Source: Seiridium cupressi (lineage: Eukaryota; Ascomycota; Sordariomycetes; Amphisphaeriales; Sporocadaceae). Taken from it: a stretch of 64,000 nt of DNA. The translations under genes were made by a program, and so were the position numbers. The DNA lies in the NCBI GenBank assembly GCA_036674765.1, contig JARVKI010000008.1, positions 620,001 through 684,000 of the forward strand. Reading direction: 5' to 3'. A model generated the notes under the pieces. The model saw nothing but the letters and a program-made list of their open reading frames with translations. It was not told the origin of the DNA and did no database searches. Within the stretch, counting starts at the first letter, position 1. Every line of letters starts with the position of its first letter. Below are positions 1 to 64,000 of this stretch, in pieces.

Positions 1-852
1 ACGTTCCTCGGTAATGTGGTCGTCGCATTGCTTCACATTCAGGTTTCCTTGGCAGCCATTTCTTCAGCCCCGAAGAGAAAGACCGAGTAGACGATCATGA
101 GTTCGAGAATGGAAATATGAACGGAGCACATAAACAGGGTGGCTTTAGGATGTCCTTGGTTTGTAAACTAGACTAGTGAACCGGGAAACCGGAGCATAGG
201 AAGCGGAGATCATGACTAAATGATCAGCAGGGCCACTATGGGACAATCAGCATCCTACCAAATAAGAAAGTCAAATCCGCCGGGAACTGCTGGTTGGATC
301 ATCTAGCTAGAAGCCAGACCGATTACCGGTTGTCTCGTATATCAAGTCACGCATCGGAGGGATGGGTGAATTACATGACATGCTTTGATGACGCATTTCG
401 TCCCGCCGCAACCCTCCCTATCAATATTTCAATGTACACTATCTGAGCTCCTTCAAATGAATCTCAATACGAAGTTTGAAAGGATATACGCGAACGGTTT
501 CTCATGCTTATACCAAAATATCTTGCAATTTCATCTTTGGATGCCTCGATAAATAGACATTGCAGCAGTATTTACATGTGCTCAGTATGATTATGAGGTT
601 AGTGTGTAAAGAATGATACGAACTTGTATTCAATACGAAGAGTTAGAAATAAGAGACAGCTTCAAAACCACTTTTGGTGGTTTGAACGGCCATGAATGCC
701 CTCCCGTTGCGTTACCATAGTAGCCCCAAAGGGACTACCCCCTCCAGCCACACCTATCCACCACTTTGTGGTACATATCCAAGGCAAGCAGCAGCTCACA
801 GCACAAACGGTCCAGGAGCCTGTAATTGCACACGATCACCCCTTCATCCCAA
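1..852. other. Intergenic, no gene recognised
   Basis: I see no protein family, RNA gene or repeat here. The short open frames do not resemble a protein. The last part probably holds the 3' untranslated region of the HET-domain gene, which is read leftwards and stops at 853. Confidence 0.5.
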
Positions 853-3435
853 TCAACCCAGAAACAAGTTGATGTCTTCCTTCAGCTGGCTTTCCCAGGC
901 GTTTTTGAGTACGCGGCCCAACCCTTCCTTATACGCCACGCCATCTCGCCATTGAATCCAGAACACATAGTAGAACTTATACTGTGAGCCTGTCTTTGGA
1001 CATTCGTCGTAAGTCCACTCGACTAAAACATTCCGGGCAAGGTCGCTGTCGTAACTGACTTGACTGTATGCCACCTCGCCTAATTCTAATCCTGACCCAG
1101 CTAGCGAATTGGACCCGAGATCGTGCTGATGTACATTCAATGCACCAACCCATACTCCATTTTTGTCTCGGATGGAGACCATTAAAGGCTCCCCAAGGAA
1201 AACGTCGCCCCCAAATAGTACAGCTCTCCTTGTTTCGCAAGAGATAAATCGAGCTTCAATGGTTGGCTGCGGCTCGAGTTCTGATGGGCTCGGCAAGGGA
1301 AACAAATAGGGTTTATGAGGACTGCTTGCGTGAGTGTAATAGCAACGTGGAAGTGTACCGTCAATACATGCGTTGCTGTAGTCATGAGAGCAGGGTGCCG
1401 ATGATGAACGCGTCTTAGGAAGCCTCCAGTACTGAACGTTCTTTGTTACGCAATGGTCGCAATCGTATATTAGTCCCAAATAGGCTTGCATAGGTTGTCG
1501 TTTCCAGCCGGAAGGCACGACCCTCTCGATGTCATCAATGTAATCCTTGGCATACTGTGACCATTTGTCAACTATGGGCTGGCCTGGCTGGCCTCTGTGC
1601 TCATGGCTATACCATTGAATATTGGTGGTCAACGTATCCTTCCAGTGTTGCAACAGATCAGTTTCCCCCATTGAATGACCCCAGACAGCACTTATCATGC
1701 TTTGATGCTTGCTGAGCTCACACCAACTCCAGAAACGAATAAGACCCTGCCAACCGGCCCAGCTCCAGCTTGGTAGACACGGTTTGTTGGAGGTTTTGAC
1801 GAGTGGCTCGCGACGTTGCACTCGCTCGGACTGCCAGAGCAAAGCAAAGTTGAAGAACAGACTTGGAAGCCCGGACACGAAGCCCCCGTCGTACTGCCTA
1901 GAGAAGACTGAGGAAAGTCCAGCGAATGCGCCCAGAGCGTCTTCAGGATACGTCAGTTCCCTATCGTTGATCTGCATAATCGATATGCCTAGTTCTCTGA
2001 TGTTAGGCACTGCGCTGAGAAAGTCGATCATAGTATCGTGGGGACCATAGAAGGTGGTGGGAGTATATTGCAGAAGTGCGTCTGATGCAGGGTTCAGAAA
2101 CTCTGGTTGACTCGCTTCTGCACATACCCATAATACACTATTGCCGTAGAATAACAACTTCTTTCTAGAAAATGCTTCTTCTTGATATGTCCAACCTCTG
2201 GAATCCCAGAGATTAAATGCAGCGTCGAATTGCCTGCTGCTTTCCCACGGGTTATTCGAGGGCCAAGGAGTCTTAATGATTTGAGAGCCTCCACCTAGAT
2301 CATAGACCTTCTGGCCGGCTTCTCGAGATTGAGAGACGCCTCGTATGCCGGGGATGCCGTAGTCAGCGTTCGGCCCAGCAGCTGCGATGATGGTGAGGGC
2401 GGCGTTAGCATAGATGCCCGACATGCGGCTCAGTTCCGAATGCTTCATGCTATCATTGTCTTGTACAATGCAAAGCGCATCAACCCACAAATATCTCTCG
2501 CCGAGTAAAGCCGTTAACGCAATAGCATGGCGTATGGTCTTTGGGATCGGCCCACAAATGGAATCTTCAGAGAGTGCCTGCGGCCGGAATAGTTGCTCTA
2601 GCATGCTTCCGTCCACACGAACCGATTGAGAGTTGCCCCAGATATAGCTCAGGGCTACATACTCTGCGCTGGGGGGAGCTGGGACCAAACATTGACACCA
2701 AGTGTCGACAAGGAACTGTGGCCTGGTGCCCTCGAGGTGCTTCGCGAGAGGCCAGTGGTTGCACGTTAGGTGAGACTTTGCACAAATACTTTTCCATTTT
2801 TTGAACATCCGTAGGTCAACCCAATGTTGATCCACAAGTTTAGCATATCCAACTGCATTCGGTGTCGACCGGGGTGCTGCAAGTGATAATAAGTTGCCAT
2901 TTATGTGTAAAGAATGGCGGTGGTTCCGGATACTGAGTTTTCCCCATTCGAGTACCTCTTCTCCTGACTCACAAGAAATAGCTTGAATGAATCGGGTATG
3001 CCTGGAGCATGGCCCATACGCGAGCTCCTTGTATAACCCGAGTGTGCCTGCCTCATACCCCGGGCTTTCTTGTTTTGTTAAGTTGAAGAGAATCTGATTA
3101 CACACATCGCAAGTATCATTGCCCTTGCGTGAGCTGTTTATAGTGGGTTCGTTTTTGTTCGAGCTTCCGCGTTTGGTAGCCAGGCGACGTTTGGCTGACG
3201 GCAAAGAGTGGCGCTTTCTAGAACGACGACGCAAAGGTCTGGCCATTGCCGAGGTAGAACTCGCCTTTGCTAATGAGCGAGCTGGGTAGCGTGCCTGTAT
3301 CTCACGTAGATTGTAGGTTTCAACGACGATTAACCAATCAAATGTGTCTTTATTGAGGGCTACGAATCGCAGTAAGTTAAAGGGCCCCACGAGGTTGATT
3401 TCTGGCTCCAAGACGATTGCGGGGTAAGTAAGCAT
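853..3435 (-). CDS. HET-domain (heterokaryon incompatibility) protein
   Basis: One uninterrupted frame of 860 codons. The middle third carries the HET signature: VALSYIWGN, then IPKTIRHAIALT, then YLWVDALCIVQD, followed by MSGIYANAALTIIAAAG. This is the usual order of the three conserved HET blocks. Downstream come WDSRGWTYQEEAFSRKKL and an SWSWAGWQG segment, both common in the fungal HET family. The N-terminal 100 residues include a basic, Ser/Arg-rich stretch. HET proteins of this kind take part in allorecognition, and the domain can trigger cell death when activated. Most family members have no known partner, so a specific role cannot be given. No intron is needed. The neighbouring genes do not suggest a functional link. 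Confidence 0.88.
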   Translation of the reverse strand: MLTYPAIVLEPEINLVGPFNLLRFVALNKDTFDWLIVVETYNLREIQARYPARSLAKASSTSAMARPLRRRSRKRHSLPSAKRRLATKRGSSNKNEPTINSSRKGNDTCDVCNQILFNLTKQESPGYEAGTLGLYKELAYGPCSRHTRFIQAISCESGEEVLEWGKLSIRNHRHSLHINGNLLSLAAPRSTPNAVGYAKLVDQHWVDLRMFKKWKSICAKSHLTCNHWPLAKHLEGTRPQFLVDTWCQCLVPAPPSAEYVALSYIWGNSQSVRVDGSMLEQLFRPQALSEDSICGPIPKTIRHAIALTALLGERYLWVDALCIVQDNDSMKHSELSRMSGIYANAALTIIAAAGPNADYGIPGIRGVSQSREAGQKVYDLGGGSQIIKTPWPSNNPWESSRQFDAAFNLWDSRGWTYQEEAFSRKKLLFYGNSVLWVCAEASQPEFLNPASDALLQYTPTTFYGPHDTMIDFLSAVPNIRELGISIMQINDRELTYPEDALGAFAGLSSVFSRQYDGGFVSGLPSLFFNFALLWQSERVQRREPLVKTSNKPCLPSWSWAGWQGLIRFWSWCELSKHQSMISAVWGHSMGETDLLQHWKDTLTTNIQWYSHEHRGQPGQPIVDKWSQYAKDYIDDIERVVPSGWKRQPMQAYLGLIYDCDHCVTKNVQYWRLPKTRSSSAPCSHDYSNACIDGTLPRCYYTHASSPHKPYLFPLPSPSELEPQPTIEARFISCETRRAVLFGGDVFLGEPLMVSIRDKNGVWVGALNVHQHDLGSNSLAGSGLELGEVAYSQVSYDSDLARNVLVEWTYDECPKTGSQYKFYYVFWIQWRDGVAYKEGLGRVLKNAWESQLKEDINLFLG

Positions 3436-3789
3436 ATTGATACAATGTACATGCAGTCAGCGTCGTTCTACTGCATAAGGTTGTTCCAGGGATACGAGTG
3501 GTAAGGGTACGTACATTAGCTTAGATACCTAGGTACTTAAGGACCTATCGCTATGCCTTCTGCGCATGCTTGCATTTCGCAGTGTTCCCGTAACGACTAC
3601 ACAAGGCTTGGCTTCAATTAAAATAGGGTAATGGTTGTTAATTCCAAGGTGCGGCGCTACTCGCTTTACACACATGAGGCTTAGCATCCACAGTCAGCCA
3701 ATCAATCAGTTACATACCGTACCTACATGTAATTACTGAACTAGCTGTTCAAATGCGGTAATTAATCGACCATGATTTATATATTTCGC
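3436..3789. other. Intergenic: promoter side of the HET gene
   Basis: About 350 bp with no convincing gene. It holds the upstream region of the leftward HET gene and the 3' end of the oxidoreductase pseudogene. I see no specific motif. Confidence 0.4.
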
Positions 3790-4213
3790 TTATGATTTCC
3801 TGACATGCACGACGATTTTGCCCTTTGTCTTGCCTCCCCTCAGTTCAGCAATGGCGGCTGGTGCATCCCCTAAGCCGTATGTGCGATGAATGATGGCTCG
3901 GATTTGGCCAGCCGCTAGCCACTTTCCACTTCTCTCAAAATACTCTGCCGCGTTTTCCTGGTTGATGAATTTGTATATAGAATTCCTCCTTTGAGCCATG
4001 CTGGTATCAGCTCTCTTGTTGTTGTCGTTGATACCGTCCTCAGATTGAGTTGTTCCACACCTACTTGACAGAACCAACCTCCGATTTTCAAATATGCACC
4101 GCTGTTTGCGTATAATGCATCCGTGCCAGCGTTATGAAGATGATGGACTCTTCTCATTTACCACTAAAGGTCGTGTACTGCCACGCCTTCATAGTACTTG
4201 CTAGCTTCGCCAT
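3790..4213 (-). pseudogene. Zinc-type alcohol dehydrogenase/quinone oxidoreductase (MDR) relic with internal deletion
   Basis: Reading leftwards, the relic opens with a typical fungal MDR N-terminus, MKAWQYTTFSGK, at 4192 (upstream in-frame ATG at 4213), which stops after 12 codons. It is followed at once by pieces of the C-terminal half in other frames: a segment with SGAYLKIGGWFCQVG, then FERSGKWLAAGQIRAIIHRTYGL and a GGKTKGKIVVHV end at 3790. An intact member has about 350 residues. Here the catalytic and most of the NAD(P)-binding middle, roughly two thirds of the protein, is missing, and the rest is split over frames. So it is a dead copy with one large deletion plus frame changes. The parent substrate is unknown. 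Confidence 0.7.
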
Positions 4214-5881
4214 GGCCCAGACTAAGATGGAGGATGGTTTCTCCATCCGAGGAACAGAAACTGCGTGTCTGAATTAAGTAAAGCGAAGTAGAGGTATCGG
4301 TCTCGGTCTGCTGGCGACCACAACGGGGCTAAATACTGTAGTCATCTGAGTCGTCACACGAAAGCGAAGTGGGCAGACCGGTTCGATTTCTATCCGTTTT
4401 GCGATAAAATTTCCGAATTTGAGGTACTAGTCAACCTCTGGCACAAAAATGTCTCCGTGAAGATTGAGATGGAGCACTGCGCTGCTCTAGGAGGCCTTCG
4501 GCAAATGATGAATAGCTCGTGAGGTCTTATGGCTGGTCGCGAGTGTTGGAGCTGGTTATCGAAGATCTCTCTGGCCTACCCCAGACGTGGCCGATACAGT
4601 TTTAGGAAAATTGACCTAGTCACGGCGCAAATGTATGCTACTCAGACACTTGTGGCCTAATCAAGAGTCGATAGTACACTGTCTGCACGCCCACACTTAG
4701 GAGCACAGGAATACAAATCATGGGGCACAGCTCACGTTCCCAGTACTCATGCGGGGAACGGCAAAGCGCGAACGAAGATATACTTTGGTCTTGACATCTA
4801 ACGAAGAAGTCAAAAATCTGTCTTCGAAATGCGTGTAATTGGAAGAATGTCTTTCTCTGTAACGACATATGACAGGTACAATAGATGTCCTTGGAGGGAA
4901 ATGCAATAAGGGAGCATGATGGAAGTTTTAAGTCTCCCGCCCTTCAGCCAGGGCCACCAAGATGAGCGACGGTATATTAACGAAGATGGCAAGCCTAATT
5001 GAGACATCTGGTGATATCAACGCGGACGCCCCACCAGGCAACTGAATTTGAGCGCAGCATGCTATTGGGCCAAGCATTGCATCCACACCTCTGCGGCCTA
5101 ACGTTCATCTTCACGTTCACATACGACATCACAGTCGGACCTGTGACTTAATGCTTGGTGACAGAGATCCCATCTACATGCCTACGCATCAAGACGTGGC
5201 ATTGGCTGGGAAATGCTACAACGTCGCCAGCATTACCCACTAACTTCCTGAACAACCACGCCTTGCATCCTACGGCATGGAGCCTGAGAGGAAAAGGAGG
5301 ATTTTTCTGGCGTGGCCTCTCTTTTCTGTCGCGAGTATGGGCATTTTGTAGGTTACCTGATCATGAAAGCCTCAGTGCGGGCGATACATATGTTCCGTTT
5401 GAACAAGGGGTATCTGCCCGCAGATTCACCAAGGTGAAGGCTGACCCTCTTATCTCGACAAACCTGAAAGGTATATGCAATGACATTACTGGAAAAGAGG
5501 GAAGGAGAGAAATTTGGGCTTAGCCAAAGACTAAACCAATTATTTGGTATCATGACTTCAAGGCGGCCAAGCTGGTTTTCAATTATTCATATTTCGTAGT
5601 TCATACATTTCCTCCAACATTGACTTGCATGTGCGCTCCTCACAATAATTAGGCAACCACCGAAATCTCCGGCGCACATGTGAACCCGATGATTAATTTG
5701 GAGACGCTCATTGATCGAACCATGTTGTAAAGCCTTGTTTTCGAACTCGTGGTCCTGCCACGTTGTGATCAAAAACGTAATAGCCATTCATCATTTCCCT
5801 TTATCATAAGCCATACTACCATACATGGAAATTTATCATCTAGCCCATGTTTAAACCTTCCACCCGCCACATATGAAATAT
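4214..5881. other. Intergenic, no gene recognised
   Basis: About 1.7 kb with only short open frames on both strands and none that resembles a protein. It contains the 3' side of the phosphoketolase gene at its right end. I see no repeat or RNA gene. Confidence 0.5.
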
Positions 5882-8526
5882 CTACTTCGCGGACAAGCGA
5901 AGCCCCTCCAGCCTCTCCTTGTTCTTCTCTAGCAGGCCCTTCTGTGGCCACTTCCAAGCTGACAGGTAAGGTGGATCCATGCCAATCTCAAACGAGTGGT
6001 TGCGCGCCGTCAGCTGGGCGTTCTTGAGCTTCTCCCGTGCTGCTGCGCCCCGGTTATGGAGGTGGGGCATGTGGTCGATGGCGTCCATAGCCAGACTGAA
6101 GCGATCCGTTCCATTGCGGATGGCGAGCTCCAGGGGTGTGTCGATGTTACCCTTCTCCCGGTACCCTAGATATGAGTCAGCTTTCTGTCATTGTGGCTAC
6201 GAGTCGAGTGCATGTCTTACCTCTAACGTGGACGTTGTGGCTTCCGGCTCTCCTGTATATCAAGCGGTGTACCAGCCAGGGATACGAGTGGAAGTTGAAA
6301 ATGACGGGCTTGTCATCCGTGAACAAAGCAGCCCATTCGCGATCCTGCAGACCATGAGGATGATCATCGTGGTGGATCAGCTTGAACAAGTCAACAACGT
6401 TGACGCATCTGATCTTGAGCTCGGGAAAGTTCTGGAGCAGGAGATCAATGGCGGCAAGCGACTCGTTCGCTGCGATGTCACCACAGCTGGCCATGATGAG
6501 ATCGGGCTCCTCACCAGCATCAGTGCTGAATTGCGGCCAAATGCCAGCGCCCTTGGTGCAGTGCTCAATGGCTTCGTCCATGGTCAAGTACTGCAGGTGA
6601 TCCTGCTTGTCTGCAACTATGACGTTGACATAGTTCTGAGACTTGAGACAGTGGTTCATGGCTAGGGCCTAGTCAGTATGTAGTTATTGGTGGATCATAT
6701 CTTAGAACTTACTTGAAAGAAGGCAGTTGCCATCAGGAGGTAGGTAGATGCGTACTACCTCTGGGCTCTTGTTGCAAACCACGTCAAGGAAACCTGGATC
6801 TTGGTGGGTGAAACCGTTGTGATCTTGGCGCCAGACGACAGCAGTAAGCAGGATGTTGAGGGAAGCGATCTTGACACGCCATTCAACTTCTAAGCACTTC
6901 TCAATCCATTTGCAGTGCTATTATATAGTCAGTATAATTAACGATCACCAAGGTGGAATGCAGGCGTACCTGGTTCACCATTGAATCAATGATGTGGATG
7001 AAGGGCTCGTAGCTGTTCAACAGGCCATGACGACCACTCAAGATATAACCTTCCATCCATCCCTCACACGTGTGTTCACTGAGCATCTCCATGACACGAC
7101 CGAAGGGGGACAAGTTGCCACCGTCTTCATCCTCCTCGAAGTACTCACCGAGCCACACTTTCTTACCGGCATCATACACGTCAGCAAGCTTATTGGACTC
7201 GGTCTCATCCGGGCCCCACAAGCGGAAATTGGTTGGGTTAGCAGCAATGATGTCCCTCAAGAACTTGCCACAGTTCTTCATGCTGGCATCCATGGTAGCT
7301 CCAGCGTCAGCGACTTTGATGGCATAATTCTTGAAGTCGGGTATCTTCAAGGGCTTCTTGAGAATACCACCGTTTGCAACCGGGTTGGCACTCATGCGGC
7401 GGTTGCCCTTGGGGCAGATGGCATCCCTCAGTTCGTCCGAGATTTTGCCCTTTTCGCCAAAGAGCCTATCGGGTTCATAGCTGCGCATCCAATCCTCCAG
7501 CACCTTGAGGTCAGCGGGGTTAGTCCTCACATCGGTGATAGGGACCTGATGGGCTCTCCAGAATCCAGACAGATAGTGGCCATTGAGCTTGCGGGGACCA
7601 GTCCAACCCTTGGGTGTGCGGAGAATGATCATAGGCCATCGCGGGCGGAACGGCTTTCCGGAATCCCGGGCCTGCTTCTGGTACTGCTTGATCTCCTTGA
7701 CACACTGCTCAAGGGTGGCTGCCATGGCCTGGTGCATGGACTCAATCTCATCTCCCTCGACAAAGTATGGCGTCCAGCCATACCCTATGAAAAGCTGCCG
7801 GATCTCGTCATGGGGGATACGAGCTAGGAGGGTGGGGTTGTTGATCTTGTACCCGTTGAGGTGCAGAACAGGAAGCACGGCACCGTCGGTGATTGGGTTG
7901 AGGAACTTGGTACTGTGCCATGCAGTAGCCAATGGGCCAGTCTCCGCCTCGCCATCTCCGACCATGGTGAGGGTGATCAGCTCTGGGTTGTCGAAGACCG
8001 TACCGAAGGCGTGGGAGATGGCATAGCCCAGCTCTCCACCCTCGTGGAGACTCCCAGGGGTCTCGGGCGTGGCATGTGATCCGATGCCGCCAGGGAACGA
8101 GAACTGCTTGAAGAACTTCTGCATGCCCTCTGGGTCTTCGGACTTGGAGGGGAACACCTCCGAGTAGGTACCTTCGAGGTACGCTTGTGACAGAACTGCA
8201 GGCGCACCGTGGCCTGGACCAGAGACGAAGATGGCATTAAGGTCGTACTTCTTGATCAGACGGTTGAAGTGCATATAGGTGAAGATTTGGCCCGGTGCAG
8301 AACCGAAGTGACCAAGCTGGCGGGCCTTGATGTGTTCCTTCTTCAGACCTTCGTGAAGAAGTGGGTTCTCGATGAGATAGATCATGCCCAGGCAGAGGTA
8401 CAAACTCGCCTTGAAGAAGTCATCGTACTTCTCCAACTCTTCTTTCGAGAGGGGCTTGTCCTTGACGGTGGATCGGGCTGGACCGAAGGGGCGAATCGCC
8501 TCTACAGTCGCCTTGTCGCACTCCAT
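5882..8526 (-). CDS. Phosphoketolase (xylulose-5-phosphate/fructose-6-phosphate)
   Basis: Four exons: 8526-6970, 6917-6713, 6661-6221 and 6165-5882, giving 828 codons, the normal length for the family. The splice sites restore the reading frame each time. This thiamine-diphosphate enzyme splits xylulose-5-P or fructose-6-P with phosphate into acetyl-P plus a C3 or C4 sugar phosphate, feeding acetate/acetyl-CoA metabolism in the cytosol. Visible family blocks are [73 protein letters not shown] (cofactor-binding GDGE) and [11 protein letters not shown]. Later come [21 protein letters not shown] and the C-terminal [14 protein letters not shown]. Start choice: the first Met begins the standard fungal N-terminus ([19 protein letters not shown]). 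It stands alone, with about 2 kb of non-coding DNA upstream. Confidence 0.96.
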
Positions 8527-10531
8527 GATGTCGAAATTTGACCTCGATGGTCTCCCTGTCTTGCTTTACAGGATCTTCCCAATAATGGGATGTCGTTGTG
8601 GTTGGGTCAACGTTGCTGTTGTGGTTGTGAGCTTGGGTCAGAACAAGAGGTACTCGAGAGGGGTTGCGGGACGGACGGGTGCTTATAAGTAACTTCGCGC
8701 GATGAACACTAAATCACGATATTAGGTGACTGCAACCTGACAGCCATTGCCAGAGCGGCGCCTTCCAAGCATATGCAGGACTAGTCTAGCCCAGAGACCC
8801 AAGTGCTACGGTACAAGCAAGATAGACAATTCTCGAACGTTTACGCAAGGCCAATCATTGCTTGCTAGCTAGAGTACGTACATGATGAGGTTGACACGTC
8901 ATGTGAGCATCTGGGCGACATCCGACTTCTACCACGGCCGCATCAGCCCAAAATCATCTGCTCGTCTATGAAGAAGCTCTTGGCACGGACCTGTGCCGAG
9001 GACCGAGTCTCTGGACATATTCCGGCCGGGAAGGCTCGAGAAGTCATCTTCCCCTGTGATCGACGTCGGTCGGGAAGCGGCTCAGCTCTGAAGTGGGCTG
9101 ATTGTGTGACGAGATGCCACCTGAGAAAATGATACGTCATGAATCGCTTAAGCGGCCCACTATACTCCGGCCGTTCCATTCGCAGCTGCCGTAGAAACAC
9201 CGCGTCCAGTTGCTCCTCCTGGGCTGTCAGACCTGCGTGTGCAGTCAATGCGAACGTTCCAGCTATGGAAATCCCATGCATCCCACGCGCAGGCATTGCG
9301 CAGTTCTGGCATTCGGGCTGATGATCGGTGCGGCGAACAACTCCAGAACCCGCCAAGAGACAACCGGGGCGTGAATAAGCGCCATAAATCATCCAGCTTT
9401 AATCTCCTAGCTCTGGTTCATGTGCACCCAAACGGAAGGCTATCCGATTTTAGCCAATGCCTATACAATGTGGATCTCCCGCGCGCAGCAGCTGGGCTCC
9501 GACCTTGTGGAAATCTCGATGCTGAACCGCTGTCTTGACATGTAGCCCGGGCGACCCCGCGGAATGCCCCCGTCCATATCTTCGGGGTAGACGAACCCAC
9601 CCAGGATTCCAGAGAACAGGAGACAACGTTTCTTCCAGGCGAGCAACCTGTATTGATGCCGCACCGCTCGTCGTGAGACGTCTCTTGAGTCCTGGAAGCA
9701 GCTCGCAGGAACTGGACTGCTCATAAAGTTTGGCCGGGGTGACAACGCGGTGGCTCCCGGCCGCAAGTGGGGCCACTGTATCGTGATAAGGAGAGGAGCG
9801 GCCCGGAAAGCCATACCCTCTAGCGGTCTATTCAGGTTGCTATAGTACAGGGGTGGGGAATATCGGTATACTGACTGACTGTTCACTGTCAATTCGAGAA
9901 TGCTGATGATGGCGCACTTGTCAAGGATGCATTGGTGGGTGTCCCCATTACTATCTCCAGGGCTTGGCATGGCCCTCTCCACAAGTCCTGCTGGTAGCTG
10001 GTAGCTGATGGCTCCATAAAACCCACCCGAACGTAGGAATACTGGACCCCTAACCGTCAATATGGCTTCTCGTGAAACCCACCAAAGAGGGGGTTGTGCG
10101 GCTGGGGTAGGGCTGATCGAGATCGAGCTTGAAGACATGTGCCATTCGTACATGAGGGTTCTGTTGCACAAGATCAGGGACAATCTACTGACAATTGTAA
10201 GACCGTAAACTCCACCCGACCTGTGAAGTGATCGGTGGCATTCGCGTGTGCCATAGCTAATCTCACAGAGGACACGCGGAAGTGCCTCTTTGTATCCTAT
10301 CAACTAATTATCCTGTCGGCATAAAAGTACTGCATACTCTGCTCCACTACTGCGATATTCACGCAATGCGCCATCAAGATTATCTGTTGGCTTGAGATCA
10401 CCCATGGCGTTTGCTACATATGCGGATAGGCCCATTCCCTGATTTCCGACATTCTAACCCTTGTTGCCGATATGTCACCAGATGGTTTCTTGACAGTCCT
10501 TGTGCAGTTGTTCATTTGGTAGCAGCTGTTT
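8527..10531. other. Intergenic about 2 kb; only doubtful open frames
   Basis: The promoter side of phosphoketolase lies at the left. Two leftward open frames are present, 8943-9392 (149 codons) and 9461-10303 (280 codons), but neither shows a motif, domain or composition I recognise, and they overlap frames on the other strand. Their length could be chance in GC-balanced DNA. I do not call them genes. Confidence 0.4.
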
Positions 10532-12831
10532 CTAACCCTGTCGGGAGCTGATTCCACGTGAGCTTGAACGTGCTGTGAAAGCATCGAGATCCTTGAGTCC
10601 TTCTTCAGGAATGTTGAGTTTCTGCGTCAACTCCATTCGCTCAGTGATCGTAGTGTTATCTTCAGAGCCCAGAAGCTCGATGTCGTCGTCGTCGGAAAGA
10701 TCCCATACGACGCTTGGCGAAAAGCTATGGCAACACATCAGTATCCGAAATTCAAATCCTATGGGACGTATCAACTTACACGTCAGGAAGGCATTGGACA
10801 AGGCATGCCTCGATTCCATTGACACTGACATCATCAATGAACTTCTTGAGTGCAAGCTGGGTATGGTTAGTAAGAGTCTGCAAAGTGTCATTGGACAATT
10901 ACCTTGTAATATGCGGCGGCTACGTCTGCAGCTAGTGACGCTGAATACTCCTCGACATTCGGCTTAGTGCCTTCTCTCAGACCATGCAGAAGTGAAGCCA
11001 AGCCAACTTTTTCGTCGTTCGACGCTGTCTCAGCGGTCTCACCGCAAAGTCGAAGGCACAACTTATCGAAGTGTCTTGTATGACGCCCGGTCTGGATTTC
11101 CTGGACTGTCTCAGTCAAATAGTCGTTGTAAGTGATTGGGTGAATCGCGAGGTGTGGTCGCAGCAACTCGTCGACCTTGTTTTTCAGATCGTTGCGTAGG
11201 CGATGAAGAGAGGGCTGGATCATGCCTCTCATAAGGCGAATCTGGGTATTGACATCGCATATCTCAGAGATCATCTTATTGAAAGTCGTGGCAGCTGCCT
11301 CGTGGATTTGTTCGACTAAGTTCTGGGTGATGGACTCCCATGGCTTGCATCGTCGACTGAACAAATCACCGATGACGAGAGGATTGAATGTGCCGGGAAG
11401 CTCGCGACCTCTGCCTTCAACCATAAGTATCTTCACAACCTCCTTCAGATAGGTGCCTCTCCTGATGAAACTAGACTTATGCCATCGAATAGGTTTCAAG
11501 TCGGCCTCAACAACTTCCAGAGCATGCCCATCCCGACACGTTTTCTCAGAATAACGGGTGAGAATGGCCTGGACATGGGCACGCAACCGCCGATCGAACG
11601 CGTCTTCTTGATTGGGGTAGGATTCGAAAAACGGATCAGAGTATACACCGTCGATGGCAGCTCGAATCATAACAGACAGCCGGCTGCTGATACGATGGAG
11701 GTAAGTGTGCTTCTCCTTCTGTGTACTGCGTGACTTTCCGAGCTTTCCGAGCTTGTTTTTGCACTCTTTGATACCAGCTTGCACCTCCGACTTGACTCCT
11801 GAAAGGCCTTGCTGAATGTGCTTCCAAAGCACATCTCGGAGGCGACCACGGAGTGATTCAACTCCTAGTTGAGACTGATCCAGAGTATTCCAGACGGACT
11901 CTTCGAAGAACCTTGCCTCACGCTCATCACGTTGTTCGTTACTGTCACCAGCAGTCGCGTGGCCTCTGTTTCTGAGAACGTGCCATCCAAGATGAAGCTT
12001 GACGTTCTGGTTCTGAGCCAGCTCGACATAGTATTTCTCACTGTCTGAGCCACTATCGATTCTGTCAGGCTTGGTGATCAAGCCAAGGGTCCTCGTTCCG
12101 GTAGGGTCTATGTCGCGGGCGAACTTCGTTACAGGCTGATTAGCAAAGGGATTGTCGGCGGAAACTACAGCGAGGATGATGCTGCGCCGTTGTTTCATGT
12201 AAGAAAGAATCATGTTCTGCACCATGGCTGCGTCATCATCTGACTGATTCTTATCCGAAGCTCCAAATAGTCCAGGCAGATCGACAAGGGTCGGGTTGGG
12301 TGCTGTAGGTGAAGTGCTCTCGATACGAAGAACATCCGAGCTGAAAACCTTGGAGCTGGTAGTGTCACCACTGAGTCCCATCACAGCTTTGGCCGCTTCA
12401 ACGATCTGAGGAAAGTCTCGGTCGTCATTTGCAGTTTGGGAAAATTTGCTTAGCTCGATTCTCTCTGCTTCGGTACGACCGGGAGCAGGCTGAATATGGA
12501 CCTTGATCTCGGGCCTGTCGCCGCGACGCAAGATCAGCTCTGTAGCAAAGCGAGTGCAGAGGCCCTCAGCGGTTGGGAATGGGATGCTTGAGATGGCTTC
12601 TAGAGTCGAACTCTTCCCGGATGATTGACTGCCACACACAATAATCTGTGGAAGGTCCACATAATGGCTAACACCATGAGACCGGAGAGAGTCTACGATA
12701 TCCAGCAGGTCGCGGTGGTTGCTTGATTGGATGAAGCCCGAAGTCTTCTCGGAGATTTGCCCAGCGAGAGACGCCATAGCTGTGGATTCGCTCATGTTGT
12801 CGAAAGGTGAAGAGTTGGGGCGGACCTTCAT
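10532..12831 (-). CDS. Dynamin-like GTPase (fungal Mx/dynamin superfamily)
   Basis: Three exons (12831-10903, 10856-10780 and 10724-10532) give 732 residues. The N-terminal GTPase has all G motifs: GSQSSGKSSTLEAI (G1), the conserved Thr in EGLCTRFATELILRR (G2), DLPGLFG (G3) and TKPDRID (G4). A helical middle/stalk region follows, then a C-terminal effector-like part ending in an acidic stretch (DLSDDDDIELLG) and a Ser-rich tail. The fungal members closest in layout are the large Mx-like dynamins found in many copies in ascomycetes; they remodel membranes, but individual roles are mostly unknown. The start at 12831 is the first Met; MSESTA 12 codons later is also possible. The last two short exons were assigned from splice sites that keep the frame. 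Confidence 0.9.
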
Positions 12832-13746
12832 CCGGGGAAATTCGGCCTTTCAAGTGGTTTATGACAATTTGCATGCCTAAGCAGTTCAGCAAAACATACA
12901 TAATGAAAGCCGCCGTTTGTGTCTTGGGTGATTTCCGTTTGCCGCGTGGACCCAGCCTAGATGGCCAGGCGACAAGAAATGCAGCGCCACTAGGAAAGCA
13001 CGAGCTCTTTGTCAAATGCGTCAACACAACGCGGCCAATCAATTCATGAACCATTTCATATAATAATAGCATATATCAAATGTAGGCCTAGCAAAATGTA
13101 AAGACAAGGCGTTCTTTTCGAGGCTGTGCAGTTATTCAAAAGCGTAGCAGACTGAACAGCCTCTGCTTTTCTGAAATCGGCTTTCTATCCACATATCAAG
13201 GGTACTTGAACGAACTTTTGTTCTACGAGCATCATCAGCTTTGGCCTTCTAAACCAGGCTGCAGTCCACGAACCGTACCCAGGGGAGATATTGATTCAGT
13301 GACGACGTCTGATTGGCGCGCCACCAAGCCCTTCGGTTGACATGCTTACAAAACGGAAGGGCACCATTGTCCAGATGATGGTGTTGCTGGAACTTGTGAC
13401 GATTGGTAGGCCTGGAAAAATGTATAAATCTGGTCGATAAAGCGCCATGTCCAGAAAGGGGTGAAATGGCCGTATCCGGTAATCCCACTAGTATTGACGT
13501 GGGTGGATGTCTACATAGAGTTTTCCAACAGAAATTACTAACCAAGCCAATCTATCAGGGTGTTCCTCGACAAGCTCCAAAGATATGTCAGCGGATTTCA
13601 GGATCCAGTGCGGGGGCATAAGACCCCGCGCTTATCGTGATAGCATCTTCCGCCCAGTATATATCTCACCTATTAGCACTAGATGCTCGCTCGGTCTGCT
13701 GGCGAAATCAGCTACAAAAGCCCCAATATTGGAATAAGTCATCAAC
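12832..13746. other. Intergenic between dynamin-like and RidA genes
   Basis: The two genes diverge, so these 915 bp hold both promoters. No open frame here resembles a protein and I see no repeat. Confidence 0.45.
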
Positions 13747-14255
13747 ATGTCTCGAATTGAGCGTGTTTACACAGACAAGGCCCCGAAGCCATTGCCGCAG
13801 TTCTCGCAGGCAGTCAAATACAATGGCACAGTTTACTGCTCCGGCAACATTGGCTTTGACCCAGCTACTTTCCAGCTAGTCGAGGGCGGAGTCAAGGAAC
13901 AAACTGTAAGCGTTCCATGTTCAGGCACGCGACGTCCTTGCTGACTAAGTCTTTGCGACAGAGACGAGCATTGCGGAATTTGTCGACAGTCCTCGAAGAG
14001 GCGGGAAGCAGCCTCAACAACGTGGTTAAGGTGAACATCTTCCTGACCACCATGGACAATTTCGCTGCCATGAATGAGGCGTGGGACGAGTTTTTTACCC
14101 AAGATGTGAAGCCGGTAAGTCGAATCCTTAGGCGGGGTTTCGCGTGCTAAATATTTCGAAAGTGTCGCACCTGCGTTGCTGTATATCAGTTGCCGTTCAA
14201 TGCTCTCGTGGAAATTGAGTGCACCGCTTTTCTAAACTCTGAAGCAAAGCTCTGA
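13747..14255 (+). CDS. RidA/YjgF/YER057c/UK114 family protein (2-iminobutanoate/2-iminopropanoate deaminase-like)
   Basis: Three exons (13747-13905, 13962-14114 and 14163-14255) give 134 residues, close to the usual 125-135. All junctions are in phase 0 except where stated by the splice sites, and both introns are about 50 bp. Family blocks are seen in order: PQFSQAVKYNGTVYCSGNIG near the N-terminus, VLEEAGSSLNNVVKVNIFLT in the middle, and CVAVYQLPFNALVEIECTAF at the end. RidA proteins are trimers that hydrolyse reactive enamine/imine products of PLP enzymes. One variation is that the Arg which usually binds the substrate carboxylate lies in the segment RTCVAV, as in the family (SRTCVAV). It has no N-terminal mitochondrial leader, so a cytosolic location is likely. 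Confidence 0.9.
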
Positions 14256-14734
14256 GTTGTGCCGTGCGCCAGGCACACTAACAGTGCCTCGGTGGCGTCG
14301 AAGGCATGCAGAAGTGGTTCAGAAGATTGATGTTGGCCAACGTTTAGTTAAACCTTTCCAGGTTACGCTCGAGGTCTAGTTAATTGAAACGGGTGGCATT
14401 GGCATCATCTGACTATCTAATCTTACATTGATCTGATCTCACATGCATAATTGACAATTGGCGCAGGAGATTTGGTGTCGAGAACGTGGCTTTGAATGTG
14501 GTTAGCGTTCATGGTTACATGTTAGTGACGCCATGGCGCTAAAATCTACCCCAGATTTTAGCGCGACGCCCCTGGCGGCCCTGAAGATTGCCCAGATGTG
14601 CTTTTTCTTTAGCGCGCTGACGTCGTTGATCGCGAATGATGCGCTCGTGAAAATATCTTAAAATCCTCACAACTGCTTCCCGCCATCAGCATCACGAGGC
14701 TATAGTCACCTCGACCTCAATCAAGATCGCCGGC
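14256..14734. promoter_or_regulatory. Promoter region of the LETM1-domain gene with a perfect inverted repeat
   Basis: These 479 bp hold no gene. A perfect 12-bp inverted repeat with a 5-nt spacer lies at 14536-14564, and a further TTTAGCGCG lies at 14608-14616. Together there are three copies of TTTAGCGC (one reversed) within about 80 bp, starting about 200 bp before the LETM1-gene start codon. The sequence resembles E2F-type sites, but no binding protein can be named. Confidence 0.45.
14536..14564. repeat. Perfect inverted repeat, 12-bp arms, 5-nt spacer
   Basis: Left arm GCGCTAAAATCT (14536-14547), spacer ACCCC, right arm AGATTTTAGCGC (14553-14564). It sits in the promoter region of the downstream LETM1-domain gene, so it may be a double binding site or a hairpin. 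Confidence 0.8.
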
Positions 14735-15829
14735 ATGAACAATCAAACAGGAAGGCGTTTATTTTCTGGCACGATGCCGTTGACACCTCGGGGCACGTCT
14801 GTCTTCTGCTCACCTCGGGCCACGATACCGCACTCGTCACGGCAGTTGGCCAGCAGATCCGTCTCACGAGCCTGCTACCGTTATGCCTCCAGCTCAGCAG
14901 CAGCCGAAGCAAAAAAGCCGACCACTATCGATGTTGCACAAGCACCTGTCACGACGCCCCTAGATGCTACTTCGAGCCCTACGAAGACGCTGGACCCTGA
15001 CGTCGCCATTTCCTCGACGCTCAACCCTCCTGCAACGACACGACCACCGCCGCTCAATATCCCGGTCAGAGCGCCCGATTCATCGCTCATCAGCTATTTG
15101 TTCAGTGTGGGGAAGACATATATCGCGTTCTACAAGAATGGGCTCAAGGCGATCAACACGAATCGTAAACTTCTCAAAGAAGTTACGCACAACTTAAGTG
15201 CGCCTGCACATCTGAAGGGCTCAGATACAAAAGTACGACCGACAAGGGCTGCGGTCCTGCTACGCGAACGTACCACTCACGATATGTCTCGACTGCCGGT
15301 ATTTGGCTTGGCGCTATTGGTCTTTGGAGAGTTCACCCCCTTGGTGGTGCTGGTCTTCCCGAAGCTGACTCCTTACACTTGTCGCATACCGAAGCAAATC
15401 GAGAAGCTACGTAAGAATGCCCAGGATCGTCGGGAAGCATCCATGCAGAACATGCGACACATTACCGACTCAAATGCGCTCGATAAGATCATCTCTGGTC
15501 ATGTCGTCAGATCCCTTGGTCTCGGGAGTAGTATTTGGGATAAAGTAGGCATTGATCCTCCGTTCTCTGCCGCCAGAGCGAAGAAAGCAGTGAGCAGAAT
15601 ATTCAACGATGATATTATGATCCGGGATGGGGGTGGCGTTTCCGCCCTGGAGCCTGATGAAGTCGTACTCGCCTGTGAGGACAGGGCCATGGACGTGAGA
15701 AGCGAGGATGTGGGCAAACTACGATCAAGACTGGAAAAGTGGGTTGAGGAGTCAACTAAAGGGGAAGGCGCTGCTGGTGAGGCCATCGTGACGAGCATGC
15801 TCATTGGCTTTGACGGCGAGGCGAAATAA
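14735..15829 (+). CDS. LETM1-domain mitochondrial inner-membrane protein
   Basis: Single exon, 364 residues. The N-terminal 60 residues are rich in Arg, Ser and Ala and poor in acidic residues, as expected for a mitochondrial targeting peptide. A Pro/Thr-rich linker follows. Around residues 185-225 is the LETM1 hallmark: SRLPVFGLALLVFGEFTPLV, a membrane helix, then PKLTPYTCRIPKQIEKLRK. The C-terminal part (LGLGSSIWDKVGIDPPFSA and following) corresponds to the ribosome-binding-like helical region of the family. Proteins of this family act in mitochondrial K+/H+ or Ca2+ exchange and in mitochondrial translation. At 364 residues it is short compared with Mdm38/LETM1 proteins (about 550-750) and lacks an EF-hand or long coiled coil, so it is probably a paralogue rather than the main LETM1. 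Confidence 0.85.
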   Translation: MNNQTGRRLFSGTMPLTPRGTSVFCSPRATIPHSSRQLASRSVSRACYRYASSSAAAEAKKPTTIDVAQAPVTTPLDATSSPTKTLDPDVAISSTLNPPATTRPPPLNIPVRAPDSSLISYLFSVGKTYIAFYKNGLKAINTNRKLLKEVTHNLSAPAHLKGSDTKVRPTRAAVLLRERTTHDMSRLPVFGLALLVFGEFTPLVVLVFPKLTPYTCRIPKQIEKLRKNAQDRREASMQNMRHITDSNALDKIISGHVVRSLGLGSSIWDKVGIDPPFSAARAKKAVSRIFNDDIMIRDGGGVSALEPDEVVLACEDRAMDVRSEDVGKLRSRLEKWVEESTKGEGAAGEAIVTSMLIGFDGEAK

Positions 15830-17600
15830 GCCCAGGCAGTTCCTCGTTCCCAGTCATGCGGTTGCTCGTACGCGACAAGAGGGACCACGGACTCGATGGC
15901 TCACCGTCGCGTGCTAGCTGTACTAGTATTGGTTTATACTCCCATGTCCGTTTATACTATAACTCGGCTTCTTGGAGTACTGAAACAAAATGATACCGCC
16001 TGGCCGGTCGGCACCACAATGGTATTACTGTATAAGTTGCGGAGCGGTGTCTTGTAACAACTAGATAGAGGAGATGGCGTGCGAGTGTAGACTACAGGCT
16101 CAACTCTCAGCGAGCTTAGCAATGAATGAGAACAACCTCAACTTCCTAAGTCAGAAGGCGTCGGCGCCAGCAGGTTATCTTCTCCTCGATCGGTTGTCAA
16201 TGCTTGCGTCACTTAGCCCGTGTAAGAATGCGAGACAGACTAAGAACCTTTGGTAAGATGCGAACGCGGAACTTCCCGTGATCCGATGATGAAACATGAT
16301 CACAGGCTATACTATATCACTCTTGACTCTTGTCTAGGCCGAAGCGAATTCATGTCGGGAGCCTCGCTTCCCCACAAAATGCTACTCGAGTCAGTTGTGT
16401 CATTGAGAGCGCGACCTGAAGACGCGTCACCTACTATATTCTCGCGACGTTGAACAACAGTTGAAGACAGTATTGCGCCATGCACGGCTGTATAATGTTG
16501 TTTTGGCAGGTAGCTGAGCGATCGTCTGGAGCTACCCCTGTCTCATGCCGAGCGCCCACATCCCGGGCCCGCATCGCCGGGTTTTGGAGCAAGCGGATCA
16601 GTGGCAACGGAGCTTTCTCAACTCAATCGGGCAATTCGTTACCCTGGTATACCATCGACAAGTGCCGGTGGGTTGAGGGACCCAGGTCGGAGAATACTTG
16701 ATATTGCAACTGTATCATTCCGTCCCTGCACTACCGATGGCGCAACCCTGCGGCTAGGGGTTATCAGATGGCAGAAGGGAATCGAACGGCCAGGACTCGA
16801 CAGAAGCTGGTTGTTCAGCCTTGCCAGAGCTCCACCGTGTGTCATGTTCCCCAGATCATGGCGAACTGATTCCTCTGTCAGGACATAACCTCCTGTCAGT
16901 CTGGGCCGCTTGACGTGCAGCCTCCGTCCTCCCAATGATATCGCACCATCTCGATGGACGAGGGCGGAGCCCACGGCGCCGCTGTCAGACGTGAGCTCGA
17001 ACTCAACTTCAAGCTTCCGGAAACGTCCAACATGTGATCTATGGCAAGCTAAGATGTCATCTCCGGTGACGCGGCAGTGTGAAAAGAAGTGGCAATAGGA
17101 CTTCTGTTGCAGGATCGTGTCGCACAGACAGGTGCTTGTCCACATTAAACTGTTAAGCTTGTTATCAAGTTCGACATCCAGATACGGACATCAGATGAGT
17201 ACATAAGGACGTGAACATCTTCTTCCTGTCCCTCCTTCCTGTCTTTTTTTTGCGCGCCCACTTTGGCCTCGCATTCTCTACCTCTGTCTTTCTCCTTTTC
17301 TCGATCGTGATTTCGGCATGGTGGAGGGAAGGATGGACGTAAACCACTCTGATGCCGCCGGCGCGCTCGATAACGTCCGGCATCTTCATGTTGGTGTCAG
17401 GCTGTGGCACGGCTAAGACTCCATCCACACACACAGAGTGGGTAATGAAACGTGACCCTTTTTCAAAATATGCGTGTCGCTAAGGTTATCGTCATTATTT
17501 CGATGAACGTGAAAGGAAAGATGCTATGTCGTTAGCTGGGATATGTCGTCCTCGTCTTCGCTAGGTTGTGGCATTCTTTCGTGAGAATATAATAGCCGTC
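15830..17600. other. Gene-poor intergenic DNA
   Basis: About 1.8 kb without a recognisable gene. A leftward open frame of 168 codons at 16639-17145 has no motif I know and overlaps rightward frames. I leave it uncalled. Confidence 0.4.
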
Positions 17601-19080
17601 GGCTTTCAAAGTAGACCGCATGCCAACTTTATGAATGCGGCCGTGTTAACTATTGATATGGAAATTGGAATTGCTGAATTTTGCTCGAACTATGCTGTCG
17701 TAATGCAGTATATACAAGGTCCCAGTACTCGCCAGTCTTGCAGCTATTTTGTGAGCCTGATCAGTACCGTAACATATTCGCGATCTCATATGTCCCTCTA
17801 TATCTGGTTCCATTCATGACGCTTATAAGTTCCGGATCCTGACCAGTCGTCCTGCCCCAATTGTAACAGTCACTCTTGTCCACTCATCCATAAATAAAAC
17901 TCCAGTTCTGGCGTTTCTTAGGGTATAGATCCGAAAATGGCAGTGCACGATTTTCATGTCCATTTCTTTCTATTAAGCTATACAGCAACTATAAGTTCCG
18001 TTGTGGAGGGCATACTAAACAATGTCGGATGCTCAGATCACCACACTTTGTACGTATAAATCACTTACCCAATTTCAGAGATATATATCCAAAATAGGGA
18101 AGAATGCCGTGGGAGATGTAAGAATAGGTAGGGATTATAAGGCCTTTCAGTAAATGGGAAGTAAACTTTGTACAACGTTGATCGCAAATATCATAATGTG
18201 GTAAGACAAGTAAAAAAAAAAAAAAATACACGTTGGACGTTGTAGAAGATCGTATTATAGGTACCAAGACCATAAATAATCGTATATATATATATGCATC
18301 AAGCACTCGCGGGCCAATAATTTATAGGACTTCAGCGCCGGCTTTTCGGATATAGACTTTGGAGTACACGGTACTTTTGTGTATCAGCCAGGTAAAAAAT
18401 AACAGTAATAGAGAATTAACTTCATAAATACGGATATTATACAGTATCCGCTTTCCGATTTTGGAACACCGCAATATGTCGGGCCTAAGAATATATTTAG
18501 CTAAAAATAAACCGTCCATTGCGCAATTCATGTTCTCGAAATGCATCCCAATGCCTAGTTCTTCTTTAAAATGTAAAGATACGCACAAACGGATAGGTAT
18601 TCGCGGATAAGTATATGCACGTGCTTACCTTAGGTCCTGGGATTCTGTATAATCACAATAATAGATGGCTTATATACAAGCACAAAGCATTTCCGCCTAC
18701 AGCTTTATCGGAATTCGTCGCAAATCTTCATCCTATATAACCTAAGCACTTCATTACAGGCCTAAACAATAGCTATTAAAAAACTTACTAGTTATACAGC
18801 GTGCACCTCGAAGTCTTCATCAGTGACAAGCGGCGATTATAGTGTTGATGGGCGTGAACAACAGGACCCCTTCATGGTGATATATCCCTGTCAATTCGAC
18901 ATGTATAAAGTATGAGAAGAACAGTAACATACACACTTTACAGGGATATTTGCGACCTACCCCCGCCATTAACCAGACTACGACTTTTAGGTCAGTATGA
19001 TAACGCCAATGATATTGGGATACGATAGCGTGTACGGTGCAGTTCAAACTACGCGGCGATGAATACGTTGGCTCAAACAC
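17600..19080. other. AT-rich block with simple repeats, possibly a repeat-induced-mutation relic
   Basis: Base composition is clearly more AT-rich than the flanks, with many TA and AT steps, a run of 15 A at 18212-18226 and a TA run at 18283-18295. No coding frame of note survives. In Pezizomycotina such islands are often transposons mutated by RIP (C to T changes, often leaving TpA). I cannot recognise which element, if any, this was, and I see no terminal repeats. Confidence 0.5.
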
Positions 19081-19331
19081 CATTGACAGCGCCGATTTAA
19101 CATATAGTGGGGTCTTGTGGAAAGCACAATCAAATCAGATGCTGCAGATACCGAAAGCAACAGATACTAAAGACCGACAACCGGTGCGAGATGGCTGTCG
19201 TGTTATAACAAAAAGACGAGATCCAAGTGTCACTTCTGCCCAATCGGATGTCGGAACCAAGACTTGAGCTCTCACGCTATGCGATTTCATAGGCTGGTAA
19301 TGTTTACAGGTTGGATATTACTCGCGGTTGG

Positions 19332-19390
19332 TTCGTACCAGTCTTGACAGTCGTACCTGTCGTACCAGTCGTACCTGTCGTACCTGTCGT
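19332..19390. repeat. Short tandem repeat, 9-bp unit
   Basis: Six to seven imperfect copies of TCGTACC(T/A)G in a row, flanked by unrelated sequence. It lies in non-coding DNA. It may be a minisatellite of no function. Confidence 0.75.
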
Positions 19391-20258
19391 CCCAAGCTCA
19401 TCCAAGGATGTTATCCGTCATCATGCTCGGTTCGTGTAACATCTTGGCGCGTGCTGTCAACCCAGCTGGTGACTCCAGGCTGTTTGCAGCAAAATACATC
19501 CCGAGAACCAGTATTCTTTATGTCATTGATGCAGTGACATATGGCAGCAAAGCCCGGGTCCATGACCATGTGGTTATTTTTCTCAGGGGGAGATAAAAAG
19601 GAACTGTCTATATCAACGACCGGCAGATACCTAATCATATCTTGATTGAAGTGTTGTCTATACTATCGAAAATGAAACAAGAAGCTGCTACATCCGTCGA
19701 CCACGGCGAGAGCCGAAATAGCAATCAGATAGGTTGGAGGCTTCTAGCGAGGCTACGGGACGGTTGATGGCGCAGAACTATCCGACGAAGATGAATGAGG
19801 CGACTAAAAGCCCGAGGGCTGATGAGGTGCATGGGAATATCTATCGACTATATCAAGCTGCTATCGTTGCAGGCAACGTTGTTCCTGCTGTATAATGATT
19901 GAAGCTGTCTGAATGGCCAGACAATGACAGGTAAGAGTACTGTTGATGACTTTTCAGTTGCATCTGTGATATTTTGATTTCATGATCTCTTTGACCTTTC
20001 GACTTCACTCAAGAATAATGAACGGCTCCAAATCCTGTTCCCGTTTCGGAGCCCAGACTGGGAGGCGCAGCCTGTGAGTCACGTCGGAGTCCCAATTGGA
20101 GTGGCGCAGTCAATTCTGGTATGAACTTTTCAAGTCACAACCACTTCCATATATATCAGTATACATCACCACGCTGAGTCAAGACAGCCTTACACTAATG
20201 TCAGAGATTCGCTTCTTGTGCTCGATTAATTGATATCTGCACTCGTGGAGACCCCAGA
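19391..20258. other. Intergenic upstream of the P-loop kinase gene
   Basis: No gene recognised. Near 20040-20110 there are two imperfect copies of a short segment of the type CGGAG(C/T)CC...TGGAGTGGCGCAG. A TGAGTCA (AP-1-type half-palindrome) lies at 20175-20181, about 80 bp before the next start codon. A 7-mer of this kind is expected several times by chance in a window this size. Confidence 0.35.
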
Positions 20259-20891
20259 ATGCCTGCACCGCTCGTATGGATCAATGGCTTTCCAGGCACA
20301 GGAAAGCTCACCGTCGCTAAAGCGCTTCAAAAGATGAACAAGACTGTTATTCTTATTGACAACCACCAATTGATTGACCCCGTCGAGGCGAAATTCTCCC
20401 GAAGCCATCCCGACTACCAAAGACAGCGGCAGATTCAGCGCCAGGCCGCATTTGCGCAGCACGTTTGCTCATCTAGTTCGCTGTCTCGGCCAGTCGTTTT
20501 CACAGGTAGGCGCACAAAGCTTTGATGTATCCCTGGTCTCAGAGTATTATATTTTGACCTTGGATTATATACAGACTTCCAATCCACCAGTGAGCCAGGT
20601 CCAAGTGTGGCAAAGGAGTATCAGGCAGCAGCAAAGGAAGCAGGGCGACCGTTCCTCCCGATATACTTGACCTGCGACGAGCAGGAGAACATTGAGCGTG
20701 TATCGAGCAAAGAGCGTCTCAGCAGCGGAACGACCAAGCTCACGAGCCGCGAGCTACTTCGGAGCTTCCGATCGACAACGACCTTGCATCAATTTGATGG
20801 CATCGGTTTGAGCATCGATGTTACAAGCAGCACGCCTGATGAGGCTGCGTCTCGGATCGTCGAGCATATGCTCGCCCATGAGACCGATTGA
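20259..20891 (+). CDS. Small P-loop kinase-like protein (AAA_33 / zeta-toxin-like fold)
   Basis: Two exons (20259-20505 and 20575-20891) give 187 residues. The N-terminus is a compact Walker A, WINGFPGTGKLTVAKAL, then ILIDNHQLIDP as the likely second nucleotide/substrate segment. After the intron come FLPIYLTCDEQENIERVSSK and a Thr/Ser-rich helix. This layout is that of small kinases that phosphorylate nucleotides, sugars or other small molecules. Walker A has Leu where Ser/Thr usually follows Lys, but this GTGKLT form is common in this subfamily. The substrate is unknown. It lies 1.1 kb left of the cluster, reads the same way as the UbiA gene, and could be either an outside gene or the left edge. 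Confidence 0.75.
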
Positions 20892-22023
20892 TGTGCCCGC
20901 GAGGCTGTAGCTTGTTTTTCGGCAGTAATCATGCAAAGACCCACTACTTGATAATCATCCAGGAATATTTCGGCTGATAGTGGCTCGGATACCTCGGTCA
21001 TATATCGTTTTGATTGCTGAAAACGGTCCACTCACTCCTACCATCACTACCACTTTTAGAATATGGTCTTTCGGCTTAGGACGATTCGATATCGGCAGTG
21101 GGTCAATCTCCGTGCCGTGCTGTAGAGGAGAATGCAGAGTACATTTTAATTAGAAGAGTTTTGGAGGATGAAAACTCGGAACGTGCCGATATGGTTCCTA
21201 TACCATGCCAAATAGGATAAATAAAGTACTGTGTAGTCGCAAAAAGCTTTTCTCAGATTACGCCCAGAAGTCGAGTGGAGTGGTCACTCAGCTGATTGCA
21301 GGTTCAACCTCCACTCTTTCATATATTCATATCTGGGCATCGGGCATGCCGTGGCCGTTTACTCGTAAGCTTCTCACTCCATAAACATGCGCATGTGAAC
21401 GTTGGTCGAAGTTCGCGTGGTATATAGGGCTCTATCAAGAACTTCTCTGAGCTAATTAACTAAAGGCTATGCCCAGATGGCCCGACCCTCGTCTTGCTTT
21501 GAATACCATTTATAAGAACCGGCATGAATACAGATAGTAGTGATATCTCTCACGATCTCCACTTAGACAGCCTTACCGGCCAATACTTCCGAGATCAACC
21601 ATCGTGAGTGATTCTGTATCAACCCGGAAGCTCCATCTCAGAACTTATGTCAGACTGCAAGCCGAATGAGGGTTAATATCGTGGGTCATTATGATTCATG
21701 GATGTCACATGCTGACCCAGATCACTTTGATAGTGCACATACGGCCGTCGAATGCCTTTCAATAAGACCCACAGTGATGATAACAATTGCCTCACGGTCG
21801 TGACGACATTGGCCCGTTTCCATATTCTCACTCAAGGCTATGAGTCGGAGTATTAGTGGTCACTGGCGTGTCTTATAAGTACAGCCGCAACGGCCATGAT
21901 TGCGACTCTGAAATCGAATGTGGCCTTGACCATTTGAGTGCTAAGCCAACTTGATTACTTCTCCAATTCCAACCCTTCTGAATCTGATAATTGCCAGAGA
22001 AATTTATTTCGCCTGTGGTGATC
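20892..22023. other. Intergenic, left border of the gene cluster
   Basis: About 1.1 kb without a recognisable gene on either strand. It contains the upstream region of the UbiA-type gene. The cluster operator candidate AGCTGACTT is not seen here; the nearest look-alike is TAAGCCAACTT just upstream of the UbiA start, which differs at two positions. Confidence 0.4.
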
Positions 22024-23017
22024 ATGTTGTCAAACACAAAGACTTCTGGGTTGTTCCAGGTGAGTACTGTGTCCAAGACCCATACATCGAGTTTTTCATG
22101 CTGACCCATCAACTTGACAGAATATCATGGCCGTCCGATCCCATTTGGCCACGCTCTTTCTATTCACCATAAGCGACTTCAAGACCGTTGTCGCGCCGCA
22201 GAGCGTTTTCGCCATTTCCATCGTGCTATGCACCACGGCCCAGCAATACGATGTAAAAATTCTGATGGAGCGAACGCCACTCATGATAGGTTGGATCTGG
22301 CTTCACCTACTCATCGAGAACATCTCAAATCAGAGAATGCCTCAGTCCATTTTGGAAGACAAAGAAAACAAGCCGTGGCGCCCCGTCGCGTCCGGACGGA
22401 TCACGCCAGAAAGCGCGGCGACCCTGCTGCGCATACTCATCCCGTCGGCCCTTTTCTTCAGTACGTCCCTCGGAAGCATTACCCCTAGTGCCACGCTGCT
22501 GGTCATGATATGGTTGTACAACGACCTGCAGTGCGACAGCGTCGGCATCGTGCACCACAACGTCCTCAACGCGGCAGGGCTGGCCTGCTTCGGGTGGGGC
22601 GCCGCCAGCGTGCTCGTCGGAGTCGCCTTCGAGCGGCCAGATCTGCTCTTGCGGTGGACGCTGATAACTGCGGCGGCTGTTGCGACGACAGTCCACGTCC
22701 AGGACCTCCCGGACATGGTGGGCGACCGAGCCCGCGGGAGACAGACTATGCCGCTCGTGTACGGGGAGAACTGGGCCCGGTGGAGCGCTGCCGTCCTGAT
22801 ACCAGCCTGGAGCTATGCTTGCTTGCTGTTCTGGCAGCCTTCAACGACCATCAGCGCGGGCTTGTTGGCATTTTCGGGCTTGATGAGTATCTTGACCGTT
22901 GTGCGACGGGATCAGTACGCGAGCGCGATCGCATGGAAACTATGGTGTGTATGGGTGTCATTCCTGTATTTACTTCCGATGATTGCATCGCCAGATAAAC
23001 TTGTGGGACCATCATGA
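22024..23017 (+). CDS. UbiA-family membrane terpene cyclase/prenyltransferase
   Basis: Two exons: a short first one, 22024-22059 (12 codons), then 22121-23017, giving 310 residues. The small exon and a 61-bp intron supply the start MLSNTKTSGLFQ and join in phase 0 to the block SHLATLFLFTISDFKTVV, the usual N-terminal block of fungal members. Most of the rest is hydrophobic, with about seven to eight membrane helices. The first acidic motif is the variant ILEDKENKPWRP (residues about 90-100), the form I associate with fungal UbiA-type terpene cyclases such as the fumagillin one, instead of NDxxDxxxD. The second is VQDLPDMVGDRARG with Asp at about 207, 210 and 214. These bind Mg-diphosphate of a prenyl donor such as FPP. 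It is likely the scaffold- or prenyl-forming enzyme of the cluster. Whether it cyclises or transfers is open. Confidence 0.85.
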
Positions 23018-23447
23018 GCTGCCTGCAGAGGGTTGGTGCTGTATCAAAAGTCATAGGTAGCCAGTTAGCTTCGTTGTCTGCGAAGGCCTCAATGATCCTT
23101 CACAACAATGCTAATACCACCTAATATGTTGCAAGGACCCTTGTAATGAAAGACCTATTATTGGACAGAAGCCATTAATAAACACCCTCGTGCGTTGAAT
23201 GCTATGCTGCGGATAGCCCGATGGAGTGGTACCTCACCAACCAACAAGACACATGCAGGACCAAGTTTATGTGCCGCAAACTTGGGTCCACAAAAATGGC
23301 GACAATGGCTCAAGACATATTCATTGGGAAATAACAATGCCAATGTATCAATGAACTGTGAATTTTGACTTCACACCTCTTTCGCAACCCTTTGAAACAC
23401 GCGCACCTCTTCTCGTACTCATCATACCAGAAACTGTCGTTACGTCG
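23018..23447. other. Intergenic between UbiA and P450 genes
   Basis: These 430 bp hold the promoter of the P450 gene. The P450 frame is open back to 23358, so part could be leader. No motif stands out. Confidence 0.4.
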
Positions 23448-25007
23448 ATGGGTTACACCATCTTCTCCGCCCTTGCTGGGCTCGTGCTGTTCGTATTCTG
23501 GCTTCAGCGGCGTCGTTCTGAGACGGCTTCGGCTACGAAAAGTCATGATTGCGAGTCTGCAGTGACACACTACTCCAAAGATCCTTTCTTGAGTATGGAC
23601 TTCCAGGTCAAACTCTTTACGCAGATCCCATTTCCATATTCACTTCACCAGCGACACGGACATACCTACCAAGCCCATGGCTGGGCGTCGAAGCTGCCTA
23701 CAATCTGCACGATGAGTGCCCAGAATATACGGACAATCAATACATCGAAGGACTATGGCGTCGAGCCGACGCGACTTCCCGGGATGGAATACTTCTGCGG
23801 CAAGGGATTTATCACTACTGATGGCGATACTTGGAGCCAGTCCCGGAAATTGCTGAAACCATCATTTGACTACAACAACATCAAGGATATCACAATCCTG
23901 CAAGAAGAAGTTGACAAGCTGATCAAACAGCTACCAAAAGATGGCTCCGTCATAGACTTCCAGCCTCTCCTCTACATTATGGTAATGACCACCCGCGACC
24001 CTCGTCTCATACTATCATGACACTGACAACGTTTGTCTTCAGTTTCTCAACTCGGCATTGTACTTTGTGCTGGGTGTCCATCCCTCGGACCAACTGACTC
24101 GCGCCCCATTGACAGCGAACGAATTCGTTCAGTACTTTCATAAGTCCCTGGTCTACAGCATGTTTCGAACGATGCTCGGTCGAGCATGGAGTCTCGTACC
24201 ACAAGGTGGATACAAGCGCACCTACGCTATAGCCCATAACTTCTTGGATTACTGCATCGCGCAAGCAGAGGGGAAGTCTCTAAGAAGTCGAAGTCTGATA
24301 CAAGGGCTTCTCGCATACACCGATGACCCAACTTACATTCGGAGCCAGGTCATCCAGTCAATGATGGCGGCGCAGGATACTACATCGGAGTGTCTGACGA
24401 ATGCACTGTTTCTTTTGGCACGTCACCCGCAATACTGGCAACAGCTTCGCGATGAGTTTCTTAATAAGCCTGAGAGCGCTCTATCTGCAGAGAGCTTACT
24501 GCGCTCCAAATGTCTCCACAACATTTTGTATGAGAGTAGGTGACCAGTCAATCATCCTCATGAAAGCTTTATACTAATCGCAAAGCAAAAGCCCTACGTC
24601 TTTACCCCATCTTCCCTCTTATAAGCCGCAAAGCTCTGCACGACACGCAACTTCCCACTGGAGGAGGTCCAAATCACGATCGACCCATCTTTGTGCCTCA
24701 AAGATCAATGGTCGTCATGAGCTACTATGCACTGCACCGCGACCCTGACATGTTTGGCGACGATGTCGAGGCCTTCAGACCCGAGCGCTGGGATCACATC
24801 AAGCCGACGCAGTGGGAATTTCTTGGGTTTGGTGGCGGCAATCGCGCATGCCTCGGCCAACAAAAGGCTGTCATTGAAGCATCGTACGTTCTTGCCCGGC
24901 TTTCTCAGGCGATCGCGAGACTGGAGCCAAGAGACAACCGGCCGTGGGAAGGGAAGCTGAAAATGACTTGCAAGAGTGCCAATGGGTGTAAAGTATCAGT
25001 TTCGTAA
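23448..25007 (+). CDS. Cytochrome P450, CYP52-like
   Basis: Three exons (23448-23981, 24043-24535 and 24592-25007) give 480 residues. Start choice: the Met at 23448 opens a membrane anchor, MGYTIFSALAGLVLFVFWLQ. An in-frame Met at 23358 would add 30 residues before the anchor and is less likely. WSQSRKLLKPSFDY (C helix) and DGSVIDFQPLLYIM are CYP52-type. The I helix reads AAQDTTSE. The splice choice at 24535/24592 rebuilds the K-helix ExxR as E-T-L-R-L-Y-P (Glu342, Arg345). The haem loop is FGGGNRACLGQ with Cys429 as iron ligand. CYP52 enzymes oxidise alkyl or fatty chain ends, so terminal oxidation of a terpenoid or fatty chain is plausible. It reads the same way as its UbiA and dehydrogenase neighbours. 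Confidence 0.93.
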
Positions 25008-25469
25008 GACCTTCAGAAACCCTCGTTCCTGATAGCTTATAAGAAAATGAGCTGCATCAAGATTGGAATCTGGACACTGAGAATATACACGGACAATTAA
25101 CAGCGCGTAATTTTCGTAGTCCCTACTGGATGGGGCCGAATTGTATTGTCCAAAGACGGGCGATTCTCATCATACATGCCAGTCAGGAACAGGTATGAGT
25201 GGGTCAGTCTAGTGTGCTCCGGGCACTGGCGTTTTTGCCGTATGTGCTGTATTTAGATGCCAGGGTCGAAAAAGGCGTATGCAGGAGCACTGTTGGTACT
25301 CAGCAGAGTGGTGGGTACTCACAGTGGACAATACCCTCAAAACGTTACCCTTTTGCTCAGCATCCATGTCTCTTGCGCATTTTATTCTCGTTCTTATTTT
25401 CCCTTTCCTCGATTCCGAGTAAAAAATCTTCAAAACTCTGATTGTCAGTGAAAACCCTAATCACACAAC
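25008..25469. other. Intergenic between P450 and SDR genes
   Basis: About 460 bp, no gene. It holds the promoter of the dehydrogenase gene, with a pyrimidine-rich stretch just before the start. Confidence 0.4.
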
Positions 25470-26662
25470 ATGAGCCAGACTGGTACCAACAAGCCGAAAG
25501 GCACCGTCGTCCTAACTGGAGCGAATGGTGGGCTGGGCAATGCCGTGGTCAGCAGGATATTATCTCAGCCCGAGCTTCGTTCCTATCATGGAGTTTCCGC
25601 AGTCCGTGATGCATCATTTGCCGCGGCTCTACATTCAATTTTGGAAAATGATCAAGGTCATGACGGAGAACATCGCCTACATCATACAAATGATGTTATT
25701 TCGTTGGATCTAGCACGATTGGATAGTGTCCGTCAGACCGCCGCGGCCATTAACGAGCGAGTCAAATCCGGCGATATTCCACCTATCCGTGCATTAATCC
25801 TCAACGCCGCTTATCTGGAGTTTGAGCAGCAGACGTGGACCGACGATGGGTTCGACACAGCGTTTGCAGTGGCATATCTGGGTCATTGGCTGTTGGCAAT
25901 CTTACTTTTGGAGAGTCTTGACCGAGACCACGGCCGCATCGTTGTAATCGGCAGCTCGGCGCATGAGTAGGAATATACCCTTTCCCGCATGTGAGCATTT
26001 AGTAACATTACTTAATCATAAGTACGAAGGATCCGCGCAACAATGCAGGTGCCCAATACATAGATGAGCGTTGGCACACCATCTTCCACGACAGCACTGA
26101 GCCGATTGCAAAAGGCACCTGGAGTACGCTAAAGGAGGACTCCTTGTTCAGAAGTGGTTACAGACGTTACGGCGCTGCTAAGCTATGCCAAGTGATGATA
26201 ATGTCAGTTGTTCTCTCAATTGTTCGGTGTCAGTTCTAATACTTCCCATGTGGCAGCCCCGAATTGCAGAGGCGGATTGACAAAGATCCAGCCCTCCATA
26301 ACATCTCCGTTGTCGGTATTGACCCTGGGTCGACCCCAACCACACTTGTGCGACGCGGAGACTGGAGGATTCGTGGGCTGTGGACTTATATCATGCCTTG
26401 GCTCGTGGTCATACTTACCTGGTTGTGGCCCAACGGAACCAATCGCACAACGGCCAAGTCTTCGAGAGATATTCTCGCAGCGGCCTTGGATACCAGTCCA
26501 GTCTGGGGCGAAAAACCAAAAGGTCTGTACCTGGACGGCGAAATCCCCAAAGACATGGCTGCTGAGGCACGAGATCCTAAAAAGAGGGAGCAATTGTGGC
26601 AAGACACCCTCAACTACACCGGCTTGTCAGGAGGGGAGACGGTCCTCGCCAATTGGCAATGA
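25470..26662 (+). CDS. Short-chain dehydrogenase/reductase
   Basis: Three exons (25470-25966, 26023-26202 and 26257-26662) give 360 residues. The N-terminus has the Rossmann motif LTGANGGLG (TGxxxGxG, residues 16-23). LILNAAY is the NNAG-like strand. The catalytic Ser lies in VIGSSAH, and the catalytic pair in YRRYGAAK is Tyr215 and Lys219. VGIDPGSTPTTLVRR follows as in classical SDRs. At 360 residues it is longer than the usual 250-300; the extra C-terminal part has a hydrophobic helix (WTYIMPWLVVILTWLW) that may attach it to a membrane. The likely role is oxidation or reduction of an alcohol/carbonyl made by the neighbouring P450 or reductase domain. It converges on the MFS gene, with 234 bp between the stops. 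Confidence 0.9.
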
Positions 26663-26896
26663 TGGCTTGCTATGGAAGCGATAATGAAGACGTGGCAGTA
26701 ATCACCGAGATAACGTGGACCTCAATGCGAGCGATACATCAAAGCAAAAACTAGCACTTATTCTATTTTCAACCTAGATTTCAAGTGCCCTGCATATACT
26801 GGCACAAAACCCGACCGTCATGATTCTATCATTCCGGCATGCTTGATCATAACCTCGACCATCCCAACAGTCGATCACCTAGGCACGCGATGCCAA

Positions 26897-28663
26897 TCAG
26901 TATCCACTGTCGTCCACGCCATTCTCCTCGTACAGCTCCAAACTATACTTGGCAAATTGGCTCCTTGCCCTGATTCGTTCTCCGTACTTGTTAAATAGCT
27001 TCGGAACGACGCAAAAGACCGTCCCCAAGGCGGCTATCACAGACATGGCGACATTCGCGCTCAGTTGTTCAAACATGCGCGGCGCAAACAACGGGAAAGT
27101 AGCCGACAGGATGGAACGAAGCAGGGCCACGGCCGCAAACCCGCTGGCAGAATAACTGAGGTAGCTATCCGCCACGTATCCGACGAGGACAGTGTCGAAC
27201 TCGTTGAGCGCGTAGCCGATAAAGACCAAGGCGAGAGTGGGCACGATCCAGGGCAGATCGGGAACGCGGGGCGGGATGGTCCACGCGAACCACCACAGCC
27301 CGATGGCGAGGGCCGGGGCGCCGAGGAAGAAGCCGAGCAGCTTGTCCTCGGGCGCGAGGACGCGGCCCTGCCGCTTGATCCGCGCCACGATGCGGTCGTC
27401 CAGGAACCGCGTGAAGACGCTGAGGATGATGCCCAGCCCGATCGCGAGAAAGGGCAGGGAAGCAGCTTCTGTGGAGAAGCCAAGGTCCTCGTACACCGCC
27501 GGCAGAGACACGGTGAATAAGTAGATGATGGCAGCGGCGACGGCGCTGATGACTGCGACCATGAAGATTATGGGTTCGGTGAACAAGAGCCGAGCGGGAC
27601 GGCCCAAAGCCAGGCGGACGAAGGCGCGGACATCGGGTGTGAAGTCGGGATCGAGAGCCTTGAGATCGTCTAGCCCGGAGCTGTCCCGGATCATGGCCAC
27701 TTCGCGGGCAAGGAGTAAGGTAGGTCGAGACTCTCGGAGAGTGAAGAGGAAACCTGTCGTGGTCGCGGAAATAATGGCAGCAATGTAAAATACCCATCGC
27801 CTGTTACCATTCGTCAATAAGTAATACAATAGTAGTGATGGTATACTGGACTCACCAGTCGAGCGCGACTATAATGTACGCACTCATGATTGGCCCTAGA
27901 GCCATTCCAAGGTTGGATATCATGGCCCAAAAGAAAATGCACCATATCCGGTCCTTGGCGTTGGACAAGTCTTCGATACTCCCGGGGGTGATGGTGGTCG
28001 GGATCCCAGAGAGAACTCCAGTCATGAAACGACCGATGACTATGCCAGCCACCGAAGGAACAACTGCAGTGAAGACACAGAAAATACTGTAGAGCCCCGT
28101 GCTCCAAATGTACAGTTTCTTTCGCCCAAAGGATTCGGAGTATGGAGGGAAGATGACTCCGCCGACGCCTTGTCCCAACAGATAGCTTGTCACGTCAGAA
28201 TAAAGTCCGGTTGTCTGCTCAGAGAGCATTGCGGCGATACGTACAGTGTAACGAAGATGAATACCGACAGGGTCGTCGAGATGCCGAATTCATGTTGGGA
28301 ATTGCTAGCAGCAGCAGCCTGTATCGTAAAGCATGTCAGCTACTGATACCAGCACCGAAAATACTTGAACTCACGCCTGCGCTGTTGATCGCGGTGCTGG
28401 AAGCATGTCAGTTCTCTTGATGCCCATGTTTCTAAGGGAGGATGAGGCGGGTCATACGTGTACACATCCACCCAAATGATCAAGCCCAAGTCCCAGATTT
28501 TACGCGCTTTGCTCCAGTTGCGAGGATGACGTGGATTTGATCGCGACCAACGCACATATTGCCCGTCCGCCGAGAATTCCAATCCGTGTTCCTGGAGTAT
28601 AGAAAGACGAGACGATGCGGGGACGGCATCGAGACTGACGGCGGGCGCCTTGAGTTGGTCCAT
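26897..28663 (-). CDS. MFS transporter (drug:H+ antiporter type)
   Basis: Five exons (28663-28458, 28396-28375, 28318-28245, 28185-27856 and 27800-26897) give 511 residues, normal for the DHA family. Exon 2 is only 22 nt but is needed: it supplies TTAINSAG and keeps the frame. Landmarks are the N-terminal HPRNWSKARKIWDL, then the loop FPPYSESFGRKKLYIWSTG (the MFS signature between helices 2 and 3), then FMTGVLSGIPTTI and ALGPIMSAYIIVALDWRWVF (helix 5/6 motif). About twelve membrane helices can be counted. It probably exports the cluster product across the plasma membrane. Its promoter is shared with the divergent oxygenase gene and carries one AGCTGACTT copy. Confidence 0.92.
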
Positions 28664-29329
28664 GCCGAAAGAGTTAGAACAGCAATTTCTGACAGCAAGG
28701 GAAATGGGAACTTCAGGCTTTGGCGAGCTGGGAGCGATCCGGAACGATGGGGAAAGGGCATGAAGGATGGATAAGTTGAGATTGACGTTTTGGGAAAAAC
28801 GAACTTCTCTTTTTACGAGTTTGATCCGAGTGCCGTCAACGCTACTACATCTGTGTTAGTGCAATGCAGGAGAAGGGAAAAGGGGAGCGTGTGTTCAGAT
28901 GAGTATCCGCCGGCACTCGTGACTCAGCAGAATGTCTAATCCTTGTCAGGCATATACTAAGCTCTCAATCCCCCTGTTTCTGATGTACTGTCATGAATGT
29001 ATACTGTATGTACATAAGGGGCATAAGCTGACTTTACATAGATCGTAGCTGCACAACTCTGCGTTTGCGTGTGCGTTTGTGTGTCTTTCTGGGAACGCTG
29101 ATGTTTATTGCGTAGACGACGATCGAAAGATCACAGAGACCAAGTTGTGCAAGATGATCGAAGCATTTTGGTCGCCATGAGAGTCTCAGCGGATATTAAA
29201 GGATGTGAATTTGCGCTTGCATTTCCTACAAACTTCTTTTAAACATCGCATCTCTCAAGTGTAGTTTATCAATCTTCTTGACCATTCCATCTCATTGAGC
29301 TACTTGGTAAAACACCATCAAGCAACAAA
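28664..29329. promoter_or_regulatory. Divergent promoter between MFS transporter and 2OG oxygenase
   Basis: These 666 bp drive two genes in opposite directions. They contain TAAGCTGACTTT at 29024-29035, the same motif seen three times in the other divergent promoter of the cluster, and a TGACTCA (AP-1/bZIP core) at 28920-28926. The cluster has its own bZIP gene, so both are candidate control sites. Confidence 0.55.
29024..29035 (+). promoter_or_regulatory. Candidate cluster operator, copy 1 (TAAGCTGACTTT)
   Basis: Matches the first copy in the PLP/synthetase promoter over all 12 positions. It is about 295 bp before the oxygenase start and 360 bp before the MFS start. The function is inferred only from the repetition. 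Confidence 0.45.
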
Positions 29330-30469
29330 ATGTCTCCTCTTCCTCTCATTGACTTCTCCGTTGCCTACAATGGCACCGCAGCCGAGCGCGCCGAATTGGC
29401 TGCTACCATCACTGAGCAACTCAGAAAACATGGAGCCATGCGCCTCATCAACACTTCAATCAAGACAGAGACCATCCAGGAAGGGTTCAAATGGGTAAGA
29501 TCGACCTTTGACAATTTCCCGAAGTTACAACCACTGATGATCTATGTTCGACACAGGGCAAGAAGTTCTTTTCGCTCCCCATTCATGTAAAGGAAGCCAT
29601 TCCCAACGAACGCAATGCGGATCCTCAGCGAGGTTGGAGCTATGTTGGATCGGAGAACACCTCGAAGCTCGACATGACCGAGAACGAGGGTCTGGAAGAC
29701 GAGAAGGTCAGCTCGACTACCCCCTGACTGGTACTTGAAGAAGAAATCACTGACATTCTCTCTGGCCTTATAGGAACACTTCGACCACAGCTCTGCGGGT
29801 GATACTCAGTACCCGAGCAAGTGGCCGGCCGAGTCCAGCATTCCAGGCTACCGCCAGTTCATGGAAGACCTGTTGGAGAAGTGCCACTCTGTAGGCTGGG
29901 AAGTGTTGGAGCTCTTGGAGCAAGGTCTCAAGCTCCCCAAGGGCGAACTGATGCAGCGCTGCTGCCCATCCCCCATCATCGACGAGCTTCGCATGAACTA
30001 CTACGCTCCCATCTCCACGGAGAAGCTGGCCACGGGCAAGTACCGCCGTGCCTGGCCGCACACGGACTTTGGCATGATCACGCTCCTCTTCCAGGACGAC
30101 GCGGGCGGTCTCGAGGTGCAGGACCGCTACAGCTCCAAGCCCGACGCCTTCATCCCCATCGTGCACGAGCACCCCACCGAGGTGAACGTGTACGTGAGCA
30201 ACAGTCTCGAGTACATGACCAACAACTACCTCAACGCGGGACTGCATCAGGTTGCCACTCCTATCGACATGCACGATGTGGCCAAGGGCATCCTTCCCGA
30301 GCGTCAATCCCTTGCCTGTTTTATCAAGCCCAGACGCGAGGTCAATGTTGGGCCGATGAAGCAGTTCATCACGGCGGAGAACCCCAGGGCCTACGAGGAC
30401 TTGACTGGACTGGAGCTTCACAGGGTCAGGGTTGGAAAGCTGTACGGAGCGCCCGTCGAGGCATACTGA
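29330..30469 (+). CDS. 2-oxoglutarate/Fe(II) oxygenase, isopenicillin-N-synthase-like
   Basis: Three exons (29330-29494, 29557-29706 and 29774-30469) give 336 residues, the usual length. The N-terminal DIOX-type half has PLPLIDFS, then KKFFSLPIHVKEAI and GWSYVGSENTS. In the C-terminal jelly roll the iron ligands are visible: WPHTDFGMITLLFQ (His201, Asp203) and NAGLHQV (His263). The 2-oxoglutarate-binding pair is in LPERQSLACF (Arg282, Ser284). Fungal enzymes of this group hydroxylate, desaturate, close rings or form ether bridges (LolO of loline biosynthesis is one). It shares its promoter with the exporter gene and is convergent with the hydrolase gene. The substrate is unknown. Confidence 0.92.
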
Positions 30470-30886
30470 GGCCGGCCTCTGTGATTGTGTGTCCGACGTA
30501 ACCAGGGAGCGATTGGCACAACCAGTGGTTGGTGAAGCCTTCCATTCTTTTGTTGTCTCACTCACCTTCGATGGGGGACTGAGAGGATTGACTTGACACA
30601 CTTCCATCCTTTGTGGTTCATCTGTCCTTTTGGCCTGCCGGGTTTCATTTCTAGCTCTTTTTCCTGTACTTTTCACAACTCTACAAGGCAGAGCTCTCAT
30701 GTAGCGTCGCGGGGAATGCTAGGCAGCTTCAGCTTCTCAGCACGTTTAGTCTGTCGCTCACTGGAATCAATTGAAGTCCTTCCTTTAGCTCTTGGCCATT
30801 TCGCCTTAAAACTTCATTATCGTGCCTTGAATACATTTGAGTCAGTCAGGACACAGTACCGTGCATAGACCATTCTCAACCAGAAC
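30470..30886. other. Intergenic between convergent oxygenase and hydrolase genes
   Basis: These 417 bp separate two stop codons and hold only 3' untranslated DNA as far as I can see. Confidence 0.45.
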
Positions 30887-31665
30887 CTAAGATCTCCGAG
30901 CCAAAGCAAGGCAGCTGAACAGCAGGTCCTTTCCTCCTCCCTCCGCGTTCAACTTGATGATCCTCTTGATGCCCAAGTCCAGCGCTCGCGGGCTGAGGAC
31001 GTCCTCGTTGTCGGCAAGACTTCCTCTCTCCAGAGGACCCATCCTCGACCCCTCGAGCTCCCAGAGCTTGCCGCCGGCCTTGACAAAACTCACAAAGTGC
31101 CCTCCGTCGCGGTCATCTGTCGGATCCGCATTGCTGTCGCCTGCCTGCTCGACCGACTTGTGGGCACGCTCAAAGGGCTCGCTATTGTACAGCATCTCGG
31201 CGCGCTTGTCTATGGTCAAGGGAATGGCGAGGCTCCGTATCGCCGCGAGATCGGACTCAGGCTGGATAAAGTCGACGGCGGGACCGTTGATCACGCTATG
31301 GAGCAGGCCGATGGAGCCGCAGGCGTGGCCAATGGTCTGCTTGAACCAGATGACGGGCTCATCCGGACCGGAGCCGGCGTAGGGCTTCTCGTCGGCGTCT
31401 TCGGCCTCGCGGTTTCGGCCCCAAGCTGGCGTGAATGGGATGATGACCAGCAGGGCCAGAGCAGGTCGAGGGATATGTGAGAGCAGTTCGGGCTCATCTA
31501 GAGAGTAGACATCGTAGAACTGGAGCTCGGATGATAAACCCAACTTTTTTGCCAATTGATTCATGACATCGGGGTTGTTCTCTGCCATCTGCCATGAGCT
31601 CGGAAAACATGGTCTGCGAGGGCTTGGGTCCCCTTACCAAGCATCTTCCATGTCTTGCCCGCCAT
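30887..31665 (-). CDS. Ubiquitin C-terminal hydrolase (UCH, peptidase C12 family)
   Basis: Two exons: 31665-31638 (28 nt) and 31581-30887, giving 240 residues. The 28-nt first exon is not obvious but rebuilds the standard start MAGKTWKMLENNPDVMNQL. Family blocks are FYDVYSLDEPELL, then WFKQTIGHACGSIGLLH with the oxyanion Gln91 and nucleophile Cys97, then GGHFVSFV with His171. The fourth position, Asp in human and yeast enzymes, is Glu186 here (LWELEGSR). UCH enzymes cut small adducts from the C-terminus of ubiquitin. There is no obvious need for it in a biosynthetic pathway, so its position between the oxygenase and the PLP gene is odd. It may be a housekeeping gene trapped in the cluster or a resistance copy. 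Confidence 0.9.
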
Positions 31666-32220
31666 TTTGGAAGATCGGTAGGTCAAGGGCGTCAAAGATG
31701 TAAATATTGCGAGGTGAGGTGATTGAAGACTTGGGCATGTATTATTACTAGAAGCTGGATGTCATGATGCAGGGGGAGAATCGGCCTTGCTTGTGGGGGA
31801 TATTCATTTATACGCGCCAGTCTCTGCCTCCATTTTATAAGGCAGGTAAGACCTTTATTAGGCGCCTACCCAATAGGTACGCATTAAACCCCCATGTACA
31901 GTAAGTACGCAGACGGCGAAAAGAATCATTGGTGCCTGATCAGCCGGTAAATGTATCTTTAGAGCTTAGAATGCAGTGAGAACTAGTGCCCTTCTTTAGG
32001 AGGATTTTAGGCTTCTAGCGGATTCCCCGCGTTACAGAAGAGACCCTTGCTCTGTCCCGCGCCCCTCAATATTTTCAGCATTGACTTCCCTTTCGGCTGA
32101 CTGAGCTGACAGGACAAACAGATATCATGTGGGGTATACGATCCACTTTTTGGCGAGCCTAGACGGAATAGGGCCATTGTATTCGGAGTTCTTGAGTCTC
32201 GCTATCTACATTGATGAACA
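31666..32220. other. Intergenic upstream of the hydrolase gene
   Basis: These 555 bp lie between the stop of the PLP gene and the start of the hydrolase gene, both leftward. No gene is seen. GGCTGACTGAGCTGACAG near 32096-32113 holds two GCTGAC cores but not the full operator candidate. Confidence 0.4.
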
Positions 32221-33633
32221 TCAGACCTCGTTCTTCACATGCGCTCGTACTACACGATCCAGGACCTTAACAAAAATTTGGACATCTTGGAGGTTGTTGT
32301 AGTGAACCAGGCTCACTCGAATTACACCTTCGTCATCCAGCCCAAGCACGTCATGCACAGGTCGGAGGGAGTAGGCGCTTCCTGCCAAGATGCGGCACGG
32401 AGACGTCTCATGAATGGTCTTGGCGATCAACTTGGAGGATACTCCGTTGACAGTGAACGAAACCAGAGATACCCGTAGCTCCGGATCGGACGACTTTTCG
32501 CCGTAGATGGTGAACCATTCCGGGTGGTCGTTCAGGTAGTCGAGCAGAGGTTGGACAATGACTACCTCATGAGCAATAATGTTGTCCCACCCGATGCGCC
32601 GAATGTACCGGACTATCTCAAGTACGCCGTCCTCATACTCGAAGCAGTTGGTGCCCAGGCGGACCTTCACGTCGAGGGGTGTGGGATCAATGTGGTAGTG
32701 GTTCAGGCTCGTCATGTGGCGCTGCTGGACGGAGCTGCGGGCGTACATTTGTGCAAAGTGCGGGCCGAACAACTTGTACCAGCTGAAGAAGTAAAAGTCC
32801 GCATCCATCGCCTTGACATCAATGGGCCGGTGAGGGGCACATGCCACTCCGTCGACCGAGAGCATGGCATTGGGAACCGTGTGCACGACATCTGCAATTG
32901 CGCGAATGTCGTGTATCGTACCAAAGATGTTGGATATATGGCCACAAGCGACCAGCCTAGTCTTGGGAGACAGCAGCGGCTTGAGAGTTTCGATGCTGTC
33001 TTTGGCGTTGGTGTTGCCTTTGCCACCAGGCGGCGACCACCACTTGATTTCGATTCCCAAAGAGCGTGCCAGAGCCACCCATGATGTACAGCCGGCCTCG
33101 TGGCACAATGTCGAAACGATCATTTCCGAGTCCGAATTGAGCAACGGCCGCAAGGAGGTAGTCACACTACGAATGAGGCCACTCGTCGATGGTCCGAAGG
33201 CTGCACTCGATTGTCAGATAAAGATTTGGACACGCAGTGTAATGTTGCGTTGTTGATGCGGACACCTACCAATTTCATTGGGCTCAGCGTTCATGAATGC
33301 CGCGAGTTCAGCGTACTTGAGATTTCTCTCATCAATTGTACGCTGGCTGACCTGATCGCCACCGATGAAGTCAAGTTGATAGGTTGACATGGCGTTTGCA
33401 ATACTGGCTTGACCATTAACTCTAGCCCCGTCGACTGTTCATACCAAACAATGAAGAGACTGCACTTACGCCTTCACGGCTCCGTCGTACACTAAGCTGC
33501 CCGTGGCATTATTGAGAGGAATTCTTTCCCCGCGCAACGCTGGAAAGTGTTGTCGGATTTTCTCGACCTCGTAGGGGCCTGTTGTGCCGTTCGCTTTGCG
33601 AACATCTGCATGGCTGGAGATAGTGGCGGTCAT
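32221..33633 (-). CDS. Class-V PLP enzyme, cysteine-desulfurase-like (LolT-type)
   Basis: Three exons (33633-33470, 33403-33270 and 33200-32221) give 425 residues. The N-terminus reads IRQHFPALRGERIPLNNATG, typical of fungal members. Then come FGPSTSGLIRSV (phosphate-binding loop), STLCHEAGCTSWVALARSLG, MLSVDGVACAPH with the cofactor Asp at about 216, and FFSWYKLFGPH with the PLP-binding Lys at about 242. GTNCFEYEDGVL is another family block. I see no Cys-persulfide loop like that of true NifS/IscS enzymes, so sulfur transfer is unlikely. A related enzyme, LolT in loline biosynthesis, is a PLP-dependent Mannich cyclase that builds a bicyclic amine. A similar C-C bond-forming or decarboxylating job on an amino acid is plausible here. 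It shares its promoter with the divergent synthetase gene. Confidence 0.85.
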
Positions 33634-34329
33634 GTTGGCGAAGGTCTATTTCCGATGACGAGAATAAAGGCGAAAAAAAATAAAAGCTCTTCGTAACGTC
33701 CTTCCGGAGATGCACGCTGATTATATAGACTTAAGGAAATGAAGGGCCAACTAATGGGATGTATACTGCCAGACTATAGCGCCAACGAATGAGTTCTGAA
33801 TGAGATCCGCCAGAATACCAGCCAGAGCAGTTCATCATCAAGCGAGATCCGGGCGGCGACTGTGCATTGACGGTTTTCCCTCAAAAAACCTGCGTGTGGT
33901 GTAAGCTGACTTTCAGGACCATGTTTCTAAGCTGACTTATTCGCTAAAAACCACTAGATCATTTTAGCTGACTTTGCAGGGAGGAGTATAAGCAGATCTC
34001 GTCATGAGCGCTGCACTTGGTATCATGAACTTGCTAATGGTTTTGGTATTGACAGAATGACCCTAATTCGCCCTCATCAAGCAACAGTCAGGCGTTACTC
34101 TTGACTCATCCTCGCTCCAATGAACAACTGTGATGCGCAGTATTGTATTTGCTACGACAATTTAACATGGTATTAATGGCCTAGTGCACCAATGTTCATA
34201 TGATTAACTGCACACCTCAACCTATATTGGTACTCGCACTCTGTCCATTGAAGTCTAGGGGTCAAAACATAAATCTAATGCCTGCTGTCTTTTTGCATTT
34301 CCTTGTGGAGCCTGAATATCGAAACAATC
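33634..34329. promoter_or_regulatory. Divergent promoter between PLP enzyme and NRPS-like synthetase
   Basis: These 696 bp drive two core biosynthetic genes in opposite directions. Three AGCTGACTT copies lie within 33902-33975, and a TGACTCA lies at 34102-34108. The repeated element is the best candidate for pathway-specific control in this window. Confidence 0.6.
33902..33975 (+). promoter_or_regulatory. Three copies of the candidate operator AGCTGACTT
   Basis: TAAGCTGACTTT at 33902-33913, TAAGCTGACTTA at 33928-33939 and TTAGCTGACTTT at 33964-33975, all on the same strand, starting 26 and 36 bp apart. The core is identical in all three. Confidence 0.55.
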
Positions 34330-37300
34330 ATGTCTTCCTCGATAGCCATCCCGATGGCCCCCCAGAGCACACTGGAAGTCTTTTGCTCAACCCACCAGGT
34401 CCCACCCGGATCGGTGCTGAAACTCGTGTTCGCGACACTGCTCCATCAATACTTTGATCTTCACGAGTTCACATTCGCTGCAGAGCACATAGAGGCCGAC
34501 CATAAACACACCCACGATCCAACAACCAGGAGTCAACAGGTGAAATACGCCTCAGAGCTCGCTTCAACCACCTCGATCCGCGCGGCCTTCCACCTGGGCG
34601 AGACAGGCCTACTGTCAGATGATGATCTGGCGCCGCTCCTTGTCAATCATACGACCACTGCTACGCAAAACGGTGGACTGCATGCCAATAGGCTGACAGC
34701 AGGCCTCATCTTTGCGAACAAACCTGACCCTACGGCAGCAACGTTGACTTGTAGTCTTGATTCACAGCATGTAGGCGAACTTGTGACATCGAGCCACTTG
34801 TACACTTTTCGCTGATCATTTCCATACAGAATGGGCTCGGCCTTGCTGTATACTTTGACGAAGTTACATGGTCAGCACATGTGCTTTATGATATCGATCT
34901 CGTCTCTGAGTTTGTGGCCACAGGCTTCGTGGACGCCTTCGCCGCAGCGCTCCAGTGCGTCTCTTCGAGCCCACTCGACACATTGATCACGAGCCTAGAT
35001 ATCTGCGGGCCACACAACCAAGCGATCATATCCAAGTGGAATCAGTATTCCATTTGCGCTTCTAATAAACTACTCCACGAATTGGTCGGACGAGGTTTCA
35101 AACATAAGCCCGATGCAATAGCCATTCTATCCTGGGATGGGCAACTGTCGTATTCGGAGCTGGACAAGCGCTCGTCTAGCCTCGCAGCATACCTCATGGA
35201 AACGTATGACGTGAAGCCGGGTAAAAAGGTCGCTTTGTGCTTTGAAAAAAGTCTCTGGGCTGTCGTTTCCATGCTTGCGGTACTCAAAGCTGGAGCGGCT
35301 TATTGCTGTCTCGATCCGAGCCACCCACGTGCCCGCCACGAGTCGATCATTCAAACGCTCGGTGCGCCCCTCATCCTCACATCGACTCTACAACAACACC
35401 GGTTCGATGGGCACAAGATATTGGTCCCGACTGTGGAGCTTGCGAGCCAGGAGCGCCAGTACCAGCCAACAGATGTGCAGCCGAGCGACACCTGCATCGT
35501 AGCCTTCACTTCTGGCAGCACCGGAACTCCCAAAGGCATTGTGCACACGCACAACTCTTTGGTCACGGGTATCCTTTCCAACGCCACGCCGCAGCGTCTC
35601 GACCGGGAGGGCGTCTCGACCTTCCAGTGGTCCAACTTCACATTTGACGTCAGCATGGTAGAGATCTACGCGCCGCTGATCTTTGGGGGCCGCATCTGCA
35701 TACCCTCGGACGAGGAGCGCGTCAACAATGTGGAGGAGACCATGAACAGGATGGCCGTCAACTGGGCCTACTTCACCCCCTCGTTTGCGCGCTTGTTCGA
35801 GCAATATAGCATTCCCAGTCTGCAGACCTTGCTCATGGGTGGCGAGGTCGTTACGCCTGATGATATAAATGCGTGGTACAATCGCGTCAAGGTCATTCAT
35901 TGTAAGTCTCATCCGCAATACTCTTTTTCTTTTCCATTTCCGAGCCCTCAAGTTCTAGAAAGATGTCATTTCTGTAGTCAGAGAGATGTAACGCTAACCA
36001 CTGGCTTCAGCATACGGACCAGCCGAGTCGGCCACATTCTTCCTTTACGAGTTCAACGAACCTTGTTCCAAAATTGTACCTATTGGACCGGCTCCAAACA
36101 CATATTCATGGATTGTGAACCCCAACAATCCCGAGCTTCTGTCCCCTCTGGGCGCCATCGGCGAAATGCTCTATGAGGGACCCGGCCTCTTGAAAGAATA
36201 TCTCGGTATGCCCGAGAAGACGCAAGCAGTCTTAATCGATGCCCCGTCGTGGAGAAGGAGTCTCGATGCGCCAGCGCCGACGTCCAAGCTCTACAGGAGC
36301 GGTGATCTCGTACGCTACCTGCCCGACGGAACAATGATGTACATTGGGCGGAAAGATACGATGGTCAAAGTGCGGGGGCAGAAGCTCGAGGTGGGAGAAG
36401 TAGAGTCGGTCATGCGAAAAAGCCTAGGCGGATTGACTCAAGTAGCTGTCGACCTGGTGGATCTGCAGGGCGGCGGACCCAAGCTGGTGGCGTTCCTTCA
36501 ATGCTCAGAAGGCCAAGGTCTCAATGGAAACACCAACGGCGCAGGTTCTGGTGCTTCTGCATTAGATGGGAAGATGAAGCTCATTTCTCAACTCCGCTCT
36601 TGTCTCATGGACACTCTGCCGGAGTATATGGTTCCTCGGATATATATTCCTCTTGCCTCGCTTCCAACGACGCCGAACGGAAAGCTCGACCGTACAAAAC
36701 TCAAGGAGCATGCTCAGAGTCTTCCGATGAGTGAGCTATTGAAGTACTCCCAGTCTGGCCCAAGCGAGGAGGTCCTGACCGACATACCCCAAGACGATAC
36801 CATCGCGCTCGAGGTCAGCGAGATACTCGACAAGGTCCTGCACAGATCAGAATCCAAGGGGGAGAATGCTCTCAAGGGAAAGAATGCCACATTAGAAGAT
36901 TTCGGCCTCGACTCCTTGAGCCTGGTCTCCCTTGCGCGGGCCGTCAATGACTTTTACGGCCTCAAGATTCCCATCAAGACTTTCAGGAAGGTCAATTTGA
37001 GTGTTCGGGATATTGCCGACATTGTGCGTAGCCAGGACAAGGTTGTATCGCAATCTGAAGAAGACGCCAGAGCAGCGAAAGTCTTGCAGGACATTGAGGA
37101 GCTCGACAAGGGTCTCGCAGGACTGTGCCCTGACCAATACGTATCACCAAAGAAGATTGTGCACACAGGTCAAAATGTGGTGTTCTTGACGGGCGCGACC
37201 GGTTTCCTCGGCAGCCAAATCCTTCGACAGCTACTGGCTCTCCCCAGCGTGTCGAAAGTCATTGTCCTAGTCAGGGCAAAGGATGCCAGCACTGCCCTCC

Positions 37301-38409
37301 AGCGGATAGTCACTGCAGCCACCACAGCCAGATGGTGGTCATCCAAGCTGACGGACCGTATTGAAGTCTGGCTGGGAGACCTTTCACGACCGGGGTTGGG
37401 CGTTTCCGCGGAACAGTGGGCACGCCTCGAGGGAACCTGCGCCGAGGGGTCCGAGGCGGTCACAGCCATCATCCACAACGGCGCCGTCGTCAACTGGTCC
37501 TCGAGCTACGAGCGGCTACGTGCCACGAACATCCTCAGCACGGTGCAAATCCTCGAGCTCGCGTTGGCGGGCGCTGGGCCCCTGCGGCACCTGACTTACG
37601 TCTCGGGCGGCGAGATGCACCTCGCAGAGGGCGTCGTGGCAAAGGACCCATCGCGTCTCTCCTCCGCAGACGGCTACTCGCAGTCCAAGTTCGCATCAGA
37701 TGTTCTGGTCGAGCGGTGCGTAGCTCGCGCCCCTGCCGACAGGCGTGTCAACATGGTCAAGCCCGGCATCATCATCGGCACAGCGACCGAGGGCATCTCC
37801 AACACGGACGACTACATCTGGCGGCTGGTCGCCGGAGCATGCGAGGCCGGGGCGTTTGTCGATGGCGAGCAGGATGCTGTAGTCTGTCTCGCGGGTGCAG
37901 ATCATGTTGCGCGACGCATTATTGATGCGTGCCTAGGAAGCCATACCGACGGCAACAGTGCGCCCCATGCGGCTCTGAGAATGATGCAAGGCGTCCCCGT
38001 GCGAGACTTCTGGAGGATGGTTTCCGAGGGCACGGGCATCACGCTGCAGGCAATGGATTTCCAAGACTGGCTCCCAGTCGTGGTTGCAAATGTTTCCCGC
38101 AAAGGGCCATTGCATCTCCTCTGGCCTGTCATGGAGTGGGTGGAACAGCGCAAAGGCAGAATTGGCGATGCCCGCCTGGCGACATGTAAAGCCAGCAGCT
38201 GTGTTGGCCACTACCTTGGCCCGGATCTCGGGCCAGACAAGCAGGCACAAGTTGCGGAATGCACACAAGGCAAGGAAACCAGAGATGAGACTTTCCAAGC
38301 GTTGCGAAAGAGCGTAGACTATCTTTCGAGCCTGGGCTTTTTGCAGGGCGGGACAGTTCTGGGTAGTGCAGGGCAGGATGTGTTTCGCCGGTCTGCAGTG
38401 AGTAGCTAG
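34330..38409 (+). CDS. NRPS-like synthetase, adenylation-thiolation-reductase (A-T-R)
   Basis: Three exons (34330-34770, 34830-35901 and 36011-38409) give 1303 residues. The first 200 residues are a degenerate leader resembling the tail of a condensation domain, without an HHxxxDG motif. A domain: FTSGSTGTPKG (A3, from 373), FTFDVS (A4, Asp420), SYGPAES (A5, Ala where Thr is usual), YRSGDLVRY (A7), GRKDTMVKVRGQKLEVGEVE (A8) and PNGKLDRTKL (A10). The T domain, FGLDSLSL, has Ser806 for phosphopantetheine. R domain: LTGATGFLGSQ (from 897) binds NADPH, and YSQSK gives Tyr1060 and Lys1064. Asp at A4 is the mark of alpha-amino acid substrates. The protein should load one amino acid and release it as an aldehyde or alcohol. 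It is the core enzyme of the cluster. Of three in-frame Met near the start I chose 34330. Confidence 0.93.
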
Positions 38410-39119
38410 GTTAGGTGACTGGGACACGAGCATTTAAACTTTCACTCCTTTTGCCGTCTTTATGGGCTTTGAAGGATTCTGTAGTGTAAGCAGGTATCTA
38501 GCTAATCGCTGAAGAGAGATCAATCCAACAATATAAGCAGCGGTAGACACTAGTTCAGCGTGCTTTTCGCCCTGGTAAAGCACCATTTCACATCATGTGT
38601 TATTATGTCCATGGTCTCCTGGATGGGAGCACAAAACCTCCAGCACAGCCAATTTCTTGTATCTATATAGTACATTCTGGAGACAAGCTGCCATTGGAGT
38701 GCTTCTTGTTTTGAAGATTTCTCGTCTAACGAGAGGAGATGTTTTGTACAACTATCTCTATATACAGACACCTTCCGAAAGATGATGTTCCGCTCATGAG
38801 TTCGTAAATGACAGCAGATGAAGTCTATGTTATGTTTTGGTCCTTCTTGACTGATTGATCAGACTGACACAAGAAAATAATGTAATGTTCAAATCAAGTC
38901 GATGGTACTTTTTTCGCAATCAAATTCTCTTATCCAGAAACCCGTGGCATTCGGCGGCCGAGGACGTGTCCACGATATACATCATGGAGATGATATATGC
39001 TGTGAGTTGTGCTTGCATTCTTGGCCCATGCACCATCATGGACTTGTGCAACATTGCACTCACAAACAGCCAGATATTAGGGAGCTGTTATGGTCAGTGA
39101 AATCGTTTCAGCTCATGTC
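38410..39119. other. Intergenic between convergent synthetase and bZIP genes
   Basis: These 710 bp lie between two stops. An open leftward stretch of 55 codons (39084-38920, starting LPNIWLFVSAML) follows a good acceptor site and could be a further exon of the bZIP gene, joined from a donor at 39137. Otherwise nothing is seen. Confidence 0.4.
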
Positions 39120-40452
39120 TTAACAGTCAGAACGCACCTTTATCTGTATTATACTGGCCATGTGCCTCCAATCTATCGATTGCGATCTCGAGCCGTACGA
39201 CTTCAGAGCATCGATGAAATCCGGTCCGTCCGAGTCGGCAAACACACGAAGCTCGGACAGCAGGACCTCTTCTGCCGAGTGAAGGATGTGGTCCTTGCAG
39301 CGGTGAGCCTGATCGCCAGCCCAGTTCGGGCCCCCTGCACAGATCTCTTTGAGCAGTTCCGACAGCCCATGCCTGTCACTGGACTCCCGCGCCGCCGACC
39401 ACACGGGCCCGTCGGGTTTTGCTGTATAATAGTGGCGGATCGCCGTGTCGAAATCTTTGAACCCCGCATCCTCTGAGCACTTCAAGAGGAACTCGATACG
39501 CTGCTGGAGCGTTGCCGTGGCCGTGAGCCGGTCCCCGGTGCACCCCAGTGATGACCTATGCGCGCCTCCGGCGTATTCAGACCACGAGGAGCTGCTCGCT
39601 GCCCGGGCGCCCCGGGCCGAGCCAGCGCTTGATTCCACTCTTCCGACCTGCTCGAGGAAATTGGCCTCCTCGTAGTTGTCTATCGTCCAGTCACCGGATG
39701 ATTGCTGGTGAAAGTCCTTGCGACTCTTTTGGCGCCCTTCACGTTCTGAGGCCAACGTTAGCGGCTCGCTGCCACAAGTTGAAGTACCACAGAGCTCTTT
39801 CTCATATGAAACATGAATAGCATAGATGTACAGTGAAATATGTGCTTGTCTTACCAATAGTTTGATCGAATTGATTTGCTGCTGCACGAGACGGTTCGAT
39901 GACAGTCTGCTCGTCAGGGTCACCTTGCAATATGACCTCGGCCTGGGCTTGCAGATCTCGTGAAGGCGACCAGAACATTCCGGATTCCTCTGAAAATGGG
40001 GTTCTCAGCGATTCCTGTGCTATCAAAAAGGCAGAACTATCCAACTCCTAGAGAAGGCGCCTCGTTAGGCTCAAAGAGATGATTAAAATGAGTCTTGGCA
40101 AATACCTTTTGTGTACTAGGCATTTGTAACCTAGTTTGGGTTTCGAGGTTCTCCTGGGAAGCCTTTGGGGTTCGTGACTGCCAGTCGATTGGTTTCCCTT
40201 CCGGTGTTCCAAGAACTGCGAGCATGCTTGTCTGAGTTGCAAGCTGTTCTTCCAAGTCTCGAATTCTCTGCTTCATATTCCGGCCTTTTTCACATTAATA
40301 TTGTGCCATGCCATATCGTCTTGGTAAGAACACTGACGGTAATTTCTCTGCGCCAATCGATTCTGTGCTCTCCTCTTGTCAGCAAAATCGCTCATTATTC
40401 TCCAGTCGTCTTCGGGCGCTACTACAGTTGAAAGTTCGTTTGGAGGAGTCAT
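39120..40452 (-). CDS. bZIP transcription factor, candidate cluster regulator
   Basis: Four exons (40452-40338, 40284-40106, 40047-39855 and 39745-39120) give 370 residues. The basic region begins in exon 1, KRRAQNRLAQRNYR, and the intron lies inside it. The next exon gives RNMKQRIRDLEEQLAT, so the fungal pattern NxxAQRxxR plus the leucine-zipper start is rebuilt at the proper spacing. The zipper is short. The rest is Ser/Gln/Glu-rich with a conserved-looking helical part (WTIDNYEEANFLEQ, then LQQRIEFLLKCSEDAGF). The C-terminal end is uncertain: reading through stops at 39120, while a donor at 39137 could splice to 39084 and add 54 different residues. A bZIP next to the core synthetase and on the edge of the cluster is the natural candidate for its regulator. 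Confidence 0.82.
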
Positions 40453-42567
40453 TGTGAAAACTAGTCAGAGTTGCTGCTGATATGATGTGTCATTGATGGG
40501 GCCTGTGACTCCATATACATCAATAAAAAGTCGTTCGACGTATGATCCATTATTCAGCACATGTATGGTAAGCTGATGCTGTGGAGAGAATGTCCCCCAG
40601 CATTCCAACAAGCTTTTGCGGATCTGCTTGTTGAAGATTGTTGGAGGGCTGAGAAAAGGTACCATCTCGGATGCGCCGGAGCGTGGTCAGTGACTCTGTG
40701 TCATGCCCCGGCCGAGAAGTTGGGACGAGCAGTAGAGAGTTCACGACGGCCCCACAACCCGCCTTCCCTCTTTAGAATTAAAGTTCAGAGGTATCCATAT
40801 ACGCATACACATTGCCGCATGCGCCCAGCGATGTTACCCCAGAGCGGGCTGAGATCCCGCCGTTTGCATCCCTAGCCGGTGGGTGTGCATACGTAGGAAT
40901 ATCATCCTGTAAAGTACAAACTAGAGCTGCGTGTGCCAGGTCCTGAAGCCCGTTGGTAGCCGGCCTTGGGTTACCTCGCCAGTAGGTATCTGGGGGCGTT
41001 GCACGTGGCTCGGCTCGGCGCTTTGTCCTTCAGACCGAAGAGGCAACGTCCGACGTGGTCAAAATCTGGCAGGGGATCGAATAAGCGGTAAGGGCGATTT
41101 GTTTTGGATGTTGATTGAGTCTGCTTGATCTGGAGTTTAGGCTGCGAGGTACCAAGATTCAAGAGAGAGCAAAGATCATGGTCCCAGTCCCAGAGAAAAT
41201 GGCGCGATTGAGATGCCAGATGTGAAAGAGAAAAGGTAACGGGAGCTAGAAACCTTATGAAATCCTGGAATATGTTGAAGAAGAGCTAATGCATCTATAA
41301 TACGGGATTGGATCGGCGGGCGGATCTGCATGTGGTTGACTGCGGACCCTTGGCAGGGCGGGACCGGTCAGCGAAGACAACTCATTGGCCGTTGGCCACC
41401 TCAGTGCCGGACGTCAATGCTGACACGGGACTAACCTTACGTTTCCCGCTGGCTATAAACGACTGGGCAGGCAGTACTCTACTGGGTTAATGAGGCGATG
41501 GAGAATAGAGGCGGTTCTGCTGGAAGACGTTACCCGTCGTCTTCAATGCGTGAATGAGCAGTCGCGGCTACGCGGCTCGACATTTCGTGTTTTATCGTAT
41601 TCCGCTCATCAAGACTTGAATTTCGTTTCTTGTCCACTTGGGTTCCAACACAGGCTCTCGCCAAAGCCTGTACAACCCCATGGGCACAAAAGCTTCATCC
41701 ACACGACAAGATGAACGCCACCCACAAAGAGAAACTCAAAGGCGACTATTCCGCCTTACCGTACTTCCGTACGGAAGTCGCTGGCTCAAGCTGGGCGGGC
41801 AATCGACACTTGGAGGTCGACTCGGATGAATGATTGTTTTCTATCTTTCAATTCTATTACATCTCTCCAAGATACCTTTTCTCTGTTCTCACAAATAACG
41901 TCTAAGATTCAGTTAGTTTAGCCAGTTTATCCAGTGTGTCAATAACTTGTATGGCCCAATAGTAAAGCCTGATGAGAAAGCCCTGATCCTTTTTCTCTCT
42001 CATATCATTTCCGTCACTGCTATCTTCCACTACTGCTTAATTTTGCCTTGATTAATTTTCTAAAGCTAGCAATCTAGCGAGAAGCTCCATTGATGTCGGA
42101 CTCAGCATGTGTGTTGTGATGGTTTTGTTTGGTTTATTACAAACCCATGCGAAAAATTGCATCCGTGCTTTTCGATTTCTGTGCCTGTTACTGGGACTCA
42201 CCGTCTTCGACCTACGTTCAGCCACCCTTGATCGCGACATTGTCTTTTCAGAATAGTGATGTTTCCTTTGCGTTGCGGAGGCAGATCGTTTCTTCTTTTT
42301 TTCTGCGTTTCGTTACCTTGGGATTATTTAATGCCGGTGGAAGTCATTTTGCAAAGTTCTCTCGCTTGACTTAGCTACACTGAGCGTGTAATTGGAAGCA
42401 GATTATTTATTTAGATGAGCTATGGAAATAGCAAGCTCCACGCCAGCTACATTCTGAGCCCATAGAGCGCCTAATACGTTGAACAACTGTGCGTTGCCAT
42501 AACACAGAAAAACAGAAGCAAGGCGAGAATGGATGGTTGGATCACATGACCGTTCGGCAACCCGAAT
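40453..42567. other. Gene-poor intergenic DNA, right border of the cluster
   Basis: About 2.1 kb with no recognisable gene on either strand. The left part is the bZIP promoter and holds TAAGCTGATG at 40568-40577, a partial match to the operator candidate. A 16-bp perfect palindrome lies at 41763-41778. Confidence 0.4.
41763..41778. promoter_or_regulatory. Perfect 16-bp palindrome ACTTCCGTACGGAAGT
   Basis: The centre, CCGTACGG, is an inverted CCG-N2-CGG arrangement of the general type bound by Zn2Cys6 dimers. There is no gene close enough to assign it to, so a function is only a guess. Confidence 0.35.
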
Positions 42568-43227
42568 CTATAGGTACTCATCCGTCATTGGGATAAGCGT
42601 CTCGTTATGAGCCGCACACATGGCTGGATGCTCTTCCGGAAAAGCCTCAATGTCGGTCATCCTAACATCAGTACACTATGATTTAGGTCAGCCTCAGCTA
42701 AGTGCCTCAAAGCTGCAGGCCGAAGTAACTCACATAGTATTCCATGTGACCATTTTTCGGATCCTTGGCCTCGAAGTACATAACTCCCATCTCGTCGATG
42801 TTAGTCTGAAACGGTATGGTTACATTCACGCACAGTTGTCCCGACACCGTGATGGGTACATCCTGCAGGATGACATGGTGGAAGTCATCTCGCTTCTTTG
42901 GCACTCGATTCCGAGTGTAGAGTGCTGTCACCAGGTCTCCGGGATGACTGGAGAAGGAGAGAAATGTGCGGGAGCTGCGGGCGTATGCTTGGGGGTTGTG
43001 CACAATATCCCCTTTTCTGTTTTAGAGTACGCTAACATCAGGCCGAAGACGGGAAGTAACTTACTGCAGAACGGGTTGTACTCGTTTAATTCTGACCGGG
43101 TCCATGGGTTGGAACCACGGGACATCCATGGATACTGGATGTGGAAGCCGGCATGCGCGGCGGAGGTGAGGTTGATGCTGCTGCCTAGGGCCAGCAGGAA
43201 TGTGAAAACGGCAGGAATGTAGTGCAT
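42568..43227 (-). CDS. Secreted protein of the BIM1/X325 copper-binding family (probable)
   Basis: Three exons (43227-43065, 43011-42734 and 42675-42568) give 182 residues. A signal peptide (MHYIPAVFTFLLALGSS...TSAA) is followed directly by HAGFHIQYPW, so the mature protein would begin with His. That is expected for the copper site of X325/BIM1 proteins, relatives of LPMOs that are not active on polysaccharide and work in copper binding at the cell surface. The third exon restores a Cys in YYCTDVRM, matching the family's late Cys after an aromatic residue. Further Cys are in EYNPFC, GQLCVNV and PAMCAAH, enough for two disulfides. The family match is by pattern only. It could alternatively be an unrelated small secreted protein. 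It shares a promoter region with the divergent membrane protein gene. Confidence 0.65.
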
Positions 43228-43617
43228 AGTGGATAGGTGACAAACGCAGGTCGGTGTAGAAGCCTTATTATCTCCATCCTTCGCAGGGGAGAGCGAGGGC
43301 AGGATGATATAGATGTGCCCATATAGCCTGGACCTCACCACTCTTGAGACCGCTAAGATGAGTCCATACGGAAACCCCGGAATGTCAGAAAAAATATGCT
43401 CACCATGCGTGTCGATCCACTATATGGGCGTTACAGTCCCACAACACCACACTTTTCCAGGCGCTTCTTCCGGACAAGACTGCGCTGCACACTTCTTCCG
43501 TCTATTGAAGGAAACGGCATTGAATCCTCTGTTATCTGTTTCTCACTTCCTCATCCTCTGTGCTCTTCGTTGCTTCCCCTTCCTCGTCCCTCATACTTTC
43601 TGTAGAGAGCTCTCGCC
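43228..43617. other. Divergent promoter of the secreted and membrane-anchored protein genes
   Basis: These 390 bp lie between two start codons facing apart. The right half is pyrimidine-rich just before the start at 43618. No specific site is recognised. Confidence 0.4.
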
Positions 43618-44407
43618 ATGTTCTTCGGGAACATGTCTAGAATCTCCCAATATGCGCCCCTTCTGCTGCCAGACAATGGCGAGAGTTCCAGCTCACCACT
43701 TGGGAAGCACTCCTCCTCCGAGGATGACGATCACTCCGCCCCCTTACTAGAAGACTCAGAAAATGACACCGCTCTCGCACCGTCCAACACCTCGCAGCTT
43801 CCTAAACTTATCCTCTACTTTTCTTTCGCCCTAGCGATGTTATCAACTGTGAACGTCGCTCTACTCCCTGCTACCTTGTCAAACTACCGCGCCTACCCCT
43901 TTTCTAACTCTGAGCTCAATGCCCTCCCCTACGGCGATGCCAGGTTGGGCTTGGAAAGAGCAGTAAAAATGCTCCGCCCTCCTAAAAGCTATCATCGAGT
44001 CTGGCCGGATAGAATTGCGCGGGTAAGCCGGAAGTTGAAGACGGCCGTCTGGGGTAATGGAGTGCAGGCCTATGTGACTGTCGAGGTTCGGGTTTCGCGC
44101 TTTTTCGCTTGATCGTCCGCTGCAATTACTGACGCAAGACAAGGACTCGACGGTTATGCGGTTTCCCATACCGTCTGATGGTGCCAACTCCTGCGCCATC
44201 TCCTGGCAACAGCCCCCCGAGAACTCTACACGTGCCAAGGATCTCACTGCGAACGGAGACATAACAGAAATCGAAGTATGGCAGCTCATAGCGTCCTCGG
44301 CCACCTCAACCTCCAGCATGGACGCGCTTGACTATGATGCTTTGTCTTACTCAAATCTTCCAGTGCGTGGAGAGCTACTCGGCGTGCTAGACCTCACAGC
44401 CCAGTGA
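43618..44407 (+). CDS. Single-pass membrane protein of unknown function (But2-C-like ectodomain)
   Basis: Two exons (43618-44085 and 44144-44407) give 243 residues. The first 55 are Ser/Asp/Glu-rich, then comes one membrane helix (LILYFSFALAMLSTVNVALL). Beyond it a domain has YGDARLGLERAVKMLRPP, a Trp-Pro (RVWPDRIARV), then VEDSTVMRFPIP and one Cys (NSCAISW). The layout recalls the fungal family annotated as But2 C-terminal domain, but the match is weak. The donor at the intron is gttcgg, a less common but usable form; without it the frame stops within 10 codons. The topology suggests a cytosolic tail and an outer or lumenal domain. The head-to-head neighbour is the secreted BIM1-like protein. 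Confidence 0.6.
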
Positions 44408-44604
44408 GACACAAGGCTTAGTGGTGGAGATGAGGTGCCAGCGTGTGGCGTGTCATGTCAGCTTCATGCATCTTGATCAGCTGTTGCCGCGTGCATGATT
44501 AAATCACGCAGCTTGCTATTTAAACTTCACATACACAACGAAGAAAACCTGGACCACATATTTGCGGAGACTTGGGCCACATAATGACCCGATGGATATG
44601 CTGA

Positions 44605-45994
44605 GTGGCTTGCGAAAGACGAGTTGAGGGTTATCAACACTTCAACGGCGTTGCTCAACACCCCCTGGGTGTTTCACACGGACGTGTCTACAGAGAACCC
44701 CACATTCGACTTCGCTCGCTTTGGATATCCTTAGATATTCGGAGTTTCTCATGTCTCGAGAAACGTGACAACAAGGGCTTTACCAGGCTCCAAACAGCAG
44801 TAGTCAAAAATGACATAGATGTGATGGGAATACTTATAAGAGGCCTTGATGCAGATGTGGATGAATGCGGAAGTTCAGATAGCTGGACACCGTTGCTCCT
44901 CGCTTGCCAGTGCGGTCATTTCGCCATTACGTAGTTGCTCGTAGAGCATGGAGCGAAAGTCATCTGTCGAGATGTGCGGGGAGCGCCGATCTTGCACGCG
45001 ATCCACCAATTTAAAACACGGGAGCAGTGTGAAGCAGTGGTCCAACGGGCGTTGGAGGCTGGTTTGTCCATCACTTGTAGACAACAGGAAGGCCTCACTC
45101 CTCCCCACGTGACGCTCCTCGGTTGGACTGATCCCGCGGTGCTGCAGCTGAAGTCCTCCTGGAGAATGGTAGCGATCCGAGCAGTCTTGCCATGGGGTTT
45201 GACGGATACTGCAATAGAACATCGCCGATTGGGCTTTGCGCTGAGAAGCTCAACGTTCCACTTCTGGAGAGGACGCTCAAGGTAGCAGCTACCATACTTG
45301 AGACTGAGCATAATATTGCCTTCTGCAGAGCCCAGGCCTTTTACGTTCTGGCTAGGAAAACCCGATTCTACCATATGAGCATCGCGGGTGGAGACTGTGA
45401 AGCTCGGCTCATCTCTGTGCTGCGTCTCATAGCTGATGACGAAATTGGAAGTCACATAGTTGGCGAGCTGGATGGTTCCTGGGATCCTTGCTTATTTTTG
45501 GCGGTCAATTTCGGTCGAGACATTATGGTTGAAGCATTACTCACTGCATGTCCGGGTATCGCCGTCAACTATACCAGCGGTCCAAATGTTTCGAATTCCA
45601 TATCATATGGAAGGCCTTACGTACATGTCGCAGTCGAGCGTCGTGGCTCGGAAGCCGTACGTAGCCTCGTCAAACATGGCGCCGACCTCCTGAAAAAGGG
45701 ACGGCCTGAATCGAATTGCTTACATGTAGCAGCGCGTTACTTCCCTTCGGTTTTCCTGGAACTCATAGATGTGGCAGCCGGGCTGTCGCCTGAGCAGCGC
45801 CATGGGAAGACTATGAAAGAAGTGTTGGAGAAACCCACGAGCAGGGGGTGGCCGTGTTCAGCCTGCTGCTCCAGGAAGGCTACTCGTCCGAATCAACACT
45901 TGCAGACGCTATTCGTACTCAGTACAATCTTGAGTACGATTATAGAATCTTGGAGGCTGATAGATATTGGAGCACACTGAGTGGCATCGATTAG
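44605..45994 (+). pseudogene. Ankyrin-repeat protein, broken
   Basis: The conceptual protein shows ankyrin-type helices (SWTPLLLACQCGHFAIT, then LLVEHGAKV, later GRPYVHVAVERRGSEAVRSL and LVKHGADLL, then NCLHVAARY). It cannot be read as one gene. A TAG at 44932-44934 falls inside a repeat, at the position of an ordinary residue just before LLVEHG. The frame then changes between about 45110 and 45150 and again near 45832. The final frame ends at a TAG at 45992-45994. No introns at these places would repair the frame well. The upstream end is also unclear, with a possible further frame change before 44700. I consider it an inactive copy of a large fungal ankyrin protein. Confidence 0.7.
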
Positions 45995-47337
45995 TGTTGC
46001 GGTCAACAGCGCACTAGTTCCAGTGGAGAATGTACTCTACTTGCTGAATCTAACTCCACCTTTCCAGTTCGTTTCCTCCTCGGGTGGTCATACTCTCCTC
46101 ACGACCGCTATACAGGGGGTGATGAGGTGTAAGTCATAGTTATAGACCGGCAAGCAGATGATGATGAGGCACGATTATTCCAATATTGAATGTATACAAC
46201 TGGTTGTTAGCAGTCGTGGGTGCCTTGAGAGTCCCGAAATGTGAGCAACTCGAAACACCACACGCCATTGGGTTGGACTAATGGTGTGGCAATATTGCAG
46301 CTGAGACATGCCAATAGGATAATTTGCCATGACGGACTTGGCGATAAATACAAGTATTCTGGTGGTACAGCATCGGGGTTCAAGCCAGAATGGCTTTCCT
46401 TTCTTTCCCCTTTACCTTTCCCTTTCCCTCCCCTCTCTTCTTTCTCTCAATACCTGAAGCACCCTCCCAGAGCCAGCCAATCCTTCAAGGGCGGAAGGGC
46501 AGAGTTATATTTAGTAAGAAAATTATATCCGACCAACCCGTAGGCAAAGAAGGAGTATTTAGGCTGGTACTAATCGACCGGGTGACCGCGCAGTCGAGGT
46601 CGGCATCGAAGGCGCGGCGAACCTCATGCTAGATAGGATGCCTCCAACGAAGGAAGCCCTTACTCAGCAACAGACCATAAACTGGATATGCAGACATCCC
46701 TGCTGTCAGACTTGATTGAAGCAATACCATTTCCAGAATGTAACTCCCCCGTCACTTGTGTGACCAATGCCCCGCAATCAACGCTCCAATAGATCCCGTC
46801 GAGAGTACATATGGGATGCAACCACGGAAAGCTGTGAATAAGCCATGCTTACACAGAAACCCCCGACGATATTGTTGTATGTGATGTACGCACGTCCTGT
46901 CACTATGCACAAAGGTACCGTGCCCGGCCCCCCTTCGTTTCCATACCCGCGCCATCATGCTGTCACAACATGCGCAATAGCATATTAGGCATCACCATGA
47001 TTGACCCTTTTTTTCCCCCTCCAACGAGGCTGCCACCGTGCATGATCGAAGCAATGTTGTCTACCAGTCAGTGCTCCTTGTCCTTCCCATTCACATGCAT
47101 TTGAGGCGATCTAATGCAAGACACGTTGCGTTGGTGTCACGTATCAATCATCACATGCTTGTTTGTCAGTATCGTGGCATAGTTTACAATGTGTTGGGTT
47201 GACTACCTAGATGGACTAGCCTGTGACGACAATCCGAGCCTAGGTGGGCATAAAACGTGATGGGACACCCTTGGAACTCCCCTCACGCGCAATGCCCCTC
47301 TGCCTGACTGATCGAGTTTCGCAAAGAAGACCACAAT
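45995..47337. other. Intergenic, no gene recognised
   Basis: About 1.3 kb. A pyrimidine-rich stretch lies at 46395-46445 (CTTTCC-type runs). The open frames are short and without family features. Confidence 0.45.
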
Positions 47338-48432
47338 ATGGCACTGTCAGTACTATTGTTCTTGGAGGTGGCAGCAATCTTGGTTGGTATCCCTCTCTAA
47401 ATGACCATGATACATCTAACATATTACAGGGAGTCGGAAGTGTAGTTTACCCCATAATCTACAACCTTTACCTGTCGCCGCTGAAGCGCTTCCCGGGGCC
47501 GTTACTCTATACAGCTACTAGCATTCCTTTCGATATCGATAGCGTGAGAGGCAACGCGCTGGATGTCCTTACTCGCCTGCATGACCAGTACGGCCCAGTG
47601 GTGCGCGTTCGTCCGAATGAACTGTCATATATTGATGGCCGAGTGTGGAAAGATGTGTATGGGTTTCGCTCTCACCACCAAGAATGGTTCAAGGGCGATG
47701 GACTCCCTTACCTTAATGGCGTTCCGGGCATTATTAGCTCCCCGAAAGATCTTCATCGCCGCTATCGTCGCAGCCTGGCACATGCGTTCTCCAACCAGGG
47801 TCTCCAGGAACAAGCCCCTAGAATATTGGGACACGTGAACCGATTGGTCAAGGTCCTAGCTAAGCACAGCCAGACGGGGCTCGTTGATATGGTTCAGTGG
47901 TTCAGCTGGACCACGACCGACATCATCGGAGACCTGGCGTTTGGCGAGAGCTTCGGATGCTTGGAGACCGAACAAGAACATCAATGGTCAGCTTTGACCA
48001 CCAAATTCCTGCTCCCAACACTGCTCGTTGGCATTCTACAACGTTGGCATATGGTACTGTTGGCTCCAATATTACTTCCACGAGACATTTTCGAGGGATT
48101 GAGGTCAACTACTAAAGAAATCGCTGAAAAGTTACGGAAGAGAGTTTCTTACGGCCAAGGCCGTGGTGACTTCTTTGGCCGTCTTCTAAAACATGGCCTT
48201 ATTGTGGAAAATAAGGCAGACTTCAAGGAAACCAAAGAGGGCCAAGAAGGTGTTACTTTTGATGAGCTTAGAGAGCAACGCACAAGACCTGGTCTTTGCG
48301 GGATCGGAGACCACAGCCACGCTTCTTACTTTTACGATCTATTTCCTTCTGCGCAATCCACACGTCCTTGCCAAGGTCACAGGACTCATACGCTCGGTGT
48401 TCAGCAGAGCTCGCAAGATCCCTAATTACTAG
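47338..48432 (+). pseudogene. Cytochrome P450, truncated and frameshifted
   Basis: An N-terminal membrane anchor of the usual kind begins with the ATG at 47338 (MALSVLLFLEVAAIL). A likely intron ends at 47429, but the phases of the two sides do not match. The main frame then gives PIIYNLYLSPLKRFPGPLLY, VVRVRPNELSYID and a C-helix region RRYRRSLAHAFSNQGL. At about 48280 the frame is lost; the I helix continues in the next frame (QDLVFAGSETTATLL) and ends at a stop at 48432. The ExxR motif, the PERF region and the haem-binding Cys loop are missing, and I do not find them further right. It therefore cannot bind haem. The parent is of the secondary-metabolism type common in fungi. Confidence 0.85.
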
Positions 48433-49196
48433 GTATCTCTTCCCACACCCTTATGCCTATGCAGGCTTGTAATAGCAGAGATACGAACACATTTTAAGGT
48501 AACGACGACAGCGAGTCTCCCCCATGTCGAAAGGAGAAGGAAATCGAGTTTAGATTGGAACCTTCTAAGGCACCCCAAGATTCAGTACTAATGTGTAATA
48601 GAATAAGACTAAATGTTGAAGAATTCTTCAGTTAGTGGTTCGATTGGTGTCCTCTCCCATCGATCCAACGTGCCTCTGAATCAACAGTAGCGCGACTAGT
48701 GTGGAATGTAAGTTTCGGAGTAACGTTTCAAAAATCACATTAGTGACTGTAAGCAGTATGGAGGTAAATATTTCTCAACTAGTCTCAATCAAGCTCGTGT
48801 TGAGAAGTACTCCAGTCATCTGCAGCTTTCTGACAGTTCGGCTGCCAATACTCTGCCTGCTCCGACTGTTTCTCAAAGCTCCAGGGCTTTGATCAAGGAT
48901 TGGACTACCAGGTGAGGCTCGACAGTGCATTCTTATTTCATCCAGCCATGACAAGAGCTCTATCACCGGCACCAGTACGCGAGGCGGCCGGATACGGAAG
49001 AGTCACAGTTTCGACCTAGACTTATGATCTAGCGAGAGTCATACTTCTGTGTCGATCAGTGTTGGGCGGACCGCAAGCAAACGGAATTAAGCTCTGTTCT
49101 ACTCACGCCGGAACTATAAGATTATCACGACCTCTTTTTGCACATTAGACACATGCTAGCAGTCGACGACGGAATATTGATTCGTTATTTTTTCTC
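48433..49196. other. Intergenic after the P450 pseudogene
   Basis: No gene seen; I looked here for the missing haem-binding half of the P450 and did not find it. Confidence 0.45.
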
Positions 49197-49628
49197 TTGG
49201 AGATCGTGCACAAGGATATGGGTATCAAAGGTGAACCTATGATGCGCCGATATCGTTGGGAAAACGTCTCTGAAAAATTGGAGTTTATGTTTTTGTACGA
49301 CGGCAGTAACCTGGTCCGCGCATTTGGTTCGGAAGAAGGAGTGAGTTCTGAGATTTGCATGGGGTATGAGTACACGGAGCAACCGAACCTCGACCTCGAG
49401 GAACACATGGAAGTGATTGGCGACATGATCCTACAAGGCATACGAAGGCCAGATCTGGGCAGTGGTTATCGTGCCGTCCTAGATGGAATTACGAAACTGA
49501 AAGTCCCACCAGGTTCGGTACCCACTGCTGCCTCAGAGGCAGCCCTACTGCTATCTTCATACACGCCTTCGGATGCAGTGTTCGTAAGGCTTCTAGTTTC
49601 TCCCAGCCAAAGAATTATTCGTCTCTAA
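49197..49628 (+). other. Open frame of 143 codons, doubtful fragment
   Basis: The translation looks protein-like in composition, with alternating charged and aromatic segments (MMRRYRWENVSEKLEFMFLY, then GSEEGVSSEICMGYEY and EEHMEVIGDMILQGIRRPD). I do not recognise a family. It has no clear partners upstream or downstream and lies among broken genes, so it may be a piece of a dead gene. Confidence 0.25.
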
Positions 49629-50547
49629 CCGTCCTTTCTTTAAACATGCAGGTCCATTGATCCTCCCTTATGTATTCGGTAGTCAACTTTTGGCCCAATC
49701 GCATTTGATCTTTTGTCGGAGCTATGAGCTGCACCTTTCATTGATTATTCGTCTGTGCCTTCAGCTGTGGCCTACCGTCACTTCTCGATTCGACCGACAT
49801 TTGGGGAGCTTTCATTTTCTTGGTCAGCTGGTGTTTCTTGGCCATCGTATATGTGTACTTAATGGTTCCCAAGGTGGCTTGTCTTTGGATGTCGAGGAAA
49901 TTAATAGCATCTTCAAAAGACCTACTAAGCTCGGACTGGCAGCAGACCAGTAGCCTTGCGTCCAAGCTAAGCCCACTACTTCGAGAATTCCATCGAAGTA
50001 GCATGCATATTCTAACGCGTCAAAAACATATATTCCAGTTCTTATGTGAACTATACGAATAATGGGTTTTCTTCTTCTCAAGCTCAATATACTGTTTTGG
50101 CATGTTCCTTGATGTATGTTAAGCTATTCTCGCTACGGGTGATGAGCCATCGGATGGGGTAACCTTGACCTTGAAGTTTCCGGCTTGCAAGACTAGTCAT
50201 AAATGATAATTCTCGTGCCAATTGCTTAAGGGACGATTGGGCACTAACCTTGGCCATTTTGCGTGAGTTGAATTGTACATAGGTTGTCTCATAAGTTCTG
50301 CATACCGCTACAGTAGGATCTTGACGATTGAAGTGGTGGGGGTGTGGCCTGCCACTGTGACTGTGGCTGCTTGTGTGGCTGATGATCACATTGCGGTGGC
50401 TTATATAGACGCTGTTTTCGTGGGTTCGTTCAATTCGACCGAAGTTATTTGTCCAATACTCCCCTGTTTTCGAGCTCCGGATCATCTTCGATTATTGCCA
50501 CCTTCGTGATCACTCCCTTCTGCTGGCCAGCGAGCCACAGATACGGC
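49629..50547. other. Intergenic, no gene recognised
   Basis: Short open frames only. A leftward frame of 133 codons at 50084-50485 is His/Ser-rich and has no recognisable feature. Confidence 0.4.
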
Positions 50548-50923
50548 TTATCCGGCACGTTCAGGTAATCCTGGCTCACTGTGCGCTGTAAAGTCGCGCA
50601 TGATATCTGCCAGCACATTCTCCATTTCATCCGAAGTTCCCGCATCGCCAAGTTCGGGTGCCAACGGACTTAACACCCCCGAATCTATACCACCGAACGG
50701 GGCCGTGAGCGACGGAAAAGCCCACCCTTCGTTATTATGATCCACCATCATAATTAGGTAAGGTTCGACGAGTCAACGCTTCGAAGATGTTACGGTAAAG
50801 TACCGCACCACTCCAGCGCTCGGCTATCGCTACCAGAACCATGGTACAATCAGTACATGTACTACTTATTCTATCATGTCGGACTACCTCCCGAGCAGCT
50901 GGCGAGGTCCAAAGGCAATGCAA
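50548..50923 (-). pseudogene. C-terminal remnant of a fungal transcription factor (probable)
   Basis: The leftward frame contains CTDCTMVLVAIAERWSGA followed by YRNIFEALTRRTL. The pattern AERWxxAxxYRxxFExLxxxT is typical of the C-terminal end of fungal Zn2Cys6 regulators of secondary metabolism. A second piece in another frame (AFPSLTAPFGGIDSGVLSPL, then MENVLADIMRDF) follows. There is no DNA-binding domain or middle region to the right, so only the tail survives. Confidence 0.5.
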
Positions 50924-51740
50924 TATGTCAACCAGCCGGTAAAAGAATCCAAAGTATCCCCCAGGTGGGTTTCACCGGCTTTCCGCGTCTCTATCCGTGG
51001 CATATAGTGTCGGCAATTCTCAAACATTCAAGATACACAGGATCTAGAGCGCCTCTGCGGTCCATCAGCTGCACTCTACGGAATATGATAGAATAGCTAT
51101 GGTTTAGATCGTACCATGCTCTGATTCAAACATAGTCAGAGTATCGCGAGTGCGAGGCGCGGGTGGGGGGTGTAGGGGTGCTGAAGCTTGCCATTCGTCC
51201 AGCTCAGTGCAAAGCTGCTCAATACGCATATTGTGACCGGGATGGCTGGGGTATAAAGTTCACGAACCTGAAACTCCGATTCGTTGGAACCCCCTTGCAA
51301 AGCGTAGTCCCACTCTTTATGCCTTGTTTCGGCTCCCAGTGGATGATAATTTCAAGGCTGTACTGTACATGCCAGCCTATTCACTTCCACGTACAGGTCT
51401 TCTTCCTAGAATTAGCTAATGTTACCTTATTATAGTTTGACCTTACAGGATCTTTTGCAGATCTCCGTTATAATATCCCGCTTCTGTGGCAGATCGGGGT
51501 TGTCCTTCGGATTCTCGTCGTTTAGTCATGCTTTCTCATCACTTACAATCTATTGCTACCGGCGCTGCCGCACAAATGACTAAGGTATTATTGCTTATCC
51601 CGGAATCACTAACAATTTCAGGGGTTTGTCTTTATTATATATTCTCAACCACGCGCATCTGCAGTGTTTGCCCATGCACTTACTACATCATCTCTTGTTC
51701 ATTCTGAAGCAATCATAGACACAGGACGGACAGCTCCAAA
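50924..51740. other. Intergenic upstream of the FAD monooxygenase
   Basis: About 820 bp, no gene recognised. It holds the monooxygenase promoter. Confidence 0.4.
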
Positions 51741-54073
<2,333 letters not shown>

Positions 54074-55483
54074 GTTACGAGACCACCGTTCTGCAATAGA
54101 GTACATGTACGTTCCGTACCTGGTCGCATCACGATAAAGAAATTCCCTCTTCTAAGCCATGGAGGGAGACGAAACGTTAGACTTGAACCTTAAAAGACTG
54201 CGGCGTGCTTACGTGACCTCCCACCCCTGTGTTGGCTTAACTGCCGGCAGCTTTGTCGGCAGAGTGCAAGTAGTGTGGAGACCGTGGCAGGTCCAAAAAA
54301 AAATACCAATCTAACAGGGGACCTCCCAGACAGGTGTGACGAAGGGGGTTTCAAGCCGCGCAATTGGTGTACATAGTAGTCGACAAGTTCCAGGTTCGTC
54401 ATCCGTCGTGAATCCTTAACGCGCGTGCCACTACGACGCTTTCGGTGGGCAGGACTGTTAGCGTCCATGTCCGCTGGAAACATTGACTACATGTACCTAG
54501 CGCAATACCCGGCGCGAGATCCCCGTTAGCTAGCGTGGAAGCCAAAGTCCACCTTGAACGCCACATCCGAATGCCAATTATTTGAGATGCTCCGTGAAAT
54601 TGATAGCGATAATTGTTCGGAAATACTCGCCGAGCACCAAATAGATCGTAGCAAGAAGATTATGCTTATTCTCAAGGCCATGATATCATTATGCATACGG
54701 CAGCCTCGGACTGCGGGTTAGTGTGGCACTGTGACGAGCTCCCCGGCATTTCTACGCTCCAGCAGAGCGAACTATGGGCAAGCCATCGACACCTAAGCAT
54801 CAGCCAAAGCCTTCAATAATCTACGTGTTGCTGTTATATGGGTTTCTAAGCCTATGCCATGGTCGTTTCCATACAATGTAGTTGGTTCATCATCAACTGA
54901 GCTACATGAAACTCTTAGCTCTCCAGAAAACTTACCGGCTGATGCAGGGATACTAACTACATAGGTTAGTTACTTAGGTCAGCTAGGTTAGGGGATTCGC
55001 ATTTCGACAGCGTCGCGCAAGTCTCACGATACCTGTCTGGCCCTTGCTGTATGCGCAGCGCAGTCAGACCTAACTAACTACAAGATTACATAGTCAACTC
55101 CAATGAGCGGCGAGTGCCGGATCTCTCTGCGCCTCGCTCCAGATTTGCCCGCTGCGCTGTGGGTGTGCGGCGCTCCAGCACAGCCGCGCGTCAGAAACGG
55201 GAGAACGAGGGGTCTTGGCGCCCGATTGGCCGACGACTTCAAGGGTTAACACCATATCAGGAGCATAATCCCACCGGAGGATGCCATTCTCCAAAAGGCC
55301 ACAGGAGCCACACCTTCACTCTTCTTGATTCACTCATTCCCAGCGACGTCGAACAGCGCGGGCAGATATGCTTGTCCCACAACGACTTACACTCCGGTGA
55401 GCGCGTCAAGTGTATGGCGACAGCAATATCCGAAGTGATGAACTTTTTACTGGCGCAATCATTAAATATTCTTGCTATTCGCC
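54074..55483. other. Intergenic, no gene recognised
   Basis: About 1.4 kb. Only short open frames on both strands. It contains the promoter of the mannosyltransferase gene at its right end and a few TAGGT/TTAGGT runs near 54950-54990 without clear meaning. Confidence 0.45.
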
Positions 55484-57061
55484 ATGGTATCCTGGCTTAA
55501 GCATATCCAGGACTTTCGTCCTCATAAAACGATCAGTGGCCACGAGAGAAAGACTATTACAACATGGGGGCTGACGGCACTGGCCGTTTTCCTTGTCCTA
55601 CTATATGGACGTCGGTTTTCCGGCCTCGGCACTTCCGGGGGCACTTGGAGAGCGCAGGTGCCAGGGACAAGCGGGAGCGACGGAGAGTCAGCTCGGCATT
55701 TCAGTGAAGTACTAGCTTCAGCTCTCGACAAGTTCCCGCCACTGAAGGACAATCGCAACCCGGGATGGCCGGCTGCAGACGCTCAACAAGACCATTGGTC
55801 CCCGGATGAGAAGGAGCCGATGGATAATCTCAAAAGTCCAACGAAGGATATCATTGAAATGCGGGATGCCCATCGAGGGTTCGTGGATACGATCACGGAG
55901 AAGCTTGTCGATTACGCACCATCTACGCGCAGTCGTAGCGCCCGTCGCGGCATTGTGACAGTTGGCGGGGGCAAATATTTTCCGCCTCTTCTCGTATCTC
56001 TCCGGCTCTTGAGGCGGACAGGAAACACGTTACCTGTCGAGGTATTCTTGCCAGAAAGCGAATACGAAGAGGCTCTCTGCGAGGAGATCCTTCCATCTTT
56101 GAACACGCAATGTCGCAAATTTCCGAAAGTTGGGTCGAATTCCATCGAGCGGTTTCAGTTTAAAATATTCGCTGTTCTCTTATCATCCTTCCAAGAGCTC
56201 CTTCTAATTGACGCAGACGACATTCCACTCGTCAACATTGCACCTTATTTTGATGCCCAGGCTTTCAAAGACACCGGCCTCGTTACCTGGCCAGATTTCT
56301 GGCACACCACTGTCTCGCCGCTCTACTATCTTATATCCTCCCAGCCGGCCATGCCCTTATCCCGGCGTCCGAGCACTGAGTCTGGGCAGATGTTTATCGA
56401 CAAAACGAAGCACTGGAAGACCTTACTCCTGGCGGCGTACTACAACTACTACGGTCCGACGTATTACTACCCTTTGCTATGCCAGAACGCAGTCGGGTGT
56501 GGCGATAAAGAAACGTTCCTGCCTGCGGCGGAAGTCTTCAACCTCTCATTCTACGAAGTCAAAACACCAGTAGAGTCCGTAGGTCATAGGTTATCGAACG
56601 ACGGCAAGGCCGGGCATGCGCTCTTGCAGGGCGATTTCATGCAGGAATACGTCCTCACACAAAGCCTTGAAGGGAAGCCGTGGTCCGACGACCGAAAGGT
56701 CTTGTACGCGGATATCAAACCAATGTTCCTGCACATGTCTCCTCCCAAATGGGATCCGGCCGTGCTGCTGGAACGTATCAGTCAGTGGTCGACCCTCATC
56801 GTAGATATCGACGGCAAGCCATCGGCCGCATGGCAACATCCGCCCGAGGCGGCGAACAAGATCAAAGGAGCTGAGAGAATGGCCTGGGAGGAGGCGCGAT
56901 GGGTCGCTTGCAATCTAGAGGGGAAATTTAAAACGTGGAAAGGAAAGACTACTCCGTGCGGGAGGCTTAATAAGCATTTTAAAGACGTCCTGGATACGGA
57001 TAAAGGAAAAGACTTGGGACTGGGACCGGAAGATGGACTATACCCCGCGCTTGCTCTTTGA
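55484..57061 (+). CDS. GT71 mannosyltransferase, MNN2/alpha-1,2 type
   Basis: Single exon of 525 residues from the Met at 55484; four codons upstream lies another Met, at 55472. It is a type II membrane protein: a short N-terminal tail, one hydrophobic anchor (TTWGLTALAVFLVLLYG) and a linker, then the catalytic domain. Landmarks are GIVTVGGGKYFPPLLVSLRL at the start, LLLIDADDIPLVN with the DxD metal-binding motif, STESGQMFIDKTKHWKTLLL, and AAYYNYYGPTYYYPLL followed by GCGDKETF. These are characteristic of MNN2-like enzymes, which add alpha-1,2-mannose branches to N-glycan outer chains in the Golgi using GDP-mannose. Transfer to other cell-wall mannan cannot be excluded. Confidence 0.9.
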   Translation: MVSWLKHIQDFRPHKTISGHERKTITTWGLTALAVFLVLLYGRRFSGLGTSGGTWRAQVPGTSGSDGESARHFSEVLASALDKFPPLKDNRNPGWPAADAQQDHWSPDEKEPMDNLKSPTKDIIEMRDAHRGFVDTITEKLVDYAPSTRSRSARRGIVTVGGGKYFPPLLVSLRLLRRTGNTLPVEVFLPESEYEEALCEEILPSLNTQCRKFPKVGSNSIERFQFKIFAVLLSSFQELLLIDADDIPLVNIAPYFDAQAFKDTGLVTWPDFWHTTVSPLYYLISSQPAMPLSRRPSTESGQMFIDKTKHWKTLLLAAYYNYYGPTYYYPLLCQNAVGCGDKETFLPAAEVFNLSFYEVKTPVESVGHRLSNDGKAGHALLQGDFMQEYVLTQSLEGKPWSDDRKVLYADIKPMFLHMSPPKWDPAVLLERISQWSTLIVDIDGKPSAAWQHPPEAANKIKGAERMAWEEARWVACNLEGKFKTWKGKTTPCGRLNKHFKDVLDTDKGKDLGLGPEDGLYPALAL

Positions 57062-57448
57062 ACTTTGAGTTGTAAGAATACATTTTATGAGAATAGCGTG
57101 ATAATCTCTTGCGTGACTCAGATAAGAAGAGGCTCAGGTATGCCGCCGGATGGATATGTAGTTATACAGATGGAAAGAAAATCGCCTTGACAGGGGCCAA
57201 CTGACTCAGGCCGGCAGTTGGGATCCACTACAGCCCGACCAGGTATTCCATATAATTGGCTCTCAATAAACATTTCGCGTATTACAGAATTGCGGTATAC
57301 CTCGCACGATCGGATTCGATTGTCAATGTGTTTTGATAGCCTCAGTATTTGATTACTGCCGCATACATACGTTCGTTTGCCCGCGTGTCATGTGGTGCTA
57401 CCCGCAGGCTCTGATCAGCAGGGCAACAAATAACCGAGTAAAGCCATC
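57062..57448. other. Intergenic between the mannosyltransferase and SGNH genes
   Basis: About 390 bp, no gene. It holds TGACTCA at 57114-57120 and 57207-57213, which could be chance. Confidence 0.35.
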
Positions 57449-58264
57449 ATGAGCACACCAATGACGCCCGGGGACGAAAACCAGGTCCTGCCTCAATCCA
57501 AATTTAATGCCTTGATATCGAGTCATGCCAAATTCAAGGAGCGCTCTTTTGATACCTCGAAGAACGTACACATTCAGACTCTCCGGTCACTCCACATTAT
57601 ACCTAGCGTCATGCTTCTTGGCGACTCTATGCTCGAGCGCTTCCAGACGACGGGCCACAGTCCAAATTTCGTATCAGGCTCTCCAGATCACCCTCCGCAG
57701 CCATGGCCTTCACTGCTACCGCTCAGCGACGAGGCTCTCAAAAGTCTGACTCGATCAGCGCAAGTCGAGGTCCAGCGCATTGCGGACGTCTTCAACGCAG
57801 GAGTCGGCGGCGACAAGTTCGAGAACATCTTGTATCGGCTTCACGGCGATCAGTCACGCCGATTGCCAGGTCTGATGGAGCAACTGGCCGAAAACGACAT
57901 CAAGCTCTGGCTTGTCCACGCCGGTACGAACAACCTGCATCCCAAGCACGGCCTCTCCGACGCAAGTATAAGCGTACAGCGAATACTACTGCAAGCGGTC
58001 CTGCGTATAGCGAAGCCAGGAACCAAGATCATGTTGACAGGCTTGTTCTATCGCTTGGATATACCAGGCCGACTGGTGGACGGAGCGAATGTCAAGATGG
58101 AATCGCTAGCCAGTTTGATGAATCGAAACCTGGAGGAGAACAGTGTTGTGTTTGTCGCGCCGGCGCCGACGGTAGTGAAAAAGAAGCCCTTGGAAGACCA
58201 CGTTGATCTAAACACTGAGGGGTACCGCCTATGGGTCCAATATCTCCTTCCGAAAATGATGTAA
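57449..58264 (+). CDS. SGNH/GDSL-fold hydrolase-like protein lacking the usual catalytic His
   Basis: Single exon, 271 residues, no signal peptide. Block I is SVMLLGDSMLERF with Ser60 in GDS. Block II is FNAGVGGDKFENILYRL with the oxyanion Gly. Block III is WLVHAGTNNLHP (GxN). The C-terminal block normally reads DxxHLN, but here it is LEDHVDLNTEGY: Asp250 is present, and the His position is Asp253. A His lies two places before (251), so it may or may not be active. This group includes PAF-acetylhydrolase-like and other intracellular esterases. The intact length and good conservation of the other blocks argue against random decay. The substrate is unknown. Confidence 0.8.
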   Translation: MSTPMTPGDENQVLPQSKFNALISSHAKFKERSFDTSKNVHIQTLRSLHIIPSVMLLGDSMLERFQTTGHSPNFVSGSPDHPPQPWPSLLPLSDEALKSLTRSAQVEVQRIADVFNAGVGGDKFENILYRLHGDQSRRLPGLMEQLAENDIKLWLVHAGTNNLHPKHGLSDASISVQRILLQAVLRIAKPGTKIMLTGLFYRLDIPGRLVDGANVKMESLASLMNRNLEENSVVFVAPAPTVVKKKPLEDHVDLNTEGYRLWVQYLLPKMM

Positions 58265-58823
58265 TTGAAGGAGCATGCGTAAGGGCGACACTGGTCTATG
58301 TAGGTTCAGCAACTCCGCGTGTCGAAATATAAGACCCACTGGTCCTCTGGTGATAACCTTTTGGAGTTTTAACATCGGGATCCTGAATATCAAACCGAAT
58401 AGACACTCACATCTCACCTAGATCTCAACTCGAGGTCAGGTATGCAAAATGATCGCATTCTTCGCCCATTAGCCCATTTCGGAATCACCGATCTGATGTT
58501 ACATCTAATATAACTCCTGCTGGACATTGATGATAAGTATATCGCAACTACCGGAATCTATGAATTTCCTCGAGCATCACCCAACAGCCCGACTACAACC
58601 ATGTCCACCGCCAGTCATGTGTTCAGTCTTGGAGGCTTATGAGCACGTAACCAAACATCTCTCTACTCGCTAACTACACGGACGGGCCCCACATGGGCCG
58701 AACAAACATAGTTAGCACATTGGTGACTATCGGTGTCGAATGCTGTGCACTCGAGGATGTTAATGGCTGTGCCGAAGGACGCGGATGATTGATGCGCGCC
58801 TGATGAAAGATATGAATATGTAC
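58265..58823. other. Intergenic between convergent SGNH and GRC3 genes
   Basis: About 560 bp between two stop codons; no gene recognised. Confidence 0.45.
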
Positions 58824-61181
58824 TCATTTCGTACTATTTGTCTTGCCTAAGTCACGTCTTACCCTCCAGACACGAGACGCCGTACCTCGTTTCTGGTTGC
58901 CATGAAGAACCTCGATCCAAGGCGTTTGCATCGAAGCAGATTCAAGATCGGTGCTGGTGGGCTCATGGTCCGAGTCAATTGCTTCATCTTCTCCTAGAAT
59001 ATCCATCTGCTCATCAGTATCATCTCCATTCGTGGTTGATGATTGACGATAAAGATCCTCCGTATACGCCCAACTGGGCTGGTCGAACTTGCCGCTGATA
59101 AGGACAATCTGCCCACCCCTCTCATTGATCTGATTTATTCTGGCCTCGGAGAGCGGACTCAAAATTTGCAGCACTCGATTATCTGTGTCGATGCCACGAA
59201 GAAGAGCGAGCCCGATTGTCTGCGAGTATTTGGGGTCGAGCGTCACACCAGACTGGATGATTGGGAGTCCCTCGGGTGTGCTTGTTGTCAGTCCATCCCG
59301 AGCATTTTCCGATGGCAACGACGCTGGCTCGTCCTGCTCCATGCTATTGACGTCGATGGATGTCGGATCAGCGTTCCTTAGCATGGAGGATGAGATAGCC
59401 AACGGGTTCTCCACCTCAGCTATTGCAAGAATCGTGCCGTTGATGGCATCTGCGACGATATTTGACGGGGCCTGAAAGTCGTAACACATGATGCCAAGTA
59501 TACCAGGCGTTGGTCCCGAGTACTGCACATGCCAAGGGGGCACCGCAGAAAGTGGCTCGGCATCCCAGCCTTGCGCACTAGCTTTGGCCGTACCGTGAAA
59601 ATACGACATCGTCTGCATCGTGCGCAACTGAGCAGCAGTCCGCGATGTATTTTGGGTAGCCTGAGATGGAAGCTTAGTTACTTTTCCGGCGCGGAAGCTG
59701 CCTTGGAGGGCGTCGATCACATCAACGGGGCCTGCAGCCATGTAAATAACATTGGTTGGCTTCGCCGTTTGAATCAAAGACGTGAGCAAGTCCAAGCCCG
59801 TTCCTTGAATCCAGCCCGGAGTGTTGATTATCAAAGGCAAGCTTCCGAGCCTATTGCGGTAATGTGTTATCAGGTCAGCAACACCTGATAGATAGAGGTC
59901 TGGATCCGATGCTGGTGATACCGATGCTAATGTATGTGATCGAATTATTGGACCGGCCGAGCCAGATAAAGACTCCAACAAAGGCCTACAGAACGATGGA
60001 CTTAGGACTGGTTCGGTGATACGAACTAGCGAGATTTGACCGGGCGGGCCATGCTCGGGTTGGCCTGGATCGAGATCAAGCACTACAACGCCTCTGCTCT
60101 GCTTTTTGTCCGACGCATCGGTCAAAAGCTGGTTTGTAAGCAACCTGCCGAACGTCGATTTGCCCGCTGATCTTGGGCCAGCGACGACGACAGATAGGGA
60201 CTTGGTGCGAGCGGCCGTAACAAGCATTTCGATTTCGCGATTCCATTCTGGTGGGGACTTGAGGTCTGAGAGCAGTACTCGTTTGGGCCCATCAGCTGAG
60301 GTATATAACTGATAAGAAGGAAACAGATTAGATATGCACAGTTGCAGGAAGTTATGTGTCTTACAATGGAAAAGCTAGAGTCGCCAGCAGCTCCCCCGGG
60401 TGCCGATGACTCGTTCCAGAGCCTACGAAACAAGGGGGACAATGTCCCTAATCGCCGGAGGCCCTGTGCCGCAAGACAAGGCTCAAGCTCTATCACTGCC
60501 TGCTCGGGGCATCTGATAACGGGCAGCGCGTGGCAATGAGGTGCATGCACCCATCGAGTCTTGGACGAAGAGCGTAGAACAGCGCCACAGATGGTGACGT
60601 GCCCACTAATGACATGAATACCATAACTACCCAGAATTACGAGACGCTAGGTTGGTCAGCAAGCAGCGGGGAGAAATCTCGAAATACACATACCTCCCCT
60701 TCCGAGAGCTTGAGCTGTAATTTTCCACCGGCCTTTTTCTTGAAATTGGATTTGTTCGGCTTAAAGCTGGAAAATTGAATGATGGGTGTTTGCTGATCAA
60801 TTGTGCTCTCTACGGGGGCTTCTGGTTCACCTGGGACAGCACCTGGTGTAGTAGAGCCGCTGGCGGCAGACCGAGTATCATCATGAATAGGTGGGATATC
60901 TTGTGTGATGGGTTCTGTTTGTACAGCACGCCCTCTTTTTGGTCTCTTGGGGGTCGCAATCTGCACATCGTTGACCTCTGTTTGCGCCTCCCGAGATGAG
61001 ATGTCAGCCTCTATCGGGGGTGTCGATGCCCCTGCATGGCTACGAAGCTTTCTCAGACGAGCAAAAGCACTCTGAGCTATGGCCATATAAGCACTGCTAT
61101 AGAAATCTTCAACAAGAACCCATGGTACTCACCAGGTGGCTGCTCTGGCGTATCTAATTTCCGTCGCTTTGTTGGGGTCAT
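58824..61181 (-). CDS. GRC3: Polynucleotide 5'-hydroxyl kinase of the GRC3/NOL9 family
   Basis: Four exons (61181-61133, 61076-60694, 60646-60365 and 60308-58824) give 732 residues. The protein starts MTPTKRRKLDTPEQPP, a basic nuclear-type end. A disordered region follows, then a first domain (LVILGSYGIHVISGHVTICG) and the kinase domain, opened by LYTSADGPKRVLLSDLKSP. The P loop is AGPRSAGKSTFGRLL with Lys288. VVVLDLDPGQPEHGPPGQIS is the second conserved block (Walker-B-like and substrate side), then LPLIINTPGWIQGTGLDLL. GRC3 phosphorylates the 5'-hydroxyl of 26S pre-rRNA after Las1 cuts ITS2, in the nucleolus. It is divergent with the RNA polymerase I subunit gene, with 405 bp between the start codons. 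Confidence 0.93.
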
Positions 61182-61586
61182 GATAAGATTGAAAAGCAAA
61201 GCGAATGAAAGCGCCTTTTCTTGCAAAAAGTGGTATTAGGTGTGCGGTGTTAATATTGTGAGACAAGTGCTCTGCACTGCGGCTTCTGTGAATTCATGTT
61301 AAGAGTCGATCGGTACTTTGGTACTTGCATGAGTTTTTGTGTGGAGCGCCAGAGCCATTGTCGAATCAATCTGCTCCTCTACTTTGCGGCGGTAGAACGT
61401 TTCTGCGGGTCGCAGAATTCAGCCAATCAAAATCTTCACTCGCCGACAGCTTGGGACGCGTGTGTCCCAAAATTTTATTTTGTCGTCGCATCCATTCACG
61501 AAGCTTCAGCTGCCCCTCCGTCTTTGGTCACGATCACCTCTTTACCACCACGTTCTCGACGGCATCCTTGGCCCATATCTGCGACG
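61182..61586. promoter_or_regulatory. Divergent promoter of GRC3 and RNA polymerase I subunit genes
   Basis: These 405 bp separate two genes of ribosome production. At 61451-61470 lies an inverted repeat, TTGGGAC-N6-GTCCCAA, whose centre holds ACGCGT (61456-61461), the MluI-box sequence known for MBF-type cell-cycle control in yeasts. The site is about 120 bp from the polymerase gene start. Joint control is inferred from the layout. Confidence 0.5.
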
Positions 61587-63533
61587 ATGGCGCCGAAGAA
61601 GTTCATCGGATCGCTAAGTGCGCTGGCCAAGAACATCAAGGAGAAGGCGACCACGAACGCGTCTTCTGCCTCCCGTCCCGGAACATCGACGACCTTTAAA
61701 AGCGCCGAGCTTGTGCAGGACTCAGACACAAGCAGCTCCGACGATAGTAGCAGCGGCAGTGAAAACGACAGCGATTCTGAAGATAGCCTCGAGGCCGCAA
61801 AGAAGAAGCTCGAGGCCAAAAATGCTGCCAAGAAGGCTGCTGCACCAAGATCTCAGGTCAACGGCAAATCTGCCACTACAACGGCCGCCAAAAAGGCTAT
61901 TGCCAAAAAGCCTGCCTCAAACTCAAGCTCGGATGACAGTTCTGATTCCGAATCGGAGTCTGATTCGGACGATAAGAGCGCCAAGCCCGCCCCAAAGCCG
62001 AGCGCAACAAAGAAAGCCGAACCTGTCCAAGCCTCCAGTGCTACCAGCGACAGCGAGAGTGAGAGCGATAGTGACAGCGATTCCGATGCTGGCGCCAAGG
62101 TCACATCGATAGCAGGCGCAATCGCAACCAAGGCGTCGCAAGCCAAGGCTACCCTCAGCGCCAAAGAATCCTCAAAGCATGCAAAAGAGAGCAGCGAATC
62201 AGGATCGGATTCAGAGGCCGACGATGAAGCCGATTCGAGGGCTGTTGCTAGAGTCAATGGGGCCTCAGAAACAACTGACATGTGAGTCTCCCGGTTTTAA
62301 GAGTTGAAGGGACTGAGCTAATTTTGCGTTTCAGTGCCAAACCTGAGTGGCTCAGCAAGTCAGACTTCATGTTACGAAAAGCCTCGTCCGAAAACCCTGG
62401 CAAAGAGGTCTCGGAGTTCTTGAGCAAATCCAACTTGGAAGGCAAGCAAGTGTGGTATTTCACTGCCCCTGCTTCGCTCCCTATCACGGTTATCAAGGAC
62501 ATGGAGATCGATCTGGCAAAAGCTCAGTCTGGTGGCGCTATACTCAATCACCAGGGCGATGCATATGGTCTGGATTTGGAGCCATATACGACTAGCAGTC
62601 AAATTCAACTGCTGATCCCTTCCAAGGGTGGGGACAAGTATAACAACCGTACGTCGCAATTTTCCCCCCTTCCCTTCAGGAGTCACAAGACCTTTGCTAA
62701 CCTTGGTGCCAGTGAATCGGGCCATTGACTCGACCGTCCACCTTCGCCGGATCGCCGAGTTCGGTGGCGCCAGCAAGGTTAGCTCGACGGCGACTGACCA
62801 ATACGTTCGACAACCAAAACGTATACGGGAGCAACCGAAGAACTTAAAGGCTCGCTTCACACCCATTGGCGTACCTACGAAAAAGCCTGTACCTACCACC
62901 ACGCAAAACATCCAGCCTACAACCGCACCTGCCACCAAGGCCAAGCCAGTAGACTCGAACTCGGATTCCAGCTCTTCGTCTGGCAGCGATTCTGATGTCG
63001 AGATGACTAATGCTACGACAATCCCTCCCACTCCACAGGCAAAGTCTAACTCTAAGACTGCCATCAATGGCACCTTGAAGAGAAAGCAGCCGGTGGAAAA
63101 ATCTAGTTCTGACAGCGATTCAAGTAGCGACGAGTCTGACGACGAGCTTCCGCCATCGAAGAAGACGAAATCGCCAGAGAAACCTACTAAGCGTACCAAG
63201 GTCAGCCCAAAACAGGACTTTGTGGAGTCAAAGACGACGTCATCGGCCCCTGCCGTCCAGGCAGAGAACACTGCAATTCCCAGTTCTCAGATATCTGCAG
63301 TGCCAAAGGGATCAGAAGCTAGAAAGTCTACACCCATTCCGCCGCCGAAGCTTTCTCACTCCATCTCGGAGGCATCTGGCGCTAGCGGTACTCCGTCCAA
63401 AGTGGTTGAGTCTTCAAAGAGCAAGAAAGACAAGAAGTCTAAGAAGAACGGACCTAGCAAAGGATCTGACAGTACGCCGAAGGCTGTCAGTCAGACTCCG
63501 ATTCCCGTCCCGAAGTTTGGTGTAGGCAGCTAG
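61587..63533 (+). CDS. RNA polymerase I subunit of the RPA34.5 type
   Basis: Three exons (61587-62281, 62335-62648 and 62713-63533) give 609 residues. The middle carries the RPA34.5 core, GKQVWYFTAPASLPITVIKD, then DLAKAQSGGAILNHQGDAYG and, after the second intron, HLRRIAEFGG. This subunit pairs with RPA49 as a TFIIF-like module on Pol I and helps initiation and elongation of rRNA synthesis in the nucleolus. Around the core are long low-complexity arms: an N-terminal one of about 230 residues rich in acidic and Ser residues with Lys/Ala stretches (Nopp140-like, many CK2-type S-D/E sites) and a Lys/Ser-rich C-terminal one. Yeast RPA34 has about 230 residues, so this form is unusually long. Start choice: the Met at 61587 begins MAPKKFIGSLS; the upstream frame is open but not protein-like. 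Confidence 0.82.
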
Positions 63534-64000
63534 AACCCGCCTACATCAGGGAAGACAGTAACGAAGAAAAAGCAACGGAAGCAGGGTCGAAAGCAGAAAC
63601 CGGAACAGAAGCAGACGTAAAAGAGGTCTCAGTCATGTTCGCTTTGCATCTATGAGTTACCAAGGGGTACATCTAGTGATCAACTCAATTGCGAATGTCG
63701 CCAGCCCTTGGTTAACACAGTCGTCGTCCATATCTGATAAATCGGGATGATACATTGGACAGAAGACGGCAGGTACGGTTGATCACATAGGCGGTTCTTG
63801 CATGAATCGATGGCGTTGAAGGATTCGTGGAGCCCTATGGGCGGCGTTAATTGATACCGAAGAGAGCGGATCAGCTCTTAATGTTCCCTCGAAGGGCATT
63901 ATAGAATTCCATTTGATTCCTCATCGAGGCAATACGAAATCCGATAAGCTGCTATTGATTAAGGCGTGATAAGGAGTGATGCTAACGAGTCTCCTGCAAG
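63534..64000. other. 3' region of the polymerase subunit gene, no further gene seen
   Basis: Non-coding as far as the window goes. Immediately after the stop the sequence is purine-rich and continues in the Lys/Gln-rich composition of the C-terminal arm, so the natural end could differ in relatives. Confidence 0.4.

Follow-up and report, generated by a model that had tools for sequence, protein, structure and literature searches.

The cypress-canker fungus Seiridium cupressi carries, in a run of nine adjoining genes, a PLP enzyme related to UstD beside an NRPS-like A-T-R reductase, and sequence comparison with other fungi indicates that these two genes are a conserved pair. The best-supported core of the locus consists of four genes, coding for an MFS transporter, a 2OG/Fe(II) oxygenase, the PLP enzyme and the A-T-R reductase. 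The reading we prefer, to which we assign a probability of about 0.5, is that two modules are neighbours here: an amino-acid pathway run by these four genes, with the substrate and aldol steps proposed below, and a sesquiterpene module composed of a UbiA-type gene, a P450 and a short-chain dehydrogenase/reductase (SDR). The UbiA terpene gene is probably separate from the amino-acid pathway, or joined it only recently.

Gene content of the locus

The window, i.e., the whole stretch of 64,000 nucleotides that was analysed, corresponds to positions 620001–684000 of contig C8 (746,643 bases) in a genome assembly of 45.4 Mb and 228 contigs. Nine genes with open frames and GT-AG introns were modelled at 22127–40452 of the window, and eight of the nine passed the Pfam cut-offs. 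The exception is the bZIP-like gene (39121..40452, minus strand; about 370 aa, at least 4 exons), with a bZIP_1 score of 15.9 bits against a cut-off of 27.6, although the basic-region consensus is visible by reading. Because of this score and of the uncertain 3' end of the gene, the bZIP label is weak. The earlier note had described nine intact genes lying together: all nine were located and eight have a Pfam family, while the bZIP assignment is the weak part of that description. Reading of the translations found intact catalytic motifs in the P450 (heme-Cys and ExxR), the SDR (YxxxK), the 2OG oxygenase (HxD...H) and the PLP enzyme (Lys). On the left flank, the frames encode HET, phosphoketolase, dynamin and LETM1-like proteins; on the right flank, ankyrin, P450, phenol-hydroxylase-like monooxygenase, mannosyltransferase and CLP1. 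The P450 and the phenol-hydroxylase-like FAD monooxygenase of the right flank lie at 47244-54073, ~7–14 kb past the bZIP-like gene.

The UbiA-type gene (22127..23017, plus strand; 296 aa, single exon; PF01040, 73.4 bits) is followed by the cytochrome P450 (23448..25007, plus strand; 480 aa, 3 exons; PF00067, 147.4 bits), whose nearest PDB chains are of the P450 BM3 type, and by the SDR (25470..26662, plus strand; 360 aa, 3 exons; PF00106, adh_short, 42.1 bits). UbiA-type sesquiterpene cyclases, among them Fma-TC, BibS and Pb_BisA, are characterised by motif I NXXX(G/A)XXXD and motif II QDxxDxxxD, according to the excerpted text of PMC11745945. In the window protein these read NQRMPQSILED and QDLPDMVGD. 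Motif II is therefore kept, its Asp columns being invariant in 28/28 tree rows and its Gln present in 23/28. In motif I, the N and the ED occur in all 28 rows, and the window protein has Q at the G/A position (G100 in Pb_BisA), which is variable among the 28 rows. The protein shares 44% identity with a Stachybotrys amorphane sesquiterpene synthase, and among the best 120 of 184 homologues one (P0241) reaches 89% and the others 38–58%. We consider it a probable sesquiterpene cyclase.

The amino-acid enzymes

The class-V PLP enzyme (32221..33633, minus strand; 425 aa, 3 exons; Aminotran_5) has UstD as its best PDB match both by sequence (386.7 bits, 46–47% identity) and by fold, and the catalytic Lys is present. 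FGM3 came second in the sequence search with 272.9 bits, so it is not the closest homologue, and it was not among the 50 fold-comparison entries shown. The enzyme had earlier been called LolT-like: going by labels only, no LolT chain occurs among the 60 PDB sequence rows shown or the 50 fold-comparison entries shown, and we place the enzyme instead in a UstD-related clade. The PLP-mediated C–C bond chemistry proposed with that label gains support from the kinship with UstD and then FGM3, and from the fold. In the phylogenetic tree, the clade that holds the window enzyme has 10 rows (SH-aLRT 99), and UstD belongs to a separate one of 11 rows (SH-aLRT 100); moreover, the UstD loop 391–393, I-C-L, reads S-A-Y in the window enzyme. 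Given the different loop and the position outside the UstD clade, its substrates may differ from those of UstD. A role as cysteine desulfurase was discarded, as the homologue P0001 stays under the cut-off of all 13 NCBIfam models listed for it and UstD is nearer.

Three further observations concern this family. VDGVAC in the window enzyme, as in UstD, corresponds to VDGVAW in the eight closest orthologues examined. The sole other homologue found in the genome (C113:11001-21000) has 42% identity and one stop inside the match; a P450 gene is ~5 kb away from it, an arrangement reminiscent of FGM1/FGM3. In Fusarium avenaceum, a single protein of 737 aa (P0086) combines a TauD-type oxygenase domain with a UstD-like PLP domain.

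The A-T-R reductase (34330..38409, plus strand; 1303 aa, 3 exons; AMP-binding, PP-binding and NAD_binding_4) was modelled by splicing, and the model is identical over 1303 aa to the public S. cupressi protein P0121. By reading, the core motifs of the A domain, the Ser of the T domain and the GATGFLG and YxxxK motifs of the R domain are intact. The protein scores over the cut-off of TIGR01746, whereas an identity as Lys2 (L-aminoadipate reductase) was rejected, TIGR03443 giving 318.4 bits against a cut-off of 1030.1. The amino acid activation with reductive release read earlier from the domains is thus upheld at the level of protein families. A condensation (C) domain was searched for with PF00668, and no match was found in the whole protein (E up to 0.01) or in the first 221 residues (E up to 1). 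Across 15 close A-T-R rows the A-domain code varies solely at positions 239 (V/I/T) and 322 (S/A); one of these rows, P0135, ends before the first code position, and another, P0130, has no carrier Ser. The A4 motif FDVS, in a region aligned to LgrA, occurs in all 14 close rows covering it, and its Asp is presumably the one that binds the alpha-amino group (D235 in GrsA). Among the homologues, PFICI_08738 of Pestalotiopsis fici (76%) is named in the literature as an A-T-R enzyme, with no biochemistry reported in the excerpted text (PMC9605436).

The 2OG/Fe(II) oxygenase (29330..30469, plus strand; 336 aa, 3 exons; PF14226, DIOX_N, and PF03171, 2OG-FeII_Oxy) finds its best PDB match in UcsF (9ktp; 178.6 bits over residues 4–325 of 336), and the HxD and the second His, the iron ligands, are aligned. 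The role of UcsF is in UCS1025A, in the oxidation of isoleucine. As 36 PDB sequences matched at E up to 0.001 and none is labelled IPNS (labels only being considered), with UcsF the best of them, the former "IPNS-like" description gives way to UcsF-like. The oxidation assigned to this enzyme is coherent with its nearest kin.

Promoter word, conservation and the UCH gene

The four core genes are arranged as two divergent pairs, MFS/2OG and PLP/A-T-R, the MFS transporter lying at 26897..28663 on the minus strand (511 aa, 5 exons; PF07690, MFS_1, 113.8 bits). The word TAAGCTGACTT occurs once in the MFS/2OG promoter (29024..29034) and twice in the PLP/A-T-R promoter (33902..33912 and 33928..33938), where the shorter form AGCTGACTT is also found at 33966..33974, all on the plus strand. 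The window contains four copies of AGCTGACTT, all in these two promoters, against 0.70 expected, and none of 100 shuffles reaches four. TAAGCTGACTT is present 23 times in the 45 Mb genome, three of them here, and the reversed control pattern 18 times. The word was spotted by eye first and tested afterwards; 1/1000 shuffles of the promoter pair reaches the same word count, and among 5000 pairs of real sequences used as control 64 reach four or more, five of these with the same word and nearly all others with AT-rich words. In 1 kb upstream of the UbiA, P450, SDR, UCH and bZIP-like genes no AGCTGACTT was found; shorter forms do occur, TAAGCTGA in the bZIP promoter and two copies of the bare core GCTGAC in the UbiA promoter. 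Since a rare word recurs three times in two divergent promoters, MFS, 2OG, PLP and A-T-R are probably co-regulated. The AP-1 site TGACTCA was set aside: each divergent promoter has one, but the window has 11 against 11.9 expected, with no enrichment.

Then, we evaluated the conservation of the locus on the best 120 of 795 PLP matches and the best 120 of 731 A-T-R matches, pairing contigs by their exact size, by eye. Among the matches listed, the two genes are found on one contig in each of five other sources: Ascochyta rabiei, Exserohilum turcica, Plenodomus tracheiphilus, Xylaria curta and one further assembly. In A. rabiei they are adjacent (EKO05_0006125 and EKO05_0006126). Conversely, none of the best 120 of 184 UbiA homologues lies on a contig of a listed PLP or A-T-R row; the UbiA proteins listed for Xylaria curta and Pestalotiopsis fici (48–49%) are on contigs of other lengths, and species for which the matches listed include no close UbiA still retain the A-T-R code. 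This absence is weak evidence, because the A-T-R of S. cupressi is listed and its own UbiA is not, so the database is incomplete for the UbiA gene. A conserved block in other genomes, which the earlier note would have taken as support, was therefore found for the PLP/A-T-R pair and not for the UbiA gene among the matches listed. No description of the pair was seen in listings from one open-licence library, which lacks most subscription papers.

The ubiquitin C-terminal hydrolase (UCH) of family C12 (30887..31665, minus strand; 240 aa, 2 exons; PF01088, 179 bits), which carries ELEG in place of the usual motif ELDG, is probably incidental. It could be imagined as a self-resistance copy, the product of the cluster inhibiting ubiquitin hydrolases: the gene is inside the cluster, and peptidic aldehydes can inhibit cysteine peptidases. 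We hold this highly improbable, given that Peptidase_C12 has 12 matches on 10 contigs, an expanded set (e.g., C8, C92, C135, C97, C6, C21, C117 and C228), and these many copies elsewhere also led us to discard UCH as a pathway member. By tblastn, the cluster copy has 66% identity to that of C97 and 78% over 99 residues to that of C117. The frames scanned beside the copies were ten on C228 and C21, ten on C97, C6 and C135, and five on C117, with C92 left out. PKA regulatory subunit, ceramidase, CASP, GH3, transcription factor and multicopper oxidase genes were found beside the copies of C21, C228, C135, C6 and C117, neighbours unlike those of the cluster, and the five frames of C97 had no Pfam family. 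The UCH promoter is also among those that have no AGCTGACTT. A tie between the promoter word and UCH was rejected as well: two word sites lie 5–9 kb from the copies of C21 and C228, but the Pfam families there are unrelated to the cluster. Beside the copy of C135, a stretch of 8 kb (67001-75000) has 22.5% G+C and no open frame of 150 codons.

Proposed pathway, alternatives and known systems

In the two-module reading, the order of the steps and the chemistry of each are deduced from the enzyme families. The UcsF-like oxygenase would perhaps act first, oxidising an amino-acid side chain. The A-T-R reductase would adenylate a small aliphatic alpha-amino acid, load it on the carrier domain and use NADPH to release it as an alpha-amino aldehyde. 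The UstD-related enzyme, acting in the aldol direction, could join this aldehyde to a nucleophile obtained from L-aspartate by loss of the beta-carboxylate. The product may be a gamma-hydroxy-alpha,delta-diamino acid, able to cyclise into a ring containing nitrogen; its export would fall to the MFS protein, and the bZIP-like protein would be the likely regulator. Next to this pathway, UbiA, P450 and SDR would make up a sesquiterpene module that is independent of it or a recent addition. Against this chemistry stand the placement of the PLP enzyme outside the UstD clade, its S-A-Y loop, and the fact that FGM3, its second nearest match, runs a retro-aldol reaction. The close A-T-R row P0130, devoid of the carrier Ser, also counts against the reading, and so do the discovery of the promoter word by eye and the 64 control pairs, with the reservation on their words given above.

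A reading in which the PLP enzyme is an FGM3-like retro-aldolase was also weighed: the 2OG oxygenase would hydroxylate a gamma-carbon, the PLP enzyme would cut the Cbeta–Cgamma bond to give alanine and an aldehyde, and the A-T-R reductase would take another acid. FGM3, which acts in fusaoctaxin biosynthesis, cleaves the Cbeta–Cgamma bond of 4-hydroxyarginine made by an oxygenase, as stated in the excerpt of PMC10967133, and the two-domain protein P0086 is a natural oxygenase–PLP fusion. Nevertheless, we find this reading rather unlikely, because UstD is closer by bit score and a reductase that makes an aldehyde, placed next to an enzyme that uses one, suits the forward reaction better.

A single terpenoid–amino acid hybrid, as the earlier note had proposed, is possible but doubtful. 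Here UbiA would make a sesquiterpene, P450 and SDR would oxidise it, and the part made by 2OG, PLP and A-T-R would be joined to it. The intact genes adjoin and include a single transporter and a single regulator-like gene, the Asp motifs of UbiA are kept and its promoter has the GCTGAC core; on the other side are the contigs and the A-T-R code described above, the UbiA, P450 and SDR promoters devoid of the shared word, and the lack of a C domain match for joining the halves. On these points, the placing of the terpenoid part in the same pathway is not supported. A far less likely variant is that the UstD-related enzyme couples the aspartate-derived unit by a C–C bond to a terpenoid aldehyde made by UbiA, P450 and SDR, and that the amino acid so formed is then reduced by A-T-R, the resulting aldehyde closing to a sesquiterpene alkaloid. 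If true, such a C–C-bonded route would make terpenoid–amino acid hybrids in a manner unlike the known ester-forming way.

The conserved pair is of interest on three counts. A PLP enzyme of the C–C-bond type kept with an amino-acid reductase across fungi as distant as Seiridium, Xylaria, Ascochyta and Exserohilum could be a source of gamma-hydroxy amino-acid chemistry; its substrate loop is unlike that of UstD, the engineered biocatalyst in this class; and the uncharacterised PFICI_08738 gains a testable pathway context.

Regarding known systems, UstD, the decarboxylative aldolase of ustiloxin in Aspergillus flavus, has the class-V PLP fold and the catalytic Lys in common with the window enzyme, but differs by clade and loop; the window enzyme adjoins an A-T-R reductase, and ustiloxin is made by a ribosomal route. 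UcsF resembles the window oxygenase in its full-length match and iron ligands, whereas its cluster partners differ. FGM3 and the window PLP enzyme are each paired with an oxygenase, a P450 for FGM3 and a 2OG enzyme here; FGM3 is more distant than UstD, and the excerpt of PMC10967133 mentions no A-T-R partner for it. Fma-TC, BibS and Pb_BisA belong to the same family as the window UbiA, which differs in motif I by the Q at the G/A position (PMC11745945, excerpt). AneB (aculene) and ThmA (CJ-12662) are terpene–amino acid synthetases similar to the window enzyme in having a single module and, in the pathway, a terpene part; according to the excerpt of PMC10720950 their C domain esterifies, whereas the window synthetase is an A-T-R protein with an R domain and no C-domain match. 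The fungal A-T-R carboxylate reductases of clade I, which act on amino acids (e.g., AsaC, LnaA and BrsA), share architecture and intact motifs with the window enzyme; unlike the reductases published in the excerpted text of PMC9605436, the latter is paired with a UstD-related enzyme.
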